From Owenia fusiformis (taxonomy: Eukaryota; Annelida; Polychaeta; Sabellida; Oweniidae): a DNA stretch of 64,000 nt. Made by a program: the position numbers and the translations under genes. Shown one piece after another: positions 1-64,000 of the stretch. The stretch spans positions 9,846,989-9,910,988 of the forward strand of contig CAIIXF020000006.1 in the NCBI GenBank assembly GCA_903813345.2, read 5' to 3'. How positions within the stretch are numbered: the first letter of the stretch is position 1; each line of letters opens with the position of its first letter. A model generated the notes under the pieces. It was given only the letters and a program-made list of their open reading frames with translations, did no database searches and was not told the DNA's origin.

Positions 1-2345
1 TGGTATTCATTTACAGAGGATATTGTGTTCAATCCACAGAGAAAAACAAATTTTGATTGTACAATATTTTTGGGGCGAAAATGTAAAACCTGGGTTTTTT
101 CAGTATTGATTTGAATTCGCCAATTATTGCACCATTCATTTAGTTTATCTAACATTGTCTGAAGATCAAACTCATTTGCAGCAATTAAAGCGATGTCATC
201 AGCATATAAGAGTAAACTAATATTTTCATTCAAACCATATTTTACACCAAGCCCTAAATTTTTAATCTCAGTGGCTAAAGAGTTAATATATATTGAAAAA
301 AGACTCGGTGAAATTTTACACCCTTGTTTCACACCCTTTGAAACGGGAAACCAATTTGTTAAAGTACCATTTATTCTCACCGCACATTGCACATTTTCAT
401 AAAGTGAGACTATGGCATGATATATACGACCTTTAATGCCCATTCTATTCAATTTTACAAACAGACATTGTCTGTTAATATTATCAAAGGCTTTAGAAAA
501 ATCTACGAAACAAACAAAAGTTGACAGTTTAGATAATTGTCTGTTATGAACAATAGAATATAATGAGTAAAGATGGTCCTGGCAGCTTCGTTCCTTGCGA
601 AAGCCGTTTTGTTCATCAACAAGTTTACCATTTTTCTCAATCCAGTCAGTCAAGCGTGAGTTTATAATGTCGCAATAAACCTTACAAGGTATCGAGATCA
701 AGGTTATTCCGCGGCTATTTAAAGGAACTCGACGATCTTTGTTACCAGATTTTGGAATTGGGTTAATTATCCCCATGTTCCATTGTTCTGGAACAATGGA
801 GTGAGTGAATGAGTATGCGATAATCAAATGAAGTAATGTCATACACGCCCGGTTTTTTATAACCTCAGCAGGTATTCGATCAAAACCAGCGGCTTTTCTC
901 AGTTTAGCATTTTTTATGCTTGACATGACCTCCTGTAAAGAAATATCTTTGTTTAAATCAGGGTTTACGTCCTTGGACTCATCGGTATTCATTGAGTTGT
1001 ACTCAGTTTGAAGAGAGTGAAAAAACTCAGAGTTGTAATTGGGATTATCTTTTTGATTGTACAGTTTCTGAAACTCTACTTCCCATTGGTTCAAAATTGT
1101 GTTTTTATCGGTTGACATTTGACCATCACTGTCGATAACCTGCATAGGAATACTGTTTTGCCTATTTTCAGATATGCCTATTTTACCAATTTGTTTCCAG
1201 AAAGACTTTTGATCGTATTTATCATTACACATGTTCATTAATTCCATTTCTTCCTTACGTTGATAATTACGTTTATATTTTCTATTTAAACGATCAAAAT
1301 ACCTTCTATCTTGACAATATGTGGCTTTCAAGGCACGTTTTTGATATACTCCATGTTTACATTTTATATAGGCTTTTTCAGATTTACACACCTGTTCCCA
1401 TGCATTATCCAATTCCTTGCACCAATATGCCTTATACATAGATTTTTTACGTTTGTTTTGACATGTGTGTTTAGATTTTGCAGGAAGATTTTTATCCATT
1501 TCTTTAAGTACAAGATTTTCAAAAATACAATATGCATTATTCACATCATTTGATACATTGAGTGCGTTTTCAATAGATAGTATTGCATCATTTAAAATAT
1601 CATTAAAAGCATCATTTTCCATGAAATTATTTGGAACATTCCGTACATCATACCTTTTCTTAGCATCATCAAAGTGATTGTCATTTTCATATGTATATGC
1701 ATCAGAAACATTACTCACATGGTTTAAAGATAATTCACACAAAAGAACTGAATGATCAGGTTGCTTATCTGGAATGCGCAAATTGAATTTATTTATAATA
1801 TCACTTATGGTTAAGACAGTGAAATCTTGCCATAAATCCAATTGCTCATGAGGTACAATTATATAGTCTATAACTGACTTTCCTCTCATTGCATCAATAA
1901 AAGTAAAATTATTTGAATTACCTTTCCGACCATTCAACATTACAAAATTTGAATCAATTAAAAATTCTGTAAGCAATACACCATACGAGTTTTCGCCATA
2001 ACCAAGGATGTTTCTCGGTGGGACTTCATCCACACCGGCTATGTAATCAAATACATCACCACATCTTGAATTGAAATCACCACATATTACAGTGAAACCA
2101 ATATTTTGATAAATGTAGATTTTATTTAACAAATTATTATAAAAATCCTCTCCATCAATAGAACGTGTAGAGTCTTTGGGAGGCAAATAGCAACTACATA
2201 AACATATCACTGTATCTGATGTTTTGCATGAAAGCTTCATCCACAAAATTCCTTCAGACTCATCATCTAAAAGTTCAATGTTAAATATGTTAAACACTCG
2301 TTCATGGATTAAGACACCTACTCCCCCTGAATTATAAGGCAACAA
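1..2345 (-). mobile_element. LINE (non-LTR retrotransposon), endonuclease-reverse transcriptase ORF, 5'-truncated
   Basis: The minus strand carries one long reading frame that enters at about 2345 and is still open at the left edge, so the 3' end lies outside the window. Near 2080 it encodes GDFNSRCGD, the conserved core of the APE-type endonuclease. The reverse transcriptase follows with FVDFSKAFDN near 490, GVKQGCKISPSLF near 310 and the catalytic LLYADDIAL near 200. The N-terminal part of the endonuclease is missing, which fits the 5' truncation usual for LINE insertions. I found no stop or frameshift in the stretches I translated, so the copy may be young. I cannot assign the clade. It probably lies in an upstream intron of the C3G gene, in opposite orientation. 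Confidence 0.9.
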
Positions 2346-3924
2346 TGAAAGATATTTGGTGGAGGAGTATGATCAAGTTTAATGTCTGGAACTAGGAATA
2401 TTGTGCCGTCACATCATCTATTTAAGCTGAATTGGAGTCCACTTGGTGTAAAATATATCATATTCATGTTTGTCTGTTTTGTGAAGAGAATCAGATAGTT
2501 CAATTGGAATAATTTATGAAAAATTGAGATTTTTATCTAGTTATCAACTTGTGTGTTTCATTAGCTTGTCTTATAAGCACTCATGAATCCCTGTCATTCA
2601 TTATTGGACAATAATTTAAATTTTTGAATCATTATTCCTTTATTTATCGTCTATTTTGTTTCATCATTTAGGCCCAATGATCATCTGGATTGAATATGAA
2701 CCCCATAAAATTTGAAATGCAACCATTGACCACATTTACAAAAAAGATAAAACACCTCATTATATTCCTCTATGAATTTTAAAGATCTGCTAAATACTGG
2801 CACTTCTATATACTTTAGATTGTTACATCCGTGCCTGTTTGTTTCTTTCCTTGCTTGTTCCACATTCCTAGTCCTTCCTGGTTCAAAGTTGACACTGGCA
2901 TTTAATAAATGCATGTGTTAAGTCCTCCTGAAATAAATAGTCATTTACAACAGTAAAACCTGTGTACAATGAACACCCGTGGAGCAACAAAAAATGTGTT
3001 CACTGAAGGTAGGTGTTCACAGCAGATAAGTAATTTTATACAGAAGCCAGTGTGCTGAGAAGGGGTGTTCATTAGACACAGGCGTCGGTAGATAAATGTG
3101 TTCACTAAGACAGGTTTAACTGTATATATTTTATAAAGGGGAGTCCAGTTCATGTAGCTATCTATCAATGGCTTCATACAAATGTAAAACTTCAATTTCT
3201 GAGATGATTGGGAACATGATTGGTGATCTTAGTAATGGAGGTTTGATCATCATGTATTCCCATTGCTTTCATAAACCTAACAAAATATGTACTCCACTTC
3301 ACATTTCCCAACTTATCAAATCAAATATGTTTTTAATAGAATTATGAGTTAGGCTGACATTACATATGTTCATTTCATGTTTTTCTGTTGTTTTTAATGA
3401 GTTTTTACAACTCTAATTCACTTAGAATAAATGATTAACAGATAAATAAACAAACACATATTCAAGGGTTTCTATCAATTATTTGCCCATGAATACAAAA
3501 TGGAACAACAATTTGTCAGAAAATGAAATGGAAAATGTCTGCTAAGTCAATCAAACTGAAAATGAACTTCCATTAGAGACAATGAATTATGTTGCCTTGA
3601 TTGAGTACATTTTACAAAACTAATTTAAGTAGAGGGAGTTTTACCAGCTTTATTAAAGTAGAGAAAGCAAATGTAAAGTGTTTTTTATTACATCAAATTC
3701 ATTGCAATATATGCAAATAGAATATTTCGACATGGTCCTTTGAAATTACAGTACTCTCTTATTTCCCAAAATGTTTTTTTTAAATGTTTTTTCTTTGTTA
3801 CAGCCAAACCTCATATACATGTACAGCCCAATTTTAGTCTTTTAATAATTATGCCAAACTTGCGAACATTGGTATCCCGTACCAGTTTCTTCTTTCTCAA
3901 TGAAATCTCTGTTGCAAGATTTAC
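2346..3924 (+). other. Presumed C3G intron, no exon recognised
   Basis: This AT-rich stretch lies between the LINE and the 23-bp array. Human C3G has several hundred residues upstream of the first exon seen here, so at least one earlier exon must exist. I could not find a matching coding segment with splice sites in this interval, and it is more likely left of the window. The only structure noted is the small inverted-repeat element at 2950-3123. Confidence 0.5.
2950..3123. mobile_element. Small inverted-repeat element with ACAGT-AAACCTGT termini
   Basis: The left end reads ACAGTAAAACCTGT and the right end is its near-reverse complement ACAGGTTTAACTGT. The inside repeats the word GTGTTC several times. 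Related sequence starts at about 4898 (ACAGTAAAACCTG followed by GTGTTCCA words). Another copy ends near 10211, in reverse orientation, after GTGTTCCA words from about 10065. Three copies in introns of one gene point to a dispersed MITE family. Confidence 0.55.
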
Positions 3925-4444
3925 TTCAATGTATTTCAACCCTCCACTTCAATGTATTTCAACCCTTTACTTCAATGTATTTCAGCCCTTTACTTCAATG
4001 TATTTCAGCCCTTTACTTCAATGTATTTCAGCCCTTTACTTCAATGTATTTCAACCATTTATTTCTATGTATTTCAACCCTTTATTCTATGTATTTCAAC
4101 CCTTCATTTCTATGTATTTCAGCCATTTACTTGAATGTATTTCAACCCTTTATTTCCATGTATTTCAACCCTTTACTTTAATGTATTTCAACCCTTCATT
4201 TCCATGTATTTCAGCCCTTTACTTTAATGTATTTCAACCCTTTATTTCCATGTATTTCAACCTTTTACTTTAATGTATTTCAACCCTTTATTTCCATGTA
4301 TTTCAGCCCTTTACTTTAATGTATTTCAACCCTTTACTTCAATGTATTTCAGCCCTTTACTTCAATGTATTTCAACCCTTTACTTCAATGTATTTCAGCC
4401 CTTTACTTCAATGTATTTCAACCCTTTACTTCAATGTATTTCAG
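3925..4444 (+). repeat. 23-bp minisatellite running into a 3' splice site
   Basis: About 22 copies of a 23-bp unit, roughly TTCAATGTATTTCARCCCTTTA, stand head to tail. Because 23 is not a multiple of 3, long open frames appear in all three plus frames, but they are a by-product of the repeat. About eight units carry TTTCAG instead of TTTCAA. The final unit ends in TTTCAG at 4439-4444, and the C3G exon begins at the next base. The repeat thus supplies the acceptor AG and its pyrimidine-rich context. Confidence 0.9.
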
Positions 4445-7400
4445 TTCTGTGATTATCTCATGCAGCAACCACATCAACCAGACTGTAGCAGACCTGATCA
4501 AGTGGGTAGATGGGATCATGGTGAAGGGAGAAGAGGCAATAAGTAAACAAGAGGCCATACAGATCATTCAAGCAGTCAAAACTGCAGTCAAGGTAGGGAA
4601 CACTTGAAATTCATGTATCTCATATATCCATCGCTGCATACAAACCTGAAAGAATGCTCAGATGTGAGCTTATTGTAAGTCAGCTCAGTTACAAACTTGA
4701 CAAAAACCAAATGGTTGCTCTGGTTTATTATTCAGGACTATATCCAAAATAAATGATTTTTTAAGGAATTGAGAGTTTGTATTTATCTCCTCAAAATGAG
4801 CTCCATTAGATAAGACTTTGTTCATTTAGCCTCAACCAATAAGACTGCCTGGTGTCACCTTATATACAGATACATCAATTATGTCATGTCCATGTACAGT
4901 AAAACCTGAGCATATGAACACCCTTTCTACTGGCTGAAAGTGTTCCATATAGATGGTTGTTCCATACAGCTATGTGTTCCATTGGACAGGTTGTAATATA
5001 ACATTTTACACATACTTGCAGGATCTAGTCACATTGTCCAAGGACAAACTCCAGGGAGGAGGGGGTAACTACAGCACACTGCAACCCAAGTCCCCAACTA
5101 AAGCTTCAGTAAAGGATAGGTAGGTCTCTTATAATATTGCCCATTGTTACTGAGCCTATATCTGCTACCCCCATGTCATATGGGGATGGGATTTACCAGG
5201 CAAATGTGCTCCTACAATAATAATCAGCATTCTGTTATACCCCCTCCATTATTTTAACATCCATAAGTTTTCATTGGGAAGCGTATCAATGGCTGTCAAT
5301 ACTTGAATCTTAATTTTGTTTTGTTCCTTAATTACATTAATTCAGAATTTATGTTATATATTTCAGCTCAAAGCGTAACTCTCTCCCAGACATCCCATTA
5401 AGTCCAAGGGAGGAACAGATTCTACAAGACACCAAGTTCCCATGTGTCAATGATAACTCTGATGAACCTCCTCCTAAACCACCACTTCCAAAAAATTGGG
5501 AGTCACCGACCATTAAGCGAAGGTTTGTACTTATTTATAGCTACATATATCTGCTGCTTTGCAATGATTTACAAACTATTGTACTACTAACATAGAAATG
5601 TCAAAATTAATTATGGACACACCTGTATGTCACATAATCATTTAGAATATTTTGACATTTGTGTTTCACTAGTTTTAATTGCTATGTTTTTAATGAGGTG
5701 TTAAAACTGAATTTTGTCTCTTTCTCCAGCTCTTTCATTTATCCAAATATTCCATGATCGAGTGTGAATCATTATTATTTTAAATGCATATTATTATGAA
5801 CTTTTCAAGGATTTTGGTACATCATGTCAAACACATCTAATGCAAGTTTGATCTTGTACTTGCAGTAACCCAGTTGTTTCAATAGATGGCGTGCCTCCTC
5901 CATTGCCAGTGAAAACTCGGGGTAGCTCAATGGGCCGTGATGTTGAATCGCCAGATAGAATATTCGACATGTTGCGTCCTGGCTTTTCTGGGGGTAAAGA
6001 CAGTCAGAGTAGTGGGGATAAATCACCAGTAAAATCCCCTAGCGGTTCCAACACCACCTCCAGTCCCCAAAAACAGGATGTCTATGATATGCTTCACCCA
6101 GGGTTCTTGGGAAATAAAAATGGAGGTAGTCCTAACACATGTAGGAGCCTCTCCCCAGTGACAATGCGGAGTGCATCCCCTGGGAGCAGCGTGGGGTCAA
6201 GTCTGGCCCCCTCCCAAGAAGATCTCCTTGGTGATCAGAACTCTAGCTTTGAGACAAGATTGTCTATGTATGATAATCAACTTGGATTGACGCCCACTTC
6301 AAAATTCCCCGTAACTGGATTTGAGGATTTAAATGAACGTTTTAATGCCATGACGTCAAGTCTGTCTTTAGAGCCGCCATCATTGCCCATGAAGCAAGCT
6401 AGCATTATAGATAGGTTCTCAGCATATGATAACTTAAGCAAGCCAGGATCCCAGATGCAAACTCTCTCATCGAAAATGATGAATAACTCACTAAAGTCCA
6501 ATATAATGAATTGTGGATTGTCATCAAATATGATGACTGGTTCTCAGTCTAAGACAATGAGTCAGTCTTCCAGTCAACAATATTTTTCATCCTCCTCTTC
6601 TTCATATTCTTCCTCGTCATCCCAGTCTTTCCAAAAATCTATGCAGTCTTCATCATCCAGCGAGACTCGTGGTTTTTCTGGGACATCAAATGGTGGGGGT
6701 TTCGGGGAAACTGTTGTCCAGGAGCATCAGCATCAAAGTGCAGTAGAAACCAAGCATGTAGTCGATGATGGCACGGGGTCGCCACAAACAGTCCATATGT
6801 CGCAAATGAAAAATGCAACTGCTGGGAAGAGCACGTCTCATAATGCAGGCCCTGACAACCCTAATAATTACAAACTTGATGAGGTAACTAGTGCTGCACA
6901 TTCTAAGTCAATGACGATGCAAAACGATGGCACTGGTACCCCACCCAAGTATCACGTTGAGGAGCTTAAAAATGTCAAACAGGGTAAATGTTTGACAGGA
7001 TATAAAGATGGCGATTTGTCTCAACCAATCAAAATGGCTGCTGTGCAGAGTGACACTGCTGGGAGGAGCATGTTAATTGACCAATCAGATCGCAATGCAG
7101 CACCAACATACCATATAAATGAAATGAGAAACACGACAGAAGGAAAGGGTATTATGGGCATTAAAGATGGTTCACCTCTGAAGATAGCGGAAGTGGCTTC
7201 CTCTACTGTACAAAGGGGTGCCACAGTCAACCCAAATGGCCAGGTAATTATGATAATGAATTGTAAAAGAAAAGAAAAGATAGATATAAATATGAAAAAT
7301 AAAAGGCCAAAAAAGGAAGGACCAAAGTGGTTGAAATGTGCAAATTTTAAGAGTATAAGAAAACAAAGTAAAATCCCAGCATCCCATACAATGAATATTT

Positions 7401-10400
7401 TACAAAATATTTTATGATTGTATCTGTGCCCTTAGTGTGTCACAACTTAAGCTAGAGAGTCACTAAGGGGCCACTAAGGTTTGGACTAAAACATGTCATA
7501 AATCACCAATTATCAGTGTATAAAAACAATGTAATATTTTTTTTTGTAAAATGCACAAAATATTTTCATATTTTTAGGCATATGGAGACCCTGTTAGCAT
7601 TTGTTGGTATTCACAAATACATGTTGGTGTTCGGCATCTGTAACAAATGGCAGGTGGTGTCATTTTCCATGTTAAAGCCTTGTTCACACTTTGAATGAAC
7701 TGTCCACATTATTTCCTGACTTTATAGGTGAATATGAGACAGACTCAGTCTCAGCAGCAACAAGGGAAGAAACAGATAGGAGGCCTCTCTGGCTCAGTAG
7801 AGACATTTTCAAGTGGGAGCTCAGACACTACAAGTGGTGTGTTCTCTAGTATGGAGAGTTTACCTAAGATGCCACCTCCCCTGCCCATCAAGTCAAAACC
7901 AAGTAAGTAAAATTACACCAGCTAATGTATATTGGGGCTTGGTTAAAAGTCTTGTTGTCTATTGAATTGAGAGTGTACCTCCCTACACCATTACATGTAT
8001 GTCAAAAAAAAGTTTTTTGAGGACTTAAATACATTGATAGTTCCCCAGCAAAGTAATGAACGTTGTTATGGAGATAAAAATCCATAAGTTTTGCTGGTGT
8101 CCATCAGTTTTTCTTAAATTCCGGAGTTTTTTTAAATGTTATGAATTTTGTCATTTTTTATTGACGTATTCAGCACTATTATGTTTTACTTCAAAATAAG
8201 GTGCTAAAAATTATTTCCTTGCATACTTTCAATGTTGATTTGAAATATTTGATTTTGTGATTTCAGTTCATGCCTACATGGGGTTGTTTCAAATCGGCCA
8301 TCAGGATTGGACGCCTCCAAGTGTGCAGGACTTCCATCGCAACAGCATGCGGTCTGTCAACTTCTACCAGACAAACTTTGAGCGTCACAATATGGCACTG
8401 TTCAACCCTATGGCCCGCTCAAACACAATCTCGATCATGTCTAACATCTCCGGGTCTACGGGATCAGATGTTTTCTCACTTGGGGGCCTAAGCAGCTCAA
8501 GTTCTTATTATGACAACATCAATCAGACTCCATCACCTAGGTTACCACCGAAGAAAAATCGGGTAAGTTCTCAATTTGTTCACATTTTCATTTGAGTTTG
8601 TTTCCTCAAAAAGTGTCTTGTGTCGTCCTTAATTATCATGATTCAAAAACCCAGAATAATTACATGTGATGGCCTTCTATTGTATGGTAGAAAAGAAATC
8701 ATGCAGGCATAATGCATAACATTTCATTTTTTTGTCTCAAATTAATTTGTAGTATGAAATATATTTTTCAAGTTCAAAAAATCATAATTTTTGTCCACAG
8801 ACAAGTGAGCTGACGACATCATCAGGACGCAACAGTGCTGCAGAGTCTGTCAACTCTGAGCCGAGCAATTTGGGAATACCCCGTTACCCTGCCCTGACTG
8901 CCCCACCCAGGAGTGAGAGGTAACTACAGTTTCATCCATTTTCACTTAAGCGTCAGGAAAAAAAAAGAATAAAATAAAAAGCATATCAATATTACAAATC
9001 TCATTTTATTAGAGATGTCTGCTTCTCTAACTTTGACAATGAAGTATATGTGTCTTGATTTAATAGAACTGCACACATAGTCGTAAAGTTCCAATACATG
9101 TAGATAAGAGTTAGAAAAACTTATCATTAAGATACAAGTAGAGGTCACCAATGACTTGCCAGAATCTCTAACAGTAAATCCTGTTATGAACAGATGATAA
9201 CACATAGTGCATACTTAAAAAGATACATGATCCACTAATTCACTTCATCAAATGGATAATTTCCTGTATATTATCATACTTTATTGCACACAATAAAACA
9301 TGATGAATAAAAATTCAAACATTTTTTTACAGTGAGCCTAGAAAGTTGAAGTATTCTGAGGAGGAAGAGAAAGTGGTTGATACAGACTCTGATTTTAGTG
9401 AGCCATCCTTCCTTGATGAGCCTGATGTTTCTGATATGCTTATAAGGAAAGCAGAGGTAACATTTGAAAATAATATTGAAGATAGAATTAAATGCATGTT
9501 CAAGACAATAAACCCATATGATACTATGTAATACTATGTGAACAAATACCAATACAATACAATATAAAATAAAATTTACAATTCAATAGAGTGTTAATAT
9601 ATACAAATTATAACTATAACACATACAATGGAATAAGTAGAATACAATACAAAATCCAATCCAATACAATACAACACAACACAACACAACACAACACAAT
9701 ACAATACAAAATACAATACAATACCATACAATACAATACAATACAATACAAAACAAAACAAAACAAAAAAGTATATAATACACTTGAATCCAATACAATG
9801 CATCAAATAACTAAATTATATGAAATTCTTTTTTTGATGTGATTATGCAGAAAAATGCAGCGAACATTCCAGAAAAGATGGCATAGTACACCACCTCTTT
9901 CGTTAACTGTTAAACACTATATGGAAAATATACACAAACATATCAAATCTTTAAGAATCAATTCAGTTCTATTTACGTGATCATAATATTGATTCACTGG
10001 GTAACTGAATATCAGAGTGGTACTAAAAAAGTAATAATGCTAAATTTGGAAGAAATAGGATGGAATGAATCAATTTGGAACACCTTTGGTACCTCTAAAA
10101 AGTGTTCCACTTGGGAGATGTTCCACCAATAGAGATTCATTTAACATTAAGTCAATTGGTCGGAAGTGTTCCACCCCTAGAGGTGTTCCACTTTATAGGT
10201 TTCACTGTACATTTATGATAATATTTCAGGCTGACAAGACTGATAACGCATCAGACATCAAAGGAGGAATGCTAGATGCCCTTGTGGTTCATGCAACAGC
10301 AGCCACCAAACATGGTAAGGAGTTTGAAACATGGATATGGGAATTGGGAAGGGCTCTAACACTAGAGCTTATGGTTTTACACTTCACTGACTGTGTATCA

Positions 10401-13400
10401 ATGACATAAAAGTATAGGGGTCTTTTAATAGTACTAATGCTAATAGGGTGAATCATGGAAGTGATAATATATTGTTACATCAGAAATGAATGGTTACTCT
10501 TTTATTATTGCAATCAAGTAATGACATTTCGTCATGGTGATGCTGTGTTTGATTTTTTTGAGGGAGTTTGTAGAGTGTGCTTTTATACTACTGGCACAAT
10601 GCTGAAAGGACTGAAGATCTCTTTTGGAATATTCTTGATAAACATACATGCTTGAGTTGCTTTGATTAACTTTCATGAATAATATCATGTTTTAAGGTGA
10701 AATTATTGGTCAGTAATACAATATGTTAATCTTTTCTTATGTACCTGTTATTCAAGAATGATCGCTAAATATGCTAGGAAATTAGTTAAGCAGATTATGA
10801 TTACATAACATTTCTACACCCACTCTTGAAAATATGTCCAATTATGTAATTGTTACATGTTCACCAGGAGCCATTTCTTGGCACTATGCTTTGGACTGTT
10901 CACAAACTCATTAATTCACAGATAAACCCTCCTCCTGGAGATAAAAATATTCACTTAATTTTATAAAACCTTCCAAATCCAACTTTGTGGTAGGTTATTG
11001 ATAAAATAGATAAAAATAAACGTTAGTTATCACTAATTTTATTTCTTCTGCAGATTTTATGTACCAAGAAGCGTTCTTGACGACATATCGCACAATGTTG
11101 ACCCCCAAGGAATTGATTGATAAGATCATGTATCGCTACAATAAGTTCAACCCGCATAGTGATGATCGCAAGAAGCGGCTGGCCAGGAATGCATTCTCAT
11201 TGTTAGTGAGAGTTGTCGATGAACTATGGTAAGTTAAATTGTTGGATACATTCATTGTTTAATGATTCCTATTAAAAACTGGAATTGAGAAAATACACTC
11301 TAATTCCTAACAAACATCCTACATGGAAAAATGACTGACACCATCTCTAGCTGTGTTTAGATTGATAAAAAAATGAACTTTAAAATACAAAACACACCTT
11401 CCTAAAATATTGAGCAAAAATATAAAAGCTTTTATGTATAAAATACTGTGTATAGCCTCTGCACAAGAAAACTATTTTTTTCATATGATAATCTGTAATT
11501 TTATTTCATTTACAGTTGCGAACTAGACAATGTGATAGTGAATACACTTCTTGGGATAGTTTATGATTTTGTGTGTAGTGGGGAGTTGATGCTTGCACGT
11601 ATTCTACGCAAGAAAGCGCTGGAGAAGTTGGAGCTGAAGAGACTGATGATGACCAATATTTCTAGCACTGTCCTCTCTTCTAGACCTGCTACCACTAAGT
11701 ATGAATCATAATTTTGTTATTGAGATAATTATATATATCATATATCATATATGAAATCTACATGTAAATTTAAATTACATCTAGAAATGTGGTTTTAAAA
11801 AGTGTTTATGTTGAAAATGTGACTTCTTGGTCGAAGAGATTCCCCATAGACCCCATGTTAGAAAATCACTAAAAGTGAAATATCTTTTCTTGTATTGGAC
11901 AGATAATATTTTATTTTACTAGACATATATTTATTTGTATAACTATCAGATAAAAAAGGGTAATATGAATATTAAACCACTGAAACTGATGAATGTTGAA
12001 GCTTAAGGGAACTTTCTAATACCCTGCCATGTTATCTCCCCAAAATTAGCTACCTGGTTGTGAAACTGGTAACTACCTGCTCGCATCTGGGTTATCGAAA
12101 AAAATTATTCTGAGCCATTTGTTAAGAGCTGCATTATCTCTACTTTGCTTCAGGGAGTTAAAAGTGACTGATTTCAAGGCCCATGAAATAGCTGAGCAGA
12201 TGACACTCTTAGATGCAGAACTCTTCCAGAAAATAGAGGTAAGAGCTATAAATACATGCATTAATATTAAAAAGTATTTTACCTATATTTGTCTCAGATG
12301 GTGGGCCTATGGAATCACCCAGTCCTTTATCTGTCTTCTTCTTTCTGCCCTGTTGTCTGTACTTCCATCTGTATAATATGCTGTCATGAAAGACGCTTTA
12401 TTTTTATTTGTTATATTTGATTATGTTGGAACTCCAGTAGTAAACAATATGGATCATAATGTGTGTTATGATTATACAATCTATTTCAATGTTTCGTTTT
12501 AGATCCCAGAGGTGCTTCTCTGGGCCCAAGAGCAGTCTGAAGAACTGAGTCCCAACCTTACAATGTTTACAGAACACTTCAACAAGATGTCATACTGGTA
12601 AGAATTTCATACATAAATGCACTTTGTATGTACGAGGGGTGATCCAAAAGTCTTGGACGCCCCGGTCTAACTTTGCTATTTTCTAATATAATTACATGAA
12701 ACTTTCAGATATTAAAGATCAACATCTAAACAACTTCATGTATAAGTTTCAACAGAAAATAATATATTTTAGCTACTTTTCTAAATATCTTTTAATACCG
12801 GGTCCCTGCCACCCGGAACGGTATTTAGTTATAGCAAATCACGTCACAACTGTTATAGTATGGCAAATACTTTAGTTGCAGGTTCACAACCTAAACCAGT
12901 CATGATATGAGAGAATTTTCGATTTTCAATCTGAGTGTCATCTGCCATTATCATTTTCACATATTAAGACCTACTTTTCAACACATTTTTCACGATTTTG
13001 AACACATTTTCATACAGCTTTACCAATGAATGAAAGACATTTATGACACCACCATATCTTATGTGATACAAACGCTGCTGGAGTGCTACTCTCAACCTCA
13101 TCCAATGAGTAAAAAACATTTTTTCAACTCTCTTTTCAACTTGGAGAAAAGGAGGAAAATTACACGGAGCCATACATAGACTGTATCGTGCATATGGTAG
13201 CTGCTCAAGGTCAATAATAGTGAAAATGTGTTGTAGTATTCTTTGTTCCACTTTGATTTCTTTCATGTTCTGCATTTCAGCAGCCATCTTGGAGCAAAAA
13301 TGATACCAGAATGAGGGTTGCTTGTCTGATGGCATTTTCTGAGAATTTGACATGTACGGCCATTGTCATATGTGACATTATAATTCAAACACAATTAATT

Positions 13401-16064
13401 GGTTGCCTAGTAACAAAGGAAGTAAACTAACGTGGTTTAACATTCAAAATTCAAAGAAATATAGTGGTCAAGGCTTGGGAAACAAGTGAAATGGCGGCAA
13501 CATTTAAGGCTGAAAGTTGCCATGTGCAAATACCGTTCCGGGTGGCAGGGTCCCTGTATTAAAAACTATCTAGAAAACTATATAAAATATGTCATTTCTC
13601 CATGAAATTAATACACAAAGTAGTTAGGTTGTTGGTCTTTATTATTGGAAAGTTTAAAGTAATTTTATCAAAAACCAACAAAAATAGAGCAGGGCGTCCA
13701 AGACTTTTGGATCACCCCTCGTACATAGAGAATAAAGATGTCAGTTTCAGTATCAATCATTTTACACGTGACCATCAGGATATAGCATATGCATTTAAAA
13801 GTTAAGATACATGTACCTATGGGGTGATATTCGAATTCTGCGGATATATGTTGACATGGTAACAAATACAAGCAGGGTGCTACTTTTCCATAGATCCAAT
13901 ACAATTCCTTGACTTGGTACAGGCCCGTAGCCAGGATTTGCCAAGGGGAGGGTTCACTTTTTGAAAAATTCCAGGGGGGTTCACTTGTGACAATTTTGGT
14001 CCAAAAATGGCCGAAATCACTTAAAAAAATGCTCAGAATGGTGAAAAACTGCATGATTTTGAAAGATTTTTTGGCCAGGGTAGGGGTTCGCTCGAACCCA
14101 TCGAACCCCCCTGGCTACGGGCTTGTAGGTATATAGATACTGTATATGTGTATGAACTATGAGGCCATACACATTGATGTGCATAAAAACAATAATTCTA
14201 CAACATCTGTATTTAAAAAATAGATTTTATATCCTGAAGACCTAGACATTCCTTGATTTCAAGAAACTGATCATAAAATACAGATTCCTTCATTTAAACC
14301 ACTTTTCCCCTTCCTCTATAATACACATAGCCATGCCAGGAGTGATACCCGAGATAAGCATTATTTCAGCATTAATTCAATTATTGAGAAATATTGTTTC
14401 TATGCTTTAAGGTGCCGATCTATGATTCTAACACAAGAGGACCCCAAAGAACGAGAAAAATACTTAGTCAAGTTCATCAAGGTCATGAAGGTATGATGCG
14501 TCTTTTTAAAAATAACATTTTTGTTCAAAATAAAATTCTTGTCCGAAATGCAGACCAATATTTGATGATCATATTTTCAAAGAACAATTTATATGATGTC
14601 AGGTGTTCAAATGGATTTTAATTCAATACTTCAACCTTTAAAGGTTAATCGTTTCTTTGTTTGGCAAAATAAAGTGAAATAGAACATGTTGAATGGGTTA
14701 CTGTACTTCAAAGTTCATTTTATAATATAATTGTCATGCAAACTGTTAAAATAAGTGAAATGGGAAATTTTATTGTAAAACTCAACAAGCACATGTATAT
14801 TATTTAATTTGCAAGGAAACTTACTCATGAAGGGCATTTCAATAGAATTGTCAAGCAAACTGTTAAACTAACTAAAATAGGAAATTTTTATTGAAAAACA
14901 TAACAAGTACATGTATAATATTTAATTTGCAAGGAAACTTATTCAGGAAAGGCATTTCAATCAATATATCTTTTTGATTCCAATTTCTATGTGTTTATTT
15001 TACAGCATCTGCGTAAGAAGAACAACTTCAACTCCTACTTAGCCATCCTGTCAGCTGTAGATTCAGCCCCTGTGAGGAGGCTGGAGTGGCAGAAACAAAA
15101 TGTGGAGGTGTTAAAAGATTTCTGTACACTCATAGATAGTTCCTCATCCTTTAGGAACTACAGGAATGCGTTGGCTGAGAGTGAACCTCCATGTATACCT
15201 TATATGTACGTAGCCTGTTTCAGAAAAATTAAGTTATCTTTGTCGATTTTTGGGTGTACATGTAATTTTTTTTGTAATTCATGTACAGCTGTACTAATTT
15301 TTGTTAAAAGTCCCATGATCACATGATCGATTTTTTTGTTTTAAAAAACCAGGTTAAAAAACTTGTGTAATGTGAATATTGTTTCTCGTTTTGTGTAATG
15401 TTTCTTTTTGCTTGTATTATTTCAGTGGTTTGGTGCTACAAGATCTTACATTTGTCCATATTGGTAACCAAGACTTCCTGCCAGATGGCTGTGTCAACTT
15501 TGTCAAAAGATGGCAGCAGTTTAACATTCTGGACAATATGAGACGCTTCAAGAAATGGTGCGTGTTTTCTCTTTTATATTTTATTGTCTGCCCTTTTCAC
15601 TTGGAATGGCCATTTTTAAAGCTTGAGATGTTTGTTTCAAAGATTTCCAATATTCTTACAAAAATACCAAAATTCTCTCATTTGTCTAGAAATCAGAATT
15701 TCTATTTTTAAGAGGCTGTTTTTATGATCAGGTACATGTATCAAATATATGCCAGTTTCTATTGGGTTGAATAATGAAATGAAGTTCTTTTTTTTTTATT
15801 GTAATTCAGTGGCAGATTTATTCAAACTGTTTAAGATCAGTGGAAATATTCATTAGGAAAGTTTGACTTGAAAATTTGATTTATACAATTGAGAGACATT
15901 CGCATTCATTAGATAAATATTTTTCTATACTTTTCAGCCATTACACATTCAAGAAGAACCCCAGGATTATAACCTTCTTCAATGACTTTGATGATTTCCT
16001 GAGTGAGGAGGCACTTTGGCAGATCTCTGAGTCCATTAAGCCAAGAGGAGGCAAAAAACACTAA
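4445..16064 (+). CDS. RAPGEF1: Rap guanine nucleotide exchange factor 1 (C3G), 5'-partial, 17 exons
   Basis: C3G is a cytoplasmic exchange factor that loads GTP on Rap1 downstream of Crk adaptors in adhesion signalling. Exons: 4445-4592, 5022-5119, 5367-5522, 5866-7243, 7728-7902, 8267-8562, 8801-8919, 9333-9456, 10230-10314, 11054-11228, 11516-11698, 12154-12238, 12503-12597, 14412-14490, 15006-15205, 15426-15557, 15938-16064. All have GT-AG borders and matching phases and give 1217 codons to the TAA. The first exon (SCSNHINQTVADLIKW) aligns with human C3G upstream of its Crk-binding region. The C-terminus (FFNDFDDFLSEEALWQIS) matches the family end. Four PxLPxK Crk-SH3 ligands are present: PPLPVK, PSLPMK, PPLPIK and PRLPPK. 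The N-terminal exons are missing from the window. Confidence 0.95.
5866..7243 (+). CDS. RAPGEF1: C3G exon 4: adaptor-binding linker with six ~26-residue repeats
   Basis: This single exon encodes 459 residues of the unstructured central region. In order it has PPLPVK (Crk-SH3 type); two copies of a DML-PGF motif (FDMLRPGF near 5967, YDMLHPGF near 6083); PSLPMK near 6380; two YDN motifs (MYDNQLG, AYDNLSK); and a Ser-rich tract at 6550-6700. The last part, 6767-7231, holds six imperfect repeats of 23-27 residues. Their pattern is DGTGxPxxYHVxEMKNxTxGK, and several units start with DG or D. I do not recall this block from vertebrate C3G. The exon ends in CAG before GTAATT, phase 0, and joins exon 5 at 7728. 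A read-through frame continues to 7417 but is intronic. Confidence 0.9.
9540..9800. repeat. Simple repeat (AATAC/AACAC)n in C3G intron
   Basis: About 260 bp are built almost only from ATACA, ACACA and AAACA pentamers. The open frames on both strands here (Tyr/Asn-rich on plus, Cys/Val/Leu-rich on minus) follow from the composition. Confidence 0.9.
10230..12238 (+). CDS. RAPGEF1: C3G REM (RasGEF N-terminal) domain exons
   Basis: Exons 9-12 encode the Ras exchanger motif, the helical domain that stabilises the catalytic hairpin. The block starts in GGMLDALVVHATAATKHDF and continues YQEAFLTTYRTMLTPKELI, FSLLVRVVDEL and VCSGELMLARILRKKALEKL. It ends with DFKAHEIAEQMTLLDAELF, which opens the CDC25 domain. 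These are the same landmarks, in the same order, as in human C3G. The four exons join in phases 1, 2, 2 and 0. Intron lengths of 287 to 739 bp are typical of this gene. Confidence 0.95.
11815..12110. repeat. Dispersed repeat, inverted partner at 46133-46420
   Basis: The stretch containing CCCATAGACCCCATGTTA, TTGTATTGGACAGATAA and CTACCTGCTCGCATCTGGG has a diverged reverse-complement copy at about 46133-46420. The partner has terminal AGATGCGAGTAG repeats at both ends. This copy shows only one such end (near 12090), so it looks truncated. It lies in the C3G intron just before the exon at 12154. The family is not recognised. Confidence 0.6.
12503..16064 (+). CDS. RAPGEF1: C3G CDC25 (RasGEF catalytic) domain exons
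   Basis: Exons 13-17 encode most of the catalytic domain that opens the nucleotide pocket of Rap1. Landmarks in order are IPEVLLWAQEQSEELSPNL, FTEHFNKMSYW, KYLVKFIKVMKHLRKKNNF, NSYLAILSAVDSAPVRRLEW, CTLIDSSSSFRNYRNALAES, EPPCIPYIGLVLQDLTFVHI, FVKRWQQFNILDNMRRFKK and the C-terminal FFNDFDDFLSEEALW. Nothing catalytic appears to be lost. The intron between 12597 and 14412 is enlarged by a nested pair of DNA elements. The protein ends PRGGKKH, shorter than the basic human tail. Confidence 0.95.
12634..13721. mobile_element. Mariner-like non-autonomous element (TA target site)
   Basis: Perfect inverted termini of about 30 bp, beginning CGAGGGGTGATCCAAAAGTC, lie next to TA at 12632-12633 and 13722-13723. 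TA duplication and a CGAGGG-type end are typical of mariner elements. No transposase frame is visible. A second element (12796-13558) interrupts it, so the original copy was only about 320 bp. Confidence 0.85.
12796..13558. mobile_element. TTAA-flanked element nested in the mariner-like element
   Basis: The termini TACCGGGTCCCTGCCACCC (left) and TACAGGGACCCTGCCACCC (right, reverse complement) continue into CGGAACGGTATTT. They differ at two of about 31 positions. TTAA flanks both sides (12792-12795 and 13559-13562), as for piggyBac-type insertion. A 129-codon minus-strand frame inside (12964-13353) shows no similarity I recognise and is probably chance. Confidence 0.8.
13920..14125. mobile_element. 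Short MITE with CAGGCCCGTAGCCAGG ends
   Basis: The left end CAGGCCCGTAGCCAGG matches the reverse complement of the right end CCTGGCTACGGGCTTG with one mismatch. The inside repeats the word GGTTCACTT/GGTTCG. No transposase is present. The ends resemble hAT-type termini, but I could not define a clean 8-bp duplication. Confidence 0.7.
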
Positions 16065-16084
16065 TTATGTGCATAATTAAAATG

Positions 16085-16590
16085 TGATATGATTGGCTGG
16101 AATATATTAGTGTTATACACATGAACTTAAATGGCTAATATAAGTGATATATTTGGATTTGATTGGCTTTAATGAAATGGAATATATTATACACCATCAT
16201 TTGATTCGCTGAGAGATACACATTTAAGATTTTGTTGGCTCAAATGAATCATGTGACAGCACTGATTATGTGCATAAATAAAAGTCAAAACATGATTGGC
16301 TGGAATTTGTTACACACTTGGATCTACAGTTGGATTAAACTAGCTGAATTGAGTGATACTCTTGAATTTGATTGCCTTAATTGAATCTGAAGACTATGTC
16401 AAATCTATCTGCCATTCAAGAATCACACTCAGAGTCACAACTGGTATGAGTGGCTGAAGTCTTTAACCTGAACTTGATTGACACATAGGGAATATTATCT
16501 GATTATGATTGGCTAATATGAACAACAAAATGAACATCAGATTGGCTGGAAATAATGAAGAAGTTAATCCTGATTGGGTGAAAGTAGATT
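16085..16590 (+). repeat. Degenerate repeats of GATTGGCT downstream of C3G
   Basis: The word GATTGGCT, or a one-base variant, recurs about ten times, often followed by GGAA or TAAT. Examples lie near 16090, 16160, 16230, 16290, 16505 and 16545. The spacing is irregular, roughly 30-70 bp. The core ATTGG is the reverse of a CCAAT box, though such a role downstream of a stop codon is only a possibility. Confidence 0.6.
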
Positions 16591-17269
16591 AGTCCTCCTG
16601 TATCAAATAAGCTGAACCAAGTGTAGTAGCCAGCAAGATATGCAAGATCTGCATAAAAAATGTGATAAGAAGACTGACAGGTTAGGATGACAGACTCTTC
16701 AATCGGAAATTAAGAAAGTCATGGATTGCTCTAACTATGGAATGAGAATATATGCATGTTCCAACAAAAATGGGCTAACCATAGAATGTGCAATTTTATG
16801 CATCGCTGTTTACCATTGGTTTATCGATCCATACTACAATACTTCAGTATATGCCACTATATGTAGGCAAATTATATATCCTGAATAGCATAGACATGTA
16901 TAAAGCTACATGCAAGATGTACATAATTTTGTCAAATATGGGTATGTTCTTAATTTATATAACCGATGCAGTGCTTGTACTACTAATAAATATACACTAT
17001 GTTAACAGGGAATTAGAATAAAAGCTCTTGTATGCAATATAAGTTTGTACTTGTGCAGATATAAAAAAGCTGTAAGACAAACTGGTAAATCTCTATGTCA
17101 CTTCTTGGTAAAACTTTGTACTATATGTCTTATATCCTAATATCCAATAGATGCAACTGTGCTTTATATTTAGCTGTATATCACAGGTAAATTACTGTCC
17201 ATGTAAAGGTAAACTTTTGTGTGCATAATACCTTATGCTACAAAGTTGTAGCTAAGGTAAGATTGTAAC

Positions 17270-18185
17270 AGTTAATGCAGATGTATAAAAGGTGAAGCTT
17301 TAGGTTATAGGTAAAGCTGAACTAGAGCTACATAGATAAAGCTGCACTATGTTATAGCTAAAGCTGTACAACAGGTAGATAGGTAAAGCTGTACTATAAT
17401 ACATTTTTATTCTATATATAAAGCTGTACTAAAGTACACTTTTATGCTATAGCTAAAGCTGTACTACAGGTACAAAGCTGTACTATAGTACATTTTTATG
17501 CGATATTTAAAGCTGTACCGCAGGTGCATAGGTAAAGCTGTACTATAGTACATTTTTATGCTATATTTAAAGCTGTACCACAGGTGCATAGGTAAAGCTG
17601 TACTATAGTACATTTTTATGCTATATTTAAAGCTGTACCACAGGTGCATAGGTAAAGCTGTACTATAGTACATTTTTATGCTATATTTAAAGCTGTACCA
17701 AAGGTGCATAGGTAAAGCTGTACTATAGTACACTTTTATGCTATATTTAAAGCTGTACCACTGGTTCATAGGTAAAGCTGTACTATAGTACATTTTTATG
17801 CTATATTTAAAGCTGTACCACAGGTGCATAGGTAAAGCTGTACTATAGTACATTTTTATGCTATATTTAAAGCTGTACCACATGTGCATAGGTAAAGGCT
17901 GCACTAAAGTACACTTTTATGCTATATTTAAAGCTGTATCACAGGTACAAAGGTAAAACTGTACTATAGTACACTTTTATGCTATATTTAAAGCTGTATC
18001 ACAGGTACAAAGGTAAAACTGTACTATAGTACACTTTTATGCTATATTTAAAGCTGTACTACAAGTACATAATAAAAGCTGCACTAAAGTACACTTTTAT
18101 ACTATATTTAAAGTTGTTTCATAGGTATTAAAGCTGTACTATAGCACACTTTTATGCTAAGTTGTACCACAGGTGCATGCATGTA
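17270..18185. repeat. 60-bp tandem array, AAAGCTGTACTATAGTAC
   Basis: From 17460 to 17900 the unit is exactly 60 bp and nearly perfect. More diverged units flank it on both sides. Each unit contains the palindrome GTACTATAGTAC and two AAAGCTGTAC words. Because 60 is divisible by 3, the minus strand shows a 146-codon frame of identical 20-residue units, which I treat as non-coding. It may lie in the C3G 3' UTR. Confidence 0.9.
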
Positions 18186-20436
18186 CATGGGTAAAGTTGT
18201 ATATATGTTATTGGTAAATCTCTATATATTCAGTTTTATCATGTTTATTTTATATACTTGTGGTCAGTGATATATCTTACACAGAAACAAATAATAATTG
18301 TTACATGTTATTTACAAATGATTTTGCTTGTTAGAATCAATTAATGTGGAACATTTTTTTGTTCCTAAATGTAAAATTTACATTGGCATTTACTAAGCTG
18401 GTCACAAAAATCTCAATCTTCCATGCATTGGGGATCTCTTTTAGAAATTGTCACAATTTGTGCTTTGGTTTCAAAGTAGCCATGATAATGAACAATTAAA
18501 AACCAGAATTGTATGTTATGATTGTATTTAGAAACAGACCCCAGTGTAATAAGGTCACATTTGACATGACATGAATCGAGGGAAGATGATATAGAAATAC
18601 CAAATAAACTATCCAGAGTCCCAGACTTCCTCCATCCCCTCCCTTGAATAGAGGGAGAGCGTTCACTGGGGATTGATGCGAGTAAATTATTTTCAATCAT
18701 AATTTAATTTAGGCAATAGAGTTGAATGAACATTACTTAAGTGCATACTATGGCAATAATTATTGATGGTCAAAACCAGAGGGCCAAAGTCAACATCCAT
18801 ACTTCTGGCTTCGTCCTCATTAGGGGAGAAACAAAGGTGCCAATTTCCAATCCCCCTTCCAATTGTGGGAAAATCAAGGGTGCCAGTTTGCAGCAAAATT
18901 AACTGTTATTGTTGGATATTTGGATTTTGGCATAATACCTCAAAATGAATGGTTTATACTGCTATGAGGTGGTGCTAATAGAAGGAAGCCACCCCTTGTG
19001 ATAAGTTTCTCATTGTATTGTTTCCGTTAAATAAAACCACCTGCTTATATTTTAGCCATTTTAGTTTTTTTAGTTCCAGGTTTTAACTTTTTATTATCAT
19101 TTGTATAATATTTTATTTTATTGTATAACCTCAGTTAAACTGAATTTTATAGTTGTACAGAATTTGTATTTTTAACCAAGAGAGAAATGTTGATGTTTAG
19201 TAACTTTTTAAAATATGTTCCATAATTAGTGACCATGTAGAATTGTTACATTGCATATTATAAGCTATTTTAGATGTACATATTGTTACTATGGTGATAC
19301 ATTATTGATAATAAACTAATAAATCTAATGCTTTAAACCATCATGAAATGTTTTGTCATTAAATAGGATAAATGCACCCCACCTCATTTATTTACATTGG
19401 ATATACTATTTATTTATCTATATGCCAACTGAGAGATACCAGCTGAAGGTGTTGATTTGTTATATCATCTCTTACATATTAGACTATATTAACTCTATTT
19501 AAAAATTATAATGTATCTTTAAAAAACTTTGGGAATGTTTATGAGAAGTTTCAGAAACATTTATGAATATCTAAATGGAAATTTTAAATTAAAAATTATT
19601 TTTGTTCTTGACCAGGATCAGTTGAGGTATCTTTGTCATTTGTATTCTTTTTCCTTGTATTCAGAAAACATGAGCATGCGAAAATGGGTTTGATGACATC
19701 ATAGAGCACCCCAAATTCAAATAGCCATTGTAGATGTGAAAACCTGGATGTTGACAGCATTAACAGATCCATTTTGAACCTGTTTCCATTTTCTGTATTT
19801 CACAAAAAATCATTGAATAATGCCTTTAATTTTCATTCAAAGAATTAGTTAACATATATCAAGCCCACTGCAAGAAGGGATACCATATTGTTAAAGCCAT
19901 TGTTTTTGTGACTGACATTAGCATTTGACATTCAACATCTGTAAAAATTGATACAGATGCTTTTTCAATCAGGTTGTGTTATTTTGTCATGCAATGTCTT
20001 GTTATATGCAATGTCAGCAGCATCTATTATAGGTGAATGCTTCTTTTTCAGGTATAGATAAGGAATAATTGCACCATGGGCTATGGTTGTACATATAGGA
20101 ACAATACATGTAGACAGCGTCACAGCAATGAATACATTAAAGGCTACAGGTAATCCCCGGGATTGATCCCCGGGCGTGACGTATTTCGTTCAGTGCTCTT
20201 CTAATGAACCTCGCCTTGAAAAAATGTTTGAAAACTTTTTGAAACAAATCTCTTGAATAAGTAACCAGGCTTGGTGTGGAATATACGGTGAGGTGGACGA
20301 TCTTTTGTGTTAAAGGTTAAGTAATGTTAAGTTCCTGCACATATTTCTGATTGCTAAGTTGATTAACTCACCAAGGAAACTACTTAAAAATGTTTGCAAA
20401 AATATTGATGTTTTTTCAATCATGTTTTTTAAATTA

Positions 20437-20841
20437 GAGTCCATTTCACTGCTTCATTGCGTCAGTAGAACGGCAAAAATAAGAAATTGGGAGACCATTG
20501 TGCAATAATATATGGAAAAGTATATTCATAATGTACATGAATGACATTTGTATATTTCAGATTTTTTAGTTTTTTGTGCAATAAGCCTGTGCCGTGGTTA
20601 ATATGCCGTCTTGTAATTTGAAGAATTTCAGCCATGTTAATTTTATTGAAAATAACATGGCAGAGAAGCATCCAAATATAAGAGGCCACACACTTTATAA
20701 GCCAAACTACAAGCAATCCAAGATAAACAAATGTCCTTCATGTACAACAGGAATATATTTTTCCATATATTATTGCAAAATGATATTTTGATTTCTTATT
20801 CTTTAGCTTTTACTGACGCAGTTAAACAGTGAAATGGACTC
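20437..20841. mobile_element. 405-bp MITE, TTA target site (PIF/Harbinger-like)
   Basis: The left end GAGTCCATTTCACTG and the right end CAGTGAAATGGACTC are perfect inverted repeats, and the similarity continues inward to about 50 bp. TTA stands on both sides (20434-20436, 20842-20844), the target duplication typical of PIF/Harbinger elements. Short frames on both strands mirror each other because of the inverted repeats. Confidence 0.8.
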
Positions 20842-20996
20842 TTATACTTTTTTCATTGGACTCTAGAGTACTAGAGGAGCTAGGGGCATTTTCGGCCATG
20901 GGGCATTTCCGGACAAACCCTTTGGATCAGGTAAGGTCCAAAGTATTATAGCAAAGTGATAAAGAGTTGGATGTTATAAGGGGGAGGTTGGCTATC

Positions 20997-21145
20997 AGGG
21001 GCGGATTTGGGAACCAAAAAGGGGGGGGCAAATTTCAGGTGAGAGAAAAATACTACTATATTTTCTTCAAAATTTGGCCTGGAATTAAAAAATAAGGCCT
21101 TAAAGGCCCAGTGATGACCAAAAAGGCACCCCCAGATCCGTCAGT
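20997..21145. mobile_element. Short MITE with CAGGGGCGGATTTGGG end
   Basis: The left end CAGGGGCGGATTTGGG is mirrored by CCCCCAGATCCGTCAGTG at the right end. This fits a decayed hAT-like MITE of about 150 bp. Target duplications are not clear. Confidence 0.5.
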
Positions 21146-22063
21146 GGCTATGGTGGTGGTCATTAGAGAAATACATTTCAGTGGGAGTAGATGTAAGGTC
21201 CTTAATTTTTGAATATCACACAGTCACACTAAATTTTGGAGGCTAGGCTTCTCCAAGTAGATCTTAAAACCGGGTTAAGGTCAGTGTACACTGTATATAC
21301 AGTTAAAACGGGTTGAAATGAAACAGTCTAGCCAGAAGCAATAATGGCCTTGTACATGATGGTGAGTCTCTGTACTTCTCTGCGCTGGTAGAGCAGTTAC
21401 CACCACTTTGCGGAAAAAGCATTTAATTATTGTAAATGATGAATTATGCTTAGAGCCTATAATCAAGTTCCATCAACCCCATTTTGTAGCATTTACAATC
21501 TGCAAGTTTGAATCTTAAAAAGATTTAAAGAGATCTGACTCAATCACATCAGTGCATTTCATTTAAAAAATGTATACACATGATGAATAAAGATGTTGAA
21601 GCTTAAATACTCAATCAACAAATGATTGTGTACAAATGTTGACAGCTGTAGGAAAAAATAGTTGGGTGTTGGGGGAAATGGAATGGGTTAAAATGAAAAC
21701 TTAAATTTTGCCTTTCTACAACTATTAGGAATGTTTCAAATTCACCGACTTCGACAACAGAGTCCCGACACCGACTTGGTTACTGTAAATCGATACTGTA
21801 ATTATGTATTTTCAAAGTTTATTTTTGAGGTTAATATCTACCTAATTCAATTGGATTGTTTCAAGCTTCCGACTATGGAACACGCGACTTGATACAGTCT
21901 CAAAACTACTGTAAATCACCATAGTATTTATAGTTATTGGTGAAAGAGAAATTATTTATAATATTTGTTGACTATATAATCAGAGGGACATAATATTCTG
22001 TTATGTATTCACTGGGTTTTTATTATAATATATAATAATAATGAACATACAAGTGTGGTAAAG

Positions 22064-23213
22064 CTAATCTGACGATTCTGAGGAGGAAATACTAATGCCA
22101 AGTCCTGTAATAATTTTGGGCATTTTTTTCAATAGAAATCTTTCTTGGGATTTTAAAACTCTTCTGTGGAGTTCAGCTAGTGTCTCTGTTTTCTTCTTCT
22201 TTTTCTTCTTTGTTGGAACTGCGAGTTCCTCATCATGATCACTCGACATATTATGTGCGATATTATCCCGGAAATCGTCCATCTGCTGATCGTCATCCTC
22301 ATTAAAAATGGTGACGTTTTTGTCTTGAGTTGACGTACTTGCAGTTGCAGCTTGGGTCTGGGCTTTTGTAGACTTTGGGGTCAGGTTTTTTACAGGCTTT
22401 GGGGTTGAGGCTTCCACAGGATTGGGAGTCTTCGCTTTGGTAGGCTGGGGGCAGGGTTTTTCCGCAAACCTCATTTCCATTTTCTTCACATCATCAATAG
22501 CCAATCTGAAACACAAGTCGGATAAAAATTTTATAAATAAGCAAAATCAAACTGAAATTTGAAAGTCTAGTAAATAATAGTACTAAAAAGAATGAAAAAA
22601 CCCTAAAATCTCTTACTGAATTTCTGTATCTTTGACAACCTCCTTTCCTGTAACCAACTTCCCAAGCTTTGTAGAAAGACGGGTCTGTAGCTGATCATAG
22701 CTTGTTTGTTTGTAGTAACTCGACGTGTCTTCTGTTAGAAGATGGAGATTGTCTTTGATGGTATCGACAATTTCTGTCCAACAACATGGATGCACCAAGT
22801 AGCTTCTTAGTAAAAGTAAAACTTCTGGTTTCGAAAAGAAAACCTTTCGTTTTCTTTTTGTCAAGAGCGTAGGTTCTGAAACAGATATAAATTCAGTAAT
22901 AAGGCTGCTGCAAGGCGAACGCGTGCTTTGATTTGCACAGTGTCATGTTTATTCTTCACAGCTAACGTGCCATTCAAACACCACATTCATGTAAAATGTT
23001 AAGCCCCGCAGAGTACGTAGTGTTTATAATATTGTGGGATATACATGTAGTTTCTGATTTCATTGAATAAATAAACGAAACAAACACGTACTGTTTTGAA
23101 ATATCGAATGCATATTTAGAAAAAGCTGTACGATGCCTGTAAGTATATGAACGTACATATTTGTTTGCTAATTAGTCAAGTAACTTACCTTTGCTTACAG
23201 TTTTCGAAGCCAT
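22064..23213 (-). CDS. Putative Myb/SANT- or trihelix-like protein encoded in the DNA element
   Basis: Three minus-strand exons (23213-23189, 22875-22617, 22505-22064) with GT-AG borders and matching phases give 241 residues and a TAG stop. The start is the first ATG of exon 1 (MASKTVSK). Exon 2 begins with a basic patch (TKRKRKVFFSKPEV) and a helical segment (LLLLRSYLVHPCCWTEIVDT, then YDQLQTRLSTKLGKL) that could form a three-helix DNA-binding fold. The rest is a Pro/Thr/Lys linker with TP repeats, an acidic patch (NEDDDQQMDDF), a run of seven lysines as likely nuclear signal, then a helical tail. PIF/Harbinger elements carry a Myb-like accessory protein beside the transposase, which suggests this role, but I see no diagnostic signature. 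Confidence 0.7.
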
Positions 23214-23341
23214 GTTACTCGTGTACTATCGTAAGAAGGTTGTGACACACCAGTGCACAAGTCAAGTAAATATATGAACGCATACGCATAGACACGTGTC
23301 ACTGCCAAATACTCAGCGATGCACAAACTTGTCTCATGTTA

Positions 23342-23481
23342 TGCCTGGGTCACATAGGCTCCGATCCATCGGCCGGCGCCCGGCCGATTGAGTGTTTTGT
23401 TCAATATTGTATTCAATTTTGAACAAAATACTCAATCGGCCGGGCGCCGTCGTGAAAATCAGAGCAAATGTGACCAAGGCA
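23342..23481. mobile_element. 140-bp MITE, TTA target site, nested in the 2.09-kb element
   Basis: The ends TGCCTGGGTCACAT and ATGTGACCAAGGCA are inverted repeats with one mismatch, and TTA lies on both sides (23339-23341, 23482-23484). The inner part repeats GGCGCCCGGCCGATTGAGT in opposite orientation. It sits about 130 bp upstream of the start codon of the gene in the host element. Confidence 0.85.
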
Positions 23482-23813
23482 TTACTTGAAAAAATCGTAG
23501 TTTTAGGACCGAATGAAGCGTATGGGCTCTGGGCTTAAACAATGCCGTTACTGTAAATCAATTGCAAATTAAATTAGACCTTATGTAAAACGTGTAGTCT
23601 ATCGTCTAATGATGAATGAAATAAATCTGAAAACCATTAAATGATGAATATTTGTCGAATATGCATTGGAATTTATCTAGAAATATTGCATGGTAAGTAA
23701 TCAGTTTATCCGCAAAAATAAACTTTGAAAATACATAATTACAGTATCGATTTACAGTAACCAAGTCGGTGTCGGGACTCTGTTGTCGAAGTCGGTGAAT
23801 TTGAAACATCCCT

Positions 23814-24892
23814 ATTGATATGTTGACATTTGGAAACTACAAAATGAGCAATATTTTATATTATTTAAAAAATCATATTGATTTAGATCATTGGCAATTC
23901 TCCAAATATCAAAGATTGAACTCATGATAAGAAATGAATAGAAAATCTCGAAAACCAATGGGTTAATCTATCGAAAACAGCTGTGCTACTAATTACTCAA
24001 AACTAAATATTGATCCTTTTCAATTTAAAACAGTGTTCTTTCCTTTTAAAATACTGTTTATTGATTCTATATGATTCTGCATATCTATTACATTGCCAAA
24101 TGTTTATTAATCTCGAAATTTCTTCGGATGATGTCATATTTTATTCGTATTTGCGGTTAAACTCCTATGAATTAATACAGATAAACAAGGGTGTTTCTCT
24201 TTCATTATTGGATTTTTTGCTCTGAGTTGTCATTAAGGATACATAGTGTACCTGTATAGCGTATCGGTCTATTGATGTAAATTACAGAACACAAGACGTT
24301 ATAAAGTGCATATGAGGATATTGTGATATTGAAACATTGGATAATTAACACTGTATTATAACAGTATTCTACGGAGGAAATTTGATAGAACTACCTTCAT
24401 TTAGGATTATTACTACTGCTTTGAATCTTGGATTTTAAAAGGTAAACCACTGGTATTACTAGATGTGTGATGTAACTAAATGAATGTGGCATTATTTAGC
24501 CTTTGTGACAGAAATGTTAAATCACAGAAAATACATTTATATCAAAGTAGTGGGATTTAAAATTAAATGTTTTACCTGAAGAATGGTATTATGAGGATTT
24601 GAATCTATTTCAAATTCCCTTAGTTAGCCATAGATGCTCTGGCAGGTTACTATTTGAGGGTAAAGCAATGGGAAACAAGTGTACATGTACATCAAAGACA
24701 GTTTGTGAATTTCCAGATGTTGAATTCAAAAATTCGTAAAAATGATAAAAGATATATTTATTTCAGGGGTTCAAACTTATTTTGATTCTTTATATTGATG
24801 TGTCACAATAACACATTTTACTCTGATATTCTAAACTGAAATTTGAGAGCAATCATAATTTAACTTTATTCTTTATTTTTAGCAAGATGGGT
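23814..24892 (+). other. Region upstream of the first laminin-like coding exon
   Basis: This AT-rich stretch has no recognisable gene. It ends in TTTATTTTTAG at 24892, a plausible acceptor, so upstream non-coding exons and the promoter of the laminin-like gene may lie here or further left. I could not identify a TATA box or initiator with confidence. Confidence 0.4.
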
Positions 24893-25047
24893 TAGACAGT
24901 GAAGAATTTCCCAAGAACTCAATTTAACATGGACGGCAATGTTACTTAGTAAATTATTATACAAAGGAAAGAAAAGAAGAATGAAACGCTTTATGCAGTT
25001 GGGGTTTATACTAGTCGTCCTTCCAGTATTAGTTCTGTCACAAGCAG
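24893..25047 (+). CDS. First coding exon of the laminin-like gene: signal peptide
   Basis: The start at 24981 gives a hydrophobic leader (FILVVLPVLVLSQA, cleavage likely after SQA) and the exon ends at 25047 before GTATGA in phase 1. Two tiny upstream frames precede it in the presumed 5' UTR: ATG-GGT-TAG at 24897 and a six-codon frame at 24929-24949. Both close before the main start and could reduce initiation. The main ATG has A at -3 (AGAAGAATGA), a fair context. Confidence 0.8.
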
Positions 25048-28000
25048 GTATGATTTTATATTTCTTAAAGCCTTTCCAAAATTTGTGACTTTCTTTAAAA
25101 GAAGTTTTATTTGCACTCTTTGAATGAGAGATAATCCTTCGATTTAGCCTTATCCAATCAGAATTGGAGAATCAAATTCAGCTATTTAATCAGAATTAGT
25201 CAAAAAATTGTATTTAGGGTTATTTGAATTTCATCAACATCAAAAATATATATTTATTTGTCGTAATCTGAGAGAAGTACCCGGGGTATCTTGCATGTTT
25301 GACTTATGGACAGTGCGAAAAGAGCTACTATTATTACTCTCTAGCAATAGATCCTTGTTTTTAAATGACAGGCAAATGAGTTAGTAACCATGGCAACAGT
25401 TCCCTGGCACTGGAAAAGAATTATAGACTGAAGTCATTATATATTGCCATGATATCGTCTCCATTGTGAGAAATCACAGTGTTTCATCAGTTTCTTTCTA
25501 TTTTAATGAATTTAATGAGCTAAAACCAGAAAGATGAGATATGAATATCAGAATGCATAGTCTAGATATTCTCCCTTTTCTTGCTTTACATTGTTTTTGA
25601 TAGCAGTTTAAATACCTTTGCCATAACATATTTCATACAGCACTGGGGATTGCTTGTAAGATTTGGCCAAATGAGAGTTTTGCAAATATTGAATGGATGT
25701 GGTTTTATTATGTCACCACCAAAAAGTGGTGACATATTGTTATGGTCTCCGTTTTTTTGCGACGGCGGTTGGTGGTTGGCGTCTGGCGTCCGGCGTCTGG
25801 CATCCGGCGTCCGGCGTCTGTAACAATTTCTTACAACTTCCTATAACTTAACAAATACTGTTTAGACTGACTTCAATTTTTTTCTAAATCATCTACATCT
25901 TCTCAGAAGTTCAAATCTGACTTTAGATTTGACATTTGACCTTCAATGACCTTCTCAAGGTCAAAAAAGGTCAAAAAGGTCTGTTTTCAACTTGCTTCAA
26001 ATTGACTAAATTTTTTTTTCAAAATCATCTACGTGTTCTCAGAAATTCAAATCTGACTTAAGATTTGACATTTGACCTTCAATGACCTTCTCAAGGTCAA
26101 AAAGGTCTTTTTTCAACTTGCTTCACATTGACTAAATTTTTTTTCAAAATCATCTACATGTTCTCAGAAATTCAAATCTGACTTTAGATTTGACATTTGA
26201 CCTTCAAATCTGACTTTAGATTTGACATTTGACCTTCAATGACCTTCTCAAGGTCAAAAAGGTCTTTTTTCAACTTGCTTCACATTGACTAAATTTTTTT
26301 TCAAAATCATCTACATGTTCTCAGAAATTCAAATCTGACTTTAGATTTGACATTTGACCTTCAAATCTGACTTTAGATTTGACATTTGACCTTCAATTAC
26401 CTTCTCAAGGTCAAAAAAGGTCAAAAAGGTCTGTTTTCAACTTGCTTCAAATTGACTAAATTTTTTTTCAAAATCATCTACGTGTTCTCAGAAATTCAAA
26501 TCTGACTTAAGATTTGACATTTGACCTTCAATGACCTTCTCAAGGTCAAAAAGGTCTTTTTTCAACTTGCTTCACATTGACTAAATTTTTTTTCAAAATC
26601 ATCTACATGTTCTCAGAAATTCAAATCTGACTTTAGATTTGACATTTGACCTTCAAATCTGACTTTAGATTTGACATTTGACCTTCAATGACCTTCTCAA
26701 GGTCAAAAAAGGTCAAAAAGGTCTGTTTTCAACTTGCTTCAAATTGACTAAATTTATTTTTCAAAATCATCTACTTGTTCTCAGAAATTCAAATCTGACT
26801 TAAGATTTGACATTTGACCTTCAAATCTGACCTTCTCAAGGTCAAAAAAGGTCAAAAAGGTCTGTTTTCAACTTGCTTCAAATTGACTAAAAAAATTTTT
26901 CAAAATCATCTACGTGTTCTCAGAAATTCAAATCTGACTTTAGATTTGACTTAAGATTTGACATTTGACCTTCAATGACCTTCTCAAAGTCAAAAAAGGT
27001 CAAAAAGGTCTTTTTTCAACTTGCTTCAAATTGACTACTTTTTTTTCAAAATCATCTACATGTTCTCAGAAATTCAAATCTGACTTTAGATTTAACATTT
27101 GACCTTCAATGACCTTCTCAATGTCAAAAAAGGTCAAAAAGGTATTTTTTCATCTTGCTTCAAATTGACTAATTTTTTTTTTCAAAATCATCTACGTGTT
27201 CTCAGAAATTCAAATCTGACTTTAGATTTGACTTAAGATTTGACATTTGACCTTCAATGACCTTCTCAAAGTCAAAAAAGGTCAAAAAGGTCTTTTTTCA
27301 ACTTGCTTCAAATTGACTAAATGTTTTTTTCAAAATCATCTACATGTTCTCAGAAATTCAAATCTGACTTTAGATTTGACATTTGACCTTCAATGACCTT
27401 CTCAATGTCAAAAAAGGTCAAAAAGGTATTTTTTCATCTTGCTTCAAATTGACTAAATTTTTTTTTCAAAATCATCTACATGTTCTCAGAAATTTAAATA
27501 TGACTTTAGATTTGACTTTAGATTTGACTTTAGATTTGACATTTGACCTTCTCAAGGTCAAAAAAGGTCAAAAAGGTCTTTTTTCAACTTGCTTAAAATT
27601 GACTAATTTTTTTTTTCAAAATCATCTACATGTCCTTAGAAATTCAAATCTGACTTAAGATTTGACATTTGACCTTTAATGACCTTCTCAAGGTCAAAAA
27701 AGGTCAAAAAGGTCTGTTTTCAACTTGCTTCAAATTGACCAAATTTTTTTTTCAAAATCATCTACATCTTTTCAGAAGTTCAAATTTGACTTTACAAGTT
27801 CTCAGAAGTTCAAATCTGACTTTAGATTTGACCTTTGACCTTCAATGACCTTCTCAAGGTCAAAAAGGTCTTTTTTCAACTTGCTTCAAATTGACTAATT
27901 TTTTTTTCAAAATCATCTACATGTTCTCAGAAGTTCTTCTTAAGGTCAAAAGGTATTTTCCAACTTGCTTTAAATTGACCAAATTGTTTTAGGTGGTGAC

Positions 28001-31000
28001 ATTTTGTCATGTTAATGCCTTGTTTCAATTTTGTTTTCATATTACCACTAAAAGAAGTATTTTTATTAAAGGAATTTTGGGCGACAGAAATGACAAAATA
28101 TTGCTTCTGCAAAATCATTTGATGATGATCACGAGATGAAGCAACTTTGACATATTCTTTATCCTGCCTATTTTTAATTTAATAATCAACACAAGTACAC
28201 ATGATATCGGACAAGTTAAAAAAAAATTTTGATCATTAAAATCATCAATTATATAACTGGAAGTGTCTTCTGACACATAAAAACATTTCTATTATTTTGC
28301 CGTAGATTCGATTTTAAATGATCTTCAAATACTTACTATGATTTCTGTAATATCTTGACTTCTCCGCTTCGTGAAAAGAACATTATCACCATTTGCTTGA
28401 CTCTTAAATTTACTTCGGGTCTACCAAGAAAAATCTCAAAATATAAAAGTTCTTAGAACTTTTTTAATCATCAGTCTAAACATGGCTTTTTAAAAGTTCA
28501 AACATCGTTTTTTTAATGGACTTTTTAAACAATGAATGCAACTCTAAAGCCAGACAAAAAAAGCCAGACAAAAAAATTTGAACCATTTTATCGCCTTTAA
28601 ATTATATAAATCAAAGCATAAGGATTTATCTTTGACAGTATTACTTGGATTTTAAATCAAGTCTAAAATAAAAAAATTACAATGGGGGTAAAAATATTAT
28701 ATCCCTTCTACAAAATATGAAATAATGTTTTCCAAACTGCAATTTTTAATCGGCTTGACCAATAAACCTAATATAAAAATACCATAGCGTCTCACTCTAA
28801 GAAGAAAGATGACACAGTTTGTCATGACAGTGATTTCCTTTATTTTTTCCCTTCAGGTTCAAGATTAGACGTGTGTGAAGAATACAGTGAAGATGGTACC
28901 ACTGTGACTTATTTTGCCTGTCAGGCTGGCCCTCGAAATGTGATAAAGTCACAGAAAGCAAATGGACGAGATGCATCATACTTTAACATGACTGTTGAGC
29001 CAGGGGATATGACATGTGGCCTGTCAGGGGGAGAAACAATATGCTGGATGGACTCTGTAAGTGATAAACTAATAATAAAACAATGAATTTCTCACAAAAC
29101 TATTTTCTTCTTTACACAACCTTTATTTTAACTTCACAGGATGTTTGGATCAAATCTAGATCCTTTTCAACTGTTATAAAAAACTGAACGGTAAGCGCTA
29201 CAAAAACAGTTGAATAAAAGCAATATTATGTCAGATTAATTCACCAAAAATTCATTCCCAATTCCCGCCAATTTATAGTTCCCTTGATCTCTGATTATGT
29301 TGTCATTGTTCTTCTTTATAAAAATAGATTCTTTAATCCATCTTTCTAGTCTCTTATCAAACCATGCATGAAGTTAAAATAAAGGTTGTGTAAAAAAGAA
29401 AATAGTTTTGTGATTTAAATCCAACCTGATGAACATTCTGTTACAATTTAAGCAGTATATCCCAATTCAGTTATAATTCTAGGTTTATTTATGGCAAATC
29501 AGAGAAAAATGTTTTATTTTCAACTGAATATTTAATTTTTACCTTTTTATGAATTTTACACAGGATCATTTGTTTTTTCAATGTTTGTAGATTAAATTGT
29601 TAAAATGGCAACCTTGGCATAAACATTTACAGACCAATGCAAAAAGTGACGGACTCAACTAGGTTAATATACGTGTAATTACATTTAAAGAGAGAATTTA
29701 TTCATTAATTAGAAATCTGTTAGATTCTGCATTGTTCTTGTGAAGCAGCTGTTAAGGTTGCTTATAATAATACCATAAATGGACGGTAATGGTATATAAG
29801 GGGTTGGATCAAAAGTCAATATGGGATTTTTCATTAAACTAATTACTTTTTATTTTGGGGGACAGTGAATAGTAAGGTTATGCTATAGAAAAAATATTGA
29901 ACATTAAGTGGGTTATTATGTAACTTCAATATTTGATATGATTTAATTATGAGCAGGGGAAGTTTAATTCACACGCTTTGATATTGTCCGCGAAGTTTAA
30001 TCTCCTATCATTTTATAGGATCTTTCAATTCATGCATTGATTTCTCATATCAGAATGTCCTGAATGTCAGGATAAATTGAATCGATTTTAATGAAAAATT
30101 TTGCTCAATGCTACTTTTAAAATGTCAGTGCAGTCTGTATCTAAAGACAGCTGTACTTAGATATGACAATTAGCCATTTACAATACATGTGTCTAAAACC
30201 AGCTTAGACCTTTGGTAGTAGTTGTTATAAAAGAAATTAAAATTTTGTTTTACTTACACAGCAGAAAAAATCTCTGCAAGATTGTTTTTCCACTAACTGC
30301 AATTAATTTATTGCAAAGGACGCTTTATGTTAGACGTGTTACATCGTAATGAATAATTTAGACCAAGGCTCTCATAAAATTATTTGAGAATTGCATGTTC
30401 TGTGTTCATATTTACGGAATCAACAATTGATTGTAACCAGTACTGTCAACCCCTAAAGATTTTCTCGCGGGACAGATTTTTTAGACCCAGTGCACAAAAT
30501 TCGCGGGATTTTGCGGGACATCTACTAAATTCACGGGATTTTGCGGGACATTTAAGGGATTTGCGTGATTGCGCAAATAGGAGATTTTTTTTATCAAATT
30601 CGCGGGATTTCGCGGGACCATTCGAGGGACAAACACCCTAATTGCGGGACAGTTAACAGGTGTACCACCGAAAACTTCATAGAGGGACAGATTTTTTAGA
30701 CAAAGTGCCCTAAATTTGCGGGATTTCGTGGGACATCCACCTAAATTTGCAGGATGTCCCGGGACATTCAAGGGATTTGCGTGATTGGGACTAATGTAAA
30801 AGCGTGTAGAAGTACTTAAACCAAACTTTCAGATACTGATTAATCAAATATAATGCACCGTTACATTGTAACTTAAATAAACGTCAACACAATTTCACAA
30901 AATACACATAGGAATATTATTAAACAAAAACCATGCTTCAGGTGTAATTACCGTAATCTAACACGAAATTCAAAAATTCGGAACAATACTTTGCACTTTT

Positions 31001-34000
31001 CTGGCGTCGTGACCAACTATGAAACGCTTACCCCCTTAATGTTATATATTAAAATGTACTTATTCATATACTGTAGGCATGGGCTTTCAATTGAAAGCCC
31101 ATGATATAGGGGTTCGATTAATCTACATCAAATTATAGGGAATGAGGTTAATTTTCTAGATAGGGTTTGTATAAAAAACCGGGTACCGGGTAGTAAATCC
31201 TCCATGCTGGGTTCAAACTTGGTACCCGGTCGAAAAAAACAAAAAACGAAATATACGAATACACAACATAATTAGATCATTAGAAAACGTGTAAGATTTG
31301 TTTTGAATTTACAAAAATGTATGTAACTTCCTTCAAAATTGAGCGAGAAGCTTCAAATAAAAAGCATTTTAAGGCTCTTTTCTTCCTCTATGATCTTGGT
31401 CATATTTCCATTGGTAATGAAGGGGGGGGGGTGCGATCGCACCCCCTCCTGGCTACGCCAATGACATTGTAAGACGATTTGAAAAACAAGACAAATCAAT
31501 CTTACTCTATTTTCAATAGTTCGTATGTTGGTACGTGAATTGTTTTGATTATGATTTAAATCTGTAAATAGCTATCGTTGCTTTAGCAGAGAGGTGACGT
31601 GTGTTAATTTACATGATGCAACGTGTAAGATTTTGATTATTAATCATAATTTAAGTTATCCCAATTTATGACAAAATGTCCACTGGATTGTAAATTGTTA
31701 TGTCTTACAATGTCATAGGCGTAGCCAGGAGAGGGTGCGATGGTGCGATCGCACCCCCCCCATAACCAATGAAAATATGGCCATAACGATAGAGGAAGAA
31801 AAGTGCCTTAAAATATGCTTTTTATTTGAAGCTTCTAGCTCAATTTTGAATCATGTTACATACATTTTTGCAAATTCAAAACAAATCTTACACGTTTTCT
31901 CATAATCTAATTATGTTATATATTCGCATTTTTCGTTTTTTGGGTACCCGTTTTTTTTGACCGGGTACCGGGTACCAAGTTTGAACCCAGCATGGAGGAT
32001 TTACTACCCGGTACCCGGTTTTTTATACAAACCCTTTCTAGATATCAGCGTCCATTTATTGTAACTCGCGTTTGCTAACATTTGCTCAGTTCTGAGATGA
32101 AGGCCACATGGGTAGTAAAAAGGCCAACGTTGGAACTATTTGTGACCTACATCCCTATTTTCGTAATTAAAATGAAAGTTGAACCCTTCCCCTTTATTTT
32201 GATACCAAACAACAGCATGCTAGGTACTTAAAATTAGGTAAACTTTACTCCTCAAAAGTGCAAAAACTTAGCTTCTTATATAAGATAAGATTATCAAAAT
32301 ATAGGGGATTGCAACAATTTCGGAAATTTGCGGAGGTCAAAGCCACATTTTGCGGGACTTCGCGGGACAATGCGGGACACGCGAATTAGCCTAATTTTGA
32401 TCAAATTCGCGGGATAATCCCGCCATTCGCGGGACACTTGACAGCTCTGTTGTAACACATGGTATGTCATCCGAAAAGTACATATAATTGATATCATATG
32501 TTTTGTGTAATTTTAATTAATTAATAATCTTAATTATTCCTACCCTCGAATATTTCAACCTTTTATTATCCTAACATTTGAATACTTTAATCCTTCAATA
32601 TCATAACCCTTGAATATTTCAACCATTTACTATCCTAATATTTGAATATCCTAACCCTTGAATATCACGACCCTTGAATATTTTAACCATTTACTATCCT
32701 AACATTTGAATATCATAGCCCTAAAATATCATGACCCTTGAATATTTCAACCATTTACTATCGTAACATTTGAATATCGTAACCCTTCAATATAATGACC
32801 CTTAAATATTGATTATCATGGTCCTTGAATATTTCAATCATTTACTATCATAACATTTGAATATCCCAACCCTTGAATATCATAACCTTTGAATATAATT
32901 CAACCATTTACTTTTGAAACATTTGAATATCATAGTCCCTGAATATCTCAACCATTTACTATCTTAACATTTGAATATCATAACCCTTGAATATCCCAGC
33001 CAACTGTGAATCAGAATACAGGGACTATTTATTTATTTGATATCCTGAATCCCATTGAAAAATCCTTTTGTAAACGTGACATTCACAATACGCTGGTATA
33101 ATATTAAAGATAGAATACTACTCTGGTATCATTGTGAGAGCCTTATATCAGTATCTTTCTAGAAAGTTGTAATTTGAAAAAAGAAAGGTGTGATCAGTAT
33201 CAGAATGATCTAGTATATGGACTGTCTTAATACATTTATTTTCTATAAACCAGGACAATCCCTCCAAAGATCCAGATAAAGTAAGTTGATGTGGACTAAC
33301 AATGTTACATGTGGTCATATTTTGTGTGGTTGTTGACCTTAATATGTGGTTGTTAACTTGCGTTATGTGTAACTGTTCATCACATTTTGTGTGACTGTTG
33401 ACCTTAATATGTGGTTGTTTACTTGCGTAACGTGTAACCGTTGATCACATTTTGTGTGACTGTTGACCTTAATTTGTGGTTGTTAACTTGCGTTACATGT
33501 AACTGTCCATCACATTTTGTGTGACTGTTGACCTTGATATGTGGTTGTTGACTTGCCTTACGTGTAACTGTTCATCACATTTTGTGTCACTATTGACTTA
33601 TGTTATGTGTCACTGTTGATATAATTTATATTTAGCTGTTGCCCACATGCTGTTTTACTGTTGAGTTACATTATGTGTGGCTGTTGAATTTATTTTATGT
33701 TGACTGTATTTGTCAATTTGTTGTTTTAAACCAAATTACACACTTCTTTGGCAATTTGTAAATATTATGTGTGGCTATTTGTGAAATGTTATGTTTGGCT
33801 GAATAGAATTATGTTTGGCTGTTCCTTTTAACCTTGTTACGTGATATGAGCTATAATTTGTGGCAATATGCAATATGTTTTATGAATGTATATGCCATGT
33901 GGGCATAGTTATGTTTGCATGAGTTAAGGTAATTGTGCAATCGTCATTTTTGGAAATCTCATTTCACCATTATTTTAATTGAGAAATATTTTGATTTAAA

Positions 34001-37000
34001 CAACACTATCTATTTTATCATTATATGTAAATATCTACTCAAGATATGAAAAAGATATGAAAAAATAGATAGATAAATATATATGAAAAAAAAATAACCA
34101 TAACATTACATATCCGTAATTATGATCATGAAAATTCTCATCATGCAGATCTACCTTAAGCAATGTATGAATGCAATACTGTTAAGCCCCGTTTACACTG
34201 ACAGGTCTTTTTCACCAGCCTTTTTAAGTTGATCCTCTAGAGACCGGTGATGACAGAAAGTCTATTTTTATGATAGCCCAATGTGTCCTCCTGAGACCTG
34301 TGGAGTCCGATGGAGTCCCCTCTGACTGTGTAACGTCATGTATGAAGGCCTCAGTTACCATGGAAGTATCACATGATCAGATTTTAAAATAAAGACCGGT
34401 GAAAGAATGAAAATGCTCATTCCACAAAAAGACTGGCAGTCAGTCTTTTTGTAGCAGTCTCCATTGGACTTCACAGACTCAACAGGATTCCATCGGATTT
34501 TTAAAAAATACTGATCAAGACCGGCAAAAATCCTGTGAAGTCCGACCTAAAAATCCTGTCAAGACCAGCAAAAGACCGCCGGTCTTTTCTCCCATTGGAA
34601 ATACACAGGGGATCAAAAAAGATGGGTCAGTGTAAATGGGGCTTTATACAAAGATTATTTCTCTTGCACACTCTGTATAATATGTGCTTGTAGTGTCCCA
34701 TTTAGCAATGTGCTGATACCCTGTAAAAAGGCAACTACTTTATAATGTTATAATGTGCCTTTTGTTGTAGAAGACAAAGTACATCTGTTTTATATGTTTG
34801 TTTAGCTTAGGCTGTAAAAGAGCACCATTGTATTTTCTTTGATATTATATCAATACAAGGAGCATCACATTTTATCAATATATCCTGTGTGGATTCTTTT
34901 ATAAATATTTTACTTTTAACAGTGGAAGTGTGGTGCAGTTCATATAGAAATGATTTTTGAAGTGATACACAACTAAAAGTAGATTGAACATGCAGTAGTC
35001 TGCAGAGCAGTTTATTGATAAAACTTTCAAGGCAATTAAAGCTTTCGGGATAAATTGAATTATGAAAAATTGCTGATTTCATTTGCAGTCTGACTGGCTT
35101 ATACCAGTGCTGAAGTTATGTACATATTATTTAATAGCCCAGGTCCTATATCCTATCCAGTTCTGATTAAAGCTGTTTGATGTTTATTTTAATATTAATG
35201 AAATAAATAAATGGAATCTGTTTTTTGATGTTGTTGATAATTTTGTTTGTTGTAATCATTGTTATTCAACTGATACAGTTTATATTTTGTCTTACAGAAA
35301 GTGACGCCAAGTTGTCATATATGTGATGCCAGAGATGAATCACTAAGCCATCCTCCGTCACTCATGACTGATATTACTGGAGGGAGGGAAACCTATTGGC
35401 AGAGTAGAGCATGGTTCAGCCAAAACAGCAAATATAATTATCCCAATAACCTCCATGTGAACATCACCCTTAGCTTCAATAAACAGTACGAGTTTGCCGA
35501 TGATATGAATATTGTGTTTGCAACTGGCAGACCCCACTCTATGGTGCTGTATAAATCAATTGATTACGGCGCCACCTGGATCCCACTACAATATTATAAC
35601 CAGGATTGTCAGGAACTCTATGACGCAGGTATCTCCCAACCCAGTGACATCACCACTGAACAACCAGACATCGTGACATGCACAGAGGTTTATAGTGGCT
35701 CTGTACCTCTCTCAGGAGGCACAGTGAAGTTCCCTGTTAGAACAGAGAGGCAAAGACTATACCTCGGCCCTGCCTATACTAACTATGAGGTTTTGAATAC
35801 GGCTATGCATGAAACAAACCTCTCTCAGTTCCTCACTTTCACAGATCTGCGTTTGAGTCTCCTTTATCCAGCAACAGATGGTTCAGAGTATAACGAGGAC
35901 TCTAACCAACTCAGAAAATTTTCTTATGGTATCGCAGATATTGACCTGACTGCCACGTAAGTTGCCCTTCAGTCACACAGAAATCACAACATATGATATA
36001 TCTTGTTATCTTATTATCCATAGTGTGATTAAACGGTAGAAAAAAACAAAAAATATGTATTCTTACGTAACATTTGTAAAAGAATGAATGGAAATTTGGT
36101 AGACATGTAGTGAAGCTCTCCATTCATTGATCAGCCAGTATTTGGATGCAGCGATGTCCTCTAAACTGATTTCCTAAATGTTTTTTAGAATTACTGGGGC
36201 TTCAAAATAGAGGAATATGCCTTTGTTTTTATCTTCTCCAAACATCAGTCTATATTGGCAGAACCCAGTCTCATTTCATAGGGACATAACCTAAATACTG
36301 TATGTTAAACTTCTATACTTTTCTTTTGTAGGTGCTTCTGTAATCTTCATGCTATTCAATGCATGGAAGATGAGGTGGGGCAGCATATATGTTTGTGTAG
36401 TCACAACACAATGGGCCGGGAATGTGAGCAATGTTTGCCACTGTATAACAACAGAACATGGATGCCGGGACATTATGTGCCCTGGCCTTTAGGCACAGCT
36501 AATGAATGTGAAAGTAAGACATCAACAATTTTGATTGTAAACTAAGAAATCAGTTATTTAGTGATTTTGTATTTAATATTCTTCAATTTTTAATGAGACT
36601 TTCATCTTCTGCATTTTCACATAATATATAAAGAAATATGGATTAAAATATAGGTAATTCTGCAAATGAAAACACTGCATTTCTGTTAGTTAGGTTAGAT
36701 GTGTTTGAAAGTGAAACCCATAATTTATTTCGCACATGTTACTTTACCCTTAAACCCTATGATGAACTTGATTCATTACCATGGTAACATATTGTATTGA
36801 TCAGAAAATTTTGATATTATGTCATTTTATATTAAATTATTATTGCACAGAACTCACACTTGATGAACATTTGATATTCAAGAAAATAAATGGGATTTTG
36901 AATTGCTAGATTGAATAGACAAGAGAATCATTGATCACTGATCATTGATATTTTTAAAAGGTTTCGTGTTAAAAATTGATTATGGATTATTGTTAACCAT

Positions 37001-40000
37001 TTGTATGATTTTTCAAATGGGTTTATGATTCAACAATCAAATCATATACAGTATGTACATCAATATTAAGGCCATTGCTTTCCAAATAGTCTTGCTCCAA
37101 GCCCTTCTGACCCCAGAGACTTGATGAAAGACTAGCTGATTTCCTAATTGTTAAAAAATTCTAAAATTCACAGGTTCATCATAGTTGTTCAAATATCATA
37201 TAGAAAAAGATGATAAATACCTCTTTCCATTTTAGAATGTGAGGCCAAGTGGCATATGCTAGTTACAATAACCTCTTAGTGTTATACTGTGTGTTACACA
37301 GGTGTGTAGACTAACTTAAAAATAAATTTCATATTTTAGAATGTGAATGCAACAACCATTCTGCAAGCTGTGTCTATAATGCTACCAAGGGCTATGGAGT
37401 TTGTGAGAATTGCACACATAGTACTGGAGGAGATTTCTGTGAGCTGTGCATGACTGGATTCTACCATAATCTCAGTCTTCCAGACAGTCATCCAGATACA
37501 TGCATTAGTAAGTATAGTAGAGTATTGGGGAGGGGTGGTGGGAGGGAGGGGCGAATTAGAGAATGTAAGGTATGGGAGGTGTTATGTGTAAAGTAGGTGA
37601 AGTGTGTATATTAACATCAAATTGTGAAAGTATGTGAACACTCAAAATATAAACCCTTTTTCCAAGTACACTTAACAGATGTTGTCAGAAGCTCTTAATA
37701 TGGACACATATTAATATAAACACCTCTTAATATAAACACCTCTGAATATGAACACCTTTGAATATGAACACCTATGATATTTTTTATTCTCATTACAACC
37801 AAGTTATGCATGGCTTTTTATTGTGACCAGCATTTGGCATTGGGCATCAGGTTCTATAACAAATAGATACATACATGTATTTGTAGTTACAACCAGATGA
37901 TGGCATCTTCCCATGTCAATGTTAATATCCAGAATCATTAGTCAGGTTTACTTAAAGTGGACAGTACAAGGATACTTCCCTGAAAATGTTTTGGGAGGTG
38001 AAGCAGTTTCTTTTAAAACTGTGAATTCAGACATGAACCCAATGCCTTGTTTCACAGACTAAAATCTCAAGATGTTATGTTGACACAAACTGTTATTTTC
38101 ATTGTATTTTCTAGATTGTGATTGTCAACCACTGGGAGTATTAGACAACAACATAGACTGTACTCAAGAAGGTGTTTGCACATGTAAGCCTTTAGTAGAG
38201 GGGCGCATATGTGACACTTGCATTAACGAGTACTATGGCTTGCTCTTGCAGGAACATCCTGGTGAATGCCAAGGTAATATATGTGAAGGTTGTTTACTGG
38301 AAGGTTTTGGATAAATGGCTTTTAGACTGAGAGATATATGTGTATTTAGTTGCATATAACATTTTAAGCATTTAAATGGAGAATTATAAAATAGATTAAC
38401 ACACACTGTAAAAAATTGCTCACCTCAGCACAATGTGTATTAAAAAGGTTTTCAATCAAACATTTAGTTTTCTTCTGAAAATATATTTTCTGCATGTACA
38501 TTTTCAGCATGCACATGTAACCTAGATGGTACAGAAGTGTCCAGTAATATTTGTGAGAAGCAGACGGGTCAGTGTCCATGTAAGACCAGTACTACAAACA
38601 GGACGTGTAATGTTTGCAAAGATGGCTACTATGACTTCCCCGCTGGAAGGAGGAATGAGGTAAATGAGAGGAAATCAGACACAATCTGACATATTAAGGA
38701 AGATATTTTAGGAATTGATTGATTGATTGGTTGTTTGTTTGTTTGTTTGTTTGTGGGATCATCCCACGATCTAGTTACATGTCTCTTGAAGGAGAATTCT
38801 CAAATCAAGTCTACTAAAATACATTTCCAACATTCAAATTTCCAGTAAGATTTATATAAAGGCTGATCTTAGAGCATAATAATTGTTAGCATAGTGTTTA
38901 AACTTTTAATGTAGAATCCTCATCCTCATGCCACAAAGAAATCGATATAATCCTGGAATTATCTACCACTCTTACGTTCAGGAGTGAGATTCTCAACAAT
39001 ACACTTTAAAGTAGTTTGATTGTCTTAAGTACAAAAGCATGTGTCAAACCTCAATATCTTCAATGTTTGTGCTGTGGGAAAATATTGATTTTAAAAACAA
39101 ATAATGAGGGACGAAGATGTTTGCAATGCCTGTTTCCATAGCAACTAGATTTTAACAAGCTGTTAACAAGTACTTTTTCTGTTAATCAAGATATGTTTAT
39201 CATATATCACATTTTGATGATATTAAAGCTAAATGGTGCTAGGGTTATTAAATTAGCTCATTTACATATTCATATCAATTATGACTTCGTTACAACCAGT
39301 TTTAATACAACATACTGAATAAAATATTCTTGGATGAAGATTTTGATGTATATTAATATAATCATTCATTATAGCTATTAGCTTCATAAACCAATAATAT
39401 ATACTTGTACATATTTGTAACTCCTTTATTTCTATATTTGCTGCATGAAAACTAGAAAGTGAAAAAGAAATTATCCCATTTTATTGTCCCATTTGGTAAA
39501 AAACATTAAACATGTATATTGAAAATATATGCTATCTAGTATTCAATGTCGTTATAATCTGTTTTTGAATAGATGATCTTAAAACATGTGGTATTGATAA
39601 TGACGCACATCTATAGGAATTTAATACCAAGAACATCCTGATACTAAAACGGCTTTTGAAATAACAAAGATAAAAGGCTAATTGACTCCTTCCACTTTTG
39701 AATTGAGTGTTTAAACATATGGAGAAAGTATTTAGTTAATTGTTATGTTCAACCATAGAGAATTTGTTAGTTGGTTTCAGAAACATCTGGTAATGATTTC
39801 CAATGAAAAATCAATTTTAACTCTTTATGTAGATATCAATGTTAATCTCCAGATCTGATATTATTTTGAACAACAATATTGAAAAGGTCAACTCATGCCA
39901 TAGATCTGGACTTTTTAAAATAGATTTTAAAAACAATTGTGGACACCATCATTTTGTTCTATAACTACTTGTATTTATTATCGAAACATCTTTCTTGAAA

Positions 40001-43000
40001 TAATATTTTCAAAGCAAACTGACAGTTGTATAGACACCCTTTAAATATTAATTTCAATTTAGAGAAAATACACTATACATGTTTCCAAATAGTAATGAAC
40101 ACACATATATTTTACACAAACCACTCTTACTATAGTGCCAATTCTGTTCAATACTATATTTAACAATAATATCTCTCTCCCATTTTGCTTCTTCTTACTG
40201 TTTTCATTTACTAGTAATATCAATGCCTGTGATACATTGGCATCAATAGCCCTTAACACATGATGAGATGACATAATTGTACTTAAAATACAATGTTTTA
40301 ATAATTTTCACTGTGTACATGAGTAGTTATAGACTAGACTTTTGAAATATGTTGTTTAGTAATATACCATTGTTCTTATAATACTTTACTATATGCTTTA
40401 GGAATGCAAGGAGTGTCTATGTGACTGGGGAGCTTCCTACAACCAGTCATGTGACAAAGAAACAGGGAATTGCCCTTGCAAACCTTTCACTCAGTCAAAC
40501 AGGTGTGATGTCATACAAGATGGCTACTACTATGAGTATATCGACACAAATGTATATATGCCGACAACGGGGACATGTACATTGAGTGCAATGCTTCAAA
40601 GTGATGGGAATCCATTTACAGGGCGATCATTTATGATTTGCTCACAAGATGGCACCACCATCTTTGAGTATGTAAATGGCGACATTGCACAGATGCAAAT
40701 GGAATGGTAATATGGACATTTGTTTCTTAAATGAATTTGTTGTGATTTTAATGAGATAAGACATACCGATTTTGAATTTTAGTTTTGACGTGATAGAATA
40801 ACAATATTTACCAAAAGTGTTAATTGCTGTTAGTGTTGCTGTAATTAATTGGATGCTAAATCAGTATTTTAATTTTAAATTAATTATGCTTTTTTATTGA
40901 TTTTTTTATTAAAACTATTGTATTTCCTGAAAATACTGTACTGGGGAAATTGGTGCTACGAGAAAATGTAGTGTCAAAAAGATTCTATTTATTTAACTTT
41001 TTTATTTATCAGTAATTTTATTATCGACCAGGCGGTCGACCAGGCGTGCGTCCGTCCGTTGGTCCGTCCATCCGTCAACATTGGCCGCACAAATTAAAAC
41101 TGCTATTCGGATTGAGTCATATCCACATTCATTTTATGCATATCCATAATGTCTATTTGACCTATCATCGCCATTTCCCAAGTTCGCCCAGTTTCCGAGA
41201 AATTGCTGATTTTGACGTCCAAAAGTCATATTTTTCTTTAAATACTAGACACTTTGTTGAAGTAGAACTTTCAAATAACTTGTAGTAGTAGCTGTATATG
41301 CAACTTATGTCCTCTGAAGATTTCAAAGCTCTTGGAATTACAGTTTTTGGTGTACTCTATAAAATTTGACAAAAAGTAGGACTCATTTTCAGGAAACTTT
41401 CTCATGTATAAAGTCAATGGCAGGTTTTGTGATTGACAAGTTTCTCAAAGTTTGCCTTATACTTGATCATTTCTTGCAATGAATTACATCATTACTAGAT
41501 TTAAGAATTCCCTACATATTGCTCAATATATGTCAGCATCAAATTTTTACCGTTTTTGAGATATTTGACGTCAAAAACAGTAAAAATAAGTTATTTTTCA
41601 ACTTGCTTCAATTTGACCAAATTTCTTTTTGAAAATCATCTTCAAGTTGCCAGGAGTTCAAATCTGACATTCGTTTTAGGATTTGACCTTTACTTGACCT
41701 TCAGTGACCTTCGAAAGGTCAAAAAAATTGATTTTTCAAATTGATTTTTGGATGTAAATTTTGGTCAGCTTAATCACAAAAAACTTTACTGAGCTCTGAG
41801 TAAAATTTTCAAGGTCAAAGGTCATCAAACTAGGTCACAAACTGTGCTATCTAAGTTTCTCAAAGTTCGAGACTACAAATCCAAATCAATATTTTTTGTT
41901 TGAAAGTCAGGATATACATTCCTCTGAAGGTTCCAAACTGTGTGAGCACAGGATTGTGGGTCCTTTACTTATAAACTATACGGTATGTAAAAAAAATTTT
42001 AATCTTACCCATTCTCACCCATTCTTTATGACTTCCTATAGGTCCTATTACCCAGTTATCAGATTTACTCTGGGCAACTCAAACACAAGTTCTGTGACGT
42101 GGACAGGTGGTCGTTTAATTGCGAAGGTGTTGGGAAACAGTGATCCTGATGTCTCAGCAATCAACCCGAATCTCAGCCCCATCTGCCAACGGGCCCAGGG
42201 AGAGGTGAAAAGCTGGGATGTTAATCTCACTGATGGTATGTATTTTTACAATTTTTAAGTCAAGTGTGAATCATGTTTGGGAAATTTAATTTTCTTATCC
42301 CTTATTTGACAAAATCAAAAGTATTTAATGTTGGTTTTGGGAAACAAAGTTATATACCAGTATGTTTTTGTAAAATAACAAAATAAAATGTAAATAACAA
42401 CTTTGGTAAAACAAAGACTATATGTAGAGGAGATGCCGTTACTATGGGTGAAATCACTATGTAATGTATGCATGGATATTCTCAAAATATCAGATATATT
42501 TTATTCTTATTAGCCATAAATGGTAAGCTAGAGTTGCATGTTGCTTAGGTTACAGCCAGCTGGGGCTTGTTAACATGATAAATATAATTCAAGTTATTTA
42601 CTGGATTATACTTAATTGAACCTGAATTATTAAAAATAGTTTTATTGTATAGAATACATGTAGTTTGGGTTCATTTTATCTTTCATATTTGTTTTAAATT
42701 ATTTTTCTTTCATATCTGCCTTTCTTTGAAAATAACATATACTGTGTTGATGATATTCCTTTAGTATTAAAAACCATTTTATTTTCATTTACTTACCAAT
42801 TATTAATTTAATTAACATTAAAACTTTTAGAACATGGCATCCAGAAATGAGTAATCTGAATTTTATGGGGAGGGGGGTGTTTTGTGAAGACCTGTCCATA
42901 TTAACACATCATGAGAAGGAATTCCAATACATCCCTTTTGCCCTTTGCTTTTTGCTGGGTGGCCTCACATTTTGAGTTTTATTTGAGAGAATCCCCAAAC

Positions 43001-46000
43001 ATCTTTACAGTTCTTTATAATTCAGACCTACCAACAGGTAAGCCTGGAGAACAGTAGTTTTGTCATGCAATGTACAGAGTGTAAAACTACAAGGATTTGG
43101 ATCACTTGACCTACTTGCTTGGTCCTATATACTTGCTCTTTTGTACAATGGATGATCTTCATTCCTGAATAGGGCTGAACCATTTTGGGTCTTACATCAA
43201 ACACTTTGCTTCATCTATCCATGGCTGTACATGTATAAGTGACTACATGTATGTTATTTTTGTGTGTTTGTTCACAAATCCAATAATTCCATTTCTCCAA
43301 TTCACAGAATAACCATGTTCTAAAACAACTGAGGAATTTGCTATTTCTGTTGATTTACAAAATCTGATGCAAATCTGATCCTTGCAATCAGCTTTATGAA
43401 TTATAGAGTTCTGAGGACTTGAAAATGTTTTCATATCACTTCACTTCCTGAGTCATATCATCATCATGCACGCAGGCAGATAAAAACAAGGAATACAGAA
43501 AATACAGAAGCAAATTATAAGGATGTTATATCCTATGTTATTTAGGAATATCATTTTTATCCACCAGGAGATACTAATATCCCTGTGAGCAAGCATAGGG
43601 AAAAAATGAAGAATAAAAAAAACTAGTGAGAAACAATATCCCAAAAATAGCAGTGGCATCCTAAAGATATTCTCTCAAAAATATGGTAGTTATCTTATTA
43701 AGCATGATGTGAACACCATACATAAAGATTATAAGCAAAATTTATCTCATTGTTTCAGGGTGCATCGGTACTGTATCCTTCTTTTATAACTAGTTGGTAT
43801 TATGTAGGACCTTTGTTTTGTGTTACAGAGAAGTTGATTGGTTTCATTGGTGTAGATTAGATGGGTGGTTTTGGTTATATCACATACAACTGTTTCCGTA
43901 TTAATGGAAAAATTAACCTTACATTTACATCTGTAGTTGACATTCATTCAAATTCATTTTAATTAAGTTTATCAAATCAGTTAGTGAATTTGTATTGATT
44001 TATGATTCATTTACTAATTACGTTGGTTTTTATTGTTTTATGCAGATTAACCACAAGAAATTAATGTTTGATTTGTTTATGATAATGTCAGTAAAATATG
44101 TTTTTTATTTATTTGATTTATTGGCTCAGGCAGTGTTTAAAACCATTGTGGATTTTAATTTGTTTGTATCTACAACAACTACTGCTCTCACAGACCCCTA
44201 TAGATGACGTGAGAATCCCTGAAGTAATCAGAATATGTTATTTCTAGGCCCTGCTGCAGGAACAATACTAAGAGCAGGCTATCCCATAGAGCCCACAACT
44301 ACTTCTCTCACAGACCCATATAGACGACATTCGAATCCCTGTAGTATTCAGATGTGTTATTTCTAGGCCCTGCTGCAGGAACAATACTAAGAGCAGGTTT
44401 TCCCATAGAGCCTACAACTACTTCTCTCACAGACCCATATAGACGACATTCGAATCCCTGTAGTATTCAGATGTGTTATTTCTAGGCCCTGCTGCAGGAA
44501 CAATTACTAAGAGCAGGCTTTCCCCTACAACTACTTCTCTCACAGACCCATATAGACGACATTCGAATCCCTGTAGTATTCAGATGTGTTATTTCTAGGC
44601 CCTGCTGCAGGAACAATTACTAAGAGCAGGCTTTCCCCTACAACTACTTCTCTCACAGACCCATATAGACGACATTCGAATCCCTGTAGTATTCAGATGT
44701 GTTATTTCTAGGCCCTGCTGCAGGAACAATTACTAAGAGCAGGCTTTCCCATAGAGCCTACAACTACTTCTCTTACAGACCTCCATAGGCTTTTTTTCAC
44801 AGGCTTTCCCATAGAGTTCACACCTCCTTCTCTCACAGACCCATATAGATGACATGAAAATCTGTGTACGTATTAATCAGAATGTGTTATTTGTAGGACC
44901 TGCTGCACGAAGAATACTTAAAGCAGGCTATCCCATAGAGCCAACGACTACTACTCTCTCAGACTCTTCAAGGCGTGTCTTCATTCTCGAGGATGCTGTT
45001 ATTTTATATTCTGGGATGGCTGTGTCATTCACAATGTATGCAGTCAATACTAACCCTATCAGGTTGATGATATGGCGGCCAGTGGTATACAGGGAGACAT
45101 ATCAGCTTGTAGGAGAAGTCTGGTACACACCAACCAGAGTTGGAGAGCAAGAGGTACTGTAAACCTGATAATCCTAGCACACTACTAATACTCCTATTCG
45201 TGATAAGAGTTCAGGTGGTAATTTACATAAATATCTCCCATTATGCATCACTTTGGAAGGGACAAATTTTCATTGGCCCACCTAACGAGTCGAATACTCT
45301 GAACGTTTCTCAGCTTCTGATCTTCCATCAGCCCTCAAGCATAGTTATATGATCCAATCTATTCAATAATCAGAAAAATAATCGGAGATTCAAAGTAACA
45401 TTATTTATATTTTTTCGATCTTCGATGACGTCTGAGCAATTTCTGGGAAATCAGTGACGACACTGGAATTGGACAGCATTTTCAACTACAGATTTCTTCG
45501 TATTTGGGGATTATAGTTCAAAAAGCCTTGTTATATATCTTAATTACGTACCTATCATTTGTGCAAATGCAACTCTACACAAATGTTTAATAGAGTTGCC
45601 GTGCGGCATTGAAAAGACGGGTGACCGGGTATCTAACGTTCCTACCAGGGTTATGAATTTGATTTTTTTTGATTTTATCATTTTCATCTCTCAAAACGGC
45701 CAACTGACCTCCAACTCAACATACCAGTCATAAAACCAATCAAGCAAACAACCAACCAAGCAACCTACTAATCTTTCAATTATTAACCAACAGCCAAAAC
45801 AAACAAACATCAATATTCTGTCAATCACTTGTACTTGTATTGTACATCACATGTAATTGACAGTTTAAAACGGCAAATAACACTTCAATTTATGTGTCCG
45901 TAATATATATTAAACAATTCTTCTTGTAGAAATCCCCATCAATCATAGAAAACAATCATCGATATCCTGTCAATCACTCAGACAATAAATAAAGCAACTA

Positions 46001-49000
46001 AATTAGTCGATTATTTTAAAAGTGCTCTTTATCTTACAAGCTCTTGGTAAAAATGATGAAGTTTATTATAAATATCGAATAGTAGTCTACATTAGGCAGG
46101 CTATGTCTATTTAGTTTTGACAGATCAATAACGCAGATGCGAGTAGGTAGTTTCCAGATTCACCACCAGAGGGCTCGTTCGGGTCAGATAGCATGGCGGG
46201 TATAGTAGAAAGTTCCCTTTAACTTAAATTACATCTATTTGCGTGGTTCAATTTTCATATAACCCTTATGTATCTAATAGTTATGTAAATTCAAATATGC
46301 CCAGTGAAAGAAAATGTTATCTGTCCAATACAAGATAAGATAATTCACTTTTTGTGATTTTGTAACATGGGGTCTATGAGGAATCAACCCGAACAAGAAG
46401 TCGCATTTTCAGAAAAAATTAAATTTTCAAAGTTGATAGACAATTTGAAGAATAGCATCAATTATACATGTACTTTTACATGCAGATTTCAAATATGACA
46501 TCACTTTGACAGAATTTTGAATATTTAATGACGTAAATCAAGATTATTTCTACTCGCATCTAGTCTATTGGCTACTATATAAGGGAAAAATTTGCAACTT
46601 GAAACTTGAACTTGAAAGTTGGTAACCCAGCTAGGAATGTTAGGTACCCGGTCAACCAGCACCCGATTACCCGGTCACCCGGTTTTTTACACAAACCCTA
46701 ACCCAGATGTAGACAACGTTGTACCATACATGAGAGCTCTTCAAACGGGAGGTAACTAAACTGAACTAAACTAAACATTATAGTGAATTGGAGTATTGTT
46801 GTGTGTTTCATGAGCTGGAATTAGGAAGTTGAATAGTCTCAAAATTCAAAGTAAGGAAACTGTAAATATCTGTGAAAACTACAGTACACTGTATAAGCAT
46901 TCAGGCTTTCACTCAATTAATAAATATAAAAGCGTTGAAAATTACAAGGTTTACTGTAATTATTAGTTTTATCTCCTAAACATATCCTGAATGACATGTA
47001 GGATTATTATGAATTATGAACAATATCCAATTATTATAATGATGTTAAGGTTCAGCTGGAAAGTAACATTTTGGTAAAAAATTGCTATACCTGCACATGT
47101 TATTTTCTGGTACATAATTAAGTATGAAAGCATGTGTGTATTTCCTTGCTTTTTTCAGGAAAGTATCATTACACTGTCTACTTTTAGTAAACCTGGAAAC
47201 AGGTCAATGGTAGCTCCTGTGTTGTCTGGAAACTTTGAAAGAAAATTTGGAAAAACAGGAAGTGTGAAATATCAGAATTCCCTGGAGTTCCCTTTGAACG
47301 CCTACTAGATATTCTTAAAGAAAACAATGTAATGATACTTTCCTGAATAAAGCAAGGCAATTGACACATGTCTTCATACTTTATTTTGTACCAGAAAATA
47401 ACATGTGCTGGTATAGCAATTTTTTACCAAAATGTTACTTTCCAGCTGTACCTTAATAAATGGGTCTATCTGTTGTCAAATCTGTCAAAATTTGTTTTTA
47501 ATGATTTGCCTTGATTAACCCCTTCAAATTTTACTCAATTTCATCTTTTCAAATTGGTTTCAATATTTCAGATAAACTTAGATGCAAACTCCACTATAAC
47601 AGTAGCCAAGGGAGATCTTGTAGGTTTCCTTAAGATGACTACAGTGTCACCACTAGGGTATGTCTTCAAAAATGTTGACCATCAAATGAACTACATCACC
47701 CTTAGGGATGAATCAGATTTTCCACAAGTTGGAGACATAAGGTCAACTACCATTCAGGGATTCCCATACAGATTTGCCCTGAGAGTCAACTACTTGACAG
47801 GTAAATAAATATGTATGCCAGCAACCAAACTATCAAAACATTGTTTATTATACACAATAATATGAGAACAGGGGTTTCAGGGGCAACAGGTGATTGTCAC
47901 CGGTTGTTTTCACAAAATCGCCTGTTGTTTTTAGGGACTTCAACTTTTCCATGTTAAATTCATGATTTCCATTAATTTTGCCTGTTGCTTTCGTTTATTT
48001 ACCCTATTTTTCATAATTTTTATTCATAACATATGATTAAACTGACTAGTCAAATAATACTATTCCCCAAAAACATATAAATGGACTGATTGATCATTTA
48101 TATATATCTATTATTGATTCAATAATCATGTCATATAAATGACATATCAGTCACAAAGAATCACTTCAGCTAAAAATGCCAAAGTTACAAAAAGACAATC
48201 CAAAATTTAGATGTCGTTAGATACCATAATGGATCATGACCTAAACATTTCAGGTTTTGGTGAGGCGTGGTTCAGCAATGACAGTGTAGCATTAGATGCT
48301 AGGTGTAAATACAGCTTTACACTCAGTGTGGGGACATCCAGTGACTCTACCAGCTCCATATTAATTGATGCCATCCTTCTCCTACCTGACATTGCCCCAT
48401 TTACCATCTACCAGCAAAGTAAGTGTGCCTAAATTTCAAAATAATTACATTTTGAAGTGTTCCTAAGTTTCAAAAATAATTACATTTTGCGGAAATGGGC
48501 AAAATATGAACTTTTGAATAAATAGTACATTAGAAAAAAAAATTGGGAAAAAAAGGTAACATTGTCACATTTTATCAGAATGACTTTTCTATTTTCACTT
48601 TCATTTCCCGGGAAGTGCTGCCGGGACAGTATATGTCTAGAAAATTTTATTCATTCCTTTTAATCACCCCTCTTATATATTCTGACAAATTAAGTTAGAC
48701 TGAGCCTCTTAGAGTAATAAGAATGATATTGTTTTTCCAGACCCTAACCAACAGAGTGCAATGTTTGATTGCTTGACAGCCATTTCCCCATTAAACAATA
48801 GACCTGAGACAATAGCAAAAGAGGAGTGCCGTGCACTCATGTACTCAGTCTCAACTGAACTACACAATGGAGGCATAGGTAAGTTATTGTTGTGCACTCA
48901 TGTACTCAGTCTCAACTGAACTACACAATGGAGGTATAGGTAAGTTATTGTTGTGCACTCATGTACTCAGTCTCAACTTAACTACACACTGGAGGCATAG

Positions 49001-52000
49001 GTAAGTTATTGTTGTGCACTCATGTACTCAGTCTCAACAGAACTACACAATGGAGGCATAGGTAAGTTATTGTTGTGCACTCATGTACTCAGTCTCAACT
49101 GAACTACACAATGGAGGCATAGGTAAGTTATTGTTGTGCACTCATGTACTCAGTCTCAACAGAACTACATAATGGAGGCATAGGTAAGTTATTGTGCACT
49201 CATGTACTCAGTCTCAACTGAACTACACAATGGAGGCATAGGTAAGTTATTGTTGTGCACTCATGTACTCAGTCTCAACTGAACTACACAATGGAGGCAT
49301 AGGTAAGTTATTGATGTACACTCATGTAGTCAGTCTCAACTGAACTACACAATGGAGGCATAGGTAAGTTATTGTTGTGCACTCATGTACTCAGTCTCAA
49401 CTGAACTACACAATGGAGGCATAGGTAAGTTATTGTTGTGCACTCATGTACTCAGTCTCAACAGAACTACACAATGGAGGCATAGGTAAGTTATTGTTGT
49501 GCACTCATGCACTCAGTCTCAACTGAACTACACAATGGAGGCATAGGTAAGTTATTGTTGTGCACTCATGCACTCAGTCTCAACTGAACTACACAATGGA
49601 GGCATAGGTAAGTTATTGTTGTGCACTCAGTACTCCGTCTCAACAGAACTACATAATGGAGGCATAGGTAAGTTATTGTGGACTCATGTACTCAGTCTCA
49701 ACTGAACTACACAATGGAGGCATAGGTAAGTTATTGTTGTGCACTCATGTACTCAGTCTCAACTGAACTACACACTGGAGGCATAGGTAAGTTATTGTGC
49801 ACTCATGTACTCAGTCTCAACTGAACTACACAATGGAGGCATAGGTAAGTTATTGTTGTGCACTCATGTACTCAGTCTCAACTGAACTACACAATGGAGG
49901 CATAGGTAAGTTATTGTTGTGCACTCATGTACTCAGTCTCAACAGAACTACACAATGGAGGCATAGGTAAGTTATTGTGCACTCATGTACTCAGTCTCAA
50001 CTGAACTACACAATGGAGGCATAGGTAAGTTATTGTTGTGCACTCATGTACTCAGTCTCAACTGAACTACACAATGGAGGCATAGGTAAGTTATTGTTGT
50101 GCACTCATGTACTCAGTCTCAACTGAACTACACAATGGAGGTATAGGTAAGTTATTGTTGTGCACTCATGTACTCAGTCTCAACTTAACTACACACTGGA
50201 GGCATAGGTAAGTTATTGTTGTGCACTCATGTACTCAGTCTCAACTGAACTACACAATGGAGGCATAGGTAAGTTATGCTTTGTACTCATGTTCATGTAC
50301 CCTGTCTCCTTTAAATGACACAATGCTTAAACATTGAAAAATAAATTACCAGGTACATGGGTCCAATCTTTATTTTGTTCCATGACTGAAATCAGAATCA
50401 AGGCCGAACAAATTTAATTTATTCTAAAAGTTCCCTGTATTGGTGGATACTACATCTAGTTATTCGCCAGTTCATCTATCATTCAATTGTCATGTGACCT
50501 GGTTTTGACCAATTTTCCAATTTCAAGCTTTACAGTGATATCTAAGATATATAAGATTTTAATTCAGTGATTTGACTAAAATAAAGAAAACGTTGGCGGA
50601 GAGAGTTTGTATATCAAGTGGCACCGTCTGTCACCACCACCGAAATTATAAAGTACAAGTGCACTTTTTTGCCTCATTCCAATCAAATAGCAGGATATGA
50701 TCACAAGATCAATCCAGTGATCTCCCCAGCATTAAAGCAAGTGGGTGCTGCACCCACTTGGGTGCTGCACCCACTTGAGATTTTAATAATAGGCTTGCAC
50801 CCACCTGAGAATCTATTTTCACCCACTTGAAAATGAGAAAAATCATGAAAAATAGCCCTACTTGACCAAAGGTCTAAATTGTGAAATCTACAATTTTGCA
50901 CCCACTTGAGAAAAAATCCTGGGGAGAACACTGCAATCACAAGCACATGTTTTCCAAGAGTTTTCCAACGATGCCTACTTTTGAAGAATTGGTCATGTGA
51001 CCTTCTGCCAAAGCACTGACTGCCTTTTTCCGATCCTGGTTTAATTATATGGTAGTTAAGTTTCAGAAGAAACATTGACTCAAGTCCGTGATGACATGCT
51101 TAGTAAAATATGTCATTCAATAAATGCTCATAATGTTTGTCTTGCAGCATGTAATTGTGACCCTGTAGGAAGCATTGCCAATGCTACATGTGAGAATTAT
51201 GGGGGTCAATGTAAGTGTAAACCAGGTGTATTTGGACGTGCTTGTGACCAATGTTTGCCCGGATACTACAACTTTACAGAAGCGGGATGTGAATGTGAGT
51301 ATATATATGAGATGTGCGATAATAAGTATTTGTGATAATGTACTTTAGTTTTTGTGTCATAATACTTCATAAGGATAATCATTAGTTTAAATATTCCAGT
51401 TTGATGAAGTGGATCATAATTATACATGTATTGCTAACTGAATGAATCTTGGTGATGGGGGCAATTTGTAACAAGATTTATTAGTTTATATTAACTGCAC
51501 ATTCGTAAATGCATCCTGATCCAAATCTGTTAATATTTCTTTTGTACCTTGCAAACTTGTATTTTATTTTGTCTCATTTGACTTCCTTTCATTTGTGAAC
51601 AGTTACTGTGTTGCATTGGACCACATGGAAACTACATGTAGGATCTTATCCTGTAGGTCTCATTATGTGTGTTCCCTCAAAGTATCTTTCCTTCACTCTC
51701 AAGGTCTCCAAATTCCTTGTATGATGTGTCGAATGATCTAAAGATCCTTCCTATTTTGTTTGCTTCATATTTCTGTTTGTGATATCTTCCTGTTTATTTC
51801 ACCTTGCCTCATTGGGATTTCAAATGTCGTCTTGTCCATTTCCTTTTTCATGAGAGCTTTAGAAATGCTGGTCAGCTCTAAGTTACAGACCAGTCAAAAA
51901 GTTACCTTACTATATATTTGTGGCAACTATTAATTAGTCGATTGTAGTAAAATTCCCTGGTCATTCATGCTATACACAGACTACACCACATAGGTGCTGT

Positions 52001-55000
52001 TTTTTTGTTGCTACAAACTGTGCCTTGTCTTCTTATTTCATTATTTTCTGTCATACTTTATGTTATAACATTTTGAGGTGCCATTTATGGAGACCAGCCC
52101 TTTCATTTGAATGCAGTAGGCAGTGAATTTGAACACCTATGAAATCAAATTTTTCTGCATTTTTCTCAAATACACACATTTTAGGTGTTACATAAATTAC
52201 ATATTTTCTGCCTGTTTGGATTTTCAAACACCCTTGTTTAATACAAATGAAAGAGCTGGAAACCCTGGAGAATTTTCTGTGGGGACTATATATATTGTTT
52301 CCCATTGAAACCAACTTCTAATATTCAATATATTTCACATTGGCAGTTTGTCCAACACTGGTTTGTGAAGGAGACCCGTTGTTTGATAGTTACTATGGTA
52401 TCCATGACGATAACATTTCGCTGATTCCCATCATTTTGATTGGTGTATTTGGACTATTGTTGGTCATAACAGTTGGCCTGATTATAATATTAGTCTGTAA
52501 AAGACGTGCTATGCAAACTAAAAAGGGACTAAATACAGGAAAAGATAACATCAGTTATGTTGACATTGATATTAAAGATCCTAAAGGGATTCATGCATAT
52601 AATGTCTTCACAAATGATAACCATGATGATCAAATCAATGTCAAACCAGTCATTGAAGATGGTCAGACACCATCTAATACAAAAAATTCATTCATAAATG
52701 AAGCTTTCGAAGATCAACCTTTGAACCTCGAGCTCCAGAAAGCTGAACCAGAGCAGCCTAAGTCAAGTGCAGAAATAAATAATGCTCTTTTGAAAATCCT
52801 CAATGACATTGATGATATCGATCCTGACAAGGTTAACGCTGATAATGATATCACTGAGGAGGCTATAAGTGATTCAGATGAAGCTAATCTCATCGAGGCT
52901 GAGGTGCCCAATGTTAATGTTAAACCGACTGATGATGTTAATCCTGATGTGTTTGTTATATCAGGGAGTAAAGATCCCCTCAGTAATGTCTTGGATGAAA
53001 TTGACCATCAATCATTTAACTACGCTGATTTTGGAAGCTTTGATGAGGTCAATGGTTCCTTGGTATAAGCAAGTGAATTTTTGGAAACAATTATATATGA
53101 TAACAAAGATTTTATTGAAATTACGATTAATGGTTTCTTGGTGTTTTGTGTGTAAGAATAATTCAAGAAAACAATTTTATTTAGAACATAACTTAACATT
53201 TACTTAATAGTATGTGGATTTTGGTAATTACAGTTATTATTACTTAAACATTATGTGATAATTTAAGGAAACATTTTACTATAATTTTACAATATTATCA
53301 TTTAATTGAATAACAATCTTTTTTAATTGCGATAGTATAATCACTCCTCCCAGTTTGCAAGCTGAATAATTAGTGAATTCTGCAAAACTTAAAGGCCCCA
53401 TATAAAGTTTAAACCACTTTGGCTTATATTGTAGTCTTACCCAATGTTATCACAGTGTGATATGTGAAACTTTTTTTTTAAATTTCAAAAAGTGGTTTTT
53501 GATAGACTTTTTGTTTCAAAATTTGTGAATTTATTTAAAGCCAACTTTTAGAGGTCACTCATATCTTCTAATTAGCCACAATTCATACCAATGCATAGCA
53601 TTCATCCTCCCATGTTTTTTACTGAAAAAATTAAGAAAATCGGTTCATAAATAAGCGAGAAATGAATTTATCAGTGCATGAAAATGGTTCTGAGAAAAAT
53701 GCATTTCAAAATTTTAGTTCTCATAGAAACCAATGGTACAATGATATCTAAAACATAATTTATTCTTCCTTTTAACCTGGTTAGACAATCAACATTGGTT
53801 TTTATGAAAGTCTAGCATATTTAGAAAAGATTGACATCGAAAGAAATTTTTCAATTTTTTCAAAAAGTTTTTGCTACCTTTGTGACATCACTAATGTTTC
53901 AAAATATTTTTGATATGCTAAAACATTGAAGTGCCCCATTAAATATGGCATTTTATTATTGAAATAGTGTGTCCTTTGTTCAATCTTTTCATTGGTGTTA
54001 AAAAGATAATCTTTTTTGAAATGCATTAAGAAATATTTGATGATTAAGAAATTTCAACTTTTTTTGAAAAATGGCGGGAAATTTGAATATTTGAGAAATG
54101 AAATGCTCACAACTTTTTTTTCAAAAATTTTTTTTGTTCAAAAATCTCTAAAATCACTATTTAAGTCCTGACAAATAGTAAATGAATGATAAAAAAATAT
54201 TTTCAAACTTTAGAGGGGGACTTTAAGAAAATATGTAAATTATGTGAAAATTGATCAAAATTAGATATTCTGCCAATCCTCTGGCCCAAGCAATTATCAA
54301 TCCACACTCTGCAGAAATGGAAAACTTGGAGGAGTGTAAAATGTTAGTATAATATTAGTCGCTATATATACTCTGTAATATTAAAGGTAATACTCGTATT
54401 TAAAGGAATAAGGCTCAATTGTTATTTTTGAATATTTTATATATATTTTAAAGGTGAAAGAAAGGTCAGTGGTCTATATTTATTGTATATTTTTATTATA
54501 TATATATCCATTTTACTGCTTATAAAGCAATTTTGTGTACATTTTTATGATTCTTAGTATGTTATATCATGGGAAATATTAATTGTTTGAAAAACTCAAT
54601 TGGTTTTAAAAAATCTCCAATTGTATTCGTTAAATTTTTAAAATTTTATGTCTGTCTCGGGGTAGAGGTTATGTTTCCATGTAAAGTTAGTGAAATAAAC
54701 TATTTCAAAACATGCAAACGAATCAGAAGTATTTTGTTGAGATTTTATTAGATATGGACCACTGAACCTTTGTATTTAGTCAATCATATTAACCTTTTAT
54801 TTTAAAATAATTATGTTAAATTTTAATTATTTTTTTTATCTTATACCAAGGAACCATCTTCTGGTTAATTAGCACTGTTTCAGTGGTCTATATCTTGTAT
54901 GGCCAAATTCCTTATTTATAAGGAGATCCTCCTCCTTTGGGAGATTGCATATGGATGCTATTGCTAATATGAGTGATACTACCTAAATGAAGCCTCTGAA

Positions 55001-58000
55001 CCCTATGATGCATTAAGTCCATTAGATTCAGATTTTTATCTGATCCCCAGTTCAAACAAGTCAGGAGTATTTACATTATTTTGGACGATAAGTGTATTCT
55101 TCGATAACTCATTCATATCAGAGGAGTTTCTCAAACATATTGTTGATCCTGGTTGACTTTCCATGAAGTTACAACACAAATCATTTTCAATACAACTGAG
55201 CACTTTATTAATCTTTTTTGTCATGGACTCTTATCATAAAATCAAATTGTCAATTGTTTTGTCAATTATTGTGAATTGCATATTGATGCTCTTTACAGCA
55301 ACTGACTATAAAATACATAATAATTAATCATGCTTGAAAGAGATATAAAGTAATCTGCCGATATGTCCATTTCTTCTGTGGAAGTGCATTCCGTACATGA
55401 AATATTTCGTACAATATCTCGATCAGACTTTCATAATCTTCTCATAAATACAAAAATGTTGTTCATATCTGTTTTTCTTTTTGTTTGTCTTCAGTTGTCA
55501 TGATTGAAGTGTGCTCATAGAATGTAATAATTAAAGACACATCAGCAAGATCATTCAGGCTACAATATATCATGTCTTATCATTTTCAATACAAAGTTAT
55601 ATTGATCAGTTTTCCTTGAAAACTCAATCTAAAAAATTTAAATTTGACAATGTTCCAATAATGATCTTCCCATATTACATTATTCACTTGGAACATAGTA
55701 TTATGTGAATTTCATATACACCCTAAAAGTACATAAGGCTGAGTTTTGAACTGCCCACGGTGCAAGTCAATTGCATAATATTTTCCCTCTAGGTATCACA
55801 AAAAAGAACAATAAGCCCAATAGCCCATGCGGTGCAAATTACATGGTCACACAATCTCAACAAAAACTGCTATTCAAGCGCCTTTACACTGCTAATTACA
55901 ATGTGTCAATCTTGTCCGCAGATCATGTGTCAACTGCATCATCTTGTTGCTAGTGCACCACAGGAGTTCAATTGCAATAAACTGTGATGTATTTCAAAAG
56001 AATTATGTGAGTGTCAGTGCGCTTGGATTAGCTATTTTTGTTGAAAACACATGAGCATGTAATTTGCTCTGCAGGGCTTATTGTTCTTTTAAGTGCTACC
56101 TGGGGCGAAAACTCATTAAAATGTTACGCAATTCACTAACACCGCTGGCATTCAAAAATACAGCCCAACAGTACCATTTATCTTCAACAACACCCTGCTA
56201 ATAACACTTACCTTGTATTTGCGAATGCAACTAACACCTGTCGGCTACCAGATTGACCTAGTATTTTATGACCAATTCATTTAAATATAAATGGTACGGT
56301 GGCAGGTACTATTCATATTTAAATGAGTTTCCAGTAAAATAGTAGATTAATCCGGTAGCCGACAGGCGTTAGTTGCATTCGCAAATACAAGCTTAACCCC
56401 TTTAATGTGTCTCACTTAATATTCCGATAAGTCATTTTGACAGTGTTGTATGTATATTCTCCCTTGCCCTGTATCCTGTAGCATGCAACTGCAACGAGGT
56501 AGGATCATCAGGCCTTGTTTGTGACTACATCACTGGGCAGTGTCCCTGTAAAACCAATGTTGCCATGGTAGCACAGAACAACAGTCTTGGTATCCCTGGA
56601 GACAGGCAGTGTAGTGCCTGTAAACAGAATTTCTTTGGCTTTCAGACTGGCAATGGTGAGTGATGTATAGTATTCTAGATCTAATTTAACTTTAATCATA
56701 CATCTATTTGTGTATTATATAAATTCATATTATTTAAGTGTTTTTTGAAAATTGTGACAATAAGTACCTCTTAAACTAGCAGTATAGTGCATACAAGCAT
56801 TGGCAGGATTTGCCCAGGGCAATGGACAATGTTCAATATTCCATTAAGACTTGTGAATATACATGTACTGTTATGTACTTTACTTTGTTAACTCACTTTA
56901 GGATGTGCCCCATGTGACTGTCATTTAGAAGGAAGTTTGGACCAACAATGTGGTTCCAGTGGGGTGTGTCAATGTAAGCCTACCATAAATGGAGACAAAT
57001 GTGCAGGTTGCCAGTCAACATATTATAAGTTCACACCTGAAGGATGTCTGTGAGTCATTTTATACATATTTACTATTTAGTGCATAGTCCTACAAAAACA
57101 TTAAATCACGGTTTATTAAACCCAGTTGCATTGTACCAAAAAGCATTATAAGTTTGGGGTTAAAGATAAAAGGGTAATTAATATACAATGTGCTTTGGTA
57201 TATCAAAATAACCCACATTAGACAAAAACTACCCAATGTAAGTAGTGAATAGTGAAAAGTGAATAACAGGTTTGCTTGAAGATTGGGATTTATTGAGGCT
57301 GTGTTGTAGACTGCTTTGACCCCATTCATAACTTAAATGCATGGACCAGAAAACATTACATACAACCTTTAATGGGGAAAATGTATATGTTATTATAGAG
57401 CATGCAACTGTAGTGAAGCAGGGTCATTAAATCTAGAATGTGACCAGTCAGTAGGTGACTGTACATGTAAGTCCAATGCTGAAGGACCTAAATGCGATCG
57501 GTGTAGGTCTGGCCACTTCAATCTTGCCACCATTAACCCTGATGGCTGCCAGCCGTGTTTCTGCTATGGTCACAGCTCATCATGTACTTCAGCTGAGGGT
57601 TATACAGAGACCAGCATACAGGAGGACAAGTATGTATTGATTTGATATTCTCAATTATGATTGGTCAGACCAGGTCTCATTACTTCTGTATACACTTTAA
57701 AATGTGTCTTCAATTCTTTTAATGTTGAAAATGATGGACACTACTTGTTTTTATTTTCAATATTAAAGAATATGCCATAACTATTTATTCTAATGCCAAA
57801 GTAACGGAGAAGTTCAATGTCCTTTTTTATAAATATTTACACTTTAAGGCCCTCTGACTAACATAAAAGCACACTAACTTATGGTTTTGAAGTCTTTACA
57901 TTTATTAACCGATAAGAAATTGTAAACCTATGGGGAACATCCCTAGTTATTGTCACTGTTTATATTCTAGTGCTCAGGGATGGCCCTTGGCAGAAAATCG

Positions 58001-58549
58001 TCCCACTCATGTCACTGCCCCAGCTAGCTTCATTGGTGACAAACTCTCCTCATACTGCCAAAATTTAGTAATGGTGGTACAGGCCAGAAGTAGACCCGCT
58101 GCATACGGTGGCCATAGACCTGTCATAATGAATGGAAATGGTAAGTTTATGTTACAGCTACATGCTGCATACTGTGGCCATACACCTGTCATAATGAACG
58201 GAAATGGTAAGTTTATGTTACAGCTACATGCTGCATACTGTGGCTATACATCTGTCATAATGAATGGAAATGGTAAGTTTATGTTACAGCTACATGCTGC
58301 ATACTGTGGCCATGCATACACCTGTCTGTCATAATGAATGGAAATGGTAAGTGAATTGTTATAAAATTATCTTTTTCTCATTAACTTAATTTACTCAATG
58401 ATTGTGCTGTGTTGTAGGTATGAAACTCTTCTTCAATGAAACAAATTTTGAGGCCTCAGCAGTTGGACCACGTACTTTTACAGTACAGTTTCACGAGGCA
58501 TTCTGGGTGAAGGAAGACCTACAAAGACCAACTGCCTTTGAGTTCTATG
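24981..58549 (+). CDS. Laminin-like protein (LN-LE-LF-LE) with alternative transmembrane end or LE-L4 extension
   Basis: Common exons: 24981-25047, 28857-29056, 33254-33280, 35298-35956, 36332-36513, 37340-37507, 38115-38273, 38508-38659, 40402-40706, 42042-42235, 44897-45153, 47572-47800, 48254-48418, 48741-48878, 51148-51294. From there the short form uses 52347-53068 (stop at 53068; 1256 residues). The longer path uses 56482-56655, 56902-57049, 57399-57629, 57971-58140 and 58418-58549, and continues past the window. Every junction is GT-AG and in phase. The ectodomain order matches a laminin beta chain. The later exons match the LE-L4 region of a laminin gamma chain. No coiled coil is seen. 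The alternative is two genes, with 56482 onward belonging to a neighbour whose start is not visible. Confidence 0.8.
25700..28005 (+). repeat. Tandem array rich in AGGTCA words in intron 1 of the laminin-like gene
   Basis: After a GTCACCACC/GGTGACAT start and a GTCTGGCGTCCGGC microrepeat, about 15 units of 125-165 bp follow. Each contains TTCAACTTGCTTCAAATTG, CATCTACATGTTCTCAG, one or more CAAATCTGACTTTAGATTTG blocks, TGACCTTCAATGACCTTCTC and AAGGTCAAAAAAGGTCAAAA. Length differences come from duplicated ATTTGACATTTGACCTTCAA segments. Short Asp/Leu/Thr repeat frames inside are by-products. A related but single sequence lies at 41015-41900. Confidence 0.9.
28857..35956 (+). CDS. Laminin N-terminal (LN) domain exons, including a 27-nt microexon
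   Basis: The LN domain drives polymer formation in laminins and receptor or netrin-type contacts in relatives. Exon 2 begins the domain (SYFNMTVEPGDMTCG). The microexon 33254-33280 adds only DNPSKDPDK. Exon 35298-35956 carries the core: SCHICDARDESLSHPPSLMT, YWQSRAW, VNITLSFNKQYEFADD, SMVLYKSIDYGATWIPLQYY, PLSGGTVKF and TFTDLRLSLL. These are the family landmarks, including the CxxCDA motif and the YKSxDxGxxWxPxQYY strand. The next exon starts with the first EGF cysteines, as in laminins. Introns here are long (3.8, 4.2 and 2.0 kb) and filled with repeats. Confidence 0.92.
29084..29414. mobile_element. Small inverted-repeat element
   Basis: The left 50 bp, containing AAACTATTTTCTTCTTTACA and CAACCTTTATTTTAAC, are mirrored at 29371-29413 (GTTAAAATAAAGGTTGTGTA). 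No coding capacity is seen. The target duplication is not evident. Confidence 0.6.
30443..32449. mobile_element. Element with GCGGGAC repeats at both ends, host of a foldback element
   Basis: From 30443 (ACTGTCAACCCCTAAAG) several TTCGCGGGATTTTGCGGGAC words follow in plus orientation up to about 30780. At 32330-32449 the same words recur and the region ends CGCGGGACACTTGACAGCT, mirroring the left end. The outer ends match as ACTGTCAA and TTGACAG. The frames seen here are made of the repeated NSRDFAG-type word. I read it as one decayed inverted-repeat element of 2.0 kb with a second element inside. Confidence 0.5.
31158..32035. mobile_element. Foldback element, ~325-bp arms, GGGTTTGTATAAAAAACCGGG ends
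   Basis: The arms run from GGGTTTGTATAAAAAACC at about 31165 to 31482 and return at 31707-32030. They include the motif CCGGGTACCGGGTA, a CTCCATGCTGGGTTCAAAC stretch and a GGTGCGATCGCACC palindrome. The flanks share TTTCTAGATA on both sides, a 9-10 bp duplication as seen for Mutator-like elements. The loop of about 225 bp has no coding capacity. Confidence 0.8.
32540..33005. repeat. AT-rich tandem repeat (TTGAATATCATAACCC)
   Basis: Imperfect units repeat CCTTGAATATTTCAACCATT, then TACTATCCTAACATTTGAAT. The period is about 50-60 bp with frequent internal changes. It lies in the intron upstream of the 27-nt microexon. Confidence 0.8.
33285..33620. repeat. ~65-bp tandem repeat (GTGTGACTGTTGACC)
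   Basis: Four to five units contain CACATTTTGTGTGACTGTTG, ACCTTAATATGTGGTTGTT and AACTTGCGTTACGTGTAACT. More diverged words (TGTGTGGCTGTT) continue to about 33850. The array starts directly after the donor of the 27-nt microexon at 33280. Confidence 0.75.
34185..34643. mobile_element. 459-bp MITE, TTA target site
   Basis: The ends AGCCCCGTTTACACTGAC and GTCAGTGTAAATGGGGCT are inverted repeats with one mismatch, flanked by TTA (34182-34184, 34644-34646). The inside holds several AAGACCGGTGA/GACCGGCAAAA words in both orientations. The target site suggests PIF/Harbinger. Confidence 0.85.
36332..40706 (+). CDS. Laminin EGF-like modules LE1-LE5 (LE5 incomplete)
   Basis: Each of the exons 36332-36513, 37340-37507, 38115-38273 and 38508-38659 encodes one eight-cysteine laminin EGF module (CFCNLHAIQC..., CECNNHSASC..., CDCQPLGVLD..., CTCNLDGTEV...). 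Exon 40402-40706 starts LE5 (CLCDWGASYNQSCDKETGNC) but after NRCD it runs into DGYYYEYIDTNVY, the start of an LF domain. Four full modules plus a split one before LF is the arrangement of laminin beta chains. Module borders fall at phase-1 introns except the last. Confidence 0.9.
38660..40401 (+). other. Intron of the laminin-like gene, (GTTT)n microsatellite only
   Basis: A GATT/GTTT microsatellite occurs at about 38715-38752. The remaining 1.6 kb is AT-rich. I see no coding exon, inverted repeat or RNA gene in it. Confidence 0.7.
40402..48878 (+). CDS. LF-like domain with an inserted beta-sandwich-like region
   Basis: The domain opens with DGYYYEYIDTNVY and closes with CKYSFTLSVGTSSDSTSS, LIDAILLLPDIAPF and ECRALMYSVSTELHNGGI. 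These match the two ends of the LF (domain IV) module of laminin beta chains. Between them lie about 240 residues (exons to 47800) that do not look like LF. They include SFTMYAVNTNPIRLMIWRPV, YQLVGEVWYTP and TVAKGDLVGFL. That pattern, a strand ending in a WRP motif, then YQLVG, then GDxxGF, resembles extracellular beta-sandwich domains common in marine invertebrate surface proteins. I know no formal name. Only a search would show whether it is an insertion or a diverged LF core. Confidence 0.75.
41015..41900 (+). repeat. Dispersed repeat with GTCCGTCCGT start
   Basis: This begins with CCAGGCGGTCGACCAGGCG and GTCCGTCCGTTGGTCCGTCC. It later contains TTTTCAACTTGCTTCAATTT, CATCTTCAAGTTGCCAGGAG and TGACCTTCAGTGACCTTCG, the same words as the 25700-28005 array but not tandem. 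It is probably an older member of the family from which that array grew. Confidence 0.65.
42236..44161 (+). other. Intron of the laminin-like gene, nothing recognised
   Basis: About 1.9 kb of AT-rich sequence. Translation in six frames gives only short frames without recognisable motifs. The array at 44162 begins at its 3' side. Confidence 0.6.
44162..44896 (+). repeat. 113-119-bp array made of an acceptor and the 5' part of the next exon
   Basis: Five near-identical units each contain GTTATTTCTAG followed by GCCCTGCTGCAGGAACAATA and the next ~60 bp of sequence matching the exon at 44897. The acceptor AGs end at 44247, 44366, 44485, 44598 and 44711; the real one ends at 44896. In the units read, the decoy exon stays open for about 40 codons (GPAAGTILRAGYPIEPTTTS) but reaches TAG at the next unit's acceptor, or TGA earlier in the first unit. 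Two units lack 6 bp, giving the shorter period. Confidence 0.9.
45590..46700. mobile_element. Diverged foldback element related to that at 31158
   Basis: The left end contains ACGGGTGACCGGGTATCTAA. The right end, reverse-complemented, reads GGGTTTGTGTAAAAAACCGG then GTGACCGGG and ACCTAACATTCCTA. The terminal GGGTTTGT-TAAAAAACCGGG word matches the 31158-32035 element, so both belong to one family. The left terminus is degraded. Confidence 0.55.
46133..46555. mobile_element. Inverted-repeat element nested in the 45590 element
   Basis: The ends AGATGCGAGTAGGTAGTTTC and its reverse form CTACTCGCATCTAG delimit about 420 bp. The left 290 bp are a reverse-complement relative of 11815-12110 in the C3G intron. 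Confidence 0.55.
47049..47452. mobile_element. 404-bp MITE flanked by TTAA
   Basis: The ends GGTTCAGCTGGAAAGTAACA and TGTTACTTTCCAGCTGTACC are inverted repeats with one mismatch. Similarity continues inward for about 100 bp. TTAA lies on both sides (47045-47048, 47453-47456), as for piggyBac-type insertion. Confidence 0.8.
48835..50275 (+). repeat. 60-bp array of 24 copies built from an exon end and its splice donor
   Basis: The last ~45 nt of the exon 48741-48878 plus the donor (GGCATAG then GTAAGTTATTGTT) are repeated 24 times with period about 60 bp. Each copy keeps an intact consensus donor; the first, at 48879, belongs to the real exon and the last is at 50269. Copies differ at a few positions (AACTGAAC or AACAGAAC, presence of TTG), so the array grew recently. 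Reading through the first donor meets an in-frame TGA within the first extra copy. Confidence 0.95.
50715..50933. mobile_element. Short MITE with CAGTG-TCTCCCCAG ends
   Basis: The left end CAGTGATCTCCCCAGCATT mirrors the right end AATCCTGGGGAGAACACTG with two mismatches. The interior repeats CACCCACTTGA. CAGTG ends are typical of hAT elements, but only a partial flank match (CAATC) is seen. Confidence 0.5.
51148..51294 (+). CDS. Laminin EGF-like exon after LF: branch point of two possible 3' ends
   Basis: The exon encodes one LE module (ACNCDPVGSIANATCENYGG, then CKCKPGVFGRACDQCLPGYY) closely similar to the first LE after LF in laminin beta chains. It ends GCE plus one base, phase 1. Joined to 56482 it gives GCESCNCNEVGS, a normal LE-LE border. 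Joined to 52347 it gives GCEFCPTLVCEGD, which also supplies a cysteine at the right place. Confidence 0.9.
52347..53068 (+). CDS. Alternative terminal exon: transmembrane helix and acidic cytoplasmic tail
   Basis: The exon follows TTGGCAG and is in phase 1 with the LE exon. After a short cysteine-containing stalk (CPTLVCEGDPLFDSYYGIHD) it encodes one hydrophobic helix (IPIILIGVFGLLLVITVG, continuing LIIILVC). A stop-transfer basic cluster follows (KRRAMQTKK), then about 185 acidic residues rich in Asp, Glu and Asn. The tail ends NGSLV, fitting a class I PDZ ligand (S-x-V). SYVDIDI and YNVF are possible phosphotyrosine sites. No enzymatic domain is present. The hydrophobic helix directly followed by basic residues predicts a type I membrane protein once the signal peptide is removed. 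The tail matches nothing I know. Confidence 0.85.
53069..55788 (+). other. 3' UTR of the transmembrane form, then intron of the long form
   Basis: No coding sequence is recognised. A possible decayed inverted-repeat element runs from CTTAAAGGCCCCATATAAAG (53389) to CTTTAGAGGGGGACTTTAAG (about 54233). Poly(A) signal candidates are ATTAAA near 54381 and AATAAA near 54691. Either would give a 3' UTR longer than 1.3 kb. Confidence 0.4.
55789..56103. mobile_element. ~315-bp inverted-repeat element
   Basis: CTAGGTATCACAAAAAAGAA followed by CAATAAGCCC on the left mirrors GGGCTTATTGTTCTTTTAAG then TGCTACCTGG on the right. A second block, GCAAATTACATG, is also mirrored. No coding capacity. Confidence 0.65.
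56211..56392. mobile_element. 182-bp near-perfect hairpin MITE, TTA target site
   Basis: The two halves are inverted copies over about 85 bp (TTGTATTTGCGAATGCAACT, then AACACCTGTCGGCTACC). TTA flanks both sides (56208-56210, 56393-56395). It ends 90 bp before the acceptor of the exon at 56482. Confidence 0.85.
56482..58549 (+). CDS. LE modules and L4 (laminin IV-A) domain exons, gamma-laminin-like
   Basis: Exon 56482-56655 is an LE module with about 17 extra residues between cysteines (VAMVAQNNSLGIPGD). Exons 56902-57049 and 57399-57629 add two standard LE modules and the half module PCFCYGHSSSCTSAEGYTET, which in gamma chains directly precedes L4. Exons 57971-58140 and 58418-58549 start L4: GWPLA, APASFIGDKLSSYCQNLVMV, RPVIMNGNG, TFTVQFHEAFW and AFEFYG. 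These match the gamma-1 landmarks (PAKFLG, SYGQNL, RLHEA, FEF). The L4 end must lie beyond 64000. The first exon begins with an acceptor and has no start codon of its own, so it needs an upstream gene. Confidence 0.85.
58106..58356 (+). repeat. 66-bp array of four exon ends with donors inside the L4 region
   Basis: The end of exon 57971-58140 (CCTGTCATAATGAATGGAAA, TG) and its donor GTAAGTTTATGTTACAG recur with donors at 58141, 58207, 58273 and 58347. The first three are spaced 66 bp. Since 66 is a multiple of 3 and no stop intervenes, use of the second or third donor would insert one or two 22-residue units (KFMLQLHAAYCGHTPVIMNG, NG) in frame. The fourth copy has 8 extra bases and reads into TAA. 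Confidence 0.9.
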
Positions 58550-58729
58550 GTTGGTGTATGATTGATATCAAATTAGTGTTTGTGAATTAAAACTCTAGAG
58601 GACCTTAGGAAACTCCTTTTAAAAACGTACTCGATTTGAAAGACTTGAAAAATGATTCACTGCATGTCAGTTTCAATATGCTGATTTTGATTGAGGCTTC
58701 TTATACCTGACAAAAGATTTAGACGGGTA

Positions 58730-61700
58730 TAAGGAAGGAGGGGTTCCCATGCACCCGAAAGATGTATTTTTTTAATGTACATTTTTGTAATCCTAAAGGT
58801 CCATACTTAAGATTTTTGCATGTTCCCAGAATGAAATATTGTCCCATGGTATCCATTGGCGGCCATCTTGTCGGCCATCTTGAATTTTTGAAAGAGTTGA
58901 TGTTAATTTTCTCAAAGTACAATAACTTCCACAGTTTTGAGAATTGAAAGCTGTAAGTGGTACCAAAATGAAGCTATTATTGTATCCTATATTATCAGAT
59001 GCAATAATTATGCAAATTGCCTCATTTGCATAAAATGTGACATCATCAATCATAATTCTTGCCTCTTTACAATGGTATCGCATTATACCTTTCCGCCTGA
59101 GTGATTAGTCTTAGTCATTCATGAACATAAATGAAATTAAATATATAGGTACATTAATTTTGAACATATTTGCAATTGAAAGTTTTGGAAAAACATTGTC
59201 AGACACATGATTATGTAACTGAAAAGGGGCGTGGCAGTTCTTGCGAAAGAATTGATGTTAATCATTTCAAAGTACAATAACTTCCACAGTTTTGAGAGTT
59301 GAAAGCTGTTAGTGGTACCAAACTGAAGGTATCACAATATCCTATAGTATAAGATACAATAATTATGTTAATTACCATATTTGCATAAAATATGACATCA
59401 TCAATCATTATTTTTGCCCTTTTTCAACGGTAATGCATATTGCCTTTTCCCCTGAGTGACCAGTCTTGGTCTCTCATGAATATAAAAGATATTAAATATA
59501 TACATTCATTTTAAACATATTTGCAATTGAAAGTTTGAACATATTTGGATTGAAAGTTTTAGAAAAACATCGTCAGAAATTAAGGTATGACCTTTCAAAT
59601 GATTATTGTTCTGAAAAGGGGCGTGGAACTTGTTGAAAATCTGTAATGTTATAATATAGTCAATGTATCATTTGTAAAATACCCAGGGGATCACTGAATA
59701 CACAATTCTGTAGGGGTCCTAGGCTGAGCCCTCAGATATCATTATGTTCCCATACCAATCTGTAAAATTTCAATGTGTTCCCATACCAACCAAAATAACG
59801 CCCAAAAGCCATACCAAATATCCAAATAGAATACCAATGCTATATCAAATGTCCAAATATACGACTAATGCCATACCAAATATCCCAAAAATATAAGACC
59901 AAAGGAATGCAAAATGTCTAAAGCCCCTGGAAGAAAGCAAAACTTTTAGGAAAATGATCCAAAACAACCTCAAACTAAGTAAAAAAATTGGCCAAATTTT
60001 GCAGCTTGTGTGCACCGCTTACGAGTACATGAAGTGTTCATTATGATAGTTTAATTCCAATATGACAGCACAATACAAGTCAGGCTAATTTATTGTCACA
60101 TATGCAAAAGTCGCTCTGATGAGACATGTTAGAAGTGGTAGTGGTTAATAATGCCCAGATCAAAGAAACACAAGATAGATATTGAAGATAGGCCCAGATC
60201 AAAGTATGGGCATCCTCAGCCTCAATCATGACGACATCTGTATTGTCCATCAGTGGGAGCTGTAACCCAAATACTGAGTATATGATTTAATGTACGTGTC
60301 ATTCAGTTGCCATGCACTTGGGGCAGTTGGCAGTTTCTTCCTTGCCCCAAAGTCTGAAGTTTGATGGAGTAATGAGACCAGGTCAGGGAAAGCTCTTAAT
60401 AATAATAGGAAATTAAGCTCCCCTCGGTCCATGGACCAAAGGTCATTCCATTTCAAGAAGTGCTGAAGTGAGGGTTCCCAGGTAATGTCGTAAATCTGGA
60501 AAGGCCACTGATATTGGGGAGTAATGTCATAACGCCCCGATATATGACTTGAGTCAATGGCTTTAAGCCACTTGTCCAGGTCCCTTGAGACTTCAGCTGT
60601 ATTGTTCAAACCACACAAGGTTTTGTCATAGTTCTTCTCTAGACATTTGATTCTTTTATCATGCACTGTTGGTATCAGTTTGCCATTCTTTTCATAGCTA
60701 ATAGAGCCCATCTGGTACCCACTACTGAAGTGGTCATAACTGTGATGTCATTTATGAAACCTCTGTATGGTAGGTATTTTGCACCTTCATTTGCTTGTGG
60801 AACCTTACACTGCATCATCCCTGCATTTAGCAGTAAGTTCATGGATGTTACGAAGAGAACTACTGATACAGTGCAGTCTGCCACTATGCCTTTCTCCAAA
60901 TTCTGCTAATTAGTGGTATAATTGCCAAATGTATTCTGCAACTTCAAGGAGTTTGTGTTTCCAATTGTCAGATGGACTACATCTGTTGGTTTTGGTACAT
61001 GAAAGTGAACTTGTACCTCTAGTATCAGTTGGTGAGGGATACTAGGTAGGCCTTCTGTCCAGCCAAACTACCGATTCTCTTTCTTGGCTTCCTTCACAAG
61101 TTGGCTTATGCTGCTATATGTACCCCATGATGTCTTGGGAGACCACTTTTCTGAATGCTTGGCAGGCCAGTAGGAAACAACTTCGGGGCTTGACCATAAT
61201 GGCCCAGAAGATCTTTCCCTCAGCATCCAATAATGATGTCTCCCTGAACTGGTTCAGTCCCTCAAATTTTAGCTCCTTTGGAATGAAGCACCTTTCCGCC
61301 AAAGTCCAAGTCCTTGCTAGATCTTTCTTGTTCTGGATGCTTGTTAGCAATCGCCATAGATGTATTAACAGCTTTCGGCAGTTCTTGTAGACCCTGTATG
61401 TCACACCTGTTAGACCTGAGGCTGAGCCTTCCTGGTGATTGTTCTTACCTCATCAAGCTTGAAATCTGACTGGTCAAACGGTTTTGATGATAAATCTGGT
61501 GGGATATCAATTGGAAAATTACCCAATGGCATCTCTCGATCTTGGTCACTGTGTGCTGCCAATATTTGCTTCTGCTTGATCCTGCGTACATGCCATATGG
61601 GCACTCTTTGGTTACCTAACAAGTTTGATGTGAGCCTATAGAGATTTTCAAAGAATGTCTTCCTGGTCCTACGCTTCTCTTTTCCTGAGTGTTTCTATCT

Positions 61701-63922
61701 TTGGAAGAAGAATCTTTGGATGACCAAGATGAAGTAATCTCCTAAGAAGCATCTGTTGGAGTTCTCTTGCCAGTGTTGAAGCCGTCCACTTACACTGCAG
61801 GCTTCATCTCTCCTTTCCAAGAGAAGCTTTTGTCTTCTACTTGGCCCAACACAATGGTGTTTCACAGATGTTTCCTCCACTCCTTGTCCTCGCATCTGGG
61901 ATGGAAATAGTTCTAACTTGGACAAGAGGTAGCATAGTGAAGAGGCTGGGCTCTGCATCCCACTTCTATTGGTTGCATAACTGCATACCACCCTCTTGTC
62001 TTAGCCTCATCAAATAGGTCTTGGATTTTTAAGCTGATGAGATATTTTAGTCGGTCTTCTGAAGGTACCGTGAGCTCATTGAAGATGATGGTCCTACTGT
62101 GTTTTGACTTAGCACTGAGTTTCTGGAAGAAGTCAGTTGAGAGTCCAGTCGGATGTCTTGGATAAAACATTGGACTGAGGTAGAGGCTTAATACATATTG
62201 AGTTAATTATATTTATAGCTTTAACAACTAAATACTGTGGGTACCCTTTTCAGTTCATTGCCTATCCTAAAATGATATGAGGATATGTGGTCATTCGTAT
62301 CTGTACAGTACTTAGTTCAAAAGCGATACAGCTTATATATCTTTGGCTGAAATTTTAAATGTCTGCCAAACAGACCAACAAGAATTTCTGAACAAGCTAG
62401 GAATAAGGGACATCACTGGGCTACTTTCTAAAAGTCAAAAGCTATATTTTACACCCGGGGGGTTCACTGTATATAAACCTTGATGGGGTACCTCTTTTAA
62501 CATTTGGTATGGCAATGGATCCAAATTTTAGGATCTGGAATGAAAATGCCCCCAGAATATGACTTTTAAGGTATGACAATGCTCAGATTTTTCTACTTTG
62601 TGGTACAAGAATGGTCATGGAGAATAGGTTACCTCTCACTTGTGGTATGGGATTGGTCTAGTTTTTACAAATGTCCTTAATTTGAGGTTGTTTTGGATCA
62701 TTTTCCTAAAAGTTTTGCTTTCTTCCAGGGGCTTAAGACATTTTGCATTCCCTTGGTCTTATATTTTGGGATATTTGGTATGGCATTAGTCCTATATTTG
62801 GACATTTGATATAGCATTGGTATTATATTTGGATATTTGGTATGGCTTTTGGGCGTTATTTTGGTTGGTATGGGAACACATTGAAATTTTACAGATTGGT
62901 ATGGGAACATAATGATATCTGAGGGCTCAGCCTAGGACCCCTACAGAATTGTGTATTCAGTGATCCCCTGGGTATTTTACAAATGATACATTGACTATAT
63001 TATAACATTACAGATTTTCAACAAGTTCCACGCCCCTTTTCAGAACAATAATCATTTGAAAGGTCATACCTTAATTTCTGACGATGTTTTTCTAAAACTT
63101 TCAACCCAAATATGTTCAAACTTTCAATTGCAAATATGTTTAAAATGAATGTATATATTTAATATCTTTTATATTCATGAGAGACCAAGACTGGTCACTC
63201 AGAGGAAAAGGCAATATGCATTACCGTTGAAAAAGGGCAAAAATAATGATTGATGATGTCATATTTTATGCAAATATGGTAATTAACATAATTATTGTAT
63301 CTTATAATATAGGATATTGTGATACCTTCAGTTTGGTACCACTAACAGCTTTCAACTCTCAAAACTGTGGAAGTTATTGTACTTTGAAATGATTAACATC
63401 AATTCTTTCGCAAGAAGTGCCACGCCCCTTTTCAGTTACATAATCATGTGTCTGACAATGTTTTTCCAAAACTTTCAATTGCAAATATGTTCAAAATTAA
63501 TGTACCAATATATTTAAATTCATTTATGTTCATGAATGACTAAGACTGATCACTCAGGCAGAAAGGTATAATGCGATACCATTGTAAAGAGGCAAGAATT
63601 ATGATTGATGATGTCACATTTTATGCAAATGAGGCAATTTGCATAATTATTGCATCTGATAATATAGGATACAATAATGGCTTCATTTTGGTACCACTTA
63701 CAGCTTTCAATTCTCAAAACTGTGGAAATTATTATACTTTGAGATAATTAACATCAACTCTTTCAAAAATTCAAGATGGCCGACAAGATGGCCGCCAATG
63801 GATACCATGGGACAATATTTCATTCTGGGAACATGCAAAATTTTTTAGTATGGACCTTTAGGATTACAAAAATGTACATTAAAAAAATACATCTTTCGGG
63901 TGCATGGGGACCATACCTTCCT
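58730..63922. mobile_element. 5.2-kb element with 1.25-kb inverted arms
   Basis: The left arm (58730-59980) and right arm (62672-63922) are reverse complements over about 1.25 kb with few differences. Matching pairs include CCCATGCACCCGAAAGATGT at the outer end, GGCGGCCATCTTG, AAAAGGGGCGTGG, and GGAAAATGATCCAAAACAAC at the inner end. Each arm contains an internal direct duplication of about 350 bp (TCCACAGTTTTGAGA-TTGAAAGCTGT). The 2.7-kb centre holds a decayed reverse transcriptase. It lies in the last visible intron of the laminin-like gene. The transposon class is unknown to me. Confidence 0.85.
60250..62170 (-). pseudogene. Decayed LINE-type reverse transcriptase inside the long-arm element
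   Basis: Reading the minus strand from 62170, fragments in shifting frames resemble RT polyproteins widespread in aquatic animal genomes. They are DEAKTRGWYAVMQPIEVGCR (61913-62170), a short Pro/Lys-rich piece (61410-61622), RTWTLAERCFIPKELKFEGL then NQFRETSLLDAEGKIFW (61114-61404), and LDKWLKAIDSSHISGRY (60250-60711). The order is that of an intact protein, but several frameshifts and stops separate them and I did not find a YADD-type catalytic motif. It is either an old LINE inserted in the element or a captured part of it. Confidence 0.65.
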
Positions 63923-64000
63923 ACTAGACTAATTGGTGATAAACTTTTGGGGATTTTCTTGATATTAAAAGTAGATCTTTTGCAGCATGATAGATAAAAT

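Follow-up and report, generated by a model that had tools for sequence, protein, structure and literature searches.

The window, i.e. the whole stretch of 64,000 nucleotides of DNA from the annelid Owenia fusiformis that was analysed, contains a laminin-like gene that is best read as a single gene that starts at one 5' end and can finish at either of two 3' ends. We assign a probability of about 0.7 to this reading and infer the switch itself from the sequence; the reading is preferred because the gap between the two ends showed no recognisable first exon from which the downstream half could start. The original prediction had claimed that the phase 1 donor after position 51294 has two compatible acceptors, and this was borne out: GTGAGT follows the LE6 exon, whose frame is continued by the terminal exon at 52347 and also by the LE exon at 56482. 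Because many introns of the gene are phase 1 introns, the agreement of phases alone is weak evidence for a switch.

The gene was followed in both directions from this donor, including 60 kb beyond the window (pieces L002 and L003). The 124 kb of joined sequence that were examined do not contain a single run of N, and a scaffold misjoin was therefore dismissed. Two models with 15 coding exons in common describe the gene. Model A has 16 exons, the last of which is the membrane exon, and encodes 1,256 aa in an open frame; model B has 30 exons and encodes 2,015 aa in the order LN-LE-LF-LE-L4-LE-coiled coil, without internal stop. All introns of both models are GT-AG introns. Form A ends with one terminal exon, and form B ends with 15 further exons that encode LE7-LE9, L4, more LE domains and a coiled coil. 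The exons of the shared part are the following:

24981..25047, plus strand: first coding exon with signal peptide MKRFMQLGFILVVLPVLVLSQA and donor GTATGA, phase 1 (assigned by sequence, scan and frame)
28857..29056, plus strand: N-terminal segment shared with netrin-G, and start of LN
33254..33280, plus strand: 27-nt in-frame exon within LN, included by guess, as the frame holds without it too
35298..35956, plus strand: main LN exon, netrin-G-type; Laminin_N E 2.4e-45 together with its neighbours
36332..36513, plus strand: LE1, with the stretch W-x-[PA]-G-x-Y-x-P-x-P-x-G-x-x-N-x-C, also found in netrin-G1 and netrin-G2
37340..37507, plus strand: LE2
38115..38273, plus strand: LE3
38508..38659, plus strand: LE4
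40402..40706, plus strand: LE5, by eye lacking the two final Cys like the LE that precedes LF in laminin beta; LF begins here
42042..42235, plus strand: N-terminal part of LF, assigned by position, without a family match of its own
44897..45153, plus strand: domain inserted in LF, exon 1
47572..47800, plus strand: domain inserted in LF, exon 2
48254..48418, plus strand: C-terminal part of LF, laminin beta-2-like
48741..48878, plus strand: C-terminal part of LF, continuation
51148..51294, plus strand: LE6, last exon common to both forms, donor GTGAGT, phase 1

A candidate exon at 41911-41982 was discarded, as it would interrupt the frame. Upstream of the gene, at 14400-16070 of the window, exons are present that by eye read like a RasGEF-domain gene. 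Tandem arrays built from exon edges of the laminin-like gene occur at 44175-44781, 48831-50292 and 58098-58352 of the window and at L002:4790-5040. The acceptor edge of exon 44897 is present 6 times, the donor edges of exons 48741-48878 and 57971-58140 are present 24 and 4 times, respectively, and part of an LE exon is present 3 times, the genuine edge being counted in each case. These splice sites, repeated at several places in the gene, may affect its splicing.

The N-terminal head of the protein resembles netrin-G. A query of 354 aa comprising LN and LE1 matched 22 distinct PDB sequences, with netrin-G1 (196.7 bits) and netrin-G2 (193.8) at the top, followed by netrin-1 (150.8), laminin gamma-1 (139.9), UNC-6 (123.4), netrin-4 (91.9), and laminins alpha-5 (88.6), alpha-1 (72.9) and beta-1 (70.5). 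The netrin-G alignment spans the segment before the usual LN start and also the end of LE1, which the netrin-1 alignments do not. When LE2-LE5 were added to the query, netrin-1 scored higher than netrin-G2 (216 versus 195 bits). No netrin-G match extends past LE1, not even that of a longer netrin-G1 chain of 426 residues; the comparison is uneven, since LE1 is near the end of two of the three netrin-G sequences. In these comparisons, the likeness to netrin-G is confined to LN and LE1.

In the tree of LN domains, the window LN joins netrin-G1/G2 with a support of 85/97 (16 rows), and with 94/96 after removal of one long branch (15 rows); the program starred the clade in neither case. Among the groupings tested after the tree had been seen, those with laminin beta or alpha were rejected (AU p 0.001 and 0.0012), and those with netrin-1 or gamma were rejected at the modest level of p 0.039 and 0.034. 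Orthology of the window LN and the netrin-G LN is likely, but not proven, because its branch is long (1.57), several rows of the tree are partial LN domains, and the clade is unstarred. Three of the other LN genes of the genome fall into clean classes, with an alpha gene matching laminin alpha-5 (307 bits), a beta gene beta-1 (249 bits), and a gamma gene gamma-1 (316 bits). Two laminin gamma-type LN genes are present in the genome, at C6:38.95 Mb and C2:30.87 Mb (L016-L019). On the same chromosome as the gene described here, there is another LN-LE gene (L024, C6:31.893-31.898 Mb), which is very divergent and in two of its LE stretches shares 47-48% identity with LE1 and LE2 of the window gene. 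The gene had originally been called laminin-like; its LN, together with LE1, is of the netrin-G type rather than the laminin type, whereas the LE repeats and the LF/L4 short arm implied by that label are present.

The designation LN-LE-LF for the shared part also needs qualification. It holds for the C-terminal half of LF, which together with LE6 has laminin beta-2 as its best match (100.4 bits), but the Pfam LF model stays below its cut-off (18.7 versus 27), and the middle of LF is an inserted, unrelated domain. LE5 matches LE5 of laminin beta-2 (47.4 bits). One study describes that in beta chains the LE5 before LF lacks its last two cysteines (PMC5338690). By these matches, LF is beta-type in its C-terminal half, with a foreign domain of about 160 aa inserted. 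This domain (44897-45153 and 47572-47800) has no Pfam match and recurs elsewhere in the genome, e.g. in a 2,987-residue open frame on C1. Its motif IWR....Y.L.G is found in several proteins (L027, L028, L029), some of which are Thr-rich and, by eye, secreted.

The near end of the gene consists of one exon and a candidate signal for polyadenylation:

52347..53068, plus strand: alternative terminal exon of form A, with Cys-containing spacer, TM helix, acidic tail, and stop (53066-53068)
54694..54699, plus strand: AATAAA, candidate polyadenylation signal of form A

The exon had been predicted to encode a transmembrane helix, a cytoplasmic tail and a stop, and this was confirmed, as it is open up to the stop at 53066-53068 and contains a short stretch with two Cys, the 21-residue helix IILIGVFGLLLVITVGLIIIL with a mean hydropathy of 3.23, and a tail of 189 residues. 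The tail is acidic (40 D/E, 16 K/R), starts with KRR and ends with NGSLV; we take the final S-L-V to be a class I PDZ-type ending. The exon is the second-longest open frame on the plus strand of the window. A coding score trained on the other window exons of the gene gave +33.7 bits for its own frame and negative values for the five others, and, with stops as frequent as in four intron stretches, 240 codons would stay open with a probability of about 1.8e-7 per starting point. A chance open frame is ruled out by these two values. A search of the genome at E up to 0.001 retrieved one match, the exon itself, and it has no Pfam match over the cut-off. A further AATAAA lies at 55976, in the gap between this exon and 56482. 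Of the 20 nucleotides inspected at each acceptor, 12 are pyrimidines at the near one (52347) and 16 at the far one (56482).

The far end extends beyond the window:

56482..56655, plus strand: LE7, first exon of the extension of form B
56902..57049, plus strand: LE8
57399..57629, plus strand: LE9 and first part of the LE split by L4
57971..58140, plus strand: L4, exon 1
58418..58549, plus strand: L4, exon 2, last exon in the window
L002:133-294: exon with the end of L4, beyond the window (small L4-end profile, Pfam)
L002:4156-4425 and 4996-5139: LE exons beyond the window
L002:7065-7280 and 7644-7825: coiled-coil exons
L003:2900-3163, 3516-3753, 4258-4436, 4763-4873 and 5226-5603 (stop): coiled-coil exons

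The claim that 56482 opens a chain of LE and L4 exons proved correct, as this stretch (56482-58549) holds three LE domains and, in addition, the first parts of a split LE and of L4. The extension is, however, more than LE and L4: it does not end at L4, but continues with more LE domains and a coiled coil of about 520 residues, encoded by seven exons, up to the stop of the gene at L003:5603. Several edges of the coiled-coil exons were picked among alternatives as those that keep the frame, and their exact positions are provisional. With the two window exons only, the Laminin_B (L4) profile scored 40.8 bits over positions 3-90 of 136; with L002:133-294 joined, it scored 64.2 bits over positions 3-136 of 136, so that L4 is complete. 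A rule-based exon search had not found the end of L4, and the candidate L002:3806 was false and was set aside; the exon was found at E 1e-4 with a profile made from five L4 ends of the same genome and was confirmed by Pfam. Because L4 is complete only with L002:133-294, the downstream half is one intact gene body across an inserted element. This element, 5.2 kb long, occupies 58732-63922 of the window in the L4 intron, has inverted repeats of 1,159 bp that are 98% complementary, and is presumably a recent insertion; the flanking L4 exons are 5.6 kb apart. Nested in an intron of the gene, at L002:805-2148, lies an open frame of 448 residues with stretches that by eye are TM-like and without a Pfam match over the cut-off.

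Among the other genes of the genome, an alpha-5-like gene (67.7 bits) and a gamma gene (65.8 bits) are nearest to LE7-LE9 and L4. The coiled coil, 519 aa in the model, has a periodicity of 3.5 residues, with a heptad power of 39.6 compared to a maximum of 23.6 in 300 shuffles. Neither a Pfam laminin I/II match (the Pfam hits are below the cut-off) nor a matching PDB chain was found for it, and each of the seven matches in the genome is to the gene itself. The genome has at least 67 Laminin_G_2 matches, and none of those listed falls within C6:9.85-9.97 Mb; an LG domain split over small exons may have escaped the search.

Rather than one gene with two ends, the locus could consist of two genes in tandem, a membrane receptor gene from 24981 to about 54.7 kb and a laminin-like gene from 56482 onwards with an unrecognised first exon of its own. 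A separate signal-peptide start for 56482-58549 had been named in the original prediction as one outcome that would speak against the switch. It was looked for with a scan for an ATG, a hydrophobic core and a phase 1 donor, which is blind to first exons that are not phase 1, untranslated, or atypical. The scan recovered the true exon at 24981 and gave no candidate in the 3.4 kb of the gap (53069-56481). A Markov control of the gap length averaged 0.96 hits, and therefore the zero means that the gap contains no candidate of the scanned type, not that it is depleted of them. Two genes in tandem would be compatible with the AATAAA motifs at 54694 and 55976, which could serve an alternative terminal exon or a gene end alike, and the downstream half alone would be similar to a laminin chain without LN, like LAMA3A, which has its own promoter according to a review (PMC9788559). 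Against it stand not only the lack of a signal-peptide-like phase 1 first exon in the scanned gap, but also the start of exon 56482, which coincides with the first cysteines of an LE domain, like that of other LE exons of the gene, and the order of an LF-like insert followed by L4, which is that of the alpha3 and alpha5 short arms (PMC5338690). Taken together, we regard two separate genes as unlikely.

A variant that would keep the 3' switch, but add an internal promoter and with it an additional long form without LN, has a precedent in LAMA3 (PMC9788559). The LE6-LE7 intron of 5.2 kb would offer room for a promoter, and the scan over 24900-56481 gave five weaker signal-peptide-like hits in addition to the true exon, the best of which scored 3.07 compared to 3.46, so that an internal first exon outside the gap is conceivable. 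But no first exon was recognised in the gap, and we consider this variant quite improbable. Least probable by our estimate is that only one end is in use, the long half being a decaying relic or the TM exon an unused open frame, since the inverted-repeat element in the L4 intron and the lack of a paralogue of the TM exon in the genome (E up to 0.001) are countered by 15 of 15 extension exons of the model that keep frame and splice sites, and by the strong coding signal and the clean helix-KRR-tail layout of the TM exon.

If one gene indeed has both ends, splicing from 51294 to 52347, followed by polyadenylation near 54.7 kb, would yield a type I membrane protein with a tail ending in S-L-V, and splicing past the TM exon to 56482 would yield a laminin-like chain that has the same head and is secreted. 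Which of the two is made would depend on competition between the acceptors, the near one being the weaker and the far one the stronger, or on use of the near polyadenylation site, in analogy to LAMA3 and LaNt alpha31. Because the near acceptor is weaker than the far one, skipping of the TM exon would be the default, and its inclusion together with polyadenylation the regulated choice. At the cell surface, LN could bind netrin-G-type partners or the LN tips of laminins, and the tail could signal or hold the protein in place. In the long form, this head would become part of the matrix, perhaps within a coiled-coil oligomer. The original proposal of a cell-surface form and a matrix form that share LN and LF fits the sequence, with its signal-peptide exon and an unbroken frame to each end, but it has to be modified in that the head is netrin-G-type and the extension longer.

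Several known systems share features with this gene. Usherin is an LN-LE protein with a transmembrane form, and we know of no laminin-like extension with a coiled coil in it. Netrin-Gs bind NGL/LRRC4 receptors and consist of LN, three LE domains and a C-terminal module, in contrast to LN, five LE, LF and LE6 in the window gene. The likeness to netrin-G1 and netrin-G2 comprises the top score of LN and LE1, the N-terminal segment, the end of LE1, and the occurrence of a membrane-bound form. However, netrin-Gs have a GPI anchor and form A has a TM helix followed by the 189-residue tail beginning with KRR; moreover, the window gene has a laminin-like extension, gives better matches to netrin-1 from LE2 onwards, and belongs to a spiralian genome, as marked by the KLTGP motif of a Lox5-like gene in the Hox cluster on C1. 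With laminin chains in general the gene shares LN, LE repeats and the LF/L4 short arm, but its LN groups outside of them. The order of an LF-like first insert and then L4 is the same as in the short arms of laminin alpha3 and alpha5 (PMC5338690), but a grouping of LN with alpha is rejected (AU p 0.0012) and none of the 67 LG matches listed lies near the gene. Similarly, the LE5-LF-LE6 arrangement is that of laminin beta, with beta-2 as the best match of the C-terminal half of LF and LE6, but LN is rejected as a member of the beta group (AU p 0.001), L4 is present, and a domain is inserted in LF.

The closest precedent for the gene is LaNt alpha31, a short product of LAMA3 that is generated by intron retention and polyadenylation, as described in a review (PMC9788559). 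In both cases a short LN-LE form arises, or would arise, because the transcript takes an alternative 3' end and is polyadenylated before the remainder of the gene. However, LaNt alpha31 uses intron retention, whereas here a spliced terminal exon would contribute a TM anchor and the shared part includes LF. The text of the same review mentions neither 'transmembrane' nor 'GPI' (PMC9788559). The gene would work like LaNt plus netrin-G, with a long matrix chain and a short LN arm held at the membrane both coming from one gene, and is a member of neither as defined, because anchor and domain set differ. In the literature examined on transmembrane or membrane-anchored laminins or netrins, these terms refer to a receptor, a ligand or dystroglycan. 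If transcripts confirm the switch, the gene would provide a new, membrane-anchored counterpart to LaNt alpha31. To our knowledge, it would then also be the first laminin-type gene that is able to put its own LN/LF arm on the cell surface via a transmembrane end.

Two papers treat netrin-Gs as synaptic adhesion proteins that are specific to vertebrates and linked to higher brain function, and call them vertebrate-only or without invertebrate orthologues; one of the two mentions a single ascidian Ntng (PMC4706652, PMC4000137). In the literature searched, which covered few subscription papers, none was found that names netrin-G together with annelids or protostomes, and one, a growth-factor review, names it together with molluscs; this does not prove absence. 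A netrin-G-type head on a protostome gene that also has a coiled coil and laminin short-arm domains would imply that the head is older than the vertebrates. It would also represent a concrete intermediate for the origin of netrin-G from a laminin beta-gamma ancestor, as proposed in a review (PMC9788559). We tentatively suggest, as a possibility rather than as our expectation, that netrin-G was not a vertebrate invention, but may go back to an ancient laminin-type gene whose LN was netrin-G-type, and specifically to its membrane-anchored splice form. The annelid would have kept this gene with its two ends, one for a transmembrane 'netrin-G' receptor and one for a coiled-coil matrix chain, and vertebrates only the short anchored half.
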